In this document: positions 1-64,000 of the stretch, piece by piece | Layout: each line of letters begins with the position of its first letter | How positions within the stretch are numbered: the first letter of the stretch is position 1 | DNA from: a virus | Length of the DNA stretch: 64,000 nucleotides | IMG/VR virus record: IMGVR_UViG_3300032046_000013 | Span: 1 to 64,000 of that record | Strand: one strand, 5' to 3' | Translations under genes and position numbers: made by a program | The notes under the pieces: generated by a model | What the model saw: the letters and a program-made list of their open reading frames with translations, nothing else | Database searches by the model: none | What the model was told of the DNA's origin: nothing

Positions 1-28
1 GAGCCGGGAAACATCTTGGCCCGCCCAG

Positions 29-232
29 TCAACCACGATCCGCCTCGGACTTTTGGGTTTCTTGGACTGCCCGAATCAGGGACTCGAACCGCCGAGCTTG
101 ATCTTCCATCCGCTTCCGCATCTCCTCTACCAACGAATTCCGCACCCGCGTCAACTCCCCTACGATGGTCGGACTGACCCCCACCGTCGACCATGTTGGT
201 CCAGTTTCATTATCGCCATTATTTTGCGGCTT
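29..232 (-). pseudogene. 3' part of a small phage gene split by the TnpB element
   Basis: This stretch encodes the last 67 residues of a small, charged, probably helical protein. The reading frame can be rejoined across the TnpB element: the first three codons (GTG CTT GAC, 1481-1473) lie beyond the element's left end and continue in frame with AAG CCG at 232. The restored gene would be 70 codons plus stop and start 3 codons after the spike gene stop, with GGGAG placed 7 bases before the GTG. Function is unknown; its place directly after the spike gene suggests a baseplate or spike-tip accessory role. As it stands it has no start of its own. A further gene may start at GTG 36-34 and run off the window edge. 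Confidence 0.6.
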
Positions 233-370
233 TTGACACTCTCCCACGGCTGAAGCCGGGAGATTCTTCAGAGGCATGATGCCTCCAAACGGCTCTGCCC
301 GAGCCTCAAAATATTCAAACTTGCATTGAAGTCCCGATCCACCGTGAGTCCACAATTTGGACAGGAATGG
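213..370 (-). ncRNA. TnpB right-end guide RNA (omega/reRNA) with its guide
   Basis: In TnpB systems the guide RNA is read from the 3' end of tnpB through the right end, with the guide taken from flanking DNA. Here the scaffold would include the last codons of tnpB, the hairpin ACTCCCACGG/CCGGGAG at about 239-262 and end at GTGTCAA (233). The guide would then be the next 16-20 bases (232-213, beginning AAGCCGCAAA), which belong to the disrupted phage gene. The 5' limit is a guess, as scaffolds usually reach 100-150 bases into or past the gene end. Confidence 0.6.
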
Positions 371-1472
371 ACGCGATCCGCCAGCGTCTTGGGAACTCGC
401 TCGCCGCATTGGGAGCAGATTTGCGAAGTTCCTCGGGGGTTGACTTTGATTACCTCATGCGCAGCTTCCTCCGCTTTCGCCTGAAGCATACCAAGGAACA
501 GACCCCATGACGCATCAGTGATGGACTTCGAGAGTTTCGTTTTGCCATTTTCGATCAGGTTGATGACTTCCAAATCTTCGATGAAAATGCGATTGTAGTT
601 TTGTATGTAATGGTTCGCGGTTTTGTGCAGAAAATCCTCGCGCTGATTATGGATGTGTTCGTGGGTCTTGGCTACGATCAGCTTGGACTTTTGGCGGTTG
701 TTCGAGCCACGCTGCTTGGTCTGGAGCCGCCGTTGACGGTCAGCCAGAAGTTTCTGCGACTTACGAAGAAACCTCGGATTTTCCGTGACCTTCCCGTCGC
801 TGTCCACGGCAAAGTTTTTCAGCCCCACGTCGATCCCGACCTCCCGATTCGTGGGTTTGAACTCGCGCTTCGGCACATCGTCGCACGAAAAATAAGCATA
901 CCATCGGCCAGTCGGCGACCGTTTGATCGTTACCGTTTTGATCTGACCCTGGATCGGACGCGAGAGGTGGAGTTTGAAAACGCCGACACCCCGGATGTTC
1001 AAATTCTTGCCATTGAGCTTCCAGCCCGCGATGTAATCCAGAGTGAATGAATCGTAGCGATCTGCACCTCGATAACGAGGAAATCCTGCCTTTTCCTTAT
1101 GGGCCTTGCATCTGGAAAAGAATAGATTGAACGCCCGATCCACCCGCTTAATCACATCTTGCAGGGTATGGGAATACACGACTTTGAATTCTGGATATTG
1201 GTCTTTCAGTTCCCGTAATTGCCGCATCTGTTCAAAAGCCGTGGTCGAATGCTGGAACTCGCGGTAGTTGATGATCCGCTGTTCCAGAGTCAGATTATAC
1301 AAAGTGCGGCACAACCCAAGCCAACACAGGGCGTTGACTTCGGTCTTCCGACTCAGCCGAGCACGATATTTGAAAGTGCGACGCATGATCTATTCTAATC
1401 CAATCTACCCCTCGGCTCAAGCCAAGGGCCTGGAATCTCTTCTGTTATAGTATAGACCTTCTGTCCATGCTT
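233..1472 (-). mobile_element. IS200/IS605-type element carrying tnpB only (1240 bp)
   Basis: The left end follows TTGAC (minus strand, 1477-1473) and the right end is GTGTCAA (239-233). Both carry the imperfect palindromes typical of IS200/IS605 ends: around 1408-1430 on the left and around 241-262 on the right. The limits are supported because removing exactly this interval restores an open frame with a good ribosome binding site, and because two further right-end copies in the window stop at the same GTGTCAA. TTGAC is the likely target and TAM sequence. No TnpA (Y1 transposase) gene is present, so movement would need TnpA from elsewhere. Confidence 0.8.
268..1386 (-). CDS. tnpB: TnpB RNA-guided nuclease (IS605 OrfB family)
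   Basis: The 372-residue length is normal for TnpB, the compact ancestor-type relative of Cas12 that cuts DNA using an RNA made from the element's right end. The split RuvC site is intact: Asp186 in GIDVGLKNF, Glu270 in FIEDLEV and Asp350/352 in VDRDFNAS. A zinc finger is formed by Cys324, Cys327, Cys342 and Cys345. The N-terminal helical and beta-barrel part is full length. Start ATG at 1386 follows the left-end hairpin. All catalytic residues are present, so the protein is probably active. It is the only nuclease gene for the related right-end fragments near 33.0-33.3 kb. Regulation is not evident. Confidence 0.93.
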   Translation of the reverse strand: MRRTFKYRARLSRKTEVNALCWLGLCRTLYNLTLEQRIINYREFQHSTTAFEQMRQLRELKDQYPEFKVVYSHTLQDVIKRVDRAFNLFFSRCKAHKEKAGFPRYRGADRYDSFTLDYIAGWKLNGKNLNIRGVGVFKLHLSRPIQGQIKTVTIKRSPTGRWYAYFSCDDVPKREFKPTNREVGIDVGLKNFAVDSDGKVTENPRFLRKSQKLLADRQRRLQTKQRGSNNRQKSKLIVAKTHEHIHNQREDFLHKTANHYIQNYNRIFIEDLEVINLIENGKTKLSKSITDASWGLFLGMLQAKAEEAAHEVIKVNPRGTSQICSQCGERVPKTLADRVHSCPNCGLTVDRDFNASLNILRLGQSRLEASCL

Positions 1473-1484
1473 GTCAAGCACTTT

Positions 1485-2813
1485 TTAACTCCCAAAAAAT
1501 TGAGTCGTCTGGTATAGGGGGTCTCCGGGAAGGATAAAACCCGGATCAGTTGGGCCAATCGGGGGAACCATTCCGTTGTGCGTGTGCGCCAAATACCGAG
1601 CCAAAAAACTGGCCTTTACCAATGGCACTCCGGCTCCGACCATCAGGGACGTGGTGATAATCACTGGACCAGTGATCGTCCACTGGCCCACCTGGGTCTG
1701 CCTAGCTCCGATAATCGTCTCGTTCTGATCGCCCATGAAAACGGCTTGGGATATGCCTCCAGCCAGACCGCCCGTCAAAGCAACTGTGGCTCCGCCAAGA
1801 AGCAATGCGCCTCCAGCTTGAATCTTGATGTTCCCACCCGCGACTTCCATGACATTTCCCGCGATGGTCACGTCCAGGCTTCCGCCCGCCGCCTGGATGA
1901 TGTCCCTGATCGCCAGTTGCTCGATATTCCCCTGGGATTCGATATGGATGGACCCGCCACTACGCACTGAGACATTGCCCTGGGCCGAGACCACATTCAC
2001 ATCTCCCTCGTCCGTGATCTCGATGAGATTCCCGTGCCGATCCTGAATCCGGCACGATTTTCTGACCGTCAAATTCCAGGTCAGAGCCTGGCAGTCGAAT
2101 ATCCCATCAATGATCTGGTGCAGATCTTTCGCATTATATCGAACCTCATTGCCCTGCTGATCCACTCGGCGTTCCACGGCTCCGCCGATCAGACGTTCCC
2201 GGAAAAACATGACCTGACCAGTTAGTGTATCTCGGACCATTTTCACATTCGGTGTGTATTCGTCGCTGAGTATCGGTCCGTAAATGCACTCGAACCCCCG
2301 AGCCTTAACAATCAACCGTCCATACTTATCCCACAACACCCGCGCTCCAGAATAGTATTGAGGAGCCGCTGAAGCCGAGGGACCCAGGATGTCGTTGTCC
2401 TCGATGCTCGTCTGATTGCACGTATCCGAACTCTGGATCAGGAACTCTCCAGGTTGGAGATTGGGAATTTCCTGGCGCGTGGTGAATAGCTGATCCAGGG
2501 AATGAGGCAAAAAGGAGACGATCACCGGCAGGTTGTTCTCGCGGAATCCCACGAGACAGATCGCGCCTTTTTCGGGCAGACCTCCGGCGAACATCGAATT
2601 CCCGACCGAAGCAAAGCAGATCGGAACCTCGATCTGCTGGCCGATCCGATCCCCGATGGTCACCATGACTTTCCCGGTGTAAATCCGGTTCCCTGCCTCG
2701 TCCAGGGTGTCCGTCCCGTCTTCGTTTTTTACGTAAGAATAGTCCTGGACTTTTCCCAGACAGAATCGGGAACCGAAACTTTTGAACCAGAAATCTGGCA
2801 TGAACGTGCTCAT
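1485..2813 (-). CDS. Baseplate central spike protein, gp5/VgrG-like
   Basis: This 442-residue protein resembles the tail-spike needle proteins of contractile tails. Residues about 20-110 look like an OB-fold domain (GKVMVTIGDRIGQQ, then GAICLVGFRENNLPVIVSFL). From about 270 to 390 there is a repetitive beta-rich stretch with recurring G-N/S-V/I patterns (GNVSVRSGGSIHIE, GSLDVTIAGNVMEVAGGN), as expected for the intertwined beta-prism of gp5. The ATG at 2813 overlaps the stop of the upstream hub gene (ATGA), which decides the start over a longer frame reaching 2921. Hub then spike is the usual gp27-gp5 order. No lysozyme domain is seen. Confidence 0.75.
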   Translation of the reverse strand: MSTFMPDFWFKSFGSRFCLGKVQDYSYVKNEDGTDTLDEAGNRIYTGKVMVTIGDRIGQQIEVPICFASVGNSMFAGGLPEKGAICLVGFRENNLPVIVSFLPHSLDQLFTTRQEIPNLQPGEFLIQSSDTCNQTSIEDNDILGPSASAAPQYYSGARVLWDKYGRLIVKARGFECIYGPILSDEYTPNVKMVRDTLTGQVMFFRERLIGGAVERRVDQQGNEVRYNAKDLHQIIDGIFDCQALTWNLTVRKSCRIQDRHGNLIEITDEGDVNVVSAQGNVSVRSGGSIHIESQGNIEQLAIRDIIQAAGGSLDVTIAGNVMEVAGGNIKIQAGGALLLGGATVALTGGLAGGISQAVFMGDQNETIIGARQTQVGQWTITGPVIITTSLMVGAGVPLVKASFLARYLAHTHNGMVPPIGPTDPGFILPGDPLYQTTQFFGS

Positions 2814-4954
2814 TGACCAGCACCTCCCAGTATCGGCCCACCAGCAGACACCTGAGCAGAGGGTGGGGTGGATACAATATCTTCCGTCCGTGCTGGAAAC
2901 TGCTCTCTCACGATGACCCACGGATTCGGCACCGCATCGGACAGATCGTGAACATAGGTCAAACCAAGGGTCACGGAAATAGATTGACCCTTGGTCAGCG
3001 TCAGGCTCAGACTATCAATGTAACCGAGTTTCTGACGCTCAAACAGAAGCAGGGTCTTACCCAAATCCAGGTCCGGGCGATTCCGTAAGTGGACGGTTCC
3101 CGTGTCGGCTCGATATTGGAGTTTCACGAGTAATAGTTGGGCGATCAAGTCCAGCAAAGGTCTACCGATGGAAATTCCCTTCTGATCCTTTCCGCTCAGT
3201 AGGGTGTTGTTGTAAATTCTCGATGATTCGACGAGTCGGACTCCATATCGCCATTGGGATTCCGAATTCCCCGCTACGCCGGTCAGAACCGTGACATTCA
3301 GGATGGGTCCGCTCGGCACTTCCATTTCAAATCCCGCTGGAGCCTGGACGAAATTGAAAATCGTTTCTTCAGATTCCGAGAGTGTCCAACCCTTGAGTGT
3401 AAAATCGGTAATCACGTAATTCAGCCGATGGGCCTTGACTGGCATATATTCCGGGGCTGGAGAAAAGTCATAGCTGATTTCAGGACTGATAATCGGTCGG
3501 GCCAATGACATGGGTTTGCGTCCCAAGATTCTCTTTTTGGCTGACGGCTTAGTTCGGTCAACCGGAACTTCTCGCGTTACAGTTGCAATCGAACCTGGAA
3601 TGTTATTCAACTTCGTCGCTTGATACACGATGTCGCCATTGGTCGTGGCGAACCAGTCGGAATAGGTGAATTCGGCAACCCGGCGGCAGATCGCATCGGC
3701 CCGCGTTTTTTGAGGTTGGAACAGATCGAACACCGACTTGATTGCCTGTTGATAAATGTGAGTCTCTTGGGATTCCCTGGCATACGCATCGATCCAGATA
3801 TTGGCCCGCAACATATCCAGCGTCGTTTCCTCATCGATGCCCGCGCCTGGAGTTTTACCCCGGATACGCCGCAGGCAATCCGCGCCATCATACGGCACAC
3901 CATCGTATCGGCGGATCGTCTGCATCCCTCCAGTCGGTATCGGCACCGCAGGTTCCGCTCCGGGTAGATCGAATAGGGATGACGGCGGAGTTTCATACAG
4001 GGCAATCGATTCCGTTGATGCTTCTCCGAAATCCCAGAAGTTCTCTTTGAACCAGAAATGATCTTCACTGAAAGCCAACTCGACTGCCAAATCTTGGGCC
4101 GCAAGCAATGCCGCTGGATAACAATAGGTTTCCTGGACGATCTTACTGACCCGGACAATCAGATCGCTCGCCTTTTCCGTGGCCAGGATATTCGACCACG
4201 CAGGACTCGCATCCGCATTTTGTCTCTGCTGGATTTCCGGTATCAACAGAGTCCAGACCGCCGCCGTGGTCAGAATTTCGCTCATGGAAAATAATCTCAG
4301 CATATCCTTGCACGCGAGCACCAGTGTCGGTTCGCCTTCCACCTGATAACTATCGTCGATCTTGGAGATGATCCCACTGAAGCCCGCATACCACAGGCCG
4401 TCCTCTCCCTGGATGTCGAGAAATATCCGTTGCATCAGCCCCAATCCGGTGTTCCCCGCCTGATCTCGAAAAAAGGCCCGGCCTTCGACACCGGAATGAG
4501 GGCCGATACCAGGTCTCCATATCCAATTCAACCACCGCTGTTTGTATGCTTCAAACGAACTAGCGAGTTTCTCGGGGTTGCGGGGATTGATGTCCGGGAG
4601 ACATACTGATATCAGGTTATTCAAATGCGCTTGCAGAATTTCGCCCTTGCCTGTCTGGTCATTCGACCGGAATTCCGTGCGATTACCCCGTATCCGGTAA
4701 TACTTATCTCGGGGATTGGGCAGGGTCACGGTCATCGTCCCTTCACCATTGAGGGACCGCGATATGTTCCATGAAGACCAGTCCCGGATTTCCACCACCA
4801 AATCATTCGGCACGGTGATGAAATCCCGAGCCGCATCCGACCATCGAATACATTGCACCCATATCCGTGCCCGAGGTTGGTATCCCTCGGTCTGGGGAAT
4901 GATCCCCCAGCGATCTTGCTGGGGTCCACGAACTTTCGGAAACGGCGTGCTCAT
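2810..4954 (-). CDS. Baseplate hub protein, gp27-like
   Basis: This 714-residue protein lies directly before the spike gene, overlapping it by 4 bases. It contains a long segment on viscosity-type beta domains and the pattern NGEGTMTVTLPNPRDKYYRI near residue 70, in which a field is written for tail tube-like barrels. Late residues (about 600-680) include LTLTKGQSISVTLGLTYVHDL, typical of the second tube-like domain of hub proteins. Hubs form the trimeric platform joining tail tube and spike. The assignment rests on position, size and fold-like patterns rather than a signature motif. The start ATG overlaps the stop of the previous gene (4954/4951). Confidence 0.6.
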   Translation of the reverse strand: MSTPFPKVRGPQQDRWGIIPQTEGYQPRARIWVQCIRWSDAARDFITVPNDLVVEIRDWSSWNISRSLNGEGTMTVTLPNPRDKYYRIRGNRTEFRSNDQTGKGEILQAHLNNLISVCLPDINPRNPEKLASSFEAYKQRWLNWIWRPGIGPHSGVEGRAFFRDQAGNTGLGLMQRIFLDIQGEDGLWYAGFSGIISKIDDSYQVEGEPTLVLACKDMLRLFSMSEILTTAAVWTLLIPEIQQRQNADASPAWSNILATEKASDLIVRVSKIVQETYCYPAALLAAQDLAVELAFSEDHFWFKENFWDFGEASTESIALYETPPSSLFDLPGAEPAVPIPTGGMQTIRRYDGVPYDGADCLRRIRGKTPGAGIDEETTLDMLRANIWIDAYARESQETHIYQQAIKSVFDLFQPQKTRADAICRRVAEFTYSDWFATTNGDIVYQATKLNNIPGSIATVTREVPVDRTKPSAKKRILGRKPMSLARPIISPEISYDFSPAPEYMPVKAHRLNYVITDFTLKGWTLSESEETIFNFVQAPAGFEMEVPSGPILNVTVLTGVAGNSESQWRYGVRLVESSRIYNNTLLSGKDQKGISIGRPLLDLIAQLLLVKLQYRADTGTVHLRNRPDLDLGKTLLLFERQKLGYIDSLSLTLTKGQSISVTLGLTYVHDLSDAVPNPWVIVREQFPARTEDIVSTPPSAQVSAGGPILGGAGQ

Positions 4955-5709
4955 GATGGTTGCCCACTCTCGTAATTTCGGTAATGGTAAAACAACGACC
5001 CAGGTGCGGTCTCTATCGGGATTGGCCTGAAATCCATCGAGAATCTGAGGCTGTCCTGACCTATCGAGGTCGAGACCATTTTCTGGTTAATCCGAGACCA
5101 AGCAAACGACTCCATCATAAATGAATATTTGATCTGGAACGGATCATTCGCATCCTGCCCAAATTGGAAGTCCTGGACGGACCCGAAGTAAGTATAGGAA
5201 TCATCGGTAAATAGCGCATACAGTTCCGAAGTCTGAGCCAGAAAAACCTGACGCAATTTCTGAAAACTGGCCCAGGCTTCGGATCGCGTGATGTCGAAAC
5301 TGCCTCCGCTCTTACGGAATCCCACTAGCGGATCACCGAATAGAGATAACTGATTTAATGCTTGGAGATCGAAGAAAATACCGCCTGCTGGTATCGGTCC
5401 GAATGCGCCAGTGGTGCCCGAGAGGTTGATCATCAGGGATTTGTTATACCAGTAAATGTTCTGATAACCGGACTTCACCAGTTCCAATGTCCGCATTTTC
5501 GACTGCGAGAATTCGGCTCGAACGGGATTGATTCGGAACAAAAAACCCGAGACTCTCGAAGATCGAATTCCACCCCAGTCCCCAAACGAGTTCATGTTCG
5601 CCTGGGTCACTATCGAGGTCTGGAATAACCACGAGGTCGGGGTCAGGACCCACGGATGCTTGCGCGTGGTCAGGTAAGCCAGTCCGCCAGGGATGCCGAA
5701 ATCAACCAC
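4951..5709 (-). CDS. Baseplate or tail-tip structural protein (paralogue of the next gene upstream)
   Basis: A 252-residue protein without a known signature. Its pattern matches its neighbour at 5702-6580: FLFRINPVRAEFSQSK corresponds to FTFQINPQRLRRSRRK, and YFGSVQDFQFGQDANDPFQI corresponds to YVGVLDDLRFTRDAQAPFNI, followed in both by YSF and an aromatic-rich strand. The two therefore look like an old duplication. Their place between the tape-measure genes and the hub suggests tube-initiator or baseplate-ring parts, analogous in position to T4 gp48/gp54, but that is inference. The genes overlap by 8 bases. Confidence 0.6.
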   Translation of the reverse strand: MVDFGIPGGLAYLTTRKHPWVLTPTSWLFQTSIVTQANMNSFGDWGGIRSSRVSGFLFRINPVRAEFSQSKMRTLELVKSGYQNIYWYNKSLMINLSGTTGAFGPIPAGGIFFDLQALNQLSLFGDPLVGFRKSGGSFDITRSEAWASFQKLRQVFLAQTSELYALFTDDSYTYFGSVQDFQFGQDANDPFQIKYSFMMESFAWSRINQKMVSTSIGQDSLRFSMDFRPIPIETAPGSLFYHYRNYESGQPS

Positions 5710-6580
5710 GGCGTCCTCCCTTATCCCGCTCGGTTATAGCCAGGTAATCCACGAAGGTAATTCGGCTTGTGGCCGGTATCTCATGCACCGGAGCCTGGGA
5801 AACGGGATTCAGTTCGGGATTCAGGGGTCGGACTATGAAACGCCGAATCAGTTCGCCCCGCGCCCGAGCTGTCGAAGGATTGATGCCCCCGGCATCGGGA
5901 TTGAACACCATGTCCAGGGGCGTGACCGAGATCAGAAGTTCATAATCGAAAAAAGATCGGAATGTGAATGAATAAGCGATATTGAACGGAGCTTGGGCAT
6001 CCCGGGTAAACCTCAGATCGTCCAGAACTCCGACATAAAACGCATTGAGATACTTCATCACGATCATTGTATCCGCGAACTCATCGAAGAAGTCCCGGAA
6101 TTGCAAAAACCATTGCCAGCCCGGGGATACAGTGTAGTCCTGCCACTGCTCTTCCGAGGTTCCGCCCATTGGAACATTCTGCGTGGCCATCGGAGAAAAA
6201 GCGGGAGTCACACCATCGTATTGGAAATTCTCGAATTGCAGATTCTGGTAGTGGTAATCATAGGAGGAGGCGAAAGGATTCGCCGCCTGCGCGGGTTCTT
6301 TGCCCAAGAAGATCGAGGACTGGATTTTTCTCCTGGATCGCCTTAACCTTTGGGGATTGATCTGAAAAGTGAACTGCTGAACTTGGGATTCCACGGGCTG
6401 ATTCGGATTGTTGGATATTCCGGCAAAGGTCATTAACCGCTCGACAAAGGGCAGGGATGTCGAAGTTCCGGCCAGACTGCTAATCACACTCAGCACGGAT
6501 TGAGCCTGACCCAAGGGACTCGTCGCTTCGCCCTGGGGGGTGCCCCGGCGGTTAGCCAAAGGTATGTCGAAATTTCCCAT
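5702..6580 (-). CDS. Baseplate or tail-tip structural protein
   Basis: A 292-residue protein, paralogous to the downstream 252-residue protein (see shared INP and DAxxPFxIxYSF patterns). It has a Gly/Pro/Gln-rich N-terminal 50 residues and a probable tube-like beta domain (about 80-230). The ATG at 6580 overlaps the stop of the preceding tape-measure-like gene. I infer a role at the lower end of the tail tube; no enzymatic motif is present. Confidence 0.6.
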   Translation of the reverse strand: MGNFDIPLANRRGTPQGEATSPLGQAQSVLSVISSLAGTSTSLPFVERLMTFAGISNNPNQPVESQVQQFTFQINPQRLRRSRRKIQSSIFLGKEPAQAANPFASSYDYHYQNLQFENFQYDGVTPAFSPMATQNVPMGGTSEEQWQDYTVSPGWQWFLQFRDFFDEFADTMIVMKYLNAFYVGVLDDLRFTRDAQAPFNIAYSFTFRSFFDYELLISVTPLDMVFNPDAGGINPSTARARGELIRRFIVRPLNPELNPVSQAPVHEIPATSRITFVDYLAITERDKGGRRG

Positions 6581-8547
6581 TATTGAGTTCCCGTGATTCC
6601 CGAAGTATCATTTATGGGCAAGGGCGGATTGCCCTTGCGGATTATGAGTTTCCAAATCTGGATTATCGGAGCATTCGCCGGTAGCCATCCTGATTCTTCA
6701 TGTGCGGAGGATGCTGGTTCGTTGGCCAATCCCGGAAAGATATTTGGGGACGACAAGTATTGGGCGGATGCCGCTGGACGCGCCCTGTTCATTTTTTCTA
6801 TGGTTTGCCACGTCAGACCTTCCTTCTTGATTAAATTAACTATCTCAGTCGGGGAAATCCCCCGCCGCCAATCTACTTCTTCCTGAAATATGGCTTTAGT
6901 CGCCTGATTGATCTTCCCCGCCACGTCCTCCATCAGGCTCTGAATCTTGTCCGTTCGGGTGCGCCACGCAGGTAGGGTCTCCATATACTGGCGCATCCAC
7001 TCCGCCATGTCCAGATTCTGTAACTCTGGTGGTATGTCCGGTTCCCGACCTTCGATGATAGCCCGACGGACATAAATCTGTCGCTGGATGTTCAATGCCC
7101 CGGCCAAGGCCCATAACTGTTCTTCCCACATCCGCTGAGTATGGATATCCCCCCCCATCCTCGCGGATTCCTGGCGCATGACGAATCGGAATGCGTCGTG
7201 AAATAACTGACCTATCTGGTCAGCTTGGGCTTGGTCTATTTTTATCCCCAGTTCCTCATAGCCTCCTGTCCACCGCTGGACAATGCTTTGGAGCAGTCTT
7301 CCGCGCTCGGTCGGGGACTTCCCGGTTTTCAACAGTCGCAGAATTTCCTGGTATTCGCCCGTTCCTTCGAGATTTCGGATCATCAATTCCGCGAGTCCCG
7401 CCGAAGCTCCGAGATCGCCCTTGCCCATACCTGCGAGCATCATCTCCAAGTCCTGAAGGTTCATCACGGCTCGGTCAAGATATTTGGCAAAGTTCAACAC
7501 CGTCTGCGCGGACTCTCCTTGGGTCAGATGGAAGTATAGACCAATCTCCTGAAGTTTCAAGATGCGCTGGCGGAATTCCTCGATGTCGATCTGAACCCCG
7601 GAAATCCGAGAATAGAATAACCCGATATCCGTGAACATCCTGAGACTCGCCACCGTCTGTTCCGTCGTCTGGTCGAATAATCTACTGGATTGGCTAATCA
7701 GATTGGTCGAGTCCGAGAGAGATTTCCCGAGGAAAATCGCGGCTCGCCGGGTATCCGCCAAATCCCGGCCCAAGTCCTGCTGGTCCTGTTCTGAGATCGG
7801 CAGATTCTGTCTCAAGGTCATCATCGCTCCGCCGAATTCTTCGGCCATTGACGGATATTTGACCCGGAGTAACCGGACTTCATCCAGATAAGCATTGATC
7901 TGGCCCCGAGCATCGTAGTCCGGTCTTTCACTTTCCATGCCCTGAACCGGAAATCCCATGCCCGAGGCCATAGACTTGTAAGCGGCCCTCCGGTCTTTCA
8001 ATACCTGATCTCCGGCGGCATTCAGGGCCAGTAACATCCCGCTCATACTCATAAACTGGGTTTCGAGTCCCAGGGACGATGCGGCACGCTCAAAATCCTG
8101 ACCCGCGAGCATCAGTCCCCGAGGCCGAGTTAAGTCCTTCCGATCAAAAGCCTGATCTGGCCGCGACATATCGAACCGGATTTTTTCTATCAATTCCTGG
8201 TAATACCGTTTCGTCGCTTCCACGGCTTCGGAGAATGATCGCCTAACCGATTCTCCAAACGCGGCCCAGCCGTCGAGAGCCTGCCGTTCGGTTTTCAGGC
8301 CCATCTCTGCCAGATCAGACCGGAAGCCCTGATAGATTTCCGTCATCTGGCCCAACCACGATTGGCCTGCCTGGGCAATGTCTTCCACTACTCGATCAGC
8401 CTGGGTCGGAAACTCGATACTGGCAGTCAGGGCGTCTTGCTTGGCACTATCGGGGAATCTCCGCTTTAACTCGGACTCCGACATCTCCCGGGTCTCGACC
8501 GCCAGATCGAATACTTCTTGAAACGAGGAAGTGAGTCTGGTTTTCAT
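6580..8547 (-). CDS. Tape-measure-like tail protein 3
   Basis: A 655-residue, almost wholly helical protein. The N-terminus (FQEVFDLAVETREMSESELK) matches in pattern the starts of the two genes before it, and the middle has the same block of a helix ending in LRQNLPIS followed by a helix with a Leu-Leu-rich run. These features suggest three paralogues of a tape-measure or tail-lumen protein encoded in tandem. It lacks the peptidase domain found in the first one. ATGA overlap with the upstream gene sets the start. Function in tail-length control or as an ejected tail-lumen protein is inferred. Confidence 0.55.
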   Translation of the reverse strand: MKTRLTSSFQEVFDLAVETREMSESELKRRFPDSAKQDALTASIEFPTQADRVVEDIAQAGQSWLGQMTEIYQGFRSDLAEMGLKTERQALDGWAAFGESVRRSFSEAVEATKRYYQELIEKIRFDMSRPDQAFDRKDLTRPRGLMLAGQDFERAASSLGLETQFMSMSGMLLALNAAGDQVLKDRRAAYKSMASGMGFPVQGMESERPDYDARGQINAYLDEVRLLRVKYPSMAEEFGGAMMTLRQNLPISEQDQQDLGRDLADTRRAAIFLGKSLSDSTNLISQSSRLFDQTTEQTVASLRMFTDIGLFYSRISGVQIDIEEFRQRILKLQEIGLYFHLTQGESAQTVLNFAKYLDRAVMNLQDLEMMLAGMGKGDLGASAGLAELMIRNLEGTGEYQEILRLLKTGKSPTERGRLLQSIVQRWTGGYEELGIKIDQAQADQIGQLFHDAFRFVMRQESARMGGDIHTQRMWEEQLWALAGALNIQRQIYVRRAIIEGREPDIPPELQNLDMAEWMRQYMETLPAWRTRTDKIQSLMEDVAGKINQATKAIFQEEVDWRRGISPTEIVNLIKKEGLTWQTIEKMNRARPAASAQYLSSPNIFPGLANEPASSAHEESGWLPANAPIIQIWKLIIRKGNPPLPINDTSGITGTQ

Positions 8548-10607
8548 TCTCTGATTCCCGATGTTCCGTTCAATGCCTGCCCCAGTTTATCCGGGAAGCT
8601 AATCAGGTCTCCCACGATGTCGATAAACATCTGGTCAGGATGCGTTCCCCGTGCAATATCCCGCGCCTCTATCGCTTCCTGCGCTCGTCTCTGTTGATCT
8701 AAAATATGTTCAGGACGAAACGGGTCAAAGGGACTCACGAAAGGAGAAAATCCAGCTTCTATCTGTTGTTGAACGGGCGTGGTAATCAGATGTTCAGCCC
8801 GAGCTATCTGTTCGGGTGTTCCCGCTCCACTTTCTATAGCTGTGATCGCCGCAATGTCCTTCCCGTGCTCTATCGTCCGTTGTTCAGCTTGCGCGTCGGT
8901 GCCAAATAACTTACCCCACCAACTCACCGCTGTATACACCATCACGGTAAATCCCTGATCCACGATGCTTTCCGTTATTTGCATGACACCCAGTGTACGT
9001 TTTTCAAATTCAATATGGTCATCCGTATAATTTTTTAACTTCGCTTTCATCTCTTCAGTAGTCGGCATCGCCCCGGCTCCGCGCTGGGCCGCCATCGCTT
9101 GGGCCGCGACTCCGATAGGCAACTTCGGAAGCCAATTCTGAGTCTCTTCCATTTCCTGTCTCAGGGCCATTTCCGTCGACGGGTCACCGTGGGGAATTAT
9201 CATGTCCAGCCCGGCCATCATCGCCAGTTGGAGTTGATGTTCCAGGACTTCCCTCTGGGCTGGATTCACCCGGATTCCCATTCTCTGTAGTTCCGCATAA
9301 CCCCCGGCACTTTTTTGACCTATGGTTCTGACCATCAAATCCATCGTGAACGCATCGCCATGAGCCTGGGATAACACGGATTGAAGTTCCGCAAATCCCG
9401 GTCTGTTCTGAATCGCCTGCAACGCTTGCTGGCCCCAGAAGGCCGTCTGGGTCGGCCCCTGTTTGGAATAGCCCAAGGCGATGGTCGCCACGTCCTGGAG
9501 AGAAACGATTCCCTTATCCAGTTCTTTGCCGAACCTGAATACCCAGGCTCCGGCATCGGTCATGCCCAGATTCCACAGCCGATTCTGATCCGCCAGCCCC
9601 GCGACGTTCTGCACGAATTTCGGGATGTCCAGGTTTAATTTATTCGTCTCCGCATAGAACCGCCCGAGACTCACTGCCTGGAGTAATTGGGCCGCCAGTT
9701 GATCAACCGAAACCCCGAGTCTCCGGTGCATCGATCCCATTTCCTGCGCCAGATTCGCCATCGATTCCCCGGTGAAAAAATGGAGTGCCAAGACGCCCCT
9801 CAGCACTCCTTCGAGTTCCCACGTTGTCATTCCGGGTATCGCCTGTTGGAGACTCACTGCGATCTGGTCTATCTCTTCTTTGATAGTGGGAAATCTCATC
9901 TTGGTCTGCCGGATGCTCTCCGTATAGGCCGTCATGTCATACGGAGTTCCCCTCAATAGTCTGCCACTGGCCGCCGCCAGTTGGAAATCCACCCTGGTCT
10001 CCTTCAGATGTTTGTCATAGACTGCGAGCGTGAACTTCGCCAGGTCCATGATGGTCATGGCTCCCAATGGAAATCCGATGCTGGATAAAAAAGCCCGGCC
10101 TTTATCCATCGAGGCCATCAGTTCGGACTTCTTGGTATCGCCCTCGTCCGGTTTGGCTTTCAGCGGGTCTTTCGCGTCCTCGATGATCTCCGCCACGCCT
10201 TCCTCACCTTTGGCCACCTGATCCACCGTTTTCTCCCGGTCCGCCACTTCCTGGTCGTGAAAAGCCTCGACATCCCGAAGCATCTGAGTATTGGAGTCTT
10301 CGACATCGGACAGGAGCTTGCCCAATTTCTGCCGTTCGATCTCGACCATGAGCATTACCTGTCGCTCATCCAGGTCCGTTTTTCCCTGGAGCATCTTTCC
10401 ATATTCTTCCAGATACCGGGCACTCAGGGCTTCCCGATTCCGCGAGAACTGTTCCCCATATTGGGCTATCGAGGCGTAATAATCTTCGGCGTTTTTCAAC
10501 ATGACCTTGCGCGTCCGCTCAAGTTCCTGCTCGGCCTCACTCATCGCCTGACCGTTGATGGCGAATGCGAGTTCTATCGCCTGCTCAAATGTATTAACAA
10601 CCGTCAT
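8544..10607 (-). CDS. Tape-measure-like tail protein 2
   Basis: A 687-residue helical protein with the same plan as its neighbours: start FEQAIELAFAINGQAMSEAE, a highly charged coiled coil to about residue 150, and the block EEIDQIAVSLQQAIPGMT near 240. There is a short hydrophobic stretch around residue 555-575 (TVMVYTAVSWWGKLF) but no clear membrane anchor. The start ATG sits in TAATG with the upstream stop. Likely a tail-lumen or tape-measure component; the paralogy is seen in the sequence, the role is inferred. Confidence 0.55.
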   Translation of the reverse strand: MTVVNTFEQAIELAFAINGQAMSEAEQELERTRKVMLKNAEDYYASIAQYGEQFSRNREALSARYLEEYGKMLQGKTDLDERQVMLMVEIERQKLGKLLSDVEDSNTQMLRDVEAFHDQEVADREKTVDQVAKGEEGVAEIIEDAKDPLKAKPDEGDTKKSELMASMDKGRAFLSSIGFPLGAMTIMDLAKFTLAVYDKHLKETRVDFQLAAASGRLLRGTPYDMTAYTESIRQTKMRFPTIKEEIDQIAVSLQQAIPGMTTWELEGVLRGVLALHFFTGESMANLAQEMGSMHRRLGVSVDQLAAQLLQAVSLGRFYAETNKLNLDIPKFVQNVAGLADQNRLWNLGMTDAGAWVFRFGKELDKGIVSLQDVATIALGYSKQGPTQTAFWGQQALQAIQNRPGFAELQSVLSQAHGDAFTMDLMVRTIGQKSAGGYAELQRMGIRVNPAQREVLEHQLQLAMMAGLDMIIPHGDPSTEMALRQEMEETQNWLPKLPIGVAAQAMAAQRGAGAMPTTEEMKAKLKNYTDDHIEFEKRTLGVMQITESIVDQGFTVMVYTAVSWWGKLFGTDAQAEQRTIEHGKDIAAITAIESGAGTPEQIARAEHLITTPVQQQIEAGFSPFVSPFDPFRPEHILDQQRRAQEAIEARDIARGTHPDQMFIDIVGDLISFPDKLGQALNGTSGIRE

Positions 10608-12835
10608 TACTGCGCACTCGGATAAGCTGCCTTGATCGCGGCTTCGGCTCCCCTGGCGGCTATGGCCGGGATATCTCCATATATGGTTCCTGGCGGAACC
10701 GTGATCTGCACATTGATCGTGTTGCCCGCCGAAGTGGGCGGAGCGGATCGTAATGGTATATTACTCGGTTGAAAATGCCCAGGATCACCAAGTAAAGGAT
10801 TGATCAATCCAGCGGTTCTCAAAAAAGGTTGGGCTATCTTATATTGTCTGGGATCGATGTCCACCGCCAAGCCCCGAGGATGGAGAGATGTTTCCGGGCG
10901 GGCGGCTTGACCGATTTCGCCACGTTGGGATTTTCCCCATAATTCTTGCTGGCGTTCGGGCGTCCGATAGCCTTCGGTGATCCGCAAAGGCCCCAACCCA
11001 GCCGCGATCATCTGTTGATTCACCTTTTCGAGAGCTGGTGCAATCTGTTCACTAACTTCGACAGATCGTCCCCCGATATTAACCGTGGTCATTCCCGGAG
11101 TCGCGTAAGTTATATCCGTGCCCGAAACTTTTTGCGGTTGGATGCCCAAACGAGTGGCGATAAATACGTTGATTCTGGTCAGCAGGGCTTGTGCATGACC
11201 TGCTAATACTTTGATTTGATTTTCATTTTCATTCTGCAAAGCATCTAGGGCCGGGCTATAGATCCAGTCTGCGTATGCCAATCCTCCGGGTGTGGGTTTG
11301 GGTATCGGTTCGGCTCTGATGCCGAATCCCCTCGCCGCCTCTTGTTGCTCGACCGTGCCCCCGGTGTTGACGCCAAACATCTGATTCAATATCATCAGAA
11401 TATTATACCGTCTTTCAGCCGGAGACCCACCCAACTGTCCGCCTCTGATCTCCGCATATTGATTCCGCATCGCCAGAAGTTCCCGCTGAAGTTCCTGGAT
11501 GTTCTCCTGCGTCAATTGGGGAAATTCCTTCCGCGCTTCTTCGAGACCCATTGATCCGGTCGTGATATACTGCATCATCCGGTCCATACCCATGACACTT
11601 CCCATCTGGGTTTTTAATACGTCCACCAGAGTCCGATAATGCGGATCATCGCCCATCATTTTCACCATGTCCATGCCCACGGCCCCGGCCATGCCCAGTG
11701 GCACTCGGGATAGTGCACTGGCCAAATTTATCAAATCCTGCACGCTCAGCAATCCGTTGTTGATCTCCTGAGAGAAATGGGTGGTCAGGAACATCGATTC
11801 TTCAAGGCCGATTCCCCATTTCGCGCCTTCCTTAGTCAAGTCCACGAATGCTTGGTGGAGCACTGCCAGACTGGGAACCGTGTCCGTCGCGTTCTGGCCC
11901 GGAATCTCGTTTCTCTGCCGCGCCGCTTCATGGAGAGTCAGGAACGCCGCCAGCACATCTTCCGGGGTTTTATTAGTGATCCGCGCCAAGTCTGCCGTAT
12001 CCTGGCCCAACTTTCCCATCGTATCGGTGAGTAACAGGGAGGCCCGACGGATATGTTTATTCGCTTCCTGTAATTGAGGATTAGATATCAGGGGCAGACT
12101 TTGTTTCAGACTCAACATCACCTTGTCTATTTCCTGGGCCAGGGACGGGAAATCCGCCCTCTGATTCGCCAGTTCGATCATAAACTGGCCGACATCCTCC
12201 ATCTGAAAGCCTCCGGCTGCCGCGACCTGGAAGGCGTTCCGTAACTCCGATCTCCAAAAATCATACTGGTCTTTGATGAAACCCAGGGTGGACCAGATGT
12301 CGGTCGGAAGCACGGGCAATCCAGCCATACCAGCGATCCGATTGAACTCGCTCACGGACTGGTCGAATTCCGCTGATGCGCCTTCCTTTTTTTTGCCCTG
12401 GATCGCCCGGACTCGAAGGTCCCGCAGGTGATCCTGCGCCCGTTTGATCTGAGTCAGATACGTCGCTCCGAGTTTGGTCCAACCATCATTCAGTGCGGTC
12501 TCTTGACCCTGGCGACCAGAGAAATAGGTAGCGATTTCTGCTGTCGAAAATTTAAACCTCTGATGCTCAGCCTCGCTCATTTTCGTCAGTTCATCTTCCC
12601 GATATCCATATCGGGTTTTCAGGAATTTCCGAAACGCCTCAGCCGCCTGTTCCTCATTCCCCGCCGCGAGGCTCTCCTGGGCCTCGGTCAGCGCGGCCAC
12701 CGCTTCATCATTCTCTCGGAACTTCCCAAGCTGTGTCCCGGAGAATGATCGGAGAGCCTCCAGCGCGGCCTCCCGAGACCGTTGGTTCACCTCATGGGCG
12801 AACTCCAGAACCTGCTCTAATTTTTCGAGGGTCAC
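10607..12835 (-). CDS. Tape-measure-like tail protein 1 with C-terminal M15-type peptidase
   Basis: A 742-residue protein. Residues 1-600 are helical and paralogous to the next two genes (start LEQVLEFAHEVNQRSREAAL, block QEIDKVMLSLKQSLPLIS). The C-terminus is a peptidase M15-type domain: ITEGYRTPERQQELW at 619-633, then SLHPRGLAVDID with His652 and Asp659, and GHF with His687, which together match the zinc ligands of VanY/endolysin-like D-Ala-D-Ala or L-Ala-D-Glu peptidases. Such a domain in a tape measure would cut peptidoglycan during DNA injection. GTG start at 12835 overlaps the previous stop (GTGA). Confidence 0.75.
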   Translation of the reverse strand: MTLEKLEQVLEFAHEVNQRSREAALEALRSFSGTQLGKFRENDEAVAALTEAQESLAAGNEEQAAEAFRKFLKTRYGYREDELTKMSEAEHQRFKFSTAEIATYFSGRQGQETALNDGWTKLGATYLTQIKRAQDHLRDLRVRAIQGKKKEGASAEFDQSVSEFNRIAGMAGLPVLPTDIWSTLGFIKDQYDFWRSELRNAFQVAAAGGFQMEDVGQFMIELANQRADFPSLAQEIDKVMLSLKQSLPLISNPQLQEANKHIRRASLLLTDTMGKLGQDTADLARITNKTPEDVLAAFLTLHEAARQRNEIPGQNATDTVPSLAVLHQAFVDLTKEGAKWGIGLEESMFLTTHFSQEINNGLLSVQDLINLASALSRVPLGMAGAVGMDMVKMMGDDPHYRTLVDVLKTQMGSVMGMDRMMQYITTGSMGLEEARKEFPQLTQENIQELQRELLAMRNQYAEIRGGQLGGSPAERRYNILMILNQMFGVNTGGTVEQQEAARGFGIRAEPIPKPTPGGLAYADWIYSPALDALQNENENQIKVLAGHAQALLTRINVFIATRLGIQPQKVSGTDITYATPGMTTVNIGGRSVEVSEQIAPALEKVNQQMIAAGLGPLRITEGYRTPERQQELWGKSQRGEIGQAARPETSLHPRGLAVDIDPRQYKIAQPFLRTAGLINPLLGDPGHFQPSNIPLRSAPPTSAGNTINVQITVPPGTIYGDIPAIAARGAEAAIKAAYPSAQ

Positions 12836-13212
12836 CGTGCCCTTTCCTGGAGTGCCGAGGCTGTCGGATCGGCCAAAAACTGTTCCGCGATGTTCCGAAC
12901 AATCTGCTGAATTCTGCTTTCCAGGCCCGGAATTGGCACGGACTTTGCTTGGGCGAATGGCACGATCCTGATCCCCGAGGTCGGAAGGCCCGGTGCCTGG
13001 GTGTTGTCCAGACTGACCACCAGCCGCACTCCAACCCGCGTAGGCTCGACTTTCGTGGTTATCCGGGCCTGGGGCAGACCCTCGGCCAGGACGCGGCTCA
13101 GAGGCTCCTGCAACCGCGAAGCCAAGACTTCCAGGAAGTAACCCCCGATGTCGGACACGGACTGGGGTAGGCCAGACCGGAGAGTCGTTTTAATTTTCAG
13201 CATTGAACGCAT
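12832..13212 (-). CDS. Small tail protein of unknown function
   Basis: A protein of about 126 residues between a zinc-containing tail protein and the tape-measure genes. It has a mixed alpha/beta pattern with a strand run RITTKVEPTRVGVRLVVSLD and a helical C-terminus. The start could be ATG 13212 or ATG 13203; neither has a strong ribosome binding site. It overlaps the next gene by GTGA. I do not recognise the family; position suggests a tail or baseplate part. Confidence 0.55.
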   Translation of the reverse strand: MRSMLKIKTTLRSGLPQSVSDIGGYFLEVLASRLQEPLSRVLAEGLPQARITTKVEPTRVGVRLVVSLDNTQAPGLPTSGIRIVPFAQAKSVPIPGLESRIQQIVRNIAEQFLADPTASALQERAR

Positions 13213-13219
13213 TCCAGCA

Positions 13220-14083
13220 TCAGGGTTCTCCAAACGGCGGGGTCACGGCCTCGGGCAGGGCCTCGATTACCCCCTGGACAGGAACGGTATAGACTGGATG
13301 CGAGGGGTCCACCAAGTCCAGTTGCATCGTCTGCTCGGTCAGGATACCTTGGGTGATGATCAGGGCTAAATCCCGGATGGTCCATCTCAGACCGTCGGCC
13401 CGAATCACCACGTCGCCGTTCCTCAGCAGGGGCCAGTCCGCAAGCCACGCCGGAGGCGCAGATTGGACGGCCAGTCCCCAGGAACTGAGTTTCACGTTCT
13501 GGTTCAGGGGTAGAATACGCAACAGAATGTCCCGTAGAATCTCATACCCGCCTTCGTAGCCGATGCCAAAGCACCGGGGGCAAACCCTCCCCTGTTCATA
13601 GGTCTCGGAATAACATCCGCATTTGGGTCCGGCAGTTTTCCGAATCAGAATCATCACCCGTTCCGCATCGTTGTCCAGGATCAGGAGTTTCCGCCGCACA
13701 TACTCCTGAAGAATCCGGGGAATCGAGATAGTCTCATGCCGCCGTGCCGAATGGGTAAAAAATGACTGCATGGAAACCGGATCACCCAGTGAGTTCTCCG
13801 TCCCGTCACCCATCACCTCGGTCACCGCATACCAGTATTCGGTGAGATTCCGCATCTCAATAGTCTGATCTCGGTAGAACGGGATGGTCACGGGCACCGC
13901 ATTCAGAAGCGTCATCTCTGGGAGAGATCGGAAAACTAAGGAGCGGCGGATATTATAACCCAGGGCCATCCGATTCTGGGGTATCCAATGAACATCCACC
14001 TCGGTTAGCACCAACGGCTTTTGGAGCCAGATTCGAGTGTCCGATCCGACCCGCCCTTGCCATGTAGCGTTAGTCGCCATCAT
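13220..14083 (-). CDS. Tail or neck structural protein with a Cys4 zinc knuckle
   Basis: A 287-residue protein. Its centre (about 155-185) has CGC, then CPRC followed by FGIGYEGGY. This is a Cys-rich knuckle joined to a G-x-G-Y-x-G-G-Y pattern that recurs in structural proteins of large contractile-tailed phages. The N-terminal half (about 20-110) reads like a fibronectin- or Ig-type beta domain with NLTEYWYAVTEV. It overlaps the end of the glycosyltransferase gene by 14 bases. Exact role unknown. Confidence 0.6.
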   Translation of the reverse strand: MMATNATWQGRVGSDTRIWLQKPLVLTEVDVHWIPQNRMALGYNIRRSLVFRSLPEMTLLNAVPVTIPFYRDQTIEMRNLTEYWYAVTEVMGDGTENSLGDPVSMQSFFTHSARRHETISIPRILQEYVRRKLLILDNDAERVMILIRKTAGPKCGCYSETYEQGRVCPRCFGIGYEGGYEILRDILLRILPLNQNVKLSSWGLAVQSAPPAWLADWPLLRNGDVVIRADGLRWTIRDLALIITQGILTEQTMQLDLVDPSHPVYTVPVQGVIEALPEAVTPPFGEP

Positions 14084-15959
14084 CTTTGCCTATATAATGC
14101 CAGCCCTTGGTTCGCGTGTCAAGGGTGGATAGATAGACTTGAAACAGATCATCGAACCACTGCTGAAATTCCCATTTCACTCGGTCCATCGAGAACCGCA
14201 GACCATGTTCGCGGATTCGCGCATGATCCACTTGGGGAGCACGGACGGCGGCGTGAATAAAATCTTGTAAGGTATTGCATCGGAAGCCGACTACGCCGTT
14301 CAACACATCCGGGATCGTCTCGGGGAAGACTCCGAAATTCGTGGTAATCGGCGGAGTGCCGCTGAGCATGGACTCCACGTGAGTCCCGGCAAACGGTTCC
14401 AGATATTCACTGGATACGAATGTTCCAACAGCCCGGGCCATCAGTTGTTTTCGTTTCTCTGGCTCGGCGAATCCCAAGTATTCCCAATTCCCCGGTGCCA
14501 GCACGAATTCCTCATCCATTCCCTGGAGGGAACCGTCTCGCAGAACTATCGCACCCTGACCGACGATCAGGAGTTTCTGACCCAGATGGTTGCAGACTTT
14601 GGCCGCCGTAAGCACGCCTTTACGCAAAATCATCCGGCCAATGAACAAATAATAATCGTCTTTCGTGGCCCGGAACTCAAAATCCCGAGGATCAAAATAG
14701 TTGGGAATCACTCGGTCATAATACCTGCCATTGATCGACTGATAAGGGAACTGAGACCCGTAAGTGAAGTTCTGAATATACGACGACTCAAAGGCCCGGA
14801 ACTGACAGTAGCTCCCTCGATACCCGACGCCCGGTTCGACTGTCAGATAAAGTGGCACGGCATCGGCCACAGGCTGGTGATACCGACCCTGGGTCACGAG
14901 CAGAAAATCCGATGGCTGTGCCTCGATTTTCAGACTCTCTATCGTCGCCTGATAAAACTTGCGCGTCACTTCCCGAGGTTCGAGATTAAAGTCATGCCGG
15001 AATTCGTGAGTCTTCCAATCGTAGCCAATGGCAAATCGATTGTCTCCATCCCCCCAGGCGCGACGAATATCCGATAATGTATGGGTCTGGATCATCTTCG
15101 TGCATGGCACATCCGATCCTTCAGCCCCATAATAAATGACTTCGTGGCCCAGGGACATCAGCATCTGCGCGAGTTTGTAATTCTTCTGAGTAAAAGCACA
15201 GGCCATATATTCTCGGGAACACGGCAGATGCACCAGACCCAGAAGATGGAAACGGTATCTCCTGTCAGGTAGCCCATTGAGTTTTCTCAGGTCACGCCGC
15301 ATCTTGCGGTATGCTTCATTGTTCCCATCATTCAACTGGGCAGATAGTTGCCGGGAATGGAATCGATATCCGTATAGTTCTTCCTTCACGATGGTTCCGC
15401 GTTTGCCTGCCTGGAAAAGCCTGATCCACAGGTCCCAATCTTCGGCATACAACAGTTCATCCCGATAGGAGATTTCCCTGAAAGTTTGGGCCGTGGCCAT
15501 CAACCACGAATGGAGAAGATTCCGATCCGCTTCCTCGGACAGGGTTCCGATCCGGCCCTGGACACTCCCCGTCCGATCTCCGATCAATCGGCCCCAGCAC
15601 AAAACCCAATCATGGCTCTGAATTTTGGCAAGATTTTTTTCCAGCATTTGCGGCAGGGGAATGTCATCGCTATCCACCATCTGGATGTATTCTGCGCCAC
15701 CGGCCAAAGCCGCTGACACTGCCCTGGCTTTATTGTGTCCGCTCCCGACCTGGGGCAGATATTCTATTCGAGTGATGATCGGCCTCAAAGTATGGGTGGC
15801 GATAATCTGATCAAGAATCGCCAGTTCCTCGGCTGATGATCCATCGGCACAGATGTAGACGTTGATATCTTTACACGTCTGATTTGCCAGTCCCGCCAGA
15901 GTCTCCCCGATGAAGTCCGAGGAATTGTAATAAGCGATACATATTGCGATTTTAGGCAT
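14070..15959 (-). CDS. Two-domain glycosyltransferase (GT2 + GT4-like)
   Basis: A 629-residue fusion. The N-terminal part is GT-A/GT2: IAICIAYYNSSDFIGETL at the start, ADGSS, and QMVDSDDIP carrying the DxD-type metal site, followed by an ED-type acceptor motif (YAEDWDLWIRL). The C-terminal half is GT-B/GT4-like: LFIGRMILRKG, LLIVGQG and EPFAGTHVESMLSGTPPIT, the usual E-x7-E nucleotide-sugar region. It would transfer sugars from activated donors in the infected cell's cytoplasm. ATG 15959 is chosen over TTG 15974 because GGAG lies 9 bases ahead of it. It is the last of five coupled modification genes after the collagen-like fibre. Confidence 0.85.
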   Translation of the reverse strand: MPKIAICIAYYNSSDFIGETLAGLANQTCKDINVYICADGSSAEELAILDQIIATHTLRPIITRIEYLPQVGSGHNKARAVSAALAGGAEYIQMVDSDDIPLPQMLEKNLAKIQSHDWVLCWGRLIGDRTGSVQGRIGTLSEEADRNLLHSWLMATAQTFREISYRDELLYAEDWDLWIRLFQAGKRGTIVKEELYGYRFHSRQLSAQLNDGNNEAYRKMRRDLRKLNGLPDRRYRFHLLGLVHLPCSREYMACAFTQKNYKLAQMLMSLGHEVIYYGAEGSDVPCTKMIQTHTLSDIRRAWGDGDNRFAIGYDWKTHEFRHDFNLEPREVTRKFYQATIESLKIEAQPSDFLLVTQGRYHQPVADAVPLYLTVEPGVGYRGSYCQFRAFESSYIQNFTYGSQFPYQSINGRYYDRVIPNYFDPRDFEFRATKDDYYLFIGRMILRKGVLTAAKVCNHLGQKLLIVGQGAIVLRDGSLQGMDEEFVLAPGNWEYLGFAEPEKRKQLMARAVGTFVSSEYLEPFAGTHVESMLSGTPPITTNFGVFPETIPDVLNGVVGFRCNTLQDFIHAAVRAPQVDHARIREHGLRFSMDRVKWEFQQWFDDLFQVYLSTLDTRTKGWHYIGKDDGD

Positions 15960-15974
15960 TGAACCGTTCTCCAA

Positions 15975-16065
15975 AACTTACCCAAGTGTGGACAGGCCAC
16001 ACTGGGGTTTGGTTCCTGCTTCACCGAGAACCGCCCCCGTGGGTCTTACATCCTCTCCGCAGGCG
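15975..16065 (-). mobile_element. Relic of a second TnpB family: tnpB C-terminus plus right-end hairpin
   Basis: The 90-base gap between the methyltransferase stop and the glycosyltransferase reads on the minus strand as the conserved 3' end of many tnpB genes: one frame gives VKQEP (GTGAAGCAGGAACC, 16024-16011) and the next gives ACGEDVRPTGAVLGEAGT, ending at TAA (15980-15978). A right-end-type hairpin follows (15981-15991 with 15997-16006, CCCAAGTGTGG/CCACACTGGG). No nuclease gene accompanies it. The sequence differs from the intact TnpB element in this window. It could still be a guide-RNA scaffold, or only debris. A role as transcription terminator is less likely, as no T run follows. Confidence 0.65.
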
Positions 16066-16653
16066 TCACTTCCCGCCGACGAAAATTCCGTAGTAGGCTT
16101 TGCCCGCGCACAAACCGCTGAGCATCTCGACCTTGCCTTCGCCGCCATACAAGCGGTTTAACATCTCCTCTGTCAAATAATGCGGATGACCAGCCCCGAC
16201 GGGAACTTCCAACCAATCAAAGGCTCGGAGTATCCGCCCATGCTGTCGGGCTTGGGTCACTACTTGGGCGGGTTCCCGCACGTGCTGGAGCACATTGTAA
16301 ATCCAGACCTCATCGAATATCCCGATCTCGCCCAAGTTTTCGGCCATCACGGCCATCATCTCAATACCCACATGCTCATATTTGGACCTGACCCATGCGG
16401 GATATTCGCATGGATCGACCACGACGGCCCGGCCCCGGTTGTGGCATTTTAATAGAAGCGAGACCGGCCCGCCGCCGATGTCCAGCACGCTTCGACCTTG
16501 AAGATTGATCTGATACGGAGAAGTTCCGTCCAGATTTTCCCATTGGAGTCCCATCCGAGGAGCGTAGATTATTTGCTTCGCTTCTTCTGCATAGGTATTG
16601 ATGCACGCACCCCACCAGCGGGCTTCCCAAGCGGAATCCTGCTCCCAAGTCAC
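16066..16653 (-). CDS. Class I SAM-dependent methyltransferase
   Basis: A protein of 195 residues from GTG 16653, which overlaps the upstream stop (GTGA); a longer frame to 16716 would overlap the epimerase gene by 67 bases. The SAM-binding motif I is VLDIGGGPVSLLL (about 56-68), with acidic motif II VVVDPCEYP and a YNVLQHVREP segment typical of small-molecule or sugar methyltransferases of the Methyltransf_11 type. Set among sugar-modifying genes, it may methylate a sugar or nucleotide-sugar. The substrate is unknown. Confidence 0.8.
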   Translation of the reverse strand: MTWEQDSAWEARWWGACINTYAEEAKQIIYAPRMGLQWENLDGTSPYQINLQGRSVLDIGGGPVSLLLKCHNRGRAVVVDPCEYPAWVRSKYEHVGIEMMAVMAENLGEIGIFDEVWIYNVLQHVREPAQVVTQARQHGRILRAFDWLEVPVGAGHPHYLTEEMLNRLYGGEGKVEMLSGLCAGKAYYGIFVGGK

Positions 16654-17489
16654 GTTAAACTCCGAAAGTATTTGATCGTGCGCAATAATCCGACTTCCAG
16701 CGATGCGGGTTTCCATCCTGGCAAATCATCCATCGGCCATAGAGCTTTATCCGCGTGTTTACGGTCTGATGCCATGTCGCAGATTTGGGACTGGGAATCG
16801 GTCAACCGGATAATCATTTCGGCCAAGTTTCGGATCGTGATTGTAGTTCCACCGACATTGATCGTCGGGTTGCCGGGCTTCACCTGGAGCAGGGCCACAA
16901 CCGCATCATCTACATGGAGCAACACCTCCCTCTGCATTCCGCCTTGGTAGATCATCAGCGGTTCGCCGCGTAGTGCCCTTTGGATAAACTGCGGCACGAC
17001 CCGAGAGTCGTCACGTCGCATCTGATCACCGAACACATTGAAGAACCGCACGATCTGAACTGACGATCCCCGTTTGGCGTATTCTTCACACAGAAGTTCG
17101 GCACCGCGCTTGGCCATCACATAAATTTCTTTCGATGCTTCGTCCAATACGCGGATGCTCGACACGAAGATCAGGGGCACTCCCAGTTCCAGCAGGTTCT
17201 GCGCTCCTACGATATTTGATGACATAGTTTCAATAGACAATCTTTCGCACTGCGCGGGGATCGCCGGGGAAGCCAGATGGAAGGCCAGATCGTAAGCATG
17301 GTCTCCAAGTGGGCGGCAAATATCATGTGCCAGAAACGTGATGTTCTGATTTGCCGGGATGTGGCTAAGGTTCTTCCGGTAACTCGTAAGATAATTATCC
17401 AAGCATGTCACTTGATGACCTTGGCTCACCAAGACCTTGCACAAGTGCAATCCGATGAATCCCGCTCCGCCCGCGACTAGAATTCTCAC
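16650..17489 (-). CDS. NAD-dependent sugar epimerase/dehydratase (extended SDR)
   Basis: A protein of 279 residues from GTG 17489 (GTGA overlap with the upstream stop). It starts with the Rossmann nucleotide-binding motif GGAGFIG, has LDNYLTS as in UDP-sugar epimerases/decarboxylases, FVSSI, then the YxxxK catalytic pair (YVMAK) and the RFFNVFG segment. Length is slightly short for a GalE/UXS-type enzyme, but the core is complete. It probably makes the activated sugar used by the neighbouring glycosyltransferases. The specific sugar cannot be told. Confidence 0.85.
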   Translation of the reverse strand: MRILVAGGAGFIGLHLCKVLVSQGHQVTCLDNYLTSYRKNLSHIPANQNITFLAHDICRPLGDHAYDLAFHLASPAIPAQCERLSIETMSSNIVGAQNLLELGVPLIFVSSIRVLDEASKEIYVMAKRGAELLCEEYAKRGSSVQIVRFFNVFGDQMRRDDSRVVPQFIQRALRGEPLMIYQGGMQREVLLHVDDAVVALLQVKPGNPTINVGGTTITIRNLAEMIIRLTDSQSQICDMASDRKHADKALWPMDDLPGWKPASLEVGLLRTIKYFRSLT

Positions 17490-18421
17490 GCCCAACGCTC
17501 CCGGAATTGTTCATAAATGGAATGTGGACGTATGTATGGAGTCGCTTTCAAGATCGGAGTCCAGAACTGTTGATCATTGATAATCAGAAACATCCCGTAA
17601 CGGGCGGCCACGCTATTTCTCCATTCAGTGTCTTTATATGCAGCCAATGGTTGTAACGCAGCCGGAGCCACTTCGGTCAATGGATGCACGACATATTGGC
17701 CTCTTCGTATCTTGGGAGACTTCTGCAATCGGGCCAAATGACGGGGGGAAATATCATCAGATGAATCCAAGCTACTTCGCCGGGATAGGTTACAGGCAAA
17801 ACCGCACTGGGGACACCACTGCTTGATCTGGGTCCCGAACTCCCAGGGCATTCTTGACCACCATCCGGGTGTAATCGACCATGCTTCATCCGGTTCTTCG
17901 GGATAGAGAATCGCCATAGCCGCCGCGATCTCGCAGAAGAACGCTCCTCGGGGATTGATCGAAGCGGACCATGATTCTTGCGCCCAACAGTGATTTATTT
18001 TATCCCACATCTTGGTCTGATCTTCGACCACTTCTTCGATCCCGACCAACACCGGACAATGGTAGATGTCTGACCTACTATGGTCATTGATGAAAATATG
18101 ACCGAAAGTCCGGCAGATGATCTCCCGATATTTTTCATACCCTTCGGGCAGGGTCGTCCACAGCCCGAGTTGGCGGGGTTCAAATCGGGATGCCGCGTAG
18201 TCACACATCCGCTCAAATTCAGGATGAAGTAACGGCTCACCGCCTTGGAAACCGATCATCCGAGGATACCCGATCATGCTGTCAATCGCGGAACAAAACA
18301 CTGCGAAGTCCATGAAATACGGTTCAACGTGTCCGACCATCCGCGAACAGTTGGCGCACGAATTCCGACAGACATTCGTGACCTCGATCTGGCACGTATC
18401 CATGTCCAGAATGGCTCTCAC
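17486..18421 (-). CDS. Radical SAM protein
   Basis: A protein of 311 residues from GTG 18421 (GTGA overlap); ATG 18433 is an alternative. The CxxxCxxC cluster motif is CRNSCANC near the N-terminus, followed by FQGGEPLLHPEF, the GGE motif of radical SAM enzymes. Later cysteines (WCPQCGFACN) may hold an auxiliary cluster as in SPASM or twitch proteins. Radical SAM enzymes in sugar gene sets epimerise, dehydrate or methylate; here the substrate is unknown. It is coupled to the upstream glycosyltransferase and the downstream sugar dehydratase. Confidence 0.85.
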   Translation of the reverse strand: MRAILDMDTCQIEVTNVCRNSCANCSRMVGHVEPYFMDFAVFCSAIDSMIGYPRMIGFQGGEPLLHPEFERMCDYAASRFEPRQLGLWTTLPEGYEKYREIICRTFGHIFINDHSRSDIYHCPVLVGIEEVVEDQTKMWDKINHCWAQESWSASINPRGAFFCEIAAAMAILYPEEPDEAWSITPGWWSRMPWEFGTQIKQWCPQCGFACNLSRRSSLDSSDDISPRHLARLQKSPKIRRGQYVVHPLTEVAPAALQPLAAYKDTEWRNSVAARYGMFLIINDQQFWTPILKATPYIRPHSIYEQFRERWA

Positions 18422-19097
18422 GCAAGTCTCCATTGTTTCATCACAGTCTTTAACTGCGCCACTTTTTCCTCCGGGGGTATCGCATACAGGTGAAACAAAA
18501 ACTCCGGTGGGTCAAAACCCCGACTTTTCAATATGTCCATGATGGTCTTGAATTTCAAACCGTAGCGGGCGATGTTCCGGGACAGCACATAATCATCGAC
18601 CAACCGGATAGGTGTGATTCCAGCTTGGAGTTCGGCCACGATTGGAAATATCGAGGCCGCAACCTGATCTGGCGTCATGTCTTCCAATGGATGCCATAGA
18701 TCGGTGCACCATGAACTGGCGAGGGTAAACCAATTGCATGATCCGATAAATCGCCCATCCCGCTGAAAATACCGATCCCATTTCCAGCGTAAGGTATTCA
18801 AGTCGGACCCATTGTGAGCCACGGTGTCCATTGGCAGATGACACGTGATGTCCGGCATATCGGGATGAACAAGCGCATCGCAGTCGATGTAGATATTCCA
18901 ATCATTGCGCATCTGCTCGGCCAGTTCATAGATTTGCATTTTCTCATAAACTTCGGGCCATTGAGGAAACTTCCGCTCGTGGATGACATAAAAGTCTGCC
19001 CCGATTTTATGCGCATAGGCTTTCAGAAATGGGTAGGTCAGATCAGTAACGGCCTGGGAATAAGCATGTGCGACATTCAGAGTAAAAATGATTTTGG

Positions 19098-19101
<4 letters not shown>
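18418..19101 (-). CDS. Glycosyltransferase-like protein (GT-A fold)
   Basis: A 227-residue protein whose ATG overlaps the stop of the collagen-like fibre gene (ATGA). It starts with a strand MTKIIFTLNVAHAYSQ, followed by YPFLKAYAHKIGADFYVI and the metal-binding YIDCDALVHPD, a DxD motif typical of GT-A glycosyltransferases that act on proteins or lipids. Being translated directly after the fibre gene, it is the best candidate for attaching the first sugar to the fibre. The acceptor is inferred from context only. Confidence 0.7.
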
Positions 19102-21637
<2,536 letters not shown>

Positions 21638-21641
<4 letters not shown>

Positions 21642-22132
21642 GTGCCGTCCGGCAAAATCCGATCCGCCTCGCCCATCATCGCTCGGATCGAGGGCAGGGG
21701 TTTGCCCGTCCGCTGTTCCACGGCCTGTCTGATAGCCGGGATGTCCGGGTTGTCGGCCTTGGGTTCCAGTTGCCCGGTTTCCGTAACTTCGCGCATCCGC
21801 ACCTCGAATTCCGGGTTAGTCTGCGTAATCTGGATACCCCGGAGATTGATCGTCCGGGAAACTGGCTCACTCGGAGTCTGGACTTCACGATTCGCCAGGA
21901 TCGTCCTCATTGCTTCGGGGTTCACGTAGGCCGCGAGCAGTTCGATCTTAGCCACCGCCTTTTTCGTTTCGTCCTCCTCGTCGATCATCAGGTTCTCATA
22001 GACCCACCGACGGCGAAGTTGGCCGACCAAACTCTCGGGATAACTGAATAGGCCCCGCCAGTCGGGGGTCAGGAAGTCGGGGAAGCGTCGGAAAATTCGC
22101 CAGACGCCCCTGGAGACGGCGGAGCCGCAGAT
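21638..22132 (-). CDS. Tail assembly chaperone, frameshifted part (gpT-like)
   Basis: This frame is open from the slippery site of the preceding gene to 21638 and has no good start of its own: the segment upstream of the first TTG (22030) reads FPDFLTPDWRGLFSYPESL, clearly coding. It is therefore most likely made only by -1 frameshifting as a fusion of 122 residues of the G frame plus 164 residues of this frame. By analogy with lambda gpG/gpGT the fusion binds tape-measure and tube proteins during tail assembly. It precedes the fibre gene with a GTGA overlap. Confidence 0.8.
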
Positions 22133-22497
22133 TTTTTTATCTGCTCCTCCAGGTCTTTCACGGCCTCGGCCTCAGCCTGAAGCAGGGCCTGGTAATGGCC
22201 AACGAAAATGTCCAGCACTCGGTCTTTCAACTGGCCGACGAACTTCAGCTTCTCGTCCTGGGATTCAAAGGTATAATTCCCAACCCGCGTGAGCGAATGG
22301 GCGACGGTCAGAATCCGTAGCCGAGATTCCCGGGCCAGGAGGTCCAGACCTGAGCATCTGACTCGAATCTGAGCCTCGGTCTCCGCATCGAGCGTCCGCA
22401 TCTCCACGGGCTGACCCAGGACCTGAAATTCGCGGGCGATCTTACCCACGAAGATTAGTTCGGTCAGCACCGAGTTCCATGCTTGTTCTTCAGCCAA
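22069..22497 (-). CDS. Tail assembly chaperone (gpG-like)
   Basis: A protein of 142 residues directly after the tube gene, the standard place for the short tail chaperone. Start TTG 22497, with AGGGGG 8 bases ahead. It is helical and acidic, ending in a Ser/Pro-rich tail that is lost in the frameshifted form. The chain passes over an A AAA AAA heptamer at codons for Ile-Lys-Lys (22138-22132). Functionally it would coat the tape measure before tube polymerisation. Confidence 0.8.
   Translation of the reverse strand: MAEEQAWNSVLTELIFVGKIAREFQVLGQPVEMRTLDAETEAQIRVRCSGLDLLARESRLRILTVAHSLTRVGNYTFESQDEKLKFVGQLKDRVLDIFVGHYQALLQAEAEAVKDLEEQIKKSAAPPSPGASGEFSDASPTS
22132..22138 (-). other. Programmed -1 frameshift site, A_AAA_AAA
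   Basis: Seven A residues are phased as A AAA AAA in the gpG-like frame, the X XXY YYZ rule for -1 slippage. After slipping, the frame is open through the entire downstream gpT-like region. Bases just downstream (TCTGCGGCTCCGCCG on the minus strand) can pair into a small GC-rich hairpin. The arrangement matches the conserved frameshift of tail chaperone genes in tailed phages. Confidence 0.85.
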
Positions 22498-22525
22498 TCA
22501 CTCACCCCCTTCTGGCAAATAGTTG

Positions 22526-23017
22526 TCACTCCACCCAACAAGGTTGTGTAATTGCAGTCTCGGAGACAGTAATTGTTCCAATATTTATGGGGCGGGTCCA
22601 ATTCGTCAGCCAGTTCGCCAGATAGTAAACCATCTGGGCCGAGTTAGCGTCCGCTGGATGGACTGACCGTTCCGTGATGTCGAACGGAATGTGCTGGCCG
22701 TTCAGACTGCGGAAATTCACCCGACCGCCGGTGATCCGGTGCACCAGAGACTGCCGTCGACCGCCCTGGGAATACAGGGCGAAGCCCGTGATGTTTAGCG
22801 TCGGATCGTCCGGGGCCGGGGCCTGCTCGATGATCCGGCCCGCGTCTTCTTTGTCCAGATGCCGAATCCGATCCGCCCGGCGCGTGTCCGTGAGCTGCAG
22901 GGACTGGATGAATCCGATGTTCGCCCCCATTTCGTCCCAAACGTCAACGGTGGTGGAAATTAACGCCCTGTTCGTTTGAGGAATCGAAACTCCGTCACCG
23001 CGTGTTACCAATGGCAT
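22526..23017 (-). CDS. Tail tube protein
   Basis: A 163-residue protein placed between sheath and chaperone genes, the conserved slot for the inner tube protein of contractile tails. The sequence has the alternating beta pattern of tube proteins, with GFIQSLQLTDTRRADRIRHL and ITGGRVNFRSLNGQHIPFDI. Start ATG 23017 follows GGAGAAG. It would form hexameric rings inside the sheath. Confidence 0.8.
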   Translation of the reverse strand: MPLVTRGDGVSIPQTNRALISTTVDVWDEMGANIGFIQSLQLTDTRRADRIRHLDKEDAGRIIEQAPAPDDPTLNITGFALYSQGGRRQSLVHRITGGRVNFRSLNGQHIPFDITERSVHPADANSAQMVYYLANWLTNWTRPINIGTITVSETAITQPCWVE

Positions 23018-23032
23018 GATCTTCTCCTTTCA

Positions 23033-24772
23033 TCAGGCCGCTGCCGCGAGCAAATCGAAGCTGTAGCGAAATTCGATCTCGCGGATGGTATAGACTGGTG
23101 TGTAAGCGAAATACACAATCACCTTATCCGGGAACAATGGATCAACTGTCGCACTCACGGTCTGGGGATTGTAATTGGTGATCAGTCCCAACTTCAGGAA
23201 CCGCGCCAGGATATTCAGAGTCAATCGTTCGATCTGGGCACGGATCGACTCGATATTCTTCTGGCCCAAGAACTGCTGGAATGATTGGCGCAGGGATTGT
23301 CTCAGGAAATCCTCGACGAGTCCGATAGTGATGTCCTGATCTTCAAGACTTGCGAGGCTCGTGGTCAGGGCGTCCCGGACGATAAACACATTGGTCGAAC
23401 CCTCCTGGGGACAGATCACACAGATGCCCGAGGCTCCCATGAAGTCCCGCTGAGCATTGTCGATTTCCCGACCTCCGGGATTGCCCAACTTGGAAATCCC
23501 CTGCACTCGTTTGCGGGTCACCGAAGTCGCCCGATCTGGCTGGGACGCGATCAGCCCAGCCACAGCGGCGGCTCCGAAACATCCATCCAGTTCTTCCTCG
23601 GCCACCACCCCGTCATCCCCCTGGGTGTAAGCATAGGGCCAAGGCGCAACATAAATCGCCCGGTTGTCATCCAGTTGCCGGGCCTCGTAGATCATCGTGC
23701 CCGAGGTGCTGGCATCTCCGATCATCGCACCCTTGGCTGGTCCGCCGACAACCCGCCGTTCCTTGTTATGGTTCGGGTCCGAGGCCAATCTACAATGCGC
23801 CAAGGCCGCAATCAGCACATCGAGATCATCAGTCAGGGGCACCAATAATTCCAGGTCTTTGTTCGCCAGTAGATCGAATGCGGTCTCGAACGTGCCCAAT
23901 GTCTCGTCCGGGATGGCCATGACCCAGCAATACTGGGCCTCGTTGCCCCGGCCCGAAGTCCCCATTGCGAGTGTCGCGGCCTTGGCGATCTTCGATCCCA
24001 AGCCGTAGTCGCTGATGATGTCGCTTATCCGAGTGTAAAGCACGGGCGTGAAATACGCATAGGCTTTGCGCACGTAGTCCACGTAATACGTGGCTTCGGT
24101 CGGAGGACGCTTATACGCGGTGTTCGCCACGGGGAAGGTTTCGGCACTCGGGGTATCTCCCTCATCCGTGTAGGTGTTGGTGAACTCCCCGACCACGGTG
24201 GCGATCAGGCAGTTATCGTAAGGTCCGCCAGCGGCCAGTGCTCGCCACACTCGGTAAGCGTAGGCCCCGGGCACCGGATTCCATACGAGCGTGACCTTCG
24301 AGGTCGAACCCGTGGTCAGCACATGCACTTCGTTGCTCTCCAGGGTCTCGCCCAATACCGGAGTCCCGCCGCCCAGATCGGTCACCCGTTGAGCCGTAAC
24401 CACGTAGTAGTAGTCGTCTTCCGCGAGAGTCCCGCCCGTGGCCACGGCAGTCCCGCTCATTATGTAGGGTGCGGGAATGACCGTGGCGTTCCAGACGATG
24501 CTCGTCGGGTCCTCAAAAGTGTAATCGATGTTTTGCAACCAGACCATGCCCCCGACTTCCTCGGATCGGATTTCGCTTATGCCCAGGATTTCCAGGGCTT
24601 CGGTCAGTGCATCGGGATACCCGGCTTCACCCCGGGTCACTTCCGAGGCCCGAACCGCTTCCTGACGGCCCAGGGACGTGCCGACAATAGCCAGACGGAC
24701 GGCCAGACCAGCGGAAACCGCCGTGATTTGTCCCTGCTGACGAATCGTTCTTACCTGCGGTGCACGATACAT
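23033..24772 (-). CDS. Tail sheath protein
   Basis: A 579-residue protein. The C-terminal region (about 430-579) carries the conserved sheath core: ISKLGNPGGREIDNAQ, a DALTTS segment, VEDFLRQSLRQSFQQFLGQ and the last strand IREIEFRYSFDL. An extra fibronectin III-like domain sits at about 110-210 (YYYVVTAQRV, VTLVWNPVPGAYAYRVWRA), probably exposed on the sheath surface. Start ATG 24772 after GGAGGATC. It would form the contractile outer tube that drives the spike. Confidence 0.88.
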   Translation of the reverse strand: MYRAPQVRTIRQQGQITAVSAGLAVRLAIVGTSLGRQEAVRASEVTRGEAGYPDALTEALEILGISEIRSEEVGGMVWLQNIDYTFEDPTSIVWNATVIPAPYIMSGTAVATGGTLAEDDYYYVVTAQRVTDLGGGTPVLGETLESNEVHVLTTGSTSKVTLVWNPVPGAYAYRVWRALAAGGPYDNCLIATVVGEFTNTYTDEGDTPSAETFPVANTAYKRPPTEATYYVDYVRKAYAYFTPVLYTRISDIISDYGLGSKIAKAATLAMGTSGRGNEAQYCWVMAIPDETLGTFETAFDLLANKDLELLVPLTDDLDVLIAALAHCRLASDPNHNKERRVVGGPAKGAMIGDASTSGTMIYEARQLDDNRAIYVAPWPYAYTQGDDGVVAEEELDGCFGAAAVAGLIASQPDRATSVTRKRVQGISKLGNPGGREIDNAQRDFMGASGICVICPQEGSTNVFIVRDALTTSLASLEDQDITIGLVEDFLRQSLRQSFQQFLGQKNIESIRAQIERLTLNILARFLKLGLITNYNPQTVSATVDPLFPDKVIVYFAYTPVYTIREIEFRYSFDLLAAAA

Positions 24773-24790
24773 GTGATCCTCCTTCTCGAC

Positions 24791-25468
24791 TCACTGAATC
24801 GGTTCAATCCTGACTCTCGAAATGTCGGCGTTGATCTGAGAAATGTCCACGCCGTTAAAATAGAAATCATCGAACCATTCGCTCTCGACGGAAAAACCTA
24901 GTGTCCGCACATGCACGGCCTGGCCCAGTTTCTCCGGTTGTTCCACCGTCGGGGGTCCAGATTGACCAGAATTCGCTACCCACACGAATCCCTCTTTCAT
25001 CAAAGACCAGCCCAGAGGTCCGACCATCCCATACATCAGGAGATCATGCAGAATGTCCCGGTCGGGCGTGGTGAAGGCCCCGACTTTCAGGGTAGTCGAG
25101 AGCTTGAATCTCCCACCCAACCGCTCTCCGATCAGTCTTTCCGTCCCATCCTTCTGAAGGAAGCTCAGGGTTCCCATCTTCTTGGCCAGGAATAAATCCT
25201 GGAGATTCACCGTCGTGCCGGAGATTATGACCGCTGGATAGTATTGCCGTTCGGTTCCCCATTCTTCCGCGATGTGGACTTTGTTCCAGAAATTCGCAGT
25301 TCGGGGATTCGTGTCGAAAAAAGCTCGCAACTGCGCTTGTAAGGTTTTAGTCCAGGTCTCAATAAACCCCAGGTAGAATGACAATAGTTGCTGGGATTCC
25401 GCGCCTTCCGGGGACTGCACCGGATAGGCGTAAGTTCCTTTATCCACCGTGTCTTTAGGTGCAAACAT
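24791..25468 (-). CDS. Tail completion or neck-type structural protein
   Basis: A 225-residue protein lying directly upstream of the sheath gene. The pattern includes KVHIAEEWGTERQYYPAVII and later HVRTLGFSVESEWFDDFYFN, consistent with a head-tail connector or tail terminator that mixes beta strands with a long helix. I do not recognise a named family. It is separated from the preceding gene by only 2 bases. Confidence 0.5.
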   Translation of the reverse strand: MFAPKDTVDKGTYAYPVQSPEGAESQQLLSFYLGFIETWTKTLQAQLRAFFDTNPRTANFWNKVHIAEEWGTERQYYPAVIISGTTVNLQDLFLAKKMGTLSFLQKDGTERLIGERLGGRFKLSTTLKVGAFTTPDRDILHDLLMYGMVGPLGWSLMKEGFVWVANSGQSGPPTVEQPEKLGQAVHVRTLGFSVESEWFDDFYFNGVDISQINADISRVRIEPIQ

Positions 25469-25470
25469 AA

Positions 25471-26253
25471 TTACCCCATGAGCACCCGTTCGCGTTTCCA
25501 GGGCACGATCCGCGCTCCCGAAAAATAAATATCCACCAATGAATAGGGCGAGATTTCAGACCAAGGAATTGAATATGCGCCCGCCATGTCGGTTTCCGTC
25601 GAATACAGCAGACTCGAAGTTCCTGCCCGATAAACCTGAATCTGAACTCCGGGTATTGCGTTTCCCCGGTCATCCCGCACCACATCGTAGAAAACGAAAT
25701 CCGCCTTACTCAGAACTTCCGTGATCTGTTGGTAATCGAAAATCGTGTAGTTCGCGTCCAGGCCCGAGACCTTGAACGTGTATTGGCGATCCAGCGAGAC
25801 CCCGATACTGACCGTCCCATTGGAGTTCACGATTATCGTCTGAAACTCCTCATCGAAGTATTCGATCAGAGCCTGTCCGCCAGCAGGCAGACCCTGAATG
25901 TCAAACAACAGAGTCGTCCTGGACGCCGAACGGTGCAAATCCGTGAGTTCAAGTGATCCATCTGGGTCCGTGATGAGTCGGGGAATGATCGCCGAAGGCG
26001 CGGATGTCTCTCCTCCAAGTTCGGCCACGGCGAATATCAGAACTGGGCGGAGATCGAATTGACCTGCGGGAATTCCCGACAGATTGAGATTAACTACGCC
26101 TGGGCCGACGCAGCTCCCGACCTCAACCACGGAAATCGAACTGGCTAGGGGATTGAATCCGCGAACTCGCGCCGTCGCTGTCGGATCAACCGAGCCGACA
26201 GTGACTGTCGCGGCCAGACCGGAACGAATATAATTGGTCAGGGTTGGATTCAT
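25471..26253 (-). CDS. Structural protein with carboxypeptidase-regulatory-like (Ig) domains
   Basis: A 260-residue protein. Residues about 170-250 (DDRGNAIPGVQIQVYRAGTSSLLYSTE split across GVQIQVY and TDMAGAYSIPW) fit a carboxypeptidase regulatory-like beta-sandwich, often found in virion decorations and neck proteins. The true start is ATG 26253: the longer frame to 26325 runs into the IsrB element. Before that insertion the ATG overlapped the stop of the gene now at 27535 (TAATG). Now its translation signals come from the element's right end. Confidence 0.65.
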   Translation of the reverse strand: MNPTLTNYIRSGLAATVTVGSVDPTATARVRGFNPLASSISVVEVGSCVGPGVVNLNLSGIPAGQFDLRPVLIFAVAELGGETSAPSAIIPRLITDPDGSLELTDLHRSASRTTLLFDIQGLPAGGQALIEYFDEEFQTIIVNSNGTVSIGVSLDRQYTFKVSGLDANYTIFDYQQITEVLSKADFVFYDVVRDDRGNAIPGVQIQVYRAGTSSLLYSTETDMAGAYSIPWSEISPYSLVDIYFSGARIVPWKRERVLMG

Positions 26254-27535
26254 AAATAACTTGGCCCGGAAACCCGCTCCGTTTACGGGGCGGGAGGAAG
26301 GGCCACTCCTTTCCAGGTTCGCCAACTATTGTAAGTTCGGAACCTGCAATCAGTCGGTTTTGCACTTTGGGTTAATCTCTGACCATCCACAATCCGATGC
26401 AGACTGATGCGTTGGCCCATCGTCCCGCCTACATATACAGTTCCGTATCGAGGATGCTCGATCAGGGAGCCACGCTTGAATCCCAAACTCCGGGTTCCGC
26501 CGTAGAGTTTTCTAATCCCGCCCTGGGCTGGTTGGAGCACATGAAGTTGCCGCCGGTGGAATCTCAGCGGAGCCATGCACAGAAGTTCCGTGTTGTCCGG
26601 TTTTATATGTCCGCCTGTCCAAGAGTTGGCGAGCACCCAGGAGTCAACGCAGTGGGCGGAGAACACTTCATCCAACTTTCCACCCGTCTTTTTCAGCCCA
26701 GCTTCGTCTCGTAATTCTCTCGTGTCGTAGCCCTGTTTTTTGTCCACCGGAGCCAGCTTGCTCAGTTCGGTATAGAACCAGGCTTTGCCGACTTCCAACG
26801 GCGAAAATGAGACATCCCACTTCCGTTTGCCTTTCGTCCGGGCCTTAATGTCCTCGACTACGAAGTGAGAGACCGGGAACAATTTCGACAATCCCTGCGC
26901 GATGCGAAGTTTAGCCTGCCACCGAGCGCGAGTCGAAGGTGGTAATGATCCTTTCGTCCGGTTAAATCGCGGTTGACGACAAGGCGTGTTCCGATTCCGC
27001 CGTGTCCTTCGTATCTCCCGCCGAGTTCTTACCGCACCCTTCACCCAGTCGACGGCCTGGGTCTGGATATTCAGATATGTATGTGCTTCCGACTTCACCG
27101 TGAACCCCTCGCGCTTGCTCCCCGGATCAATCCCCACGGCAACTTCCTGGACTTCCCGGCCTGACGGCTCGACATTCAGCCGAACACAAAACACTCCTTT
27201 GCTGAAAAACGGTGTGGCTTTTCCGTCCTTGATCCACCGTCTAGCCCTTGACGGAGTGGTGGGCATCAAAGGCTTCTGCTGGCTATCCACTACTGGAACG
27301 AACATGATAAGTCTCCCTTCGGAGTTTCTACGGCCCTTCGCGGCTGACGGTCGAAGAGGTTGCAAACTAGGGCGGCATTCGCAACGTCCTGCGGGCTACC
27401 ACGCCCAAAACCGTTCAGTTGGCTTCAATCGACTGTTTCCAATCTTGCCCACGCTAGTCTCCCGTTTGCTCTTTTGGCTTTCAAGTTGGTAGCCCTACTC
27501 GCCAAAAGCCCCTTCCCTTTAGGGGAGGGGTGGTT
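26254..27535 (-). mobile_element. IsrB element 1 (IS200/IS605-like OMEGA element, 1282 bp)
   Basis: The left end begins AACCACCC with a hairpin CCCCTCCCCTAAAGGGAAGGGG, the right end has hairpin CCCGCCCCGTAAACGGAGCGGG followed by exactly 19 bases before ATGAATCC. The second IsrB element in the window has the same left-end start and the same 19-base spacing, which fixes the limits. Removing 26254-27535 joins AAGTA to ATGAA and recreates an overlapping TAATG stop-start between two phage genes. It has no transposase gene. Confidence 0.85.
26283..27305 (-). CDS. isrB: IsrB RNA-guided nickase-type protein 1
   Basis: A 340-residue protein. The PLMP domain is at the N-terminus (KPLMPTTPSRARRW), RuvC-I has Asp60 in VGIDPGSKREGF, an Arg-rich bridge helix spans about 92-116 (RTRREIRRTRRNRN), RuvC-II has Glu151 in FVVEDIKA and RuvC-III has His218/Asp221 in AHCVDSW. 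Only about 65 residues separate RuvC-II and RuvC-III and contain no HNH nuclease, which separates IsrB from IscB and Cas9. IsrB proteins nick the non-target strand with an omega RNA. ATG 27305 is chosen because upstream codons lie in the RNA. Closely parallels the second copy, with divergent sequence. Confidence 0.9.
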   Translation of the reverse strand: MFVPVVDSQQKPLMPTTPSRARRWIKDGKATPFFSKGVFCVRLNVEPSGREVQEVAVGIDPGSKREGFTVKSEAHTYLNIQTQAVDWVKGAVRTRREIRRTRRNRNTPCRQPRFNRTKGSLPPSTRARWQAKLRIAQGLSKLFPVSHFVVEDIKARTKGKRKWDVSFSPLEVGKAWFYTELSKLAPVDKKQGYDTRELRDEAGLKKTGGKLDEVFSAHCVDSWVLANSWTGGHIKPDNTELLCMAPLRFHRRQLHVLQPAQGGIRKLYGGTRSLGFKRGSLIEHPRYGTVYVGGTMGQRISLHRIVDGQRLTQSAKPTDCRFRTYNSWRTWKGVALPPAP

Positions 27536-27551
27536 TACTTATAATGTCCCT
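27306..27551 (-). ncRNA. Omega RNA of IsrB element 1, with guide
   Basis: In IscB/IsrB systems the guide RNA is encoded upstream of the gene, guide first. Here the guide would be the bases outside the left end (27551-27536, ending ATAAGTA, i.e. the end of the gene at 27535), followed by the AACCACCC hairpin and a structured region ending GAAACTCCGAAGGGAGACT just before the ATG. No ORF of note covers this stretch. Exact 5' end unknown. Confidence 0.65.
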
Positions 27552-27855
27552 CTATACCCCAGACTACCAGACCACCGAGAAGTGTCGCTAGGGTCAATAG
27601 GATCGGCACCACAATCCATAAACTGCGTCGGGTTTCCCGGAAAGTCGGACACGGCGGATCGTGATGGATGTTTTCTTGCGCAATGTGCGCATGTAACCGC
27701 TCCTCGACCCGGATTACCGCATTATTGCTATCGATCATTGCCTGATGGGATGATTCCAATTTTGCATCAAACTGATCCATCCGATTGGATTGGCGTTGCT
27801 CCACCTGGTCGAGTTTGGCTTCCAACCGCGTAGCCAGTTCTTCGAGTTTGGTCAC
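27535..27855 (-). CDS. Coiled-coil membrane protein, XhlA-like
   Basis: A 106-residue protein from GTG 27855 (GTGA overlap with the upstream stop). It is a long helix with heptads (KLEELATRLEAKLDQVEQRQ and on), a linker, and one C-terminal membrane segment WIVVPILLTLATLLGGLVVW. This is the plan of XhlA/BhlA holin-partner proteins. A lysis or membrane-anchoring role is possible but inferred. Its TAA stop uses the first base of the IsrB element instead of the ATG it used to overlap. Confidence 0.6.
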   Translation of the reverse strand: MTKLEELATRLEAKLDQVEQRQSNRMDQFDAKLESSHQAMIDSNNAVIRVEERLHAHIAQENIHHDPPCPTFRETRRSLWIVVPILLTLATLLGGLVVWGIEGHYK

Positions 27856-28277
27856 GGCCTTCCTTTCAAAACGGGCTTCTGTCGGGACCTCAACCAATCC
27901 AGGGTCTCCTGCAATTTCGGTCTGACGTTCTCCGGTTTCCAACTGAGAACCCGAATTTCAACTTTATCCTCGGCGTCACACAGATGATCCGCCACTACCT
28001 GATGTTCCATGATTACCGCACATGCGGGTCTCGTTAATCTTTCTCTGAGACTTTGGTATTTTCCCAGATTCTGAATCTTCTGCGTGATCGGACACCTGGG
28101 ACATTTTACACCCGCAATCCGGGTTTCCCGGTATTGGACACAAAGAGCACAACCATATCCATACCACGACTGGGCCAAACATTGCTCGGTAGCGCGAATC
28201 TGAACCAGCAGTTCCTCGTCTGGGGATAACTTGGGGGGGGTCTGCCGGGAATTTAGCAATGATAAATAATCTTCCAT
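27852..28277 (-). CDS. Cys-rich small protein of unknown function
   Basis: A 141-residue protein starting at ATG 28277, immediately outside IsrB element 2. Cysteines in CALC and CPRCP (about 44-65) may bind zinc. The remainder is helical and charged. Without the element, ATG would lie 7 bases after AGGAG following the stop of the fibre gene; today it is separated from that site by 1.3 kb. I do not recognise the family. Confidence 0.6.
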   Translation of the reverse strand: MEDYLSLLNSRQTPPKLSPDEELLVQIRATEQCLAQSWYGYGCALCVQYRETRIAGVKCPRCPITQKIQNLGKYQSLRERLTRPACAVIMEHQVVADHLCDAEDKVEIRVLSWKPENVRPKLQETLDWLRSRQKPVLKGRP

Positions 28278-29586
28278 AGAAAAATCGGCGAGGGAACCCG
28301 CTCCATTCACGGGGCGGGAGGAATCGCCGCCTCCTTTCCGAGTCTTGTGATCCAATGTCCGCAGGCCCAAGCCAACTTCCGGGTTGACTGCCTGCGGCCC
28401 CGTTGATCGTAGTAGCGGTAGCCACCGCGATATTCGCCGCACAACCGACCCTGATTCCCGTCCGGGCGGCCTACCAGCAGTCCTTTCCGCAGTCCGAACA
28501 CCGTGCCCTGGGAATATCGGGCGCGGATTCCCCCTGGGGCTGGCTGGGTATCATGCAACTGCCGCCGCACTGGACGATACGTGTCGTCCACCACGATCAT
28601 TCTTCCTGGCTCAATCCGCGAACCTTCGCCCGCTTCACAAGCTAAGGCCAGAGCATCCGAGCAATGAGCCTCGAACCGATCCGCATGTTTGTCCGCAATC
28701 TTCCGATAGCCGTATTGGAGCCGCAAGTCCTTCGTATCATAGCCCGCAAATTCATGCAGTTCAGCATGGGCCTCTATAAATTCCCGGATACGAGCCTTTC
28801 CGATCTCGACCGTGGAGAAGTTCGCACCCCACCGTTTATGCGCATGGTCAAACCGCACGTCCTCTAATCCCACGGACTGAATCGGATAGCAGGAAAAAAA
28901 CTTACGCAACATCTTCAACCGGGAGCCGACAATCATCGCCTGGGACGGGGCCAAAAATCCTGCGCGACTTCGGTTGTCGAACCGCTGGGGCCGTCTCCGA
29001 CAATTACGGAACCTCCGCGCTCTTCGCAAATGCCGCCGTGCTTCCAACTTCTTCACCAATAACTTCTTGCTCGGCAAGTCCAACTTCACGGCCAAGTTGT
29101 TTTCCGTCCCGCACACCACGGCATAGCCCTCGAACTTCGTTCCGTGGTCCACCCCCAGCGTTGTTACCAGAGTCTCGTGTCGCGTCTCGACCAACATCTG
29201 AATCCCCATCTCGTTGAACCTGCTCCACACGGGTTTCGCTACTCTGGCTCGCATCAGTTTCCTCGCCTTGGCAGGCGTCATGGGAGTCAATGGATGACCA
29301 CCCTTGCTCACAACCCACACCGAATGGTTGGCCAGTTTAACGCCGACATGCGGCCCGCGCTGGCCTCGCGGTAATCTCTCCTCGGGGTTGCGATCTGGGC
29401 TTAGCGAGCGATCTCGCATGGCATTCAGCGGTTCTGCCGAAGCGGGCACAACTGGAGAAGCATTGTGCCGTTCTTGAAGTAGTCCTGATCGCGTCTGCTG
29501 ACTCCTCATCGTTTTCTCAGCCCCCTAGTCAACCCTTGCGTTGCAACCGCCGTCACAAGCCCGCTCCCTTCAGGGGGCGGGTGGTT
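28278..29586 (-). mobile_element. IsrB element 2 (1309 bp)
   Basis: Left end AACCACCCGCCCCC with hairpin CCCGCCCCCTGAAGGGAGCGGG; right end hairpin CCCGCCCCGTGAATGGAGCGGG followed by 19 bases and then ATGGAAG. Excision in silico of this interval gives TAGGAGCAACGTCATGG, a stop, a ribosome binding site and a start in correct spacing. The ends match element 1 in layout although the genes differ strongly. No transposase gene. Confidence 0.85.
28307..29320 (-). CDS. isrB: IsrB RNA-guided nickase-type protein 2
   Basis: A 337-residue protein if started at GTG 29320, which aligns its beginning (VWVVSKGGHPLTPMTPAKAR) with that of the other IsrB. RuvC-I Asp58 in LGVDHGTKFEGY, bridge helix RRHLRRARRFRNCRRR, RuvC-II Glu153 in VGLEDVRF, RuvC-III His219/Asp222 in AHCSDALA. 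No HNH lies between RuvC-II and III. The C-terminal domain has GGYRYYDQRGRRQSTRK. The frame is open to 29509, but that extension lies in the presumed RNA. The two IsrB proteins share architecture but low identity, so they entered separately. Confidence 0.88.
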   Translation of the reverse strand: MWVVSKGGHPLTPMTPAKARKLMRARVAKPVWSRFNEMGIQMLVETRHETLVTTLGVDHGTKFEGYAVVCGTENNLAVKLDLPSKKLLVKKLEARRHLRRARRFRNCRRRPQRFDNRSRAGFLAPSQAMIVGSRLKMLRKFFSCYPIQSVGLEDVRFDHAHKRWGANFSTVEIGKARIREFIEAHAELHEFAGYDTKDLRLQYGYRKIADKHADRFEAHCSDALALACEAGEGSRIEPGRMIVVDDTYRPVRRQLHDTQPAPGGIRARYSQGTVFGLRKGLLVGRPDGNQGRLCGEYRGGYRYYDQRGRRQSTRKLAWACGHWITRLGKEAAIPPAP

Positions 29587-29602
29587 GACGTTGCTCCTAC
29601 GT
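29321..29602 (-). ncRNA. Omega RNA of IsrB element 2, with guide
   Basis: The region between the left end and the chosen GTG start carries a terminal hairpin, several GC-rich inverted repeats and ends CCCCGAGGAGAGATTACCGCG, comparable to ACTCCGAAGGGAGACTTATC in element 1. The guide would be 29602-29587 (ending GAGCAACGTC), drawn from the end of the fibre gene and its ribosome binding site. Total length about 280 bases fits known IsrB RNAs. Confidence 0.6.
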
Positions 29603-31054
29603 AGTATCAGAATAACCCCAGCCGATAACATTGACCGTAATTCCCAATATGCCAGCAACGGTAGCCCACCATTCGATCCAATGATTATCCATCAACACGG
29701 GAATTATCATCGGGTTTTCGTTGTAGTATAGAACCGAACGAACGGTGGCACCTTTGGCGTCCCCGGGTTTGCGAAATTCCACATTGGAAGTTCCGTCATA
29801 AGGGTTCCCGCTGAGCATGACTTCCAGGAAAGCCACAGTCGTTCCCTGGGGCGCAACGGCGGATAAATCCAGGATTTGCCAACCTTCCGAAGATTCAGTT
29901 AAGGCCGCATCCAACACCGTGAGAGCAATCACGGACTCAGAGAAATCTGGCGGAGGCATTGGCAAGTCGCTTTGATTATGGACCAGATCGGAATACGATG
30001 GATAGCGAACATCAAAAGTATCGTCTGGCAGTAACCCATCTGCTTCAGGAGTGCCCATCACGGTAATTTCTTTGGTATCCTCATTATTGCCCGTGATAGT
30101 ATATTGATGACCACGAATGATACCGGAGGTGACAACTACTATCAGATTCTTTAACGAATCGTCTGGATAGCCAGTCACGCTGTAAATGTGGGTGCTTGAC
30201 ACATTAGTAACCGTGTCCTGCGCATAAACGCCTTCGTGCTGTAATACGAAACAATTCGGATTTACAGTGCCATGGTAAATCTCAACACAAGTTAATGTAT
30301 CGAGGCTAAGAATCGGAGTTGAGAAATCCATGTTGACCAATATCGGGTTTATCAGATTAAGAACCATGCCTGATTCGACCAGCAATCCATTGGTGCATTC
30401 GATTGCTCGATGGTTCGTGTCGACATTGAGAATCATGGGCAAAACCAGACTCAATATCGGTTTAATGTTCGCTTTTTTACTGATCGCCACCGCCGCGCCA
30501 GTATTACCCAAGCCGAATATGCTTTCGAGGGCATAGATAGTCCCTCCTGAACACAGAAGGGAATTAACGCAGGTGCCACTCATGATTCCCGAAGCCACCA
30601 CCCGATGAATCAGAATCTGTGCTCCAGACCGGACTTCGATCAGGGCTGGTTTATTAACCGTATTGCCGGTCACCATATTTAATAGCGTAAAATATTTGCC
30701 TGAACCTGGATCGATGGTAATAAGATTTACCCCGGTATTGGATGTGCCTACCAGATATGCACCATCTTCAAATTTGAGAATCGCATGATCGTGTGCGGCG
30801 GTGATCGATAGGTCCTCGGCGTATTTACCAGGACAGACCAGAACCTGGGGCCATTTACCCGAGGCTCGCAAAATGGCTGTGCGGGCCAGACCCTGGGTGA
30901 TCGTCGGATAATGGTTAAGTTCGTCATCGGCCTCGAATGTCGGAGAGACCTCGATGAACGCATCGGAAGGACAACCCCCTGGACCAGGAACTCCCCTGGG
31001 ACCCCGAGGCCCTTCGGGACCCGAAGTCAGTTCTGGAATGTTGATAACCGGCAT
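29597..31054 (-). CDS. Tail fibre/spike with short collagen-like stalk and beta-helix
   Basis: A 485-residue protein. After 12 residues there is a short collagen-like stretch (GPEGPRGPRGVPGPGG), then a repetitive beta region (about 60-290) with patterns like AILKFEDGAYLVG and IYALESIFGLG that fit a right-handed parallel beta-helix of pectate-lyase type. The C-terminal about 100 residues look like a separate beta-sandwich tip. ATG 31054 is in TGATG with the previous stop. A role as virion-attached adhesin or decoration is inferred. It is followed immediately by IsrB element 2. Confidence 0.7.
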   Translation of the reverse strand: MPVINIPELTSGPEGPRGPRGVPGPGGCPSDAFIEVSPTFEADDELNHYPTITQGLARTAILRASGKWPQVLVCPGKYAEDLSITAAHDHAILKFEDGAYLVGTSNTGVNLITIDPGSGKYFTLLNMVTGNTVNKPALIEVRSGAQILIHRVVASGIMSGTCVNSLLCSGGTIYALESIFGLGNTGAAVAISKKANIKPILSLVLPMILNVDTNHRAIECTNGLLVESGMVLNLINPILVNMDFSTPILSLDTLTCVEIYHGTVNPNCFVLQHEGVYAQDTVTNVSSTHIYSVTGYPDDSLKNLIVVVTSGIIRGHQYTITGNNEDTKEITVMGTPEADGLLPDDTFDVRYPSYSDLVHNQSDLPMPPPDFSESVIALTVLDAALTESSEGWQILDLSAVAPQGTTVAFLEVMLSGNPYDGTSNVEFRKPGDAKGATVRSVLYYNENPMIIPVLMDNHWIEWWATVAGILGITVNVIGWGYSDTT

Positions 31055-31377
31055 CACATATTCCTGCCCATGACCTGAATCGAGAAATTGGATGGTGTAA
31101 CGGCCACGACCCGCATCCGCCATTTCTGAAGTGCGTAGGAAACGAAGAGGATCGTCGGTTCGGCCTGGCCCGTCACGGCCTGATTAAACGCATCCGTCCG
31201 CCATTGGTCATCCAGCCACAGATCGAAATAGATGTCGAGATCAACATCGGTCACGACGAATATCGAAAAGGGCAGAAGCACTCCCTCGGACATCAGGATC
31301 GGATTGGACGTATAGGTTCCAGCATCCCTCGCGGCCAAGGGAAAAATCGGTCCACCGTCCATAAAAATCTCAGGCAA
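31054..31377 (-). CDS. Small structural protein
   Basis: A 107-residue protein starting at TTG 31377, which has GGAGGAGG 8 bases ahead, better than any upstream start in the open frame to 31455. Beta-rich sequence (FSIFVVTDVDLDIYFDLWLDD). It lies between a connector-like protein and the fibre gene, so it may be a head-proximal or fibre-anchoring part. No family recognised. Confidence 0.55.
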   Translation of the reverse strand: MPEIFMDGGPIFPLAARDAGTYTSNPILMSEGVLLPFSIFVVTDVDLDIYFDLWLDDQWRTDAFNQAVTGQAEPTILFVSYALQKWRMRVVAVTPSNFSIQVMGRNM

Positions 31378-31381
31378 GGTT

Positions 31382-31507
31382 TTATCCTCCTCCTCCACAA
31401 AGCGACTCAGGGACCTTAGACTCCTGAGAGTTTCCGAGAGTCCGAGCGAGCACATTCAATTTGCTTTCGGTAGCAAATTCTAGGGATATTTTTGCTGAAC
31501 GAATCAT
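31382..31507 (-). CDS. Very small ORF, 41 residues, between structural genes
   Basis: The frame starts at ATG 31507 within TAATG of the previous gene and ends 4 bases before the next TTG start, exactly filling the gap. It reads MIRSAKISLEFATESKLNVL and ends in CGGGG, where the glycine codons double as the next gene's GGAGGAGG ribosome binding site. Exact fit of both ends argues for a real gene; function unknown. Confidence 0.5.
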   Translation of the reverse strand: MIRSAKISLEFATESKLNVLARTLGNSQESKVPESLCGGGG

Positions 31508-32358
31508 TAAGACATGACTCCTTCAAAATACGATTGATATCCTGGAATTAAGCCGATCACCCTGAAAATCCTGAACGGCAATCTCTGGCTCTTGAGTCCG
31601 ATAGGCTGTGGCGGTGTCGCCTTTTTCCATCCTTCAATGGCCTGATCCCATGATTGTCGTAATTGGGAAGCCAAAGCCTGGTATCGGGGTCCCCGATCAA
31701 TGCTCAAGCTATGGCCGTCGGTGTAGCTCATGGCATTCGCTATTTCCATCCGAGCGCGGCTTTCCAGGGCATAGATCAGGCCCCCGGTCGTTATCAGGTC
31801 CTCCGGCACGGTATCAAAACTCAGGGGCCGGTATTGCGGACCGCGAATCACGATATGATCCAAGGCGTTGGCCAGACAGGTCATCAGGGTGTCGGTCGGC
31901 CATTGAAACACAGGCTCATCCAGCCGATACCAACTCACCAGATCGTCCATTAGTCGGATGCGCAACTGTGTGATGTAATACTGCAGCATCGTGATCTCGC
32001 CGATCTCGATCACGCCTCCGATCAGTATTTTCAGGTTCCGGCCCTGATAAGTCAGATCACCCGTGAATTCGATTCGATACAGGCCGAACTCCATGAAGGA
32101 CGGAAGAAAACTGATGCTGTAGCGACCAGTTCCCAGATGTTCAAGAATTACTGACCCGCCTTCGGCCAGGGTTCCGCTTACCAGTTGGAGATTCAGAACG
32201 ACTTCGCCCTCGCGGAGGACCCGGGCGCGAGGGTTATCCACGTCCGCGAGATTGGATTGCGGATCACGGAAGCTAACCCGGATTGAAATCAGGGCTTGCT
32301 TCTTCTGCTCCCGCACCTCATTGGGTAGGGTTGCCCCGAACTCGAAGACTCGGGCCAC
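31507..32358 (-). CDS. Structural protein with Ig-like domain (head-tail connector region)
   Basis: A 283-residue protein from GTG 32358. The first about 125 residues form a beta-sandwich-like domain (ISIRVSFRDP, GGSVILEHLGTGRYSISFLP). The rest is helical and ends in a beta segment. Its place a few genes after the major capsid protein fits a neck or head-completion role, but no signature supports a specific name. Confidence 0.5.
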   Translation of the reverse strand: MARVFEFGATLPNEVREQKKQALISIRVSFRDPQSNLADVDNPRARVLREGEVVLNLQLVSGTLAEGGSVILEHLGTGRYSISFLPSFMEFGLYRIEFTGDLTYQGRNLKILIGGVIEIGEITMLQYYITQLRIRLMDDLVSWYRLDEPVFQWPTDTLMTCLANALDHIVIRGPQYRPLSFDTVPEDLITTGGLIYALESRARMEIANAMSYTDGHSLSIDRGPRYQALASQLRQSWDQAIEGWKKATPPQPIGLKSQRLPFRIFRVIGLIPGYQSYFEGVMS

Positions 32359-32366
32359 AGCATCTC

Positions 32367-32849
32367 CTATCGAGCACCGGACCCGATCTGGGTAGCACGG
32401 TCTTCTTCCTCAGCTTGCCTCTTCACCTCTTCCAACCGAATGTCATATTCATTATCGACCGTCGGGTCTGCGAACTCGTTCATCTCTTTACCGCGTTGCC
32501 GTATCACCCCGGCTGGACTGGAAACCGGATTCCCGGGAACCGGCTCGCCCACTTCCAACTCGACCAAGAACTTGCGTTCGATGAAATCGCGGATCGCCCG
32601 GGACTTCAATAGTTGCTCATCCGTGTAGTAGGCCCCGAGGTCTTTGGTCTCGTGCGGTTCCAGTGTCTCGAAACTCACCATCTGGCCCAGGGCGTTCTGG
32701 GTGCCGAGGTCACCGAGGAACAACCGGGTGTCGGTCATGTTCTTGAACCGCCGCCGCCCCGTGGTGCTGGCCTTCTCGGGTTGAGTATCGAATAACTTTT
32801 TCGGTGTCCCGGTAATCCCCTCGTTTCGGTCGCCTGCTTGCTCGCTCAT
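32367..32849 (-). CDS. Small head-region protein of unknown function
   Basis: A 160-residue protein from ATG 32849, which overlaps the upstream stop (ATGA); the frame is open further upstream but that part lies inside another gene. It includes KNMTDTRLFLGDLGTQNALG and a proline-bearing segment PVPGNPVSSPAG before an acidic helix. These fit a small capsid- or connector-associated protein. No family recognised. Confidence 0.5.
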   Translation of the reverse strand: MSEQAGDRNEGITGTPKKLFDTQPEKASTTGRRRFKNMTDTRLFLGDLGTQNALGQMVSFETLEPHETKDLGAYYTDEQLLKSRAIRDFIERKFLVELEVGEPVPGNPVSSPAGVIRQRGKEMNEFADPTVDNEYDIRLEEVKRQAEEEDRATQIGSGAR

Positions 32850-33397
32850 TTCATCCCTCCTGTTTTTCTGCGTCCCCTTCCGGGAACGGTTTCCGCATCG
32901 GTGCGGCTCACCCCGAATAGTGCCGTCGATGACGGCGGTTCGGGAATCTCTGGTTCTGGCAAAGGAACTGGTGGTTCTGCTGGATTTGATGTTGACACTC
33001 TCCCAAGAGGTATGGTGCCTCCTTGATTGCTTGGCCCATAACCATCGGTCGGCGGTCGATGTGGCGGAGACACTGACTGAGCGACCATACACAGAGCCAA
33101 TGCCTTGTCCAAATCGGTGAATCGCCGCAGTTCTGCCGGTGTCCAATTTTGGAGATCAATCCATCCGTTCGGACTGAGACTGATCTTTTCCCGAGACGGT
33201 TTGACACTCCCCACGGCTAAAGCCGGGAGATTCTTCAGAGGCATGATGCCTCCAAACGGCTCTGCCCGAGCCTCAAGGCGCAGGGCGTTGCCCTCGGTAT
33301 CTGAGCGGCGATTCCGGTCAAGCCCTGGTGGCGAGTTCAGAACCAACTTCGCCACCGTCACGTTGGTAAAAATTGTGCCTTTATCCAGATCAACCAT
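32846..33397 (-). CDS. Phage protein carrying two in-frame TnpB right-end fragments
   Basis: A 183-residue protein from ATG 33397, next after the capsid gene. Residues about 41-65 (ARAEPFGGIMPLKNLPALAV) are the translated TnpB right end in a frame different from tnpB, and about 125-136 (QGGTIPLGRVST) a shortened version of it. The phage-derived parts read NGWIDLQNWTPAELRRFTDL and a proline-rich C-terminus, suggesting a flexible virion protein. The gene stays open through both fragments, so it has absorbed them as linker sequence. Original function unknown. Confidence 0.6.
   Translation of the reverse strand: MVDLDKGTIFTNVTVAKLVLNSPPGLDRNRRSDTEGNALRLEARAEPFGGIMPLKNLPALAVGSVKPSREKISLSPNGWIDLQNWTPAELRRFTDLDKALALCMVAQSVSPPHRPPTDGYGPSNQGGTIPLGRVSTSNPAEPPVPLPEPEIPEPPSSTALFGVSRTDAETVPGRGRRKTGGMK
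32992..33022 (-). repeat. Shorter orphan TnpB right end (copy 3)
   Basis: On the plus strand TTGACACTCTCCCA is followed directly by AGAGGTATGGTGCCTCC. This equals the right end of the TnpB element with the central hairpin arm removed (24 bases missing) and two base changes. It lies 180 bases from copy 2 in the same gene. The shared end TTGACAC again marks the element boundary. Confidence 0.65.
33201..33276 (-). repeat. Orphan TnpB right end (copy 2)
   Basis: This 76-base segment is nearly identical to 233-309, the right end of the intact TnpB element: TTGACACTC, the ACGGCTAAAGCC hairpin, GATTCTTCAGAGGCATGATG and so on, differing at only a few positions. It holds the last about 13 codons of tnpB plus the terminal hairpin, and nothing else of the gene. 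The end is the same GTGTCAA; a guide, if used, would be 33200-33181 (starting ACCGTCTCGG). Confidence 0.85.
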
Positions 33398-33462
33398 CGA
33401 AAGGGAGGGGCGGGGTCTCACACCGCCGCCCGCTCCCGTTCCTTTCGTGTCCTGATCACCGA

Positions 33463-34404
33463 TTAGGCGATGATGCTATGGGTCATCTTGGCCACGCCGT
33501 TGGCGCAGGTGATGGCCAAGCCGATCAGTTCGTAGCCCACGAGACCCAGGCGCAGATTCTTCGGATCATCCGCCGGGATCACGTCCACGTCTTTACGGAT
33601 CGGCATCCATCCGCAGAACTTCGGAGTCGCCAGGACAAAGACTCGGCCCGCAGTGATCTGGTCCGACACGTAGTAGTCGGCTCCCCAGTGGGAACCCAGG
33701 TAGCCAGATTCCCGGACTTCCTGCATTCCGACCTGGTCCAGGTCCTGGAAAGTCCAACGCCGGATGCCTTGGGTGCCGTAGGGACTCATCAGAACTGCCG
33801 CTGGCACGAGCCGGTGCCGTTCCACCTCGGTAAAGAGCCGAGCCAGATGGTCCCGGTCCATGTAGGTGCTACTGGTGATCGCCGTGTTGTTGATCGTCGA
33901 GGCGGTATTCAAGGCACCGAACCCGATGAGGTCCTCCCGGAGTTCCATCCCCTCGATCAGCCGGTCCTTGGCACGGTCCAAGGCCCGGAAACGCCGGGTG
34001 TAGAGTTCCCGGTAGGGAATCTGCGGAGTCGCCACGATCTCGAACGGTTCGACCTCTATGCGGGCACCCTTCATCTCGACCATCCGGTTGGTCCCGAATC
34101 GTCCGACCTTGACCGCCGGAACGTCCGGCAAGTCCTTGTCGTAGATCAGGGGCACGCCGTCCGGCATCTGCTCGATCACCACGAACTTCCGAAAGATGCC
34201 CTTGTAGTCGAGTTTGGTGCGAACCGGGTTGGCCATGTTCGCTGCGATCTTCCGCAGTCCCATCTCCGACTGCATGACCCGGGACAGCGCGGCCTCTTTC
34301 TGCATCAGCCGCTGGGCCTGTTGAACTCGGCCCTGGTGGGTCGAGTAATCGGGATGATACGACCGCCGATTCACGGTAGTTACGGGGGCACTTTGAGTTT
34401 TCAT
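33463..34404 (-). CDS. Major capsid protein
   Basis: A 313-residue protein of HK97-like type: a helical N-terminal about 50 residues (delta-domain-like), KLDYKGIFRKFVVIEQM, then ELYTRRFRALDRAKDRLIEG for the spine helix, and a C-terminal half ending in DDPKNLRLGLVGYELIGLAI. It follows a decoration-like and a scaffold-like gene, the normal order. RKIAANMANPVRTKLDY at 51-67 is a candidate processing region (see findings). Start ATG 34404 has GGAGG ahead. No separate maturation protease gene is visible in the window. Confidence 0.8.
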   Translation of the reverse strand: MKTQSAPVTTVNRRSYHPDYSTHQGRVQQAQRLMQKEAALSRVMQSEMGLRKIAANMANPVRTKLDYKGIFRKFVVIEQMPDGVPLIYDKDLPDVPAVKVGRFGTNRMVEMKGARIEVEPFEIVATPQIPYRELYTRRFRALDRAKDRLIEGMELREDLIGFGALNTASTINNTAITSSTYMDRDHLARLFTEVERHRLVPAAVLMSPYGTQGIRRWTFQDLDQVGMQEVRESGYLGSHWGADYYVSDQITAGRVFVLATPKFCGWMPIRKDVDVIPADDPKNLRLGLVGYELIGLAITCANGVAKMTHSIIA

Positions 34405-34416
34405 CTGTTCACCTCC

Positions 34417-34896
34417 TTATATCAAGATCGGGGCCTGGTAAACGTCCAGGGCGGTCGGGGTTGAGGACGGCAGGCCGTCGCCACTGACGATCTTGAGATA
34501 TGCGGACTTGCCGGTGCCGTTGTCGTTGTCCCACAGACCATCGGCTCCGACATACAGCGGATCATTCAGGCTGTAAGTCCCGCCAGTCGGAGTCTCGGTC
34601 CACGGGGTCGTCCCGTCGGCCTCGGGGATCAATCGAAGTTTGTTGCAACCGAAGATCACGGTGCAGATCAGGCTATCCGTCTGCACTGTCTCCGCGATCT
34701 GGATGTCGCCCTTCAGATCATACACCGAGTTGTTTTGGAACACCCCGATGATGTCATCCGAAGTGGCGAGTTTGGCGCCGGAGGCTCCGAGTTTCGCCGG
34801 GGACCCGCCGTAATACGGGTTGGACGCCGCATCAGCGGCGTCCAGGGCGATTTCCCCGTCTTTGAAGCCACCCCACTGAAGGATGTCAACTGACAT
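34417..34896 (-). CDS. Capsid decoration or head-fibre-type protein
   Basis: A 159-residue protein from ATG 34896 (the frame is open to 34953 but that overlaps the scaffold gene). It is beta-rich with few charged clusters and many Asp/Gly turns (DDIIGVFQNNSVYDLKGD, GGTYSLNDPLYVGADGLWDN). This matches small DUF2190/lambda gpD-position proteins encoded directly upstream of the capsid gene, which stabilise the shell. The assignment is positional plus pattern. Confidence 0.6.
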   Translation of the reverse strand: MSVDILQWGGFKDGEIALDAADAASNPYYGGSPAKLGASGAKLATSDDIIGVFQNNSVYDLKGDIQIAETVQTDSLICTVIFGCNKLRLIPEADGTTPWTETPTGGTYSLNDPLYVGADGLWDNDNGTGKSAYLKIVSGDGLPSSTPTALDVYQAPILI

Positions 34897-34949
34897 GTTT
34901 TTCTGCTCTCTATTCTGTGCTCGTCGCTGAGCACGGTCTGGTTCCCATT

Positions 34950-37172
34950 TCAATCATCCCACATGCTTTCCAGCGAATCCGTGAGTTCATCGCCGCCTTG
35001 AACCAACGGCAGATGTTGCGCGGTCTTTTTCAACCCCTGGACCGGCACGGGCCGGATGTCCTTGGCCATTGCCGCCACGTGCTCGAACTCCCCGGAAGTC
35101 ATTTTCACGTAGTTTGCCACCTTTTCCGGTATCTCCATCTGGTCGATCTGCCCTTTTTCCAGAAGCAAGATAGCGACCTTCAGGGCCGGGCCTACCCGGG
35201 CTAACCGCTGATTTCTCGCCTCGATTTCGGCACTGAGCGCGGATGCGACTTTCAATACCGGAATCGCTTCGGCCAGACAACGATTAGCCAACTTCACGGC
35301 CTGTCCGATTTTCGCCCGATGCTCTTTAATCCCCGCCTTGTTTGGGCGGATTTTCATCAGGCTTTCGATCTGATCCCCCACTGTCTTCGTATTGACCATC
35401 AGGCCACTGATGGCCGAGGTCAAGTTCTTGGTGGTGGATTTCAGGGCCGCGTCTTTTTTCCACGAACTGGCCAATGCCCGTAGCTGATCATGCGTTCCGT
35501 CGAGGATTTTCAGCCGGGCCACGATTCCTTTTTTCTCCGCCGAGGTCATGGCCGTGGTGCCCGCCACATCCTCCCGATGTTCGGCATTCAGATAGGCATC
35601 GGCGGAGTTCGCCACTTGCTGGGTCTCGGGCGAGGTCAGGGAAGTATCCGAGCCTTGGGAAATTTCATCTGGTGTTCGGGTTCCCGCATCCGGGCCTGTG
35701 TATTCCGGGTGTTCGCCTGCGGGAACCGAAGCCGCGCCGGGATCGAGTTTCCGGTCCTCGGCCATCCGCAGATACCGCTGGAATTCCCGAACGGCTTTCC
35801 GATACTGGGCATTGGAAACCCGGATGGATCGCGCATGTTTGCGTCCGATCTCCTGAACCGCTTTTTCAAATGTCAAGCCCGAGGCTATGCGCTTTTTGAC
35901 CTCGGCCAAAGCCGAAGCCATGATTTTATGGACAAACACTTTGGTGGATTCCACTTGTTTCCACCGACGATGTATGACCGATGCCTCGATTTGGTGTCGG
36001 ACGTGCGCCTGATCCATCCCGGAGATCTGGAGTTTTTTCGCCTGTTTGATCATCGCCCTTCGATAGGCCCCCTTCATTTGCGCATAATCCGTATCCGAGG
36101 CCCCACCGAACTCCTGGGGCATTCGCGCTTTCGGCGTTGAAGGTGATCCAGTCCGAGCCTCCTGGGCCAGAGCCTGATCCGGGTCAGGACTTCGGGTCAT
36201 GTCCGGGATATCGACCGCCGCATGGGGCACCTTGGGATTTGGTTCATTCGAGGCCGGGGTTCCCACATCGGCCCCGGTCTTGTTAGTGCGACCCATCGTT
36301 CGGGTTCCGCTACCTGATCGTTTACCGCCCTGGGATTCCAACGCCTGGATCGCGGATTGGGGATCGCCAAAATCATCAGACGGGCCAACCCGACTCATGG
36401 TCTTGGTATCGTAATATCCGACCGAACCATCGCCTTGGACTATCGCTGTCAGGCCATCGGGCATCAGGTAACTTCCGTGAACTGTTGCTTGCTTGGCTCC
36501 GATGGTCGGAATCTCGGCCTTCTCTGCCACATCGGTCAAGGCTTTTAACACTTCCTGCTCGGTTTTCACCTGATCTGCCCGGGTTCTAATCTCCTCCTGG
36601 ATGATCGCATCGGTGCCACCGCTGGGTTTGCCCGGGGCCGCTACCGGGGTTTCTGCCGGTTCTTCAGCTTCTTCTTTCGGCGCGGGTTCGCCCCCCAGTT
36701 CCGGTCCCTCGGCTGGTCTCTGGCCTGGCCCAGTGGGTTCGCCCTGGGCTTCTTTGGCCATCAGGTGCAGGGCCTCGGCATTGGCCGTGGCCACGGCGGT
36801 GATCGCTTGCACTTGCCGCTTCTTCACGGCCAGAGTGTAATTGATGTCGGTTTCCTGCTTGGCCGTCTGCACCTGGGACCCGCCCATGCTGGCCACGGGC
36901 GGTGCTCCAGGTTCCCGAGTCTCCTGGGCCTGGGCCGCCACGGCCTGAGTCTGGGTTCCGTAATCCCCTGCGTCGTGCTGAGTCTGGATGTTCGACGCGG
37001 CCCGCACGTCCCCGCTTTCGGTTTGGGCCGTTTTTACTCCCGTTTTGATTCCCGCTTCCGCAGACTTCGCTTCCGCCGTCTTCATTTGTTCCTCCTGCAA
37101 GCCGAGTATTTTCCCAAGTTTCTTGAATGATCGGCCAAGTGCGGCCTGACTCCGATCAACATTCTCCGCCAT
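34950..37172 (-). CDS. Scaffold-like head protein with a shared MPDG module
   Basis: A 740-residue protein with long helical, Ala/Glu/Lys-rich regions at both ends, directly upstream of decoration and capsid genes: the usual slot for scaffold. Near residues 240-310 it carries TVHGSYLMPDG, VQGDGSVGYYDTKTM and DDFGDPQSAIQAL, a module also found twice in the 1538-residue protein at 48.7-53.3 kb. Motifs AKQA, VKTA and LKKTA lie at module edges. Start ATG 37172 has GGAGG 6 bases ahead. Whether it is removed from or kept in the head is unknown. Confidence 0.6.
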   Translation of the reverse strand: MAENVDRSQAALGRSFKKLGKILGLQEEQMKTAEAKSAEAGIKTGVKTAQTESGDVRAASNIQTQHDAGDYGTQTQAVAAQAQETREPGAPPVASMGGSQVQTAKQETDINYTLAVKKRQVQAITAVATANAEALHLMAKEAQGEPTGPGQRPAEGPELGGEPAPKEEAEEPAETPVAAPGKPSGGTDAIIQEEIRTRADQVKTEQEVLKALTDVAEKAEIPTIGAKQATVHGSYLMPDGLTAIVQGDGSVGYYDTKTMSRVGPSDDFGDPQSAIQALESQGGKRSGSGTRTMGRTNKTGADVGTPASNEPNPKVPHAAVDIPDMTRSPDPDQALAQEARTGSPSTPKARMPQEFGGASDTDYAQMKGAYRRAMIKQAKKLQISGMDQAHVRHQIEASVIHRRWKQVESTKVFVHKIMASALAEVKKRIASGLTFEKAVQEIGRKHARSIRVSNAQYRKAVREFQRYLRMAEDRKLDPGAASVPAGEHPEYTGPDAGTRTPDEISQGSDTSLTSPETQQVANSADAYLNAEHREDVAGTTAMTSAEKKGIVARLKILDGTHDQLRALASSWKKDAALKSTTKNLTSAISGLMVNTKTVGDQIESLMKIRPNKAGIKEHRAKIGQAVKLANRCLAEAIPVLKVASALSAEIEARNQRLARVGPALKVAILLLEKGQIDQMEIPEKVANYVKMTSGEFEHVAAMAKDIRPVPVQGLKKTAQHLPLVQGGDELTDSLESMWDD

Positions 37173-37980
37173 GCTCTGCCTCCCCATCGAGTTGCTGGCC
37201 CAGCCGCTCAATCAAATGCGCCCAAAACATTTTCCCATGTTCTGTCCGATCTTCAGCGGCGATCTTCCACAACGCACCATAGAGCCGATCCCCGGCGATC
37301 CAGAGTCCGACCGGGGTTTGCCTCAGACCGGATGACGCGAGTTTGGCCAAGATTTTGGCGTTCTGATCCGCTCCCTCCGAGGTGGTGATGATAGAATTTT
37401 CAAAGAACACTACGCCCCGGTTCAGTTCCACCGCTTTTTTTTGTTGGAAATTCGTCGACGCATCGCAGATCATGGTGCCGCGTTTCGGAGGTCTGATGTG
37501 ATCGCAGAAGTCCTGGGGCATGGCCGCGACGTTCCCACAGACGTTGCATACCGAGGTCGTGCACCAGGCTCCCATCGAAGTGTCGGTGATCCGCTGTTCC
37601 TGTATGGCCCGTTCGATCCCCGGTCGCCGGGACTCCGCGAGTTTCCGGTCCACGGCCATCAGGACCTTGACGTAATTCTGAGGCGTGTAAACCGCATCCG
37701 GGTTTGACCCGATCTTCAGGGATTCGTCCCAGTTCTCGTGATCCAGGCAGGCCCAGGAATCGACGAAAGTTCGGTAAGCAAGTTTCAGTTCTGCCCGCTC
37801 GAAGGCATCGTGATTTTCGTTCGAGCCGAAATCTTCCCAAGCTGACACTGCCCAGCTCTCAATATAGAAATTTTCTTCTGGATTCAGGGAAAAGCGAATA
37901 GCACTTTCTTTGAGTAGGCCCTGGACTTCGGCCTCGGGCCGGAGCCATAATTGATGGGATCGGGCAAATTTGAAAAACAT
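37156..37980 (-). CDS. Head-assembly protein with Cys/His knuckle
   Basis: A 274-residue protein. The middle has YTPQNYVKVLMAVDRKLAE, then TDTSMGAWCTTSVCNVCGNV and CDHIRP, a cysteine/histidine cluster that probably binds zinc. I have seen this combination in head-region genes of large phages, but the function is not established as far as I know. It overlaps the scaffold-like gene by 17 bases and the preceding gene by 1. A role in prohead assembly is inferred. Confidence 0.5.
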   Translation of the reverse strand: MFFKFARSHQLWLRPEAEVQGLLKESAIRFSLNPEENFYIESWAVSAWEDFGSNENHDAFERAELKLAYRTFVDSWACLDHENWDESLKIGSNPDAVYTPQNYVKVLMAVDRKLAESRRPGIERAIQEQRITDTSMGAWCTTSVCNVCGNVAAMPQDFCDHIRPPKRGTMICDASTNFQQKKAVELNRGVVFFENSIITTSEGADQNAKILAKLASSGLRQTPVGLWIAGDRLYGALWKIAAEDRTEHGKMFWAHLIERLGQQLDGEAEHGGEC

Positions 37981-38219
37981 CAGAATTCCCGCAGAGCTTC
38001 GGTCAACAAGTCATCTGCACGGTGCGTTCCCGCACTCCGAATTCGGTTCAGCACCGAGGCTAGAAGTTGAGCCAGTTCCTGGCGTTCATCCTGGGTCGGG
38101 GCCACGGCCAGCCGGTTGTAAATTTCGGTCTGGAGCGTGCGCAGGGCTTCGACTGATGGAGTTTCTTCCCCGCTAAGGTCTGTCCAGGTTCGCCAAAGAG
38201 TCGCAAAATCTTGAGCCAT
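37980..38219 (-). CDS. Small helical protein, first gene of the head operon
   Basis: A 79-residue helical protein from ATG 38219; the frame is open to a TTG at 38246. It has regular helix patterns (QTEIYNRLAVAPTQDERQEL). It is the first gene of the minus-strand block that begins at the divergent region 38.2-38.45 kb. Its stop shares one base with the next start. Unknown function. Confidence 0.5.
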   Translation of the reverse strand: MAQDFATLWRTWTDLSGEETPSVEALRTLQTEIYNRLAVAPTQDERQELAQLLASVLNRIRSAGTHRADDLLTEALREF

Positions 38220-38246
38220 CACAAGAGATTCGTTTTGACGAATCAA

Positions 38247-38447
38247 ATTTGTTTCATTGAGGTTAAAAATCGTATGAAAAAGTTTAAGGCCTTATGCCCG
38301 TTTTGGACACTTTTTGCGCATTTTAGTCCAGTTTGGGGAACTTTGGCAGATCGGACAAAAACTTTATTTGTTAGCTAGATGAAGCACTTACGACCAATTT
38401 GGGCTACTTTGGCCCACTTTGGCACAGAAAAAGCATAGTTTGGAGGT
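38247..38447. promoter_or_regulatory. AT-richer divergent intergenic region with repeated ACTTTGGC
   Basis: About 200 bases without genes lie between the leftward head operon and the rightward accessory genes. The base composition is distinctly richer in A and T than the neighbours. The motif ACTTTGGC occurs at 38340-38347, 38405-38412 and 38416-38423, and a variant GGACACTTTTTGC at 38305. This arrangement is expected for divergent promoters with operator-like repeats. No confident -35/-10 pair could be picked. Confidence 0.45.
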
Positions 38448-38603
38448 ATGAAACTCGATCACAATGGTCACTGGATGTGGCCCGACCCCACGGCTCAAGC
38501 CAGGGGCTTTCTCGAAGGATTCTGTAAGGTTTCACGGGAAACATGTAAGCCAGATTACGAAAGAAGCGTAATCGATGATGAAGCACGAAGATCAAACCTG
38601 TAG
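38448..38603 (+). CDS. Possible 51-residue ORF
   Basis: The ORF starts at ATG 38448, with GGAGG only one base upstream, which is too close for normal initiation. It would encode MKLDHNGHWMWPDPTAQARG and a charged C-terminus, overlapping the next gene by 29 bases. The stretch PTAQARG is encoded by the left-end-like hairpin at 38487-38507. It could be a real first gene, or only a chance frame across a relic. Confidence 0.3.
   Translation: MKLDHNGHWMWPDPTAQARGFLEGFCKVSRETCKPDYERSVIDDEARRSNL
38487..38507. repeat. Hairpin resembling the TnpB left end
   Basis: CCCCACGGCTCAAGCCAGGGG matches the left-end hairpin of the TnpB element (1410-1428, CCCTCGGCTCAAGCCAAGGG) in 16 of about 20 positions and in orientation; TTCTG then follows within 20-25 bases in both. 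A second hairpin, GATTACG/CGTAATC, lies at 38553-38573. It may be a left-end relic, an independent terminator-like structure, or coding coincidence. Confidence 0.35.
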
Positions 38604-38760
38604 AGTCTGTGGCTGGACCTCCGGGGACTTCCGGCAGGCCGATCTGTGCCTGCCTTGTGCGGAGACCCAGAGACGGCCCCAGGCTATCCCAGAGCCACGA
38701 AAGCCCCGGCCCCAGGACATCCGGTTGAGGCTCCAAACCTCGTTGGTCGGTGCCCCATGA
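38575..38760 (+). CDS. Small zinc-ribbon-type protein
   Basis: A 61-residue protein with CRVCGW near residue 9 and CLPC near residue 27, a CxxC...CxxC pair that can bind one zinc ion, followed by a Pro/Arg-rich tail. ATG 38575 (or 38578) follows the GATTACG hairpin directly, so no clear ribosome binding site is seen. Its stop overlaps the next start (ATGA). Possibly a small regulator. Confidence 0.6.
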   Translation: MMKHEDQTCRVCGWTSGDFRQADLCLPCAETQRRPQAIPEPRKPRPQDIRLRLQTSLVGAP

Positions 38761-39269
38761 AAATCTACAACCACACGCGAATCCCCACAGCCTTATTGGA
38801 GCCGTTGCTTAGCGAAGCAGCAAAGGCTATTGGAGCTAGATTTTCCAGAGTTCCGGTCCGGGTCACCTGGAGTTCTCGTGGTGCTTATGGAAGACAACTG
38901 GATGCCGATGCCATTCGATCCAATAGCTTAGCCCGAAAACCTCGGACTAAAGAAGGAATATATCGCAAGGTTTGGGTTAAGGTTGACGGCGGATATTTAT
39001 TTATCAGAATTGGCAAAAAAGGTGATCCGCTGGAAAGGGCGGAAAAGGCGTTCCAGATAGCCCTCCATGAATGGGCACATATCCGGGATCGCCAGCGCGG
39101 TGAGCGGTTTGGAAACTACAACCGCCGATGGGCCAACCGGCCTCACGAACGACGGGCCGAGTGCCAGATGCGAGAGACCCTGGAACGTGGATTATCCGCC
39201 GAAGCCCAAGAAGCGATCCTGAATCTCGCGGTCTGGATGGCAGACCAAACGAAAGGAGAAACGCGATGA
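38757..39269 (+). CDS. HExxH zinc metalloprotein (putative peptidase)
   Basis: A 170-residue protein from ATG 38757 (the longer upstream frame overlaps the zinc-ribbon gene). The zinc-binding HEWAH is at about 107-111, in ALHEWAHIRDRQRG, and a downstream Glu in HERRAECQ may be the third ligand, as in gluzincin- or SprT-like folds. The rest reads as alpha/beta. A cytoplasmic peptidase or a structural zinc protein is possible; the substrate is unknown. Confidence 0.6.
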   Translation: MKIYNHTRIPTALLEPLLSEAAKAIGARFSRVPVRVTWSSRGAYGRQLDADAIRSNSLARKPRTKEGIYRKVWVKVDGGYLFIRIGKKGDPLERAEKAFQIALHEWAHIRDRQRGERFGNYNRRWANRPHERRAECQMRETLERGLSAEAQEAILNLAVWMADQTKGETR

Positions 39270-39358
39270 TCTTCACCCGTAGTTGGTTGACTTGGCTCGG
39301 TCTTTGCCAGATCGCCGTGGTTCGGTATCGGCGCAGGAAGTCCCATGCAACTCGATAA
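39266..39358 (+). CDS. Very small ORF, 30 residues, hydrophobic N-terminus
   Basis: ATG 39266 overlaps the previous stop (ATGA) and has AAGGAG 7 bases ahead, a strong signal. It encodes MIFTRSWLTWLGLCQIAVVR and a basic end. The hydrophobic run is short for a membrane span. It overlaps the next gene start by 14 bases. Good translation signals are the main support. Confidence 0.5.
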   Translation: MIFTRSWLTWLGLCQIAVVRYRRRKSHATR

Positions 39359-39578
39359 GAACCATCTCAAGGAGATCGAACGACACCTGATGGTGCATCT
39401 CGATCTGGGAATCACGATTCCGGTGCTCGACGGCAAAGGCGAGGACACTGGCGTGGTGGTCTACGTCGGAACTCCAGTCTTGGGTTTGATCCGGGGCACT
39501 CGGGATATGATGACATTTGTGGCTCGGCACCTGACTCTGGACTTCCAAACCAATCCAAAAGGAGATACCCATGACTGA
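39345..39578 (+). CDS. Small accessory protein
   Basis: A 77-residue protein from ATG 39345 with AGGA ahead. It has a helix, then strands ([25 protein letters not shown]) and ends with a positively placed helix. No recognised family. It overlaps the repeat-protein gene by 8 bases, consistent with a shared plus-strand transcript. Confidence 0.5.
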
Positions 39579-40485
39579 CGAAAAACCGATCATTCCCGTC
39601 CATCAATGGACTCACGACGGCGACAAAGTGCTCTTAATCAAGTGCATCAACGCTGACGGCACCAGTGGCCCAAAAAACGAATTCATCTGGCCTAAATCCG
39701 GTCCAGTTAAAAGTCCCCAGTGGGACGGGAAGCCGACCTGCGATGGTGGTGGTTTATTCGGTTGGCCGTGGGGAATCGGAATAGGCAGTGGAAAGGACCC
39801 AGATTATCAGGGAATCTGGATCGTGTGGGCAACTGACCCAAACAGGATTATCGTGGTTGATAATGAAAAGACGAAGGCCCCGGATGGAGAAGTGCTTTAC
39901 TATGGGGAATGGGTCGGAGCTTTTCGGATGGTGCTGCAAGGGCAGATTGCGTGGATTCAGCAATCATCAAGGGGGGCCGCAAGTGCCACGGGTGGGCAGG
40001 GGGCCGCAAGTGCCACGGGTTGGCGGGGGGCCGCAAGTGCCACGAGTTGGCAGGGGGCCGCAAGTGCCACGGGTTGGCAGGGGGCCGCAAGTGCCACGGG
40101 TTGGCAGGGGGCCGCAAGTGCCACGGGTAGGCAGGGGGCCGCAAGTGCCACGGGTTGGCAGGGGGCCGCAAGTGCCACGGGTAGGCAGGGGGCCGCAAGT
40201 GCCACGGGTTGGCAGGGGGCCGCAAGTGCCACGGGTGAGCAGGGAATCGCCACCATCACCGGAGACGAAGGCACAATCGAGGTTGGCTTTGGCGGTATTG
40301 CAGCGGTCTGTGCGAAAGTTGTAATCTGGAAAGTTCATAAAGATGCCGTGCTGATTCAACGATGGAAAGATTTCCGGAACCATTACCAAACGGCAGTGCT
40401 CTATCCCAAAAAACTTCGGCTAAAAACTGGACGGGTAGTCAAGGTAGTTAAGGGAAAAATCCAGAAGAAGAATTCTCATGGCTGA
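39571..40485 (+). CDS. GAASATGWQ-repeat protein
   Basis: A 304-residue protein. Residues 1-134 are a soluble domain of unknown type rich in Trp and Gly ([15 protein letters not shown]). Residues 135-224 are ten 9-residue repeats GAASATGWQ, followed by a degenerate [10 protein letters not shown] and a C-terminal alpha/beta part with basic end. Proteins with GAASATG-type runs occur in phages and bacteria, where the repeats probably form a beta-solenoid. ATG 39571 follows GGAG. The function is unknown. Confidence 0.75.
39973..40242 (+). repeat. Ten tandem 27-bp repeats
   Basis: The unit GGGGCCGCAAGTGCCACGGG plus TTGGCAG is repeated exactly ten times in frame. Differences are confined to the last two codons (TGG/AGG/GGG/GAG and CAG/CGG) and one Gly-to-Ser. 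Such near-identity at DNA level indicates recent expansion by slippage or unequal recombination, so copy number probably varies. Confidence 0.95.
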
Positions 40486-40684
40486 AAAACACCAGCCGAT
40501 CTATATGTCGCTGGCCGCGGCCGCGAGGATATTGGGTATCACACCCAAGTGGTTTCGTCACCGAGCTAATCGCGGCGATTTTAACCGCATGGAATTTCTC
40601 ATGGAATTCGGGGGCAAACTCTACGTGGATCAGCAGAAGTTCCTGGCTTATCTGGATGAACACCATATCAAAACCGAGGACTAA
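40478..40684 (+). CDS. Small helix-turn-helix protein (excisionase/MerR-like)
   Basis: A 68-residue protein: [20 protein letters not shown] is a helix-turn-helix start as in MerR, Xis and Alp-type regulators, followed by a wing ([16 protein letters not shown]). Such small proteins control accessory-region expression or act as recombination direction factors. It overlaps the repeat protein by 8 bases. Confidence 0.7.
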
Positions 40685-40728
40685 AGGGACTCATCGAAAT
40701 CTCCACGGGCCTAGCCCAACACGTGAGC

Positions 40729-40848
40729 ATGACCGACGACGGCCTGGCCTTGGCCTCGCGGCTCCGCGCACACAAGGCTCGGGGTGGGAACTTCGCGGGC
40801 TTTGATCCGACATGGCCCGTGAATAGCGCAGAGGAACTTCCTGCATAG
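40729..40848 (+). CDS. Possible 39-residue ORF
   Basis: The stretch from 40684 to 40856 holds one plausible ORF, from ATG 40729 or GTG 40723 to TAG 40846-40848. It reads MTDDGLALASRLRAHKARGG, then GFDPTWPVNSAEELPA. The ribosome binding site is weak. The frame is open further upstream without a start. The AGGGGA after its stop serves the next gene. Confidence 0.4.
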   Translation: MTDDGLALASRLRAHKARGGNFAGFDPTWPVNSAEELPA

Positions 40849-40856
40849 GGGAAAAC

Positions 40857-41120
40857 ATGGACTTGCGAGATTTCATATCAGAACTACGAGACATCGAGAC
40901 GATAAAGGTCAGGGTCTTTCGGGGTTTTGGCTATTATCATAATTCTGGAAGTTCCTGGACTTGGGATGCGGATTATACTTGGAACCGCCCGGATAATCTC
41001 CATGTTAGTCGCAAAGCCGCGATGCGCTCGGCTCGTCAGTGTTTAGCTCGGTGTTTGCCTGGAGTTCGCATTGAATGGATAGAGAATTCCGAATCTCAGA
41101 AAGGACAATCCGATGGCTGA
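40857..41120 (+). CDS. Small accessory protein
   Basis: An 87-residue protein from ATG 40857, with AGGGGA upstream. It contains aromatic-rich GFGYYHNSGSSWTWDADYTW followed by a helix with two cysteines (RQCLARCLPGV). No family is recognised; it ends overlapping the next gene by 8 bases. Confidence 0.5.
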   Translation: MDLRDFISELRDIETIKVRVFRGFGYYHNSGSSWTWDADYTWNRPDNLHVSRKAAMRSARQCLARCLPGVRIEWIENSESQKGQSDG

Positions 41121-41454
41121 TCGGGAGATCATTCAGGGTTACGAGGAGCGGAATCGCACACGGAGAGCCACGCAGGAACTCCGCGCTCAGGCCCGGGCGG
41201 CGGAGAAAGAACGGAGAGAACGGACGGACCAGAAACTGGGCCTCCGGGAACTGGCGCGGAAGATCAATCCCGACATTTACATCCCCTATCGGAGAATCCT
41301 GGAACAGGACGGGTATCTGACGGAGGAAACCGTGCGGAAGGTCGTGGCCCGAAAGACCCAGATCGAGTCGCGGATGGCGACTCTCGCGGAGGAACTGATT
41401 CAGATTCAGCGGGTGCGGGTGAAGTTCCCGCAGAAATTTGAGGTCAAGCCATGA
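41113..41454 (+). CDS. Charged helical accessory protein
   Basis: A 113-residue protein from ATG 41113. It is highly charged with long helices (RRATQELRAQARAAEKERRE) and a possible coiled coil at both ends. Unknown function; ATGA overlap with the next gene. Confidence 0.5.
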   Translation: MADREIIQGYEERNRTRRATQELRAQARAAEKERRERTDQKLGLRELARKINPDIYIPYRRILEQDGYLTEETVRKVVARKTQIESRMATLAEELIQIQRVRVKFPQKFEVKP

Positions 41455-41696
41455 AAATTTGCAGTGCGTATCTAGTTCACATCCACCGTTACGGATTCCG
41501 GGCTGGAACACCCGGAGAGATCGTCGGAGTCAAAATCGTGTCCCCAGATGTATGTAACCGCAATCCGCACCCGGCCTATGTCGTGCGGTTTCCCGATGGG
41601 ATCGAGGACTTCGTGGCCGTCGAGGACTCCGAGAACTTCCGTATCATATCTGGTGAGGACGTGGTGGCGGGTCGGATTCCCGAAGTGACGCGGTGA
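41451..41696 (+). CDS. Small beta-rich accessory protein
   Basis: An 81-residue protein. The sequence resembles a small SH3-like barrel: GTPGEIVGVKIVSPDVCN, PHPAYVVRFPDGIEDFVAVE. Similar small proteins are often found in phage accessory regions with unknown role. Translation is coupled to both neighbours. Confidence 0.5.
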   Translation: MKICSAYLVHIHRYGFRAGTPGEIVGVKIVSPDVCNRNPHPAYVVRFPDGIEDFVAVEDSENFRIISGEDVVAGRIPEVTR

Positions 41697-41704
41697 GGTG
41701 TAAA

Positions 41705-41899
41705 ATGTCGAAACCCCTGATGGACCTGGACTTGATCGACACCGAAACCCAGCCATCGGCCCATCGCTATTACCGGGAAGACCGAACTTTTATCCAAATC
41801 CGCTTCGAGGACGGAAACGATGCGTGTGCAGTGGTGATCCGGCTCGAAAAAGAGCAAGCCATGGCACTTGCCAGGGAATTGAAAGAAGTTGTGGACTAA
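41705..41899 (+). CDS. Small accessory protein
   Basis: A 64-residue protein from ATG 41705, with GAGGTG 5 bases ahead, preferred over GTG 41693 that overlaps the previous stop. A strand-helix pattern (RTFIQIRFEDGNDACAVVIR) is visible. Unknown function. Confidence 0.5.
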   Translation: MSKPLMDLDLIDTETQPSAHRYYREDRTFIQIRFEDGNDACAVVIRLEKEQAMALARELKEVVD

Positions 41900-41900
41900 G

Positions 41901-41975
41901 AGAGCGTAACCAGGGGACTTGAAAAGCTAGTCGCTATCCGCAGGTTGCAGGTTCGAGTCCTGATGGGCGCACATC
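41901..41975 (+). tRNA. tRNA-like relic (3' half only)
   Basis: GCAGGTTCGAGTCCTGATGGGCGCACA at the end of this stretch (written here in two parts: GCAGGTTCGAGTCCTG and ATGGGCGCACA) has the T-arm consensus GGTTCGAGTCC with a 4-bp stem and an acceptor-like 3' strand TGGGCGC. The matching 5' acceptor strand GCGCCCA is absent, and the anticodon arm around CTTGAAAAGC does not pair properly. It may be a degenerate tRNA gene or a stretch kept from a host tRNA 3' end, as in phage attachment sites. Confidence 0.4.
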
Positions 41976-41988
41976 AAGGAAGTTCCGA

Positions 41989-42270
41989 ATGAAGAAACTT
42001 TATGCAGTCAAACATTTCCGTTCCGCGACGCTGAAGATCATCGAGCAGGCAAATCAGATCATCGCCGAGTATCATGCGCAGGGATTTGAGTTGAAACTAC
42101 GGCAACTGTATTATCAACATGTGGCTAGGGGCTTCATCCCCAACACTGACGCGGAATACGGCAAGTTGGGATCGGTCATCAACGATGCGCGGTGCTTTGC
42201 AGTGAGCTCCGCTCCCTTTCCACAAAGAACTGGAAGGAGATTCACGCATGACTGCTGGCAGAACGGTTAA
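41989..42270 (+). pseudogene. N-terminal fragment of a TOPRIM-type phage protein
   Basis: Residues 1-68 match the start of a phage protein family I know for its pattern: LKIIEQANQIIAEYHAQGF, LRQLYYQHVARG, then EYGKLGSVINDAR. In intact members a long region with a TOPRIM-like acidic motif follows. Here the sequence leaves the family after INDAR (about 42192) and ends 26 residues later in an unrelated frame next to the adenine methyltransferase start. The C-terminal part of the same family is found at 42822-43091. The gene is therefore broken. Confidence 0.7.
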
Positions 42271-42925
42271 TTCACTGAGTCAGGATTGGGGAACACCCAA
42301 GAAATATGTTGATGCGGTGCGTCGGGTTTTCGGAGGTGAAATTTATCTTGATCCATGCGCCAACCACTACGCCATCGTTAATGCCAAAAATGAATATCGT
42401 CTTCCGGAACACAATGGGCTAAGGGAGTCTTGGAAATTTCCAACGATTTATGTCAATCCTCCTTATGGAGCGGACCGGCAAAGAGGCACTACGATCAAGC
42501 ACTGGCTGCACAGATGCGCCGAGGCGCATAAAAAGTATGGATCAGAGGTTTTGGCACTGGTACCGGTTGCCACCAATACTGGTCATTGGAAAAATTACAT
42601 ATGGGGCAGAGCGACTGGCGTTTGTTTTTTGTATGACACGCGACTCCGATTTCTTGTGAATGGAAAAGACGAAGGAAAAGGCGCCCCAATGGCCTGTGCC
42701 ATGGTCTATTGGGGTAAGAATTATGAAAAATTCATGGAGGTTTTTCTGGAGTTTGGATCTGTGATTGATCTACGAACACTTCAAGGAAAGAAAATTGGAC
42801 AGAAGGATCGCTCTGCGGCTAGCCTTGAACATGGATCAGGTAAAAAAATTCAGCCCGCCACCGAACCCAGCGAAACTCACGGATTCCCGATACCAGGGTT
42901 ACATGGAAAAATATGGAGTAGATAG
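42248..42925 (+). CDS. DNA N6-adenine methyltransferase (phage Dam type)
   Basis: A 225-residue protein. DWGTPKKYVDAV at the start, LDPCAN at 34-39 and the catalytic NPPY at 70-73 (YVNPPYGA) are those of phage N-6-adenine methyltransferases (Pfam Dam, PF05869 as I recall). It would methylate adenine in a short DNA site, perhaps to resist host restriction. ATG 42248 has GGAAGGAG 8 bases ahead. The last about 35 residues are not family-like: they are out-of-frame reading of the fragment of the TOPRIM-type gene into which the cassette was placed. Confidence 0.88.
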   Translation: MTAGRTVNSLSQDWGTPKKYVDAVRRVFGGEIYLDPCANHYAIVNAKNEYRLPEHNGLRESWKFPTIYVNPPYGADRQRGTTIKHWLHRCAEAHKKYGSEVLALVPVATNTGHWKNYIWGRATGVCFLYDTRLRFLVNGKDEGKGAPMACAMVYWGKNYEKFMEVFLEFGSVIDLRTLQGKKIGQKDRSAASLEHGSGKKIQPATEPSETHGFPIPGLHGKIWSR

Positions 42926-43091
42926 TTGGGAACTCGATGCGCTGGAACCCCGGATTTTGGCCGACTTGATAAATGACGAGATTGAAGACCTGCATAATGA
43001 GCAAGTGTGGGAGGCTGCGATCTCGAAAGAAACGGGCTATCGGAAGGAACTGCACAATGCGGCCCGGATACTGGCCAAGAGGAGTAAGTAA
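42822..43091 (+). pseudogene. C-terminal fragment of the broken TOPRIM-type gene
   Basis: From about 42822 the frame reads ALNMDQVKKFSPPPNPAKL, SWELDALEPRILADLI and so on: the conserved C-terminus of the family whose N-terminus lies at 41989. The ORF is open from 42765, but residues before ALNMDQV come from the other frame of the methyltransferase. It might be translated from ATG 42831, though no ribosome binding site is clear. The middle of the gene is lost. Confidence 0.7.
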
Positions 43092-43092
43092 T

Positions 43093-43983
43093 ATGTCCTC
43101 GGTGATCCAAAAGTTATGCGCTGACCAACTGGTGACTCCCCCGGCTTTCGTAGCGACCGCGACTCAGTATGAGGTCGTGACGGGTTCCGTCGCTTATGGT
43201 ATGGCGGACGAATCCTCGGATTGGGACATCTATGGATTTTGTATCCCATTCAAGGAAATGATCTTTCCCCACTTGCGGGGCGAAATACTGGGCTTCGGTC
43301 ATCAGATTCAGCGGTTCGAGCAATGGCAAAAGCATCGTGTGGAGACCCCGAAGCACCAGTATGATCTCCAAATCTATTCCATCATCAAATACTTCCAGTT
43401 GTGCATGGAGAACAATCCAAACATGATCGACACTCTGTTTGTGCCACAGCGGTGCATCCTCCACTCGACCAAGATCGGGAACATGGTGCGGGAGGCTCGG
43501 CGGTCATTCCTTCATCGCGGGTGCTGGCACAAATTCCGGGGCTACGCTTTTTCCCAGTTGCACAAGGCTCAGCAACAGGAGAGGGAAGGCAAGCGCAAGG
43601 ACGACATTGAGCAATTCGGGTGGGATCGGAAATTTCTAAGCCATGTAGTTCGACTAATCAATGAGGTTGAACAGATTCTGGCCGAGGGCGATCTGGACTT
43701 GGAGCGGAACCGCCAGATGGTTGCCGCCGTCCGATCCGGGGAATGGTCCCTGACCCAAGTTCAAGAATGGTTTAATGTTAAGGAAAAAACAACGGAAGAA
43801 CTATACGCTCAATCGAAGTTGCCCTGGGGACCGCCCGAAGATCAGATCAGGCAGTTATTGTTCGCCTGCCTAGAAGAACATTTCGGCTCCCTGGATCAGG
43901 TAATTGTCCAACAAGATCGAGCAATCTCGGCCTTGCGAAAAATCGAAAACATCGCGCAGGAAACCCTGAGAATCCGAGAATAG
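43093..43983 (+). CDS. Nucleotidyltransferase superfamily protein
   Basis: A 296-residue protein from ATG 43093 with GAGGAG ahead; the longer open frame to 42973 is not used. It has the pol-beta-type signature VTGSVAYGMADESSDWDIYG, i.e. GS-x-AYG and SDxD with the two metal-binding Asp residues, followed by a helical domain (QYDLQIYSIIKYFQLCMENN). Phage members of this group (COG3541-like) are of unknown substrate; some sit near RNA-repair genes. Last gene of the plus-strand island. Confidence 0.8.
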   Translation: MSSVIQKLCADQLVTPPAFVATATQYEVVTGSVAYGMADESSDWDIYGFCIPFKEMIFPHLRGEILGFGHQIQRFEQWQKHRVETPKHQYDLQIYSIIKYFQLCMENNPNMIDTLFVPQRCILHSTKIGNMVREARRSFLHRGCWHKFRGYAFSQLHKAQQQEREGKRKDDIEQFGWDRKFLSHVVRLINEVEQILAEGDLDLERNRQMVAAVRSGEWSLTQVQEWFNVKEKTTEELYAQSKLPWGPPEDQIRQLLFACLEEHFGSLDQVIVQQDRAISALRKIENIAQETLRIRE

Positions 43984-43988
43984 AAAGC

Positions 43989-44040
43989 GGGGCCGGGATT
44001 TGGAGATTTGGATTTGGTAGGATTAAATGTTCCCGGCCCC
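43989..44040. terminator. Convergent hairpin between plus and minus gene blocks
   Basis: GGGGCCGGGA (43989-43998) and TCCCGGCCCC (44031-44040) form a perfect 10-bp stem with a 32-base loop. It lies 5 bases from each flanking stop codon, between convergent genes, so it can end transcripts from both sides. There is no long T run. Confidence 0.6.
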
Positions 44041-44044
44041 GAAA

Positions 44045-45112
44045 TCATTTCCACTCAGGCAGTGTGTAATCCCGAATCTGCGTTTCCTCCGCATGGCCCA
44101 TAAGTTTTTGAAGTTCTCGAATACACCCGCCGATGACTTCCCGAAGCACATCCGCATCTTCGCTTTGAGTTTGGGCGAACAACTCCCCTACCGCGTCTTC
44201 CAGTAAGTCCAGATACCCTTCTTCATCCATCTGGGAGATTTGCCTGATTTGCAGTATCTCAGCCCGGGCTTGGACATCGCCCTGGGGATCGATCTCGGGC
44301 AGAGGTTCGGCTGGAACTTCTTTGATCAGCGCGGCTTCCATATCCCGGACTCCCTGGCTCATCATTACAGCCTGGTCCGTTCCCAGGACCTCGAAGCCTG
44401 GACACCGTTCATCCTCAAATAGCAGGTCATTTTCCTGGAACCTGTTCAGGAAGTCCCTAACATCCGCATCATCAGCCGAGAGACATCCGATCTTGCCTGA
44501 TGGCGCATAATCCGCGTTCTTGCAATTTGAACAGTAGGAAGGCAGTTCAGACCCCGTATAATACTGATCCAATTCGTCCACGATAAGCATGGCTTGGAGA
44601 CGTCCGCCAAGACGCTGATACACGTCCAGGGCTGAGCCAGACCCCCGGAAGGCCACCCTACGGCAGGCTTCGACCCACAGAGGTAGATTCTGGACGACCT
44701 CGGGCAGGCCGTAGAGCACCAGACCAGCGGCCACGGACTTCACGTGGTCAGGATATGCCATCCCGGTTTTGAGCGTATCATTGCGGATCGCCTCCATCAC
44801 GGCCTCCCATCCAGGAAAAGGTGGAAAACTCCGGTCATCAAGATACAAATTAGCGAACAGCTTGGGATCACCGAAGTTGACTAGCGAATTCTCGTTGATC
44901 TCATCGTAGGCATACCCACCCTCGTCCAGGAACTTCCGTGCCTGCTCCAATCGTTCTCCGCTCCGGCACGTCCAGATGATGATGTGCCATCCCGCGTCTC
45001 TCAGGGCTTGCAGACCCTCCTGGGCCAGAGGCAGAGGTTCCCCGATCTGCGGATACCGTTGTTCGACTATCGTGTTGTCGAAATCAACCGCAATTATCTT
45101 TGGCGTCGGCAT
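44045..45112 (-). CDS. HAD-type phosphatase fused to an unknown C-terminal region
   Basis: A 355-residue protein. Residues 1-110 are a HAD hydrolase: IIAVDFDNTIVE with nucleophile Asp and DxD-type partner, WTCRSGERL, and YLDDRSF as the last acidic motif. This resembles phage 5'(3')-nucleotidase/polynucleotide phosphatase domains. The remaining about 240 residues are helical with a possible Cys knuckle (YCSNCKNAD). It closes the minus-strand portal block and overlaps the preceding small gene by 29 bases. Confidence 0.75.
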   Translation of the reverse strand: MPTPKIIAVDFDNTIVEQRYPQIGEPLPLAQEGLQALRDAGWHIIIWTCRSGERLEQARKFLDEGGYAYDEINENSLVNFGDPKLFANLYLDDRSFPPFPGWEAVMEAIRNDTLKTGMAYPDHVKSVAAGLVLYGLPEVVQNLPLWVEACRRVAFRGSGSALDVYQRLGGRLQAMLIVDELDQYYTGSELPSYCSNCKNADYAPSGKIGCLSADDADVRDFLNRFQENDLLFEDERCPGFEVLGTDQAVMMSQGVRDMEAALIKEVPAEPLPEIDPQGDVQARAEILQIRQISQMDEEGYLDLLEDAVGELFAQTQSEDADVLREVIGGCIRELQKLMGHAEETQIRDYTLPEWK

Positions 45113-45251
45113 CCTTCTCCACTTCCGGTTTCGGGGTCATCGTGGACCTCAACTTCGGTTGCCGACTCGCTTCTTTGGGCTGATTCGGCGTCGGAGGCAC
45201 CACTTCTTTCACATCCTCGATCTTGCCACGTCCGGTTTTGAACATCGCCAT
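45084..45251 (-). CDS. Small basic/proline-rich protein, 55 residues
   Basis: ATG 45251 is in TGATG with the previous stop and the frame runs to TGA 45086-45084. It reads MAMFKTGRGKIEDVKEVVPP and a Lys/Pro-rich remainder. The coupling and lack of another gene in the gap support it. Function unknown; likely disordered. Confidence 0.55.
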   Translation of the reverse strand: MAMFKTGRGKIEDVKEVVPPTPNQPKEASRQPKLRSTMTPKPEVEKDADAKDNCG

Positions 45252-45550
45252 CACCCTACTCCTTTCTCCGCTGGCGGTTGCACAATGTGAACCGCCGTTC
45301 GCCTGATCTCGCCCTGGATTTCGACCGGAATCTTTACCAGCTTGACAAATACCGTGGCCACGGATTTATTCACATCGGCGATCCACACGATTTTCTGGAC
45401 ATACCCAAGGGGTTTTCCATCAACCTCAATTTTCGTTCCCCGAGCCGTCCCATCGCTAATGATCTTCGCATGGCAATATGTTTCTGGCTCCTCTTTCCGC
45501 CCCGGAAGCGAGGAACTCTCGGGCACTTTCTCGACTTGTATTCTCGGCAT
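45251..45550 (-). CDS. Small beta-rich protein after portal
   Basis: A 99-residue protein from ATG 45550 with GGAGGGG ahead; the longer open frame to 45712 lies inside the portal gene. It contains GTKIEVDGKPLGYVQKIVWI and TVFVKLVKIPVEIQGEIRRT, i.e. a small beta barrel. It could be a head-region accessory protein. Unknown family. Confidence 0.55.
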   Translation of the reverse strand: MPRIQVEKVPESSSLPGRKEEPETYCHAKIISDGTARGTKIEVDGKPLGYVQKIVWIADVNKSVATVFVKLVKIPVEIQGEIRRTAVHIVQPPAEKGVG

Positions 45551-45551
45551 C

Positions 45552-48287
45552 TCACCCCTCCTCAGTGGCCTCAGCCACACCTTCCTCGGGAGCCGGAGCG
45601 ATCTCCGTCCCGCCGCCCGGGGGAGCCACAGCCCCACTGGGAGTCGCACCCCCAGGCACTGTCCCTGTCTCCTCGGCCTTGGCCGTTCTCGCAGCTTTAT
45701 ACACTGGGTCAAACGGGGTGCCTTCCTCTTCCTTAAAATGCTTTTTCACCGTATTGTAATCCAAGTCCAGGATTTCACAGATAGTCCTCATCGGCAAATC
45801 CGGGCTGGTTCCCTGACGAAGCTGGACCAGAAACTGAATTCTCTGGCTTTCATTCGTCAGGTCTAGCTTGAAATTCCACTCGATGTCGGGAACAATGACT
45901 TTCCGATCCTTCTTGGGTCGACGAATCCGATGCGATAACTCGGCTGGCGTCGTTTCGTAAAAGCCATGATGCCGGGCCAGGGGTTCAAAAATCTTTTTGA
46001 CCATCAACCGTCGCAGGTTTTCCCGCTTGGTCTGATATCTTCCCTGAATCACTTTCATCGCCACCACGGCCCCGGCCTGAATCGCTGGACCTTCGCCCGA
46101 GGTCATGGCTTTGTTAGTATAGAGGCCAGTGAGTATCCTCGACTCCACCCATTCAAATTCGGGTATGACGGGCAATAGGTGGCCCGTATATCCGATGAGG
46201 TCCAAATTGACCGCCGCATGGGTCACGATCTGGAACAACGGATCGTGTGCTCCAGCTTCGAGCATAGCCCGGAAAGTCAGCAATTCCTGGGAGGTCGGCA
46301 TGTATCCGCTCGCCGCATCCCCGAGTTTCCATAGCTGGATGGGCGTGATATGGTGGTCAGCTATGGCGTATTGCACTTCCCGAAGTTTGTCCTCGTAAAG
46401 AAGGTCTTTCAAACAATTAGCTACTTTTTTTCCACCCGCCACAAATGTATGATTCGGAGCATCTACGGTAATGCAATGGGTTTCTCCATGATACTCCCTG
46501 GATTGAACTTTCTTGACTCTGGTAAATAAATATCCGTCCCGGACATAATTTTCAAAACTGAATCGCTTGGTAGGACTTCTCCTGAATCGCACCGAATAAA
46601 TAACCCTTCCTTTGTTATTTCTTGTAATGGTTTCGACTTTGCATGGATAGTCATTTCTGTGCTTTTGCAAGGATGACCAAATACCGAGCCTCAATAACAG
46701 AAACTGCAATTGGTGGGCTAGAGTCAGATTGGCAGTTGAAATGCGCTCTGTTCCCTCGGGAACCTGATGTCCGTCCGCATCAAACCATCCTTGGATAAAC
46801 TGCTCCAATTGGGCACGAGGAAGGTTTATGATTTCCTGACTCAGGCGTTTGGTTTTACAGGTTAATCCGCCCAATAGTTCTTCATATCTGATCCTTAACT
46901 TGTGATTACAAAAAGATACCCTCCAATAGTTCGGCTGTTGCAAAACCCGGTAATGCACTCCCTGGCTATCGAGATAACTCTTAATCCGGGATTGAACATT
47001 CATGCCTACCCCAGAAGTGCAACCACAGAAGTTCATTTCCCATCGACCCATTCGGGAACCATCACCAAGAAAATATCCCAATATCCAGGGATCGACTTCA
47101 ATCGGTTTTTCCTCTACGACTGGAAGGGGCGTAAGCATATAATCCCATTTTTGTAGATCACCAGCTGGAATTTCCTCTATCTTGCCACCGAATCTTTTGC
47201 ATGTCGGGGGATCGCAAGTATAATGTTCTGGGGTCCGGGACGCACCACAATGACTGCCATTGCTATACATGTGTGGACAAGTTTTCATCCGCCCCCGAGT
47301 TGGCCTCATGGCAAAAAACTTATGGTCATTCGTAGCCTCGATTTTGCTCCCCAGTGAATCTTCAATAGTGATGATCTTTTCTGGATTACTGTTCTTATGA
47401 ACTGCTACCACATTGGTCAGTTTTCCGTCTCCATCCAACACAACATCACCGATCATTATGTCTTTGATCGGCTTTCGTGCTCCATCGGCTAACCAAACCA
47501 TGGTATCGGGTGTAAAGCATCGAAGCAAGATAGAGGTTCCCCGGGTATCGTAGGGTGACCCCCTGCGGATCAGGCTCAGCACGTTGAACTCCGACAAGGG
47601 AATCCGATCATTGTTATAGATCGCGTCCAGAACCACGGGGTCCATGTTCTGTAGTGCTTCCTGAACCCGCTCGGATTGGCTATGAACCACTTTCTTTAAT
47701 TCCTGTTCCGGTTCATAGGAATAAATCATTTCCCGCTTGCCAGCCCAGTTGATCATCTGAATGTCCAGCAGGTCGGGATTCAACATCCGGCCCTCATCCC
47801 ACATTCCGTCATCTTCATCGAAGGGGAAGAACTCCGAAGCCTCGCCGATCAATTCATATTCTCTCGATGTTTCAAAGCAGTAACCTACGAGATTCGCCCG
47901 CTCCTTCTGCTGTTCGTAGAAATCCAGAATCTCGTCATCCTCAATCTCGGTCAGCCGGAAGTCCGAGATCGGGAACTCCCCGTGCATGTCAATCGCGTTT
48001 CCGATCATCGGCTGGAAGCGGTCATAATATCGAATCCACTGATTCAGGGTCCGCCGGTCATACGGGAGATAAAAGTTGACGAGATTGAGCAGGGGTGACC
48101 GAATTTCCGGGCTGGAATAAGTTACATTCGTCGATCCGCTTTTGCCTATTGTTCCACCCGCATGAACTATCAATGGTCCAGGTAATGGCTCTCTTTCAGC
48201 CCGAACAGAACCCACTGATCCCTGTTTTGCCATCCGAAATTCCCGATCCAGATTATCAGTGATGATTGCCATCTGATTTTTTCTCAC
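45552..48287 (-). CDS. Portal protein containing an intein
   Basis: A 911-residue precursor giving a 543-residue portal after splicing. Extein features: NWAGKREMIYSYEPEQELK, RRGSPYDTRGTSILLR before the intein and CLKDLLYEDKLREVQYAIAD after it, as in T4 gp20-like portals of large myoviruses, then an acidic/proline-rich C-terminus. The intein (residues 257-624) sits in a conserved portal segment. GTG start 48287 overlaps the upstream stop (GTGA); ATG 48272 is an alternative. The portal forms the 12-mer DNA entry ring at one head vertex. Confidence 0.88.
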   Translation of the reverse strand: MRKNQMAIITDNLDREFRMAKQGSVGSVRAEREPLPGPLIVHAGGTIGKSGSTNVTYSSPEIRSPLLNLVNFYLPYDRRTLNQWIRYYDRFQPMIGNAIDMHGEFPISDFRLTEIEDDEILDFYEQQKERANLVGYCFETSREYELIGEASEFFPFDEDDGMWDEGRMLNPDLLDIQMINWAGKREMIYSYEPEQELKKVVHSQSERVQEALQNMDPVVLDAIYNNDRIPLSEFNVLSLIRRGSPYDTRGTSILLRCFTPDTMVWLADGARKPIKDIMIGDVVLDGDGKLTNVVAVHKNSNPEKIITIEDSLGSKIEATNDHKFFAMRPTRGRMKTCPHMYSNGSHCGASRTPEHYTCDPPTCKRFGGKIEEIPAGDLQKWDYMLTPLPVVEEKPIEVDPWILGYFLGDGSRMGRWEMNFCGCTSGVGMNVQSRIKSYLDSQGVHYRVLQQPNYWRVSFCNHKLRIRYEELLGGLTCKTKRLSQEIINLPRAQLEQFIQGWFDADGHQVPEGTERISTANLTLAHQLQFLLLRLGIWSSLQKHRNDYPCKVETITRNNKGRVIYSVRFRRSPTKRFSFENYVRDGYLFTRVKKVQSREYHGETHCITVDAPNHTFVAGGKKVANCLKDLLYEDKLREVQYAIADHHITPIQLWKLGDAASGYMPTSQELLTFRAMLEAGAHDPLFQIVTHAAVNLDLIGYTGHLLPVIPEFEWVESRILTGLYTNKAMTSGEGPAIQAGAVVAMKVIQGRYQTKRENLRRLMVKKIFEPLARHHGFYETTPAELSHRIRRPKKDRKVIVPDIEWNFKLDLTNESQRIQFLVQLRQGTSPDLPMRTICEILDLDYNTVKKHFKEEEGTPFDPVYKAARTAKAEETGTVPGGATPSGAVAPPGGGTEIAPAPEEGVAEATEEG
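46416..47519 (-). other. Intein with LAGLIDADG homing endonuclease (368 residues)
   Basis: The intein begins with Cys257 (CFTPDTMVWLADG, block A), has block B TNDH (His322), two LAGLIDADG helices (LGYFLGDG at 403-410 and IQGWFDADG at 498-506) and block F/G CITVDAPNHTFVAGG, ending KKVAN before Cys625. The last residue Asn624 and +1 Cys are proper splice residues, but the usual penultimate His is Ala, seen in some active inteins. Several CxxC-type cysteines in the insert (about 337-363) may bind zinc. Confidence 0.9.
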
Positions 48288-48625
48288 CCACTAAAAGACA
48301 GTCTTGCTGGTGATCTGCGCCGACCTGGACTTAGTTTTTCCCGCACGTTCATGTAAGCATACAAGGCAGGCATTGTCAATTCCTCGGCCTCGCCATTGGC
48401 TTTCAAGAAGGTCTGAGGCGGATGCGGATTGCCAGCCACCACGGGAATCTCAAATTGGATCGTCCGTTCCCTCCGGTGCGCTGGAGCCACTACCCGGGTC
48501 GTCATCAGTATCTGGCCCTGAATCATCGTGCCCTCGGGTCCCACGATCTGGGGCACGATCCGAGAGCATCGCATGTGCCGGAACGCCAGACCACCGCCCA
48601 GTTGTTTCAGGCTCTGGCGAATCAC
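48284..48625 (-). CDS. Small protein before portal, start uncertain
   Basis: The annotated 113 residues start at GTG 48625. The same frame is open and looks coding for a further about 33 codons upstream (SVERLREARPRLLAKKSELL directly before VIRQSLKQLGGG), reaching the end of the 1538-residue gene, yet it holds no ATG, GTG or TTG. So the real start may be a rare codon, may depend on frameshifting from the previous gene, or the sequence may have a local error. The protein is helical then beta-rich; function unknown. Confidence 0.5.
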   Translation of the reverse strand: MIRQSLKQLGGGLAFRHMRCSRIVPQIVGPEGTMIQGQILMTTRVVAPAHRRERTIQFEIPVVAGNPHPPQTFLKANGEAEELTMPALYAYMNVREKLSPGRRRSPARLSFSG

Positions 48626-48726
48626 GTCCGCGACTCTGGACAGGAGTTCCGATTTCTTGGCCAGAAGCCGGGGCCGGGCCTCACGGAGTCTCTCAACAGA
48701 TTGCCAAGCTAGGGATTCTCGATCCT

Positions 48727-51700
48727 CTACTGGGTAAAACGCGCAGACTGTTTGACCTTACCTTTTGGAGTCTGGGGCTTGCCACTCTGCTCCCATACTT
48801 CTTTGGCGATCTGATAGACTTCGATGCCTTGCTTGGATAGACCCTGGAAAAGTCCTTCATGGAACTGCTCCATCAGATCGTAATACCGATCTAGCTGTTC
48901 CTCGAAGCCTTCCTCGCCCGCCACAAGGTCTCCAGCCAAGTCCATGACCTGCTGACTGTAAGTATCGAGATCGGCATTGCGGCCCAGATATTCCAGCCAC
49001 GCCTGCACGAGGTCTTCGGAATGGTTGGCATATCGCAGTTGGCCAGTCATTTCTTCCCGAACCTGATCGGCGGAAACGGCTATGCCAGCTTCGGCGGCTT
49101 GGACACCCACATCGTAGGCCCCGCCACCAGCCCCGATTTTCCGCCTTGATGTTTTCTCCGGGGCCTGGGGTTTCCTTGGAGTCTTTCCCTTTGGACGCTC
49201 GGGCACCAGTTGGCGAGCCAATTTCCAAACATTGATCCCGCGTTCGCCTAATCCCGCGTCCACGCCTTCCCAAAAACCTTCTGAGATTTCCAGGTGATCC
49301 TCCACCATATCTTCGCCTTCGCCTTCGGATTGCTCTACAACCTTCCGCAGATGCGACGCAAATTGGTCCGTGCTCTCCCATGATTGTTGCCAGTGTTGAA
49401 CCAAGCTCTCCGCGTCATCGCCCGGCCCCATCTTATCCAAGTCCTGCTCCATCTGCTTAAGGATGTCGTCGGCAGATTCAAACATCCAGGCATCTTGAGC
49501 CGCATGAAGACCGGCCTGATATGCGAGATTCCGAATATCCGGAGTGCCCCCGACTTTCCGCCTTGATGTTTTCTCCGGGGCCTGGGGTTCGCCTTCGGTG
49601 TCGGGTTCGACAGCGAAGAAATTGAGCGTGACATCAAGCAGTTGCTGGCCGATTCCCGAAACGCCTTCTTTTAATTTCCCCTCATCCGCATAGGCACCCA
49701 AGTCATACGGGGGCATCGCGCCGAATCTCAGTGGCTCACCGATACCTTCTTCGCTTGATTCGATTATGGCATTGTAAAGCGGGGACTCAGGCGTAGCATC
49801 GAAACTCCCGCTCAAGTCTCCATCATGATCATGACCTTCATTTTGCGCCCAGTTCACAACGGTTTTCAGCCATGCTTCGGTGTTTTCCTCCAATAGGGCG
49901 ACATCCTGATTCAATTGGTCCCAAGCCGCGTCGTCGAGAGTGATCCCCCGTTCCTCGGCGTTCTGCTCGATCTCAAATTGATCCGTGGTGCTGATCGAGA
50001 ATCCACCTTTGATCGGCCCCTGGTAGTCGTCTGGGAGAGTGGCGGTCTTGCGCTGGCCCATTTTTTCTAATTCATTCCAGTCGCTTTCGCTACTGAGATA
50101 TTCCTCTCGCTCTTGGTCTTCATCCCACTCGATTACCACGCCTTCGATGCCATTGTAGGGTGGGTTGACCTCGATAACTCTCCCGATTCGACCTGACTGA
50201 TCTTTCACTTCATCTCCAAGCCTGAATGGATTCACGGCAGTCTTGCGCTGGCCTTCCACTTCATTTCCGCCACCCGAGTAGGTATCAATGGAATCCCGGA
50301 CTTCCTGGATTTCCTGCGCGACTTCGCCCGTCGCTTCCGCCGCCACGGAGTTCACGAGGTTCTCCACCATTTCCAGTTCATCCGGTTCAAAGCCCCGCAA
50401 GTCCTCGCCATCGAGGATGCGCTGGATATTCTGGATCACATCGGTCTGGCCCCGGTCGGATTTTTGGGTCAACAGCGTCGCCAGTGGCCCGAACTTGGCC
50501 CCGACCTTGCGCCGACCTTCCTTGCGCGGCTTGACCTCGCCCCCGCCTTTCAGGTCTGGCGACTTCATCGTCCGGTCATCCACCAGATTCTTCTCCGGGT
50601 CCTGACCCCTCCGCTTGTATTCTTCTCTGAGCAGATTCAGTTCCCCCTGTTCGGTAATGGTCAGGGACTTCGCGGCTTCCCTCTGTTCGAGCCGTCCGAT
50701 TGACTGAGCCAAGACTTTCGAGGGAATGCTCTGGAAGTGCTTGGTGTAATGGTCGGCCTCCTTTTTCGTCGGTATGATCTCGGCCAGCACCTGATCCCGG
50801 AACAGGTCCTCCGCTGTGTCGCGCAGGGTAATGCCCGTGACGTGGGTTGAGGCGGCCCGGAACAGGCCCCCGATGCCCTGGGTGGCCATAATGCCTTCGG
50901 GCGTCTGGTCCCCGCGTTTGAGGGCTTCCCGAAGGTATTCCATGTCCCCCCGGCGTTCCCGTTCCAGGGCTTGCCAGACCTGATGGGCGTTTTTCTCGAA
51001 ATACCGATCAAAGACTTGGCGATCCGACTGCATGGCCTGGAGACGACGGCGCATCCCCTCGGCTTCGTGACCCGTGACTTCGGTGATGCGGATGGTAATA
51101 TGACTCAAGGTTCCACCTTCGCCAGAATTATCCGCCATACCCAAGGCTCCACCTTCGGCTATCGCAACCTGGTTTCCTGACTGATCTGAGATTCCGAAAT
51201 ACAGGGAACTCGTGAAATTCACCCAACCCTGATTCGGGTCCACTTCATCGACCTCGGTGTTGATTCCATCTGGGGCGAATTCCGCATGGTAAGTGCCTTG
51301 GCCGAACTCCCGATCCAGAATGAAGTTCACGTTCTCCTCGATCAGATCGTTACGACCCCGACTATCCTCAAACTCCGCATCGATGTCTTCCAGTTCAAAC
51401 TCCGCACCGAGTCCGAGCGAGAAGTCGAAGCCTTCCTCCAACTTGGCCCCGTGCTTGCGCATCCCCATTTTTCCGCCCTCGACTTTCTCCAGATTGCCAT
51501 CTCCGAGGTTAACCCCGATAGCCCCCAAGGCCCATGTTCCCTTCCGACCCGTTGGTTGCAGTTCCTCATCCAGATATTCAACCGTGGCCACGAAACTATC
51601 CCAGCGGGCTTCGGGAATATCAGCCCGACTGCCCGTGTCGGTGATATTGGTGATCCTGAATGACTTAAAGCCTGATCCTTGAAAAACATCACCGACCCGA

Positions 51701-53343
51701 ATCTGCTCGATCAACTGGTTATAATCTGGTTTCCTGGCCCCTTTCTTACCCCCAGGCTGACGGTCCGCCATCGGACGGCCCGAGCTGGAATTGGGCCGGC
51801 AGCCGAAAATATCGCCTCCGCCGGCGTCCATCCCCTCATCCTCTGCCGTGCTCGCGGTCTGGTCAGCCACTGCAACCGCATGTTTGCATTTCCGGCCATG
51901 CTCACCGGCGGGACAGGAACAGGCCCATCGCCGCAACTCGCCGTCCATTCCGAGAAACCGGACCTCATAGACGTTGCCGGAATCGCTGTGCACCGCCCAG
52001 GTTTCGTTTTCGCCGTTTTTTTCGATTTTCACCACGTGCTCGAAACCTGGGGGAGTAACCGAGAATTTGAGACTGGCCTGGAGTTTCTTTCCGCCCCGGG
52101 CCAGCAGTTGTTCAATCGCACTCTGGGGATCGTCGCCAAGTTTATCGGTCTTGGTGTCGCCGCCCCACCGATTGGGTTGGGAGATTTTCACCGGCCTCAG
52201 CACATGGGTCGGTCCATATTCGTAATATCCGACCGAACCATCGCCCTGGACTATCGCCACTTCTCCGTCAGGCATCTGGTAGGCTCCATGAACCGTAGCT
52301 TGTTTGCGTTGGCCCATGTTGATCGTGCCTGATCCGACTCGCTTGCCGCCCTGCCTCACCAATTCCTGTATGGCTTTGCGCGGACCACCGAAATCATCAA
52401 TCGGAGTATCGGTATGTTGCATCGTCTTGGCATCATAATATCCGACTGATCCGTCACCGCTTACTCTGGCGAGTTCCCCGTTGGGCATCAGATACATCCC
52501 GTAAGTCGAGCCTTGCTTGCTCCAGGCAGTCCGCAGAATGCGCGTGGCCTCTTTCGCTTCCTCGGCTTCCGGTTCGGGTTTCTTCGACTTCTCGCTCGGA
52601 CTCGGTTTGGAATCCGAATTCTCCCCAAACGCTTCCGCCGTGGCCTCATCGATCAGTTTCTGACCATCCAGACCCTGGGAATCTGCGACCTCCACCAGTT
52701 TCTCCTGATGACTCTGCTCATCCAGGATGATCTCGTCCACGAGGCCCTCGGCCTCCCCGTTTTCATCCGAGGTCAGGGACTCCGCGAGTTCCTGATATTC
52801 GCCTGGAGCCTTCACTTCATCGACCATCGCATCCTCAATCAGGTCTTTCAATTCGGACTCCCCGGGTTCCGTTTCCTCGGTTTCCGGTGTCCGTTCCTCT
52901 TCCGCATGTTTCCGCATTTTCTTCTCTCCTTGTTTCGTCCCATAACCCGCGCTTTCCAGGACATCCAGAGCCGCCCGTGAACCGATGCTCCGCAAGATCA
53001 GCGTATAAACTCCCGCATTCTCCGTATCGTAATTCAACTGGGCTTCCAGAATCGGCACGGCCCGATCTCCAAATTGCACGACAGTCCGATATGCGCCCGA
53101 TTTCAGGCTGGCATCCGGGCTTTCAATAACTTCACGCAATAAGTCGGTGATCGTTTCCTCAATATCGGGACGGCGAGATCGTTTGGGCACATCATATCCT
53201 TCACGTCGCGCCATGTCATAAGCAATAGCCGCCGCTTGTTCCTGGGATTTGCCTTCGCCAATCAATTTTTTGATCTTTTGGCTGATCCACGCTTGAGCCT
53301 CGTCCGTGAGTTTGGCCCCGATCTTACGCACTTCGTTTCTCAT
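48727..53343 (-). CDS. Giant multi-module protein (1538 residues)
   Basis: The modules can be told apart by recurring short basic motifs. They include: an N-terminal KLIGEGKSQEQAAAIAYDMA segment known from many phage proteins; an acidic part; two MPDG modules (STYGMYLMPNG..., TVHGAYQMPDG...) with GDGSVGYY; a SWIM-type zinc finger (CSCPAGEHGRKCKHA, about 473-487); an SH3/KOW-like module (FRLGDEVKDQSGRIGRVIEV); and two related C-terminal helical domains of about 120 residues. Boundaries carry RKQA, RKTA, RKVGA, RKIGA or RKHGA. It lies between terminase-side genes and portal. Whether it is a processed polyprotein or a single chain is unknown. Confidence 0.7.
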   Translation of the reverse strand: MRNEVRKIGAKLTDEAQAWISQKIKKLIGEGKSQEQAAAIAYDMARREGYDVPKRSRRPDIEETITDLLREVIESPDASLKSGAYRTVVQFGDRAVPILEAQLNYDTENAGVYTLILRSIGSRAALDVLESAGYGTKQGEKKMRKHAEEERTPETEETEPGESELKDLIEDAMVDEVKAPGEYQELAESLTSDENGEAEGLVDEIILDEQSHQEKLVEVADSQGLDGQKLIDEATAEAFGENSDSKPSPSEKSKKPEPEAEEAKEATRILRTAWSKQGSTYGMYLMPNGELARVSGDGSVGYYDAKTMQHTDTPIDDFGGPRKAIQELVRQGGKRVGSGTINMGQRKQATVHGAYQMPDGEVAIVQGDGSVGYYEYGPTHVLRPVKISQPNRWGGDTKTDKLGDDPQSAIEQLLARGGKKLQASLKFSVTPPGFEHVVKIEKNGENETWAVHSDSGNVYEVRFLGMDGELRRWACSCPAGEHGRKCKHAVAVADQTASTAEDEGMDAGGGDIFGCRPNSSSGRPMADRQPGGKKGARKPDYNQLIEQIRVGDVFQGSGFKSFRITNITDTGSRADIPEARWDSFVATVEYLDEELQPTGRKGTWALGAIGVNLGDGNLEKVEGGKMGMRKHGAKLEEGFDFSLGLGAEFELEDIDAEFEDSRGRNDLIEENVNFILDREFGQGTYHAEFAPDGINTEVDEVDPNQGWVNFTSSLYFGISDQSGNQVAIAEGGALGMADNSGEGGTLSHITIRITEVTGHEAEGMRRRLQAMQSDRQVFDRYFEKNAHQVWQALERERRGDMEYLREALKRGDQTPEGIMATQGIGGLFRAASTHVTGITLRDTAEDLFRDQVLAEIIPTKKEADHYTKHFQSIPSKVLAQSIGRLEQREAAKSLTITEQGELNLLREEYKRRGQDPEKNLVDDRTMKSPDLKGGGEVKPRKEGRRKVGAKFGPLATLLTQKSDRGQTDVIQNIQRILDGEDLRGFEPDELEMVENLVNSVAAEATGEVAQEIQEVRDSIDTYSGGGNEVEGQRKTAVNPFRLGDEVKDQSGRIGRVIEVNPPYNGIEGVVIEWDEDQEREEYLSSESDWNELEKMGQRKTATLPDDYQGPIKGGFSISTTDQFEIEQNAEERGITLDDAAWDQLNQDVALLEENTEAWLKTVVNWAQNEGHDHDGDLSGSFDATPESPLYNAIIESSEEGIGEPLRFGAMPPYDLGAYADEGKLKEGVSGIGQQLLDVTLNFFAVEPDTEGEPQAPEKTSRRKVGGTPDIRNLAYQAGLHAAQDAWMFESADDILKQMEQDLDKMGPGDDAESLVQHWQQSWESTDQFASHLRKVVEQSEGEGEDMVEDHLEISEGFWEGVDAGLGERGINVWKLARQLVPERPKGKTPRKPQAPEKTSRRKIGAGGGAYDVGVQAAEAGIAVSADQVREEMTGQLRYANHSEDLVQAWLEYLGRNADLDTYSQQVMDLAGDLVAGEEGFEEQLDRYYDLMEQFHEGLFQGLSKQGIEVYQIAKEVWEQSGKPQTPKGKVKQSARFTQ

Positions 53344-54833
53344 TTTTTTCTCCCCGGATAGGGTTCTTTCGCATAGGTCGGATCGTCCTGAGCGTTTTCA
53401 TTTTCCCGCTCTTCCCATGCTTGCTGATCTTCGGCCTGCAGTTCGGCCACGGCTTGATCGAATTTCCGATTGAACTCTATGGGATTATTCTCCTGAAACA
53501 GGTAATGCAATTCTTTCTCCGCATTACCGAGTGGTTGCTTGTCGATTGTGATCTCACGGGCATTCACTGCGGATTCCAGCGCATCATAAATGGCTTGTCG
53601 CAACTGACCTTCGACATCGGAGATCGTTCTGAGTTCATCCCAGAGTGCGTCAGCAGGATTTACCTCAGTCCCGTGCTTGGCCAGCGTTCCGTATCCGCCT
53701 TGGCCCCGCTCTTCCACCGTTTCTTTGACCTGACCGGACTGGCCGACCTGGGATTCCGACTTCTCGTTATTTTCCAGTTCTTTTAACGAATTGAGAAATG
53801 CCTCGGTGCCCAAGGTCTGCACGTGCTCCATATAGGACTGGGCTAAATCAGGCGCGACCTCCGCCGCAATTTGGCTTACCAAATCCCAATCAATTTCTTG
53901 ACCTTTGGGAACTCCGTCCTCCACTTCCGACTGGCGTAGTTCCGGCAGATGCTCGGCCATCCGCTGATTGATCTCCCAGAAGTCCTGGTCCTCATCGGCT
54001 TGGTCAGTCTGTCCGATCTTCGATAACGATGGTAATTTCCGGGGGTCCAGTGCCCGGCGTCCTGCTGATTCAAACTGGACGATCAGCACGTTCTCCTCGG
54101 GATGAACTTGGAGAACCTGACCCCGACCATAGCGGCGATAGAATACTTCATCACCTGGGTGGAAGTCCGCGATCCGAACGGCGGTTTTCTCCATCCGTCC
54201 CACGGTCTCCTGACCTTGGCCGATGTCCAGGATATAGGCCCGAAGCCGATCCGTGTCCATTCGACGTGCGGATTCGACCTGAGAGTCCCCGATCCCCGCC
54301 ATTGCGCACTTCGATTTCAGATAATCCACTAGTTGCGAGTGCGAGGCTGATCCAAGTCTCGCATGATCGGCCTGGATCAATGCTGAAAGTTTTTTCATCT
54401 TCCGCTCCCTTATCCCATAATCCAACTTCGTCCGCATCGGATTTGGAAATTTACTCGCTGTCGGAATGAACGACGCGACTTCTGCTGGATCGCCCCGGAG
54501 TATCGACTGGCCATCCAGCACGACATCTAGCTGTGCAATCAGATTATCCCATTGGACATCGATCAATGCACCCTGGGGATGAACCTTCGGAGCCAGGGAG
54601 ATCACGGTTCCGCCCAGCCGATCATACGTCCTAGTCACTCGGTCGCCCCGGAACACATCGAACGGCCCGCCCCGGAGAATCGCTGGAACCATCACATCAT
54701 GGGCCTGCATATCCTCAGACCGGGGACCGAAACGGTTGATCGTGCTGTGTTTAATAGTCGCCACGTGCCATATCTTCCCGAGTCGGAGGATTCTCTTCAT
54801 GGTTTCTGATCTCGTCTTCGAGTTTCCGCTCAT
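53340..54833 (-). CDS. Multi-module protein, 497 residues
   Basis: Start ATG 54833 or ATG 54800; it overlaps the preceding gene by 83 bases. The N-terminal 120 residues have two SH3-like stretches (FDVFRGDRVTRTYDRLGG). NPMRTKLDY at 131-139 matches NPVRTKLDY of the major capsid protein. After EKTA a KOW-like module follows (FHPGDEVFYRRYGRGQVLQV), related to one in the 1538-residue protein. The C-terminal half is acidic and helical. Probably a head-associated protein; function unknown. Confidence 0.65.
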   Translation of the reverse strand: MSGNSKTRSETMKRILRLGKIWHVATIKHSTINRFGPRSEDMQAHDVMVPAILRGGPFDVFRGDRVTRTYDRLGGTVISLAPKVHPQGALIDVQWDNLIAQLDVVLDGQSILRGDPAEVASFIPTASKFPNPMRTKLDYGIRERKMKKLSALIQADHARLGSASHSQLVDYLKSKCAMAGIGDSQVESARRMDTDRLRAYILDIGQGQETVGRMEKTAVRIADFHPGDEVFYRRYGRGQVLQVHPEENVLIVQFESAGRRALDPRKLPSLSKIGQTDQADEDQDFWEINQRMAEHLPELRQSEVEDGVPKGQEIDWDLVSQIAAEVAPDLAQSYMEHVQTLGTEAFLNSLKELENNEKSESQVGQSGQVKETVEERGQGGYGTLAKHGTEVNPADALWDELRTISDVEGQLRQAIYDALESAVNAREITIDKQPLGNAEKELHYLFQENNPIEFNRKFDQAVAELQAEDQQAWEERENENAQDDPTYAKEPYPGRKK

Positions 54834-57800
54834 CTTCCTCAGTCAAGGGAATTTCCTGTCCATCCTCATCGACCAACCGGATACTGTGAATCTCCGTCTC
54901 TGGATGTTCCTCTGGCGAAGTCTCTGTCCGTCTCAGACCCGGACTGAAACTTGTTTGGTAATAAATCGTGGCATCCCGTTCATCCGGTCCCCAGACGGTG
55001 GGTAACGTTTCTTCACCTCCACGTTTGGGTAGGACCTCATCTATCGATGCCCGGACATCCTTGCTCGCTACGGTAGTCAGAGTCATGCCCCCGTGGTCAT
55101 CCAGAATCCAGACATTGGGCCAGAACTGTTGCTGTTCCATGCAAGCCTTGATCGCATCGTCAATGTCCTCAAAGTGGTTTCCCTCCCCGAAAAGGAACTC
55201 ATCAGAGCCGACTTGGACTTCGTAATACCCATCTGGGGTTTGCTCGATGACTTTCTTACCTCCCTGTTCCCATACTTCAGTTTTTCCACCCAAATGTCCA
55301 GTTGATTGGATCACCAGATCGCCGTCCTCGGGTTCCTGCGGTTCGTCCATCGGCTCGGCTTCCAACTCTTCCAAGGTTCCTTGTTTGGGTAGGACCTCAT
55401 CTTCGGAAAAGTCAATGTGCTTGATCATGCCCGTGCCACCGCATTCGGGACATCCAGATTCCCTGCCCCCAGGAATTTGCCCTTCACCTTGGCAGGTGGG
55501 ACATAGTTCGATTGAGGAAAATTCAGAGCCTCTGCCCGGAGGAACAGCCACTACTTTTGCTTTTCTTTTTTTAAATTCAGCCCATTCCTGTTCCTGCCTC
55601 TGGCTCCAATCCTCGATTTGTTTTTTCTGATATGCCTTATCTATCTTTTTTCCCTTCCAGTTTCCCCGGGGTTTGCTCAGCTCCGATGGTGCGTCTTTGT
55701 CCTGGGCGACTTTCTGGCTACTCGTGGCCAGAGTTCCCAACTGGGCCATCTGATTCTGGAGGTCAGTTGGAGGCCCATAATCCCAATACTTGACCTCGAC
55801 TCCCGGAAACATGACCTTGAAATATTGCTTCGGTTGATTATGTTCCAACTGATAAGGTTCATTTCCATACATGGCCTTGGCCCAAGCGACCCATTGGTAA
55901 GCCGAGAGTTTGGCTTCCTGCTCGGAATCGCGGTGCAGATGGATGGCCCCACTCGGATCGGTCTCAGGAATCTCGAACATCGGATCAGCCCCCTGCTTGG
56001 GCACGGCCCATGGGTCAATCGAAGCGGGTTTCTGACTTGTGCCCTTCACTTCTGGCATGTTCGGTGCAGGAGTCAATGGATCATATTCTCCGCCCTTGAT
56101 CTGTTCTAAGTAATCATCCGCCAGTTCCTGGGCTACGGCTTGGCGCACGGCCTGGGGGAACATCTTGTGCCACGGCTGATCAGGACTTCCGAACTCCTTG
56201 GCGTATTTCTTGGCTCCATTCTCGACCAGATACATCCACAGTTTCGGGGCCAGTGCGTGGTTGTAAGTCTGGTTTTTGAGCCGCCGCTGGATGTTCCGAA
56301 TGATCGGCATGAACTGCTGGTGGTAAAGGTCAGCATCGTTCTCGATGAACAACCGGAGTTCTTGCGCCCCATATTCATCTTTGTCTGGATCGGGAGGCAG
56401 ATCACTCTGCCATTCATTGTAATCCATGCCGAGGACTGGCAATCCCAGTTCTTCGTCCCAGACGCTCAGCTTTTTCATCTTGCTCCCCTTATGAGATTGA
56501 ATAGCGCGTTCCTGTCGTTCGGCATCAGCCTTTGAATCATGGGTGCCCAGCCGTTTCTTTCCGTCATGGGAGTAGAGCACCCACGAGTCGCCTTCTTGGC
56601 GGATGACCGCAGTTTTGGCGGGGGCTATGCTTTCGATTGATTTTTCAATCTGCGTATCCACCTCGAATTCTGTCAACCCGTTTTCGCGGGCCAGTCTTCC
56701 AGCCCACACTTTCGCCACTTCAAACATATCAGTAGATTGTGTAGTGCCAGCTATATTGGTTCCGTGAAACTTTTTAGGATCATCAACCACCTTGACTTGT
56801 AGTTGCCCACGCCTCGGCTGGCATACTGCTACCCAATACATTTGTCGTGCAGTCTTTCTCATCGCTAGCACTGGGGCGAACATCGGGAGATATAACGTGT
56901 CCTCGATCTCCTGGGCCAACACGGTTTCGCCCATGACTTTCAGCCGTTCGAGCAGGGCCATGAACCAGGCTTTGCCCCGTTCCAGATATTTACGGACGAA
57001 CGCCTCGGCCCCAGTGTCGGTCGGCTGGGATTCGGTCTCAATCACCTGCTCGATCTGGGTGGGCAGGGGAAAGTCCGACATCGCCTCCTTGGCCTGGATC
57101 GGCGTAATATCGATCTCGTCCGCCTGGACATAGCACTCGGACTGGAGGAACTTCGCAGCCTCGCGCACGGACCTCAGAGTCGGAAAGTCCGCGATTATAA
57201 CTTTCTGGCCCTCGGTCACCAGCCGTCCACCGTGGGCGAGACAGAAAGACCGAGCGTCCCGGAAAGATGCCTGGACGAACCCGGGCATCTGAGACCACCC
57301 GGCCTTTACGAGGTTCGGGAACGTCATCCTGTAATGTTCAGTCTGCGCGAGCGTCGGCATGGTCGGCTCCTTCAGTTTTAGCGGCTTCCCGTCAAAGATC
57401 GGACTGGGTTCCAACGTCCCGTCCTCGCGGGTGTGAAATCCCGCAGGTGTGCGGGGTTTCAGGTATGAGGGCGAAGTGATGTCACGTTTCTTTCCACCCT
57501 GTTTGAGTATGGATAATACCTGTTCCAGCGAATCGGATTCCGGGGAATCCTTGACGATATTAAAATCCTTCGGCTCGTGCTCGTGCGATGTCCGGGCATG
57601 GTCGGAGATGCGGACATCCAGATATTTTTCTTCCTCATCCGTCCCGTCCTTGCGGAAAGTCAGATAGTCGGACTGGGATGACATGGCCCCATACTCATTG
57701 CTCAGTTCCCAGCCCCCGGCATCGGCGGCATCCTTGATCTGATCTTCTACCGAATCCTTCCATTCGTGCCATTCTTCGCGTTCCTGGCACTGTTCGCATA

Positions 57801-57951
57801 ACCGGGATTCGCCTTCCAAGGGCACGGCCTCAGTGTCTATCAGATCGCCGTCATCATCGTAAGTATCGGTGATCTCGGCCTTGACCTGCACCAGATGGTC
57901 ACACTGTTCGCACGGCCACCGGGCATAGTCGGTTCGCGTTTCAGTTCGCAC
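54751..57951 (-). CDS. Giant multi-module protein (1066 residues)
   Basis: Starts at GTG 57951 overlapping the upstream stop (TAGTG). Modules include: two CEQC knuckles (C14-C17 region and about C53-C56); a helical part; MRKTA followed by YWVAVCQPRRGQLQVKVV; AKTA followed by a small module SWVLYSHDGKKRLGTH ending in AERQERAIQSHKG; a helical module; and a DnaJ-type CxxCxGxG pair (CPTCQGEGQ, CPECGGTG, about 817-842). Linkers DEVLPKQG and DEVLPKRG are near-repeats. No enzyme motif seen. Likely a set of small binding domains. Confidence 0.7.
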   Translation of the reverse strand: MRTETRTDYARWPCEQCDHLVQVKAEITDTYDDDGDLIDTEAVPLEGESRLCEQCQEREEWHEWKDSVEDQIKDAADAGGWELSNEYGAMSSQSDYLTFRKDGTDEEEKYLDVRISDHARTSHEHEPKDFNIVKDSPESDSLEQVLSILKQGGKKRDITSPSYLKPRTPAGFHTREDGTLEPSPIFDGKPLKLKEPTMPTLAQTEHYRMTFPNLVKAGWSQMPGFVQASFRDARSFCLAHGGRLVTEGQKVIIADFPTLRSVREAAKFLQSECYVQADEIDITPIQAKEAMSDFPLPTQIEQVIETESQPTDTGAEAFVRKYLERGKAWFMALLERLKVMGETVLAQEIEDTLYLPMFAPVLAMRKTARQMYWVAVCQPRRGQLQVKVVDDPKKFHGTNIAGTTQSTDMFEVAKVWAGRLARENGLTEFEVDTQIEKSIESIAPAKTAVIRQEGDSWVLYSHDGKKRLGTHDSKADAERQERAIQSHKGSKMKKLSVWDEELGLPVLGMDYNEWQSDLPPDPDKDEYGAQELRLFIENDADLYHQQFMPIIRNIQRRLKNQTYNHALAPKLWMYLVENGAKKYAKEFGSPDQPWHKMFPQAVRQAVAQELADDYLEQIKGGEYDPLTPAPNMPEVKGTSQKPASIDPWAVPKQGADPMFEIPETDPSGAIHLHRDSEQEAKLSAYQWVAWAKAMYGNEPYQLEHNQPKQYFKVMFPGVEVKYWDYGPPTDLQNQMAQLGTLATSSQKVAQDKDAPSELSKPRGNWKGKKIDKAYQKKQIEDWSQRQEQEWAEFKKRKAKVVAVPPGRGSEFSSIELCPTCQGEGQIPGGRESGCPECGGTGMIKHIDFSEDEVLPKQGTLEELEAEPMDEPQEPEDGDLVIQSTGHLGGKTEVWEQGGKKVIEQTPDGYYEVQVGSDEFLFGEGNHFEDIDDAIKACMEQQQFWPNVWILDDHGGMTLTTVASKDVRASIDEVLPKRGGEETLPTVWGPDERDATIYYQTSFSPGLRRTETSPEEHPETEIHSIRLVDEDGQEIPLTEEDERKLEDEIRNHEENPPTREDMARGDY

Positions 57952-59882
57952 TATTCCGTGTCCTCGTTCGGATAGGGGACTTGCGATTCGTCCATTGGCT
58001 TTTCAATTCCCATCAAATCATCAAATTCTGAGCGATCACCATGAAGAAAAGCATCTGCAATAAGTTCCAACATGGGTGGTTCCGGTGCGGGTTCATCGAG
58101 TTCCGCGAAGAATTTTTGCATGGTCATGGAGTTGATCTCGGCGTTGGGGTCTTCGGGAATTCTATTCATTGTTTTCTGAAGAAAATTCCAAAGGGCATTG
58201 GCGAGCGATGCAGTTTTCTTCCGTCCTTCCGTCGGCTCCTCGGCCCAGGGGTTGTTGTCAGGCGATTGCCCAGCCGAGGTCTTGCGCGAACCTACGGCTG
58301 AGGAAAACTTGGGCTTCCATCGGTTCTGTCTCTTGGCCGAATCCTTGAGCAGATCGCGGAGCCAACTCTCGAAATTCGATGTCCGCACCACGGCCCCATT
58401 GCGGGTCATCGCGTCCAGTTCGGACTTACCCACGGAGGTCGTGGCCCCGTCCTCCCAGGCGACGATCCACAGAGACTGACCCCGCTCGACCGCTGCATCC
58501 ACGATCTTACCAGTCCTGTAAGGTTCGACCTGCTGGAACTCATCTTCGACATTCCACCGGAACATCCGCGATCCCTGAACAGGCTGTTTCTTCGCGTCCG
58601 CGAGCAACCGCTCGAACACATCCACGGCCCGTTCCAGATTACCCGTGAGTTTCTCCCACAGGCCCTTGATCGAGTCCCAGATCCCGGCGGTCACGATCCG
58701 GCTTTGCTTGGCTGGTTTGACCTTCACCGTTTTGATGTCCGAGATCGAGGTCGTCTGTTTTGTCAGGTCAGCCAGCAGTTTCTCGACCGTCGCTTTTGCT
58801 TCGGCATCCACATGCTTCAGGGCCTCGGCAAGGGCTACGGGATATGTCCGGGCATACGACGGGTTCTCTTTGGTCGTCCATGCCAGTTCGTAAATGTCCT
58901 GGTCCAGCCGGATGCGGAGTTTGCCCACCGACTGCACGGCCTTGAAGATTGCCGGGTAGGCCATGAGTGCATCCCTATCTTTCTTCATCTGCTTGTCCAG
59001 CGTCTCGAACTGGTGCTTGGCCTCGTCGCACTTGGCCAAAGTTTCTTTAAGCGACCGCAGAGACTGCTCGATCTCCGGTGGCAGACCCGCCAGTTCGCCT
59101 TCGGGAACCCGGGCCGGAAGTCCGGGGTCCTCGCCCATAGGCATGTTCTTGTCGGCAGTCTTGCGCGAACCTTGTTTTTTCCATTGACCCGAAGCAATCA
59201 AATTTTCCAACTCAGTTTCTTTCAGCCAATGTTCGCCACCATGAGGGTCTCCCTCGATAGTAACCCAGTAACGCGGTTCCCCCCATTCTTCAGGGCCTTC
59301 GTTGGCCATTTCCTTAATCGTATATCGCTGGCCTTTCGAGTCTGTGAAACTTTCCCCTACTTGATGTAGCATTGTCTCGGATCGTAAGGCACGCTTGGTC
59401 AGTCCGAGTTCCCGGGCCAGCCGATCAGCCCGGCCCAGCTTGCGCGAGGCTTCTTTCCAGGCATGGTCAGGATAGAACAGGTCTTTGGCGTTCGGGTTGT
59501 CCATGGAGTCCCCACGCCAACCGCCGTCCACGCGCTGACCCCGGATTCGGTGAGTATTCCTCTGCTGCTCCGGGGGGTTCCGATAAGATTGGGCGGCATC
59601 GCTCGGAATTAGCGTGAACTCCCGGACTTCCGAATCATCGGCGGTCTTGTCCAGCCCGAGTTCCTGGGCCAGCCGGTCGGCCCGCGATTGTCCCTGCTTG
59701 GGCATCACTTCCTGCTTTTCCTGCCGGTGACCCACGAAGTCCAGTTCATCGGCCTTGAGGTCCCCATGAAAGAATCCCAAGTCCCCATACCGATCAATCT
59801 GCGCCCGCAGGTCATCCCGGGGTTCGCGTTTGGGACTTACCGCATTTTTCATCAACCTAGTCAGATGATCTGCTTCAGACAT
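57951..59882 (-). CDS. Multi-module protein, 643 residues
   Basis: Start ATG 59882 overlaps the end of the preceding gene; the longer frame to 60146 runs inside that gene. Modules are marked by MPKQG, LDKTA, KKQG/RKTA and KKTA. Two related elements SRADRLAQELGLDKTA and GRADRLARELGLTKRA occur 90 residues apart, suggesting duplication. A beta module RYTIKEMANEGPEEWGEPRYW and a long helical part follow. Unknown function; belongs with the neighbouring modular proteins. Confidence 0.7.
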   Translation of the reverse strand: MSEADHLTRLMKNAVSPKREPRDDLRAQIDRYGDLGFFHGDLKADELDFVGHRQEKQEVMPKQGQSRADRLAQELGLDKTADDSEVREFTLIPSDAAQSYRNPPEQQRNTHRIRGQRVDGGWRGDSMDNPNAKDLFYPDHAWKEASRKLGRADRLARELGLTKRALRSETMLHQVGESFTDSKGQRYTIKEMANEGPEEWGEPRYWVTIEGDPHGGEHWLKETELENLIASGQWKKQGSRKTADKNMPMGEDPGLPARVPEGELAGLPPEIEQSLRSLKETLAKCDEAKHQFETLDKQMKKDRDALMAYPAIFKAVQSVGKLRIRLDQDIYELAWTTKENPSYARTYPVALAEALKHVDAEAKATVEKLLADLTKQTTSISDIKTVKVKPAKQSRIVTAGIWDSIKGLWEKLTGNLERAVDVFERLLADAKKQPVQGSRMFRWNVEDEFQQVEPYRTGKIVDAAVERGQSLWIVAWEDGATTSVGKSELDAMTRNGAVVRTSNFESWLRDLLKDSAKRQNRWKPKFSSAVGSRKTSAGQSPDNNPWAEEPTEGRKKTASLANALWNFLQKTMNRIPEDPNAEINSMTMQKFFAELDEPAPEPPMLELIADAFLHGDRSEFDDLMGIEKPMDESQVPYPNEDTE

Positions 59883-60531
59883 CGCTATCTCCTTCATCAT
59901 CAAAAATTTCGCGCAATCGCTCCAACCGCGCTTCGTGCGTTGATCCCTCGGCCAGCCCGAACTCATCCAGGTCGGGATGCACCCTGTCCGTGTAGCTGTT
60001 CCTGAACGTCTGTTCTTCCATGGTGATATCCGAGACGTTGCGTCGAAGTTCCGCATCTTCGCCTGCGGATTCCCGCACATCGGACTGTCCTCGATCATGG
60101 GACGAATCATACGGTGCTCGGGTAAAATCGATGCCGGGAATGGCACCGGAGAAATCGTCCAAGCCGAGGTCTATCTCGTTTTCGTTGAATTCCGGGACTT
60201 CCCCAAACTGCGGATTTTCCCCTCGGGGTATGGGTTGGCCCCGGAATTCCCGTTCTCGGGGTTCAGAATCACGGCGAGGATCAGGGGTTGGCGCGGCTTG
60301 GACGGGTATCCCTTGGCTCGCACCCCAAGTCACAAACCCCGATTGGGGTCCTGCGAGATCAGCCCGAGTAATGCCTTGAAGCAAATCATCCGCTGATATT
60401 CCTGGCTCCGCACCCCACCGTTGTTCGATGATCTGACTTCCGACCTTGATCGTCCGCCGAGGTCCCAAGAATCGGAAACCTTCTCGGGGGTCCTTGCCAC
60501 CGCTACCCTCGCCATCAAATAATTTCCTCAT
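59875..60531 (-). CDS. Acidic, probably disordered head-region protein
   Basis: A 218-residue protein from ATG 60531 (AAGGAG 6 bases ahead; GTG 60534 also possible). It is rich in Glu, Asp, Arg, Gly and Pro with few hydrophobics, and ends in an acidic helix. No domain recognised. It overlaps the next gene by 8 bases. Confidence 0.6.
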   Translation of the reverse strand: MRKLFDGEGSGGKDPREGFRFLGPRRTIKVGSQIIEQRWGAEPGISADDLLQGITRADLAGPQSGFVTWGASQGIPVQAAPTPDPRRDSEPREREFRGQPIPRGENPQFGEVPEFNENEIDLGLDDFSGAIPGIDFTRAPYDSSHDRGQSDVRESAGEDAELRRNVSDITMEEQTFRNSYTDRVHPDLDEFGLAEGSTHEARLERLREIFDDEGDSDV

Positions 60532-60543
60532 CACCCGCTCCTT

Positions 60544-60915
60544 TTATATGCCGATCAGCCGTTCATGCTCCGGCTTTTCCAGATAATGCCGGATCGCCGA
60601 GATCGAGGTCCGAGCCAGTTCGATAGCTCCTTCGTAGGTGGCGTGATCTATCTGATCGCCACTCAGCAAGTGCGGCAACTTCATGTTGATCTGCCACTCC
60701 TGAGTTCGGATACACGCCTGAAGCCATTCCTCGAACTCGGATTTCAGGCCGACTCGATTCTGCTGAGCCGCTTGCAAAAACATTTCGTAGAGGTCCACGA
60801 TATGCTGTTCGTCGTCCCAGTCGTCTGGCCGCAGTTTGCCCGCGAATAGAGTTCGCTTCTCCGCAGGCAGGCCCATGAAGGCCCGGATTTCATCGGGCGA
60901 GACTAGACTGACCAT
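60544..60915 (-). CDS. Small helical protein
   Basis: A 123-residue protein from ATG 60915, with GGAGG 9 bases ahead. It reads VSPDEIRAFMGLPAEKRTLF, LQAAQQNRVGLKSEFEEWL and a helical end. No family recognised. The frame continues upstream into the TnpB relic, but the ribosome binding site decides the start. Confidence 0.6.
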   Translation of the reverse strand: MVSLVSPDEIRAFMGLPAEKRTLFAGKLRPDDWDDEQHIVDLYEMFLQAAQQNRVGLKSEFEEWLQACIRTQEWQINMKLPHLLSGDQIDHATYEGAIELARTSISAIRHYLEKPEHERLIGI

Positions 60916-60949
60916 CGGCTTTTTACCTCCGAACGAAGTGTCCCGACTC

Positions 60950-61115
60950 GATCTGTGATACGCTCCCCCGCATGAATGCGGGGGCATCTCGGATCAGACA
61001 TGGGCCTCACCCGATACGCTTGTCGGTTCTACGATCCGGCTTACTTTTCTGTAACGAAAAGCAGGGGCCGTGATCTCCCCGACCGTCACTTCGGGCGTAA
61101 CCCGCCCTAGTTCGA
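60950..61115 (-). mobile_element. Relic of a third TnpB family: tnpB C-terminus and right-end hairpin
   Basis: On the minus strand the frame ending at TGA 60996-60994 reads LELGRVTPEVTVGEITAPAF, then SRIVEPTSVSGEAHV. This is the typical C-terminal end of one TnpB group (LGR-x-TPE-x-TPVE type). A perfect 9-bp-stem hairpin CCCCCGCAT/ATGCGGGGG follows at 60965-60984, as at IS200/IS605 right ends. The rest of tnpB is missing. The sequence differs from both other TnpB types in the window. It fills the otherwise empty gap 60916-61106. Confidence 0.75.
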
Positions 61116-61223
61116 GAATGATTCATCGAGGTCTGCCTGGGCTTCCCTTGGATACACTGGGGCAAATTTCATTGCCTCATCGTAGTCATGGTCATTTATC
61201 AGCCGTTTTTCTGTCGTTTCCAT
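61107..61223 (-). CDS. Small ORF, 38 residues, possibly cut short by the TnpB relic
   Basis: ATG 61223 lies one base after the previous stop with GGAGAAGGG upstream. It encodes METTEKRLINDHDYDEAMKF and PVYPREAQADLDESF, then stops in the first codons of the TnpB relic (CTA GGG junction). The good start and the coding look suggest a real small gene whose original C-terminus was replaced by the insertion. Confidence 0.55.
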   Translation of the reverse strand: METTEKRLINDHDYDEAMKFAPVYPREAQADLDESFSN

Positions 61224-61224
61224 C

Positions 61225-61797
61225 TCACCCTTCTCCTTTGATCGTCACATGCGTGATTCCCGGACTCGGCTTCGCTACTTCCGATTCCGGGGGCCTGAGC
61301 AATATCCGAAAAGCCGGGACCTGAATCAATGCGCTTTGAATGTCCGTAGGCAATTCATCCCATTGGTCTAGCAACAATTCACGGCTCGGAACTTCACCGA
61401 AAATCGATTGCAGAATCCCGACCCGTTTTTCGATAATCATCTGATCCCATTGCTCTTGCGCTCGGGTTTCTATCGAGGAAATGTGCGCGGTTTTACCGTA
61501 ACTCAACATCGTCGCCCTCTGGTCCCCCATGCCCGGAGACTTCTCTTTTCCAGGCACGGGAAATGACAGTAGGTAATCTATGCGTTTCAAATACTGATCA
61601 ACTGCGATGCAGGAGTTCACGATAGACACCACAGAGACTGCCATCGCCCGTTGGAGTTGGGATAACTGAATATCCTGCTCCCGGTCTGAGGGTAGCAGAT
61701 GTCGGTTCTCCACGGTCTGCCGCAGACGAATCGCCGCATTGCGGATGTCCGCCACGGCTTGGTCGATCTCACTGCGCTTATTTATCTGATCAGCCAT
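61225..61797 (-). CDS. Helical protein of unknown function
   Basis: A 190-residue, mainly helical protein. Residues 1-80 form a long helix pair (AVADIRNAAIRLRQTVENRH); the centre has GKTAHISSIETRAQEQWDQM, including a KTA motif as in the neighbouring modular proteins. ATG 61797 is in TGATG with the upstream stop. No family recognised. Confidence 0.55.
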   Translation of the reverse strand: MADQINKRSEIDQAVADIRNAAIRLRQTVENRHLLPSDREQDIQLSQLQRAMAVSVVSIVNSCIAVDQYLKRIDYLLSFPVPGKEKSPGMGDQRATMLSYGKTAHISSIETRAQEQWDQMIIEKRVGILQSIFGEVPSRELLLDQWDELPTDIQSALIQVPAFRILLRPPESEVAKPSPGITHVTIKGEG

Positions 61798-63824
61798 CAG
61801 AATCCATACTGGGACATCGAAGGCCCCTTGCTCACATTCTCATCCGACGGCTGGATGCCCCGCCGCACGGGTTCGCCCACTTCCAACCCCATCCCGAGTT
61901 CCTGCCGTAGGTCATCATCAGTCTGAACGGGCAATCCCTGGGATTCCGCCTGTTCGACTAACTGATCAACCTCGGACTTCAGTTGGGAAATCTCTTCGGT
62001 CAATGAATCCCTGTGCGTTCGCCATTCCATCACCCGCTCTTTTAATGTATCCATCCGATCCGGCGTCTGGATCACTTGGGGCGTGACCGGGGCCACCATC
62101 TGGGTCAATTGATCCAGAGGCACCAGATCGAAACTCAGGGGGCCTTCCACGACCTGAAATTCCATGCCGTCGCATCCGTCCAGACCGTAACCCTGCTTGG
62201 CGCGGAAGGCGAATATCCCGGGTTCCGTTTCCTCAAAATGTCCGTCTCGAATGCTTCCCATTTTGGACAGGGGGATGCGGTTGGGCAACCGAGCAATAGA
62301 GGCCCGGAATTGCTCGTCCGTAATTCGAGTATCCTCCAGGCCAGCGGTTTTCGCTGTGGCGGGTATTCGGCGCGAGAGCATTCCCTTGTAAAATTCCCGA
62401 TCTTCCGGGGATGAGTAATAGTAGTTCACCACCTCATCCGGGTCCAGGCCCTGATCTCGCGCCCAGTCCAGAATCTGATCTTCATCCCGCCCCTGGATAC
62501 TGAATTGATCGATCTGGTCTTTCACTTCTTCGCTCAGGCGTGAGGTCTTGGCCACGGGTGTCGCGGACTTCCACTCTCCGGTCTCCGGGGTGAACCGATA
62601 CCGCGAGATTTCCCGGTCTCCGTTCGGACCAGAGAACACGGCAATCAGATAGGTCTGCTGGGGCGCAAACTGTCCATGCTGACGAGCCGCGAGCCGAGCC
62701 TGGGCTACGGATGGGAACTGGCCTAGGTCTTCCCCCTCGGGGGTTCGCACGGACACGACTTGGCGGAGTCTCCGCGAGGTCTTGGGCTTCTCATCCAGCG
62801 GCTTATGGCACTTCGGACACTCCTGCTTATCCGGGTCCAAAATCTGGAAATGACAATGCGGACATTCCCGAGGGTCCGGTTCGTTCACCGTATCGGCGTC
62901 CGCCGATGCCTGCTTTTTCCACCTGGGTTCATCCTCGACGTTCGCCGCAAGGTAGCCCATAACATCTTCCTTGAATTCCGAGGCCAGTTCGTGCACCGCT
63001 TCCTGGAGGCTCAGCTTGTCCGCACTCACCTCGTTCACTTGCTCTCTGAGTGCTCGCACCCGATCCAGCATTTCCTGGTGCCCCGAACTCTTGGCCAGGG
63101 CCTCTTGCATGTCCAGCAGGTTCATGCCCAAGTCCCGGAGGTCCTGTTCGAGGCCCTGGCGTTCGGCCCCGACTTCCTCGATTTCCGAAGCAATGGTTCC
63201 GAATGGATCATCTTCACGAAAGGCCGCGAGAGTATCGCCTTCCTCAAGTCTCCACACTTCTCCGGCAGGATCGGGCCATTGATCGAATCGCTGGATTGCC
63301 CCGGACTTGGGTTTGATCTTCGCTTGTTTGTTCATCGCACCTTCATTCCGTTGGGCCTGTTTCATTACTGACCGGACATAGCCTAACTGGAATGGGGACA
63401 CTTCGCCAGTTCTTTCATCTTGCAGATCAATATCCGTCGCAAAAGGATTCCCAGAAGGCTGATATGGTTTCGATACCACCACATAAACATCTTCGCCATC
63501 GATCAATTTATCGCCGACACCAGGCGTTTCCATGAGTCCTTCCCAGTCGTCATCTTCATCTGGCTGTTCATTCACATTCGCACCTTCATTAGATTCATTT
63601 CTCATCGCAGTTTTCCTTCCCGTCGTAGCCGAATCATCGCGTTCCTGGACAATGGCCTGAGTGCCGATATTTGTCAAAAGGTTTTGCCTTGCCACCGCTT
63701 CTTCCTCAGTCTTGAACATCCCGTCCAACATCCAGGAGTTAGCCACAAATTTCATCACCCGGAAACGTAGCATCGGACGATAGTCGATATCTCTCAATAG
63801 CCGATCAGCCGTGCGTGGCCTCAC
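61797..63824 (-). CDS. Multi-module protein, 675 residues
   Basis: Start GTG 63824 overlaps the upstream stop (GTGA). Order of parts: a short N-terminal domain; RKTA; an acidic segment; a small beta module (GDKLIDGEDVYVVVSKPYQP); NKQA; a helical coiled region; KKQA; a zinc ribbon (CPHCHFQI...CPKCHKPL, about 318-338); a module with ARLAARQHGQFAPQQTYLIA; AKTA; and a last part before a C-terminal coiled coil. Function unknown; belongs to the modular series. Confidence 0.7.
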   Translation of the reverse strand: MRPRTADRLLRDIDYRPMLRFRVMKFVANSWMLDGMFKTEEEAVARQNLLTNIGTQAIVQERDDSATTGRKTAMRNESNEGANVNEQPDEDDDWEGLMETPGVGDKLIDGEDVYVVVSKPYQPSGNPFATDIDLQDERTGEVSPFQLGYVRSVMKQAQRNEGAMNKQAKIKPKSGAIQRFDQWPDPAGEVWRLEEGDTLAAFREDDPFGTIASEIEEVGAERQGLEQDLRDLGMNLLDMQEALAKSSGHQEMLDRVRALREQVNEVSADKLSLQEAVHELASEFKEDVMGYLAANVEDEPRWKKQASADADTVNEPDPRECPHCHFQILDPDKQECPKCHKPLDEKPKTSRRLRQVVSVRTPEGEDLGQFPSVAQARLAARQHGQFAPQQTYLIAVFSGPNGDREISRYRFTPETGEWKSATPVAKTSRLSEEVKDQIDQFSIQGRDEDQILDWARDQGLDPDEVVNYYYSSPEDREFYKGMLSRRIPATAKTAGLEDTRITDEQFRASIARLPNRIPLSKMGSIRDGHFEETEPGIFAFRAKQGYGLDGCDGMEFQVVEGPLSFDLVPLDQLTQMVAPVTPQVIQTPDRMDTLKERVMEWRTHRDSLTEEISQLKSEVDQLVEQAESQGLPVQTDDDLRQELGMGLEVGEPVRRGIQPSDENVSKGPSMSQYGF

Positions 63825-64000
63825 CTTCCGCTCCTTCGTGTAACCGCTGGCACGGGCATATTCCTATGGCTCCGAGGTCCCGAACTCGCCACAGGTTTGA
63901 CCGGGGGCTGGTATCCATACCTGGACCGGATGGTATCCAGGGGATTGGCCCCAGGGATGGCTCCCATTCCCGGAGTCGGCATCAGGCCCCGCATCCGCTG
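63821..64000 (-). CDS. C-terminal end of an upstream gene (partial)
   Basis: An open frame of 59 codons enters from beyond the window edge and stops at TGA 63823-63821, overlapping the next GTG. It is Pro/Gly/Arg-rich (PTPGMGAIPGANPLDTIRSR, then YGYQPPVKPVASSGPRSH), probably a flexible tail. Terminase commonly lies upstream of this region, but nothing here proves that. Confidence 0.6.
   Translation of the reverse strand, partial: QRMRGLMPTPGMGAIPGANPLDTIRSRYGYQPPVKPVASSGPRSHRNMPVPAVTRRSGR

Follow-up and report, generated by a model that had tools for sequence, protein, structure and literature searches.

A recurrent [K/R]-x-[A/G] motif in giant head proteins of a family of large phages is a predicted site of the head maturation protease

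What are the giant proteins encoded in the head gene cluster of this virus, and what is the meaning of the short basic motifs that recur along them? In this work we have analysed the window, a stretch of 64,000 nucleotides that is part of an 86,227-base IMG/VR virus record. An initial annotation had described here five large proteins (675, 643, 1066, 497 and 1538 residues) as chains of small modules with K-x-A/G motifs at their edges, and had suggested that a phage maturation protease may cut them all. The five ORFs, with these lengths, are confirmed on the minus strand (Table 1); for the 643-residue protein the mechanical ORF has 731 residues and starts at an upstream GTG. They form the first part of a head cassette, running from 63824 to 48727, and are followed on the same strand by the portal, a HAD-like protein, a protease, a scaffold-like protein and the capsid, with terminase pieces just outside the window. 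A probable decoration protein is encoded between the scaffold-like and the capsid proteins.

Table 1. Features of the head cassette in the window, with the motifs found in each product
Feature	Position	Strand	Motifs and remarks
675-aa giant	61797..63824	-	7 strict motifs vs 0.9 expected: residues 4 (PRTA), 71 (RKTA), 155 (MKQA), 166 (NKQA), 304 (KKQA), 492 (AKTA), 543 (AKQG)
190-aa protein	61225..61797	-	single motif, GKTA at residue 102
643-aa giant	57951..59882	-	PKQG, DKTA, KKQG, RKTA, KKTA; 5 strict motifs vs 1.1 expected, counted on the 731-aa ORF
1066-aa giant	54751..57951	-	RKTA, AKTA, VRQA, PKQG and others; 6 strict motifs vs 1.4 expected
497-aa protein	53340..54833	-	EKTA, LRQA
1538-aa giant	48727..53343	-	10 strict motifs vs 2.2 expected; RKIGA, RTA, KQG, RKQA, RKVGA, RKTA (twice), RRKVG, RKIGA; modules: SWIM, two MPDG, two C-terminal ones each preceded by APEKTSRRK[VI]G
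Portal protein	45552..48287	-	interrupted by an intein-like insert; N-terminus MAKQG-S
HAD-like protein, stand-alone	44045..45112	-	homologous to the last, KTA-preceded module of a 2175-aa Rctr197k polyprotein
Head maturation protease	37156..37980	-	His81/Ser135, CxxCG...CxH zinc-type signature; candidate enzyme
Scaffold-like protein	34950..37211	-	MKTA, VKTA, AKQA, NKTG, IKQA, KKTA
Major capsid protein	33463..34404	-	RKIA at residues 51-54, candidate site

Homologues of the capsid and the protease are present in Bacillus phage G, Virus Rctr197k and large Gordonia, Rhodococcus and Mycobacterium phages. The capsid of the Tunturiibacter phage Tunturi_5 is also homologous, and the portal matches those of the G-like loci. 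Homologous capsid, protease and portal genes in conserved order place the cassette with the head modules of phage G and the Bxz1-like phages. These relatives also encode large proteins annotated without function between the terminase or portal and the capsid genes; no close homologues of the window giants were found in viral contigs or in any of the relative loci retrieved.

The motif class of the initial annotation ([RPDKA]K[TQ][AG] or RK[VI]GA) occurs 19 times in the five proteins, against 1.6 +/- 1.2 expected (2000 shuffles, maximum 7), and a wider strict class ([KR][TQ]A, K[TQVI]GA and KQG) occurs 30 times against 6.3. The recurrence that it had claimed is borne out, if unevenly: with the strict motif four of the five giants each reach significance and take the top ranks among the 66 ORFs of the whole record, and the count in the 497-residue protein, taken alone, is not significant. 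AKQA (residue 240) and LKKTA (residue 729) are present in the scaffold-like protein, as had been described. The disorder score of the motif flanks is no different from that of other K/R positions.

A blind scan of all residue pairs at gaps of 1 to 3, performed per phage against within-protein shuffles, returned K-x-A as the most enriched pair in the head proteins of the window (54 vs 30.6 expected), of phage G (35 vs 15.4) and of Tunturi_5 (48 vs 26.4), and R-x-A in those of the Gordonia phage Stormageddon (44 vs 23.2). KTA was the top tripeptide in the Rhodococcus phage Finch (16 vs 1.05), RTA occurred 9 times against 1.6 in the M. smegmatis phage HyRo, and in the complete Finch genome (108 ORFs) giants of the head cassette make up three of the top four ORFs by score. 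In the tail proteins of the same phages the motif pairs were near expectation. When applied to T4 core proteins and SPN3US propeptides as positive controls, the scan returned LxE plus IxE and AxE plus ES, respectively, in agreement with the published cut motifs [LI]xE and AxE (PMC5694885, PMC10052503). As negative controls, the N4 virion RNA polymerase and the P1 proteins DarA and DdrB showed no motif enrichment, and P1 DarB had a moderate excess. No clear K-x-A excess was seen in Rctr197k and one IMG/VR relative (L001), and two G-like loci (L099 and L100) were without enrichment.

The signal lies in the order of the residues and not in composition, since under shuffling within 20-residue blocks [KR][TQ]A keeps z values of 3.4 to 13 in seven phages, and the reversed A[TQ][KR] is enriched in none of the seven. 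Pooling the flanks of 461 sites from the seven phages, we found an excess of R at P4 (65 vs 25), T at P2 (89 vs 26), and S (62 vs 30) and A (83 vs 47) at P1', with R/K also enriched at P4 and P3', which gives the consensus R-[K/R]-[T/Q]-A|[S/A/G]. Capsid searches with Tunturi_5 and phage G yielded 80 and 14 IMG/VR loci, of which 59 were used to count K-x-A; upstream of the capsid gene the pair occurred 1997 times against 1133 expected, and downstream 642 against 536, being the top upstream pair in 18 of the 59 loci, which are not independent because there are near-duplicates among them.

Is there an enzyme in the phage that could recognize such a motif? The initial annotation had called for a search for a co-occurring protease gene, and one is indeed found at 37156-37980, adjoining the scaffold gene. 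Both this gene and the 190-residue, one-motif protein at 61225-61797 had escaped that annotation. The 274-residue product matches the head maturation protease family phrog_18299 (5.6e-08); among its 57 homologues H81 and S135 (the latter in an SMG sequence) are invariant and the CxxC...CxH signature is conserved. Its AlphaFold model is confident over about residues 30-215, and the best PDB matches are T4 gp21 (5jbl; probability 0.99 and TM 0.55 by target, with an E-value of only 0.04) and the protease of the herpesvirus KSHV (2pbk). Family match, catalytic His and Ser, and fold all place the protein in the assemblin/gp21 superfamily. In the actinophages and in Rctr197k the protease forms one domain of a much longer fusion protein. 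Autocleavage of the window protease at KLA (residues 213-215) is unlikely, as this sequence falls in a predicted strand of the structure model.

With respect to the modules, the names given in the initial annotation hold in part. SWIM scores 22.1 bits against a Pfam cut-off of 19.6, being the only domain of the window giants to pass, and MPDG is present in three copies in two proteins, two in the 1538-residue giant and one in the scaffold; the DnaJ-type and ribbon zinc sites, however, are sub-threshold in the domain search, and the KOW-like module was not confirmed. KQA or KQG stands before the start of each MPDG copy, and two of the three also end at a motif (RKQA, NKTG), the scaffold copy lying between AKQA and NKTG. 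In one IMG/VR relative (L020) there are two copies of a 54-residue module, the duplication running exactly from AKTA to AKTA, and a second relative (L019) has one copy of it, between AKTA and LKVA. A related module follows AKTA in the 1066-residue giant (residues 449-490); it was part of the search seed, so that its score there is by construction, and phrog_3684 independently marks the shared module at residues 447-491. The AlphaFold model of the 700-residue L019 giant is mostly of low confidence, with only short helical modules confident; the last of these starts just after an LKVA site, which is not decisive. The edges of the DNA duplication of the SWIM module lie near motifs, not at them.

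In Tunturi_5 gp321, Pfam identifies 2H, ADP-ribosyltransferase (ART-PolyVal) and acetyltransferase (GNAT) domains separated by SKAA, PKTA, SKAA, SKAA and LKSA, and also an SprT-like domain; in the relatives the motif is found between the enzyme domains and mostly not inside them. Considering 1511 internal homology breakpoints in 118 large head proteins, which are not mutually independent, [KR]xA lies within 5 residues of 31% of them, against 21% at random (about 1.5-fold), with hardly any excess, if any, for the reversed motif. In aligned actinophage orthologues the broad motif is kept at 0.298 against 0.293 for its reversed control. Being no better than this control, conservation of the broad motif is not our main evidence; only the strict form is better retained.

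The capsid gives a less clear picture. RKIA is present at residues 51-54, as had been described, whereas the removal of an N-terminal arm at this point is doubtful. In 50 aligned rows the site reads KLA in 30, ALA in 10, RLG in 6, RLA in 2, and KIA and ILG in one each, so that its third position is always A or G and its first is K or R in 39. Phage G and its relatives have ALA there, and in 6wkk, the deposited structure of the phage G capsid, the chain begins at residue 1, which suggests that no N-terminal part is removed. Cleavage of the capsid is therefore doubtful, at least for phage G, and we have set it aside as proof; the fixed L and small residue at the site may be structural. Portal N-termini often carry the motif, that of the window resembling the MAKQA-A of phage G.

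We propose that [K/R]-x-[A/G], with K/R at P3 and A/G at P1 and in its best form R-[K/R]-[T/Q]-A|[S/A/G], would be the recognition and cut site of the phage's own protease. The enzyme would be the assemblin/gp21-fold protease encoded beside the scaffold gene, acting in trans, and during prohead maturation it would cut the scaffold and the giant inner-head proteins at the motifs that separate their modules. The giants would thus be polyproteins, in which a single translation product, and presumably a single packaging event, gives many small proteins in the head. More speculatively, the pieces could be ejected with the DNA as host-takeover or counter-defence factors of the polyvalent type, an idea for which the enzyme domains of the relatives and the literature on polyvalent proteins speak. 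Taken as a whole, cutting of the scaffold and the giants at the motif by the head protease is the probable explanation of our data. That the motif is the site of the head protease is, judging from sequence, very probable; we infer the cleavage, the named protease as the cutter and the retention of the pieces in the head. The interpretation given in the initial annotation is in this way partly supported, at the level of sequence, by a protease next to the scaffold, a head-specific and order-based motif, its occurrence across the family and the motif-edged duplications.

Other explanations have to be considered. Cutting could serve for disposal, the scaffold and the giants being core proteins degraded to peptides that leave the head, so that the giants would not be cargo. 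This is how the core protein gp22 of T4 ends, degraded to small peptides that leave the head. There is a further precedent in the SPN3US propeptides, which receive several cuts and for the most part are lost from the head (PMC10052503), and the window scaffold bears the motif too, often at closely spaced sites. We nevertheless consider disposal of the giants unlikely, since the zinc module of the window giants and the 2H, ADP-ribosyltransferase and GNAT domains of the relatives' giants, with the motif between domains, would be unexpected in a disposable core. Somewhat less probable still is that the motif is a binding or packaging signal, a basic peptide that binds DNA, portal or scaffold and draws the giants into the head. 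Peptides that target proteins to the capsid exist in T4, and the motif is basic, with its R/K enrichment at P4 and P3'; but the small residue at P1, the S/A/G at P1', a P3-x-P1 form like that of known head proteases and the occurrence of the motif also in the scaffold speak for a cut site.

The giants could also be polyvalent proteins that act uncut, or whose cutting is the work of a host protease or of metallopeptidase modules of their own. The vRNAP of phage N4 is packaged uncut and metallopeptidase domains have been proposed to process polyvalent proteins (PMC5512222), and Tunturi_5 gp321 has its SprT-like domain. Yet the domain search revealed no metallopeptidase in the window giants, and the uncut N4 protein lacks the motif enrichment, which makes this possibility quite improbable. 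Finally, the motif excess could simply reflect linkers in which K, A, T and S abound, or the copying of linkers along with duplicated modules. KA-rich linkers are visible in the giants, and modules are duplicated along with their edges; the signal, however, survives local shuffling and is lost on reversal, and the motif is shared by unrelated giants of different phages and not by the tail, N4 and P1 DarA/DdrB controls, and we regard this explanation as very improbable.

How does this compare with known systems? The head proteases of T4, the phiKZ-type phages and SPN3US each cut several inner-head proteins, and P1 DarA and DdrB are processed and injected. In view of these phages and of the work of Iyer et al. 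2017, the earlier statement that no phage system of this form had been described was too strong. T4 gp21, the phiKZ-type enzymes and SPN3US gp245 resemble the system proposed here in having an assemblin-like serine protease beside the scaffold gene, a P3-x-P1 motif, several inner-head substrates and a motif multiplied in propeptides. In T4 and SPN3US, however, the motifs end in Glu and cutting usually removes a propeptide, whereas the motif predicted here, [K/R]-x-[A/G], stands between the modules of giant proteins. P1 DarA/DdrB and T4 Alt and internal proteins are likewise inside the head, cut during maturation and ejected with the DNA, but they receive a single or few cuts and have no motif-bounded chain of modules, and the P1 proteins are without KxA enrichment.

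Iyer et al. 2017 gave an account of polyvalent proteins that are injected, some of which, in their proposal, are processed by assemblin-like peptidases (PMC5512222). These proteins are similarly very large, multidomain (ART, GNAT, 2H, metallopeptidase) and thought to be injected, and Tunturi_5 gp321, with its ART-PolyVal domain, belongs among them; in contrast, the processing put forward for them relies mainly on a metallopeptidase acting in cis, and a few have an assemblin-like domain at the C-terminus (PMC5512222). Several enzymatic domains, typical of polyvalent proteins, are present in gp321; the domain search gave none in the window giants, which match no polyvalent family. The cassettes of phage G and the Bxz1-like mycobacteriophages share with the window, beyond the homologous genes and similar gene order, the same motif enrichment, although no homology is detectable between their giants and the window giants. 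In the open-licence literature we found no report of processing of the phage G or Bxz1-like giants, no paper on K/R-x-A head cleavage and no description of a site for a trans-acting head protease between modules. Processed and injected inner-head proteins are a known concept; multi-site processing of modular giants by a K/R-x-A motif, family-wide, was not met with in that literature.

As the motif is found again and again in a wide family of large phages, it is probable that many of the giant head proteins of this family are cut into small pieces within the shell. We suggest, more tentatively, that phage G and the Bxz1-like, Tunturi-like and window phages may carry rapidly exchanged host-takeover modules that are joined by R-[KR]-[TQ]-A, made as a single giant chain, packaged into the prohead and set free there by the protease, the site being a conserved joint at which new cargo genes can be added. 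Our analysis provides a concrete and testable prediction of cut sites for a head protease found in a large and common group of phages, some of which are easily grown in the laboratory. If it is correct, many hypothetical giants of the head could be divided in silico, yielding functional cargo proteins whose annotation is difficult as long as they are buried in a long chain; in that case it would also explain the route by which these phages deliver the early proteins of host takeover.

The 1538-aa protein, the giant chain of modules encoded at 48727-53343 (minus strand), carries in its DNA a 272-base SWIM module (window 51760-52031) with 98.9% identity to a copy at record 76534-76805, which lies in frame inside a separate 136-aa ORF. 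We read the two copies as the product of a recent module duplication or transfer. The first RKIGA motif of this protein is immediately followed by the short phrog_2423 domain (ISQKIKKLIGEGKSQEQAAAIAYDMAR).

Modules and TnpB/IscB-like ORFs, with their coordinates
Feature	Location	Protein or residues	Basis
phrog_2423 short domain	window 53200-53295	residues 17-48 of 1538-aa protein	
SWIM zinc finger	L008 11101-14022	Gordonia giant	Pfam
Cys/His pattern resembling SWIM zinc finger	L009 10720-14733	mycobacteriophage LysM giant	by eye
TnpB/IscB-like ORF	window 268-1386		
TnpB/IscB-like ORF	window 26283-27365		
TnpB/IscB-like ORF	window 28307-29509		HNH family match

Near-identical copies of a 78-base repeat occur at window 232-309 and 33200-33276, and this repeat is possibly the end of an element. 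A 304-aa plus-strand protein contains GAASATG[WR]Q repeats, encoded by 27-base tandem repeats (window 39972-40244). The portal ORF (window 45552-48287) is interrupted at residues ~258-624 by an intein-like insertion, with portal family matches on either side. Judged by eye, the large terminase in L002 (822-5227) is apparently split into ATPase-like and nuclease-like ORFs, between which sits a 506-aa ORF.

The Gordonia giant and the mycobacteriophage LysM giant, which are unrelated, appear to have one kind of module, the SWIM-like one, in common.
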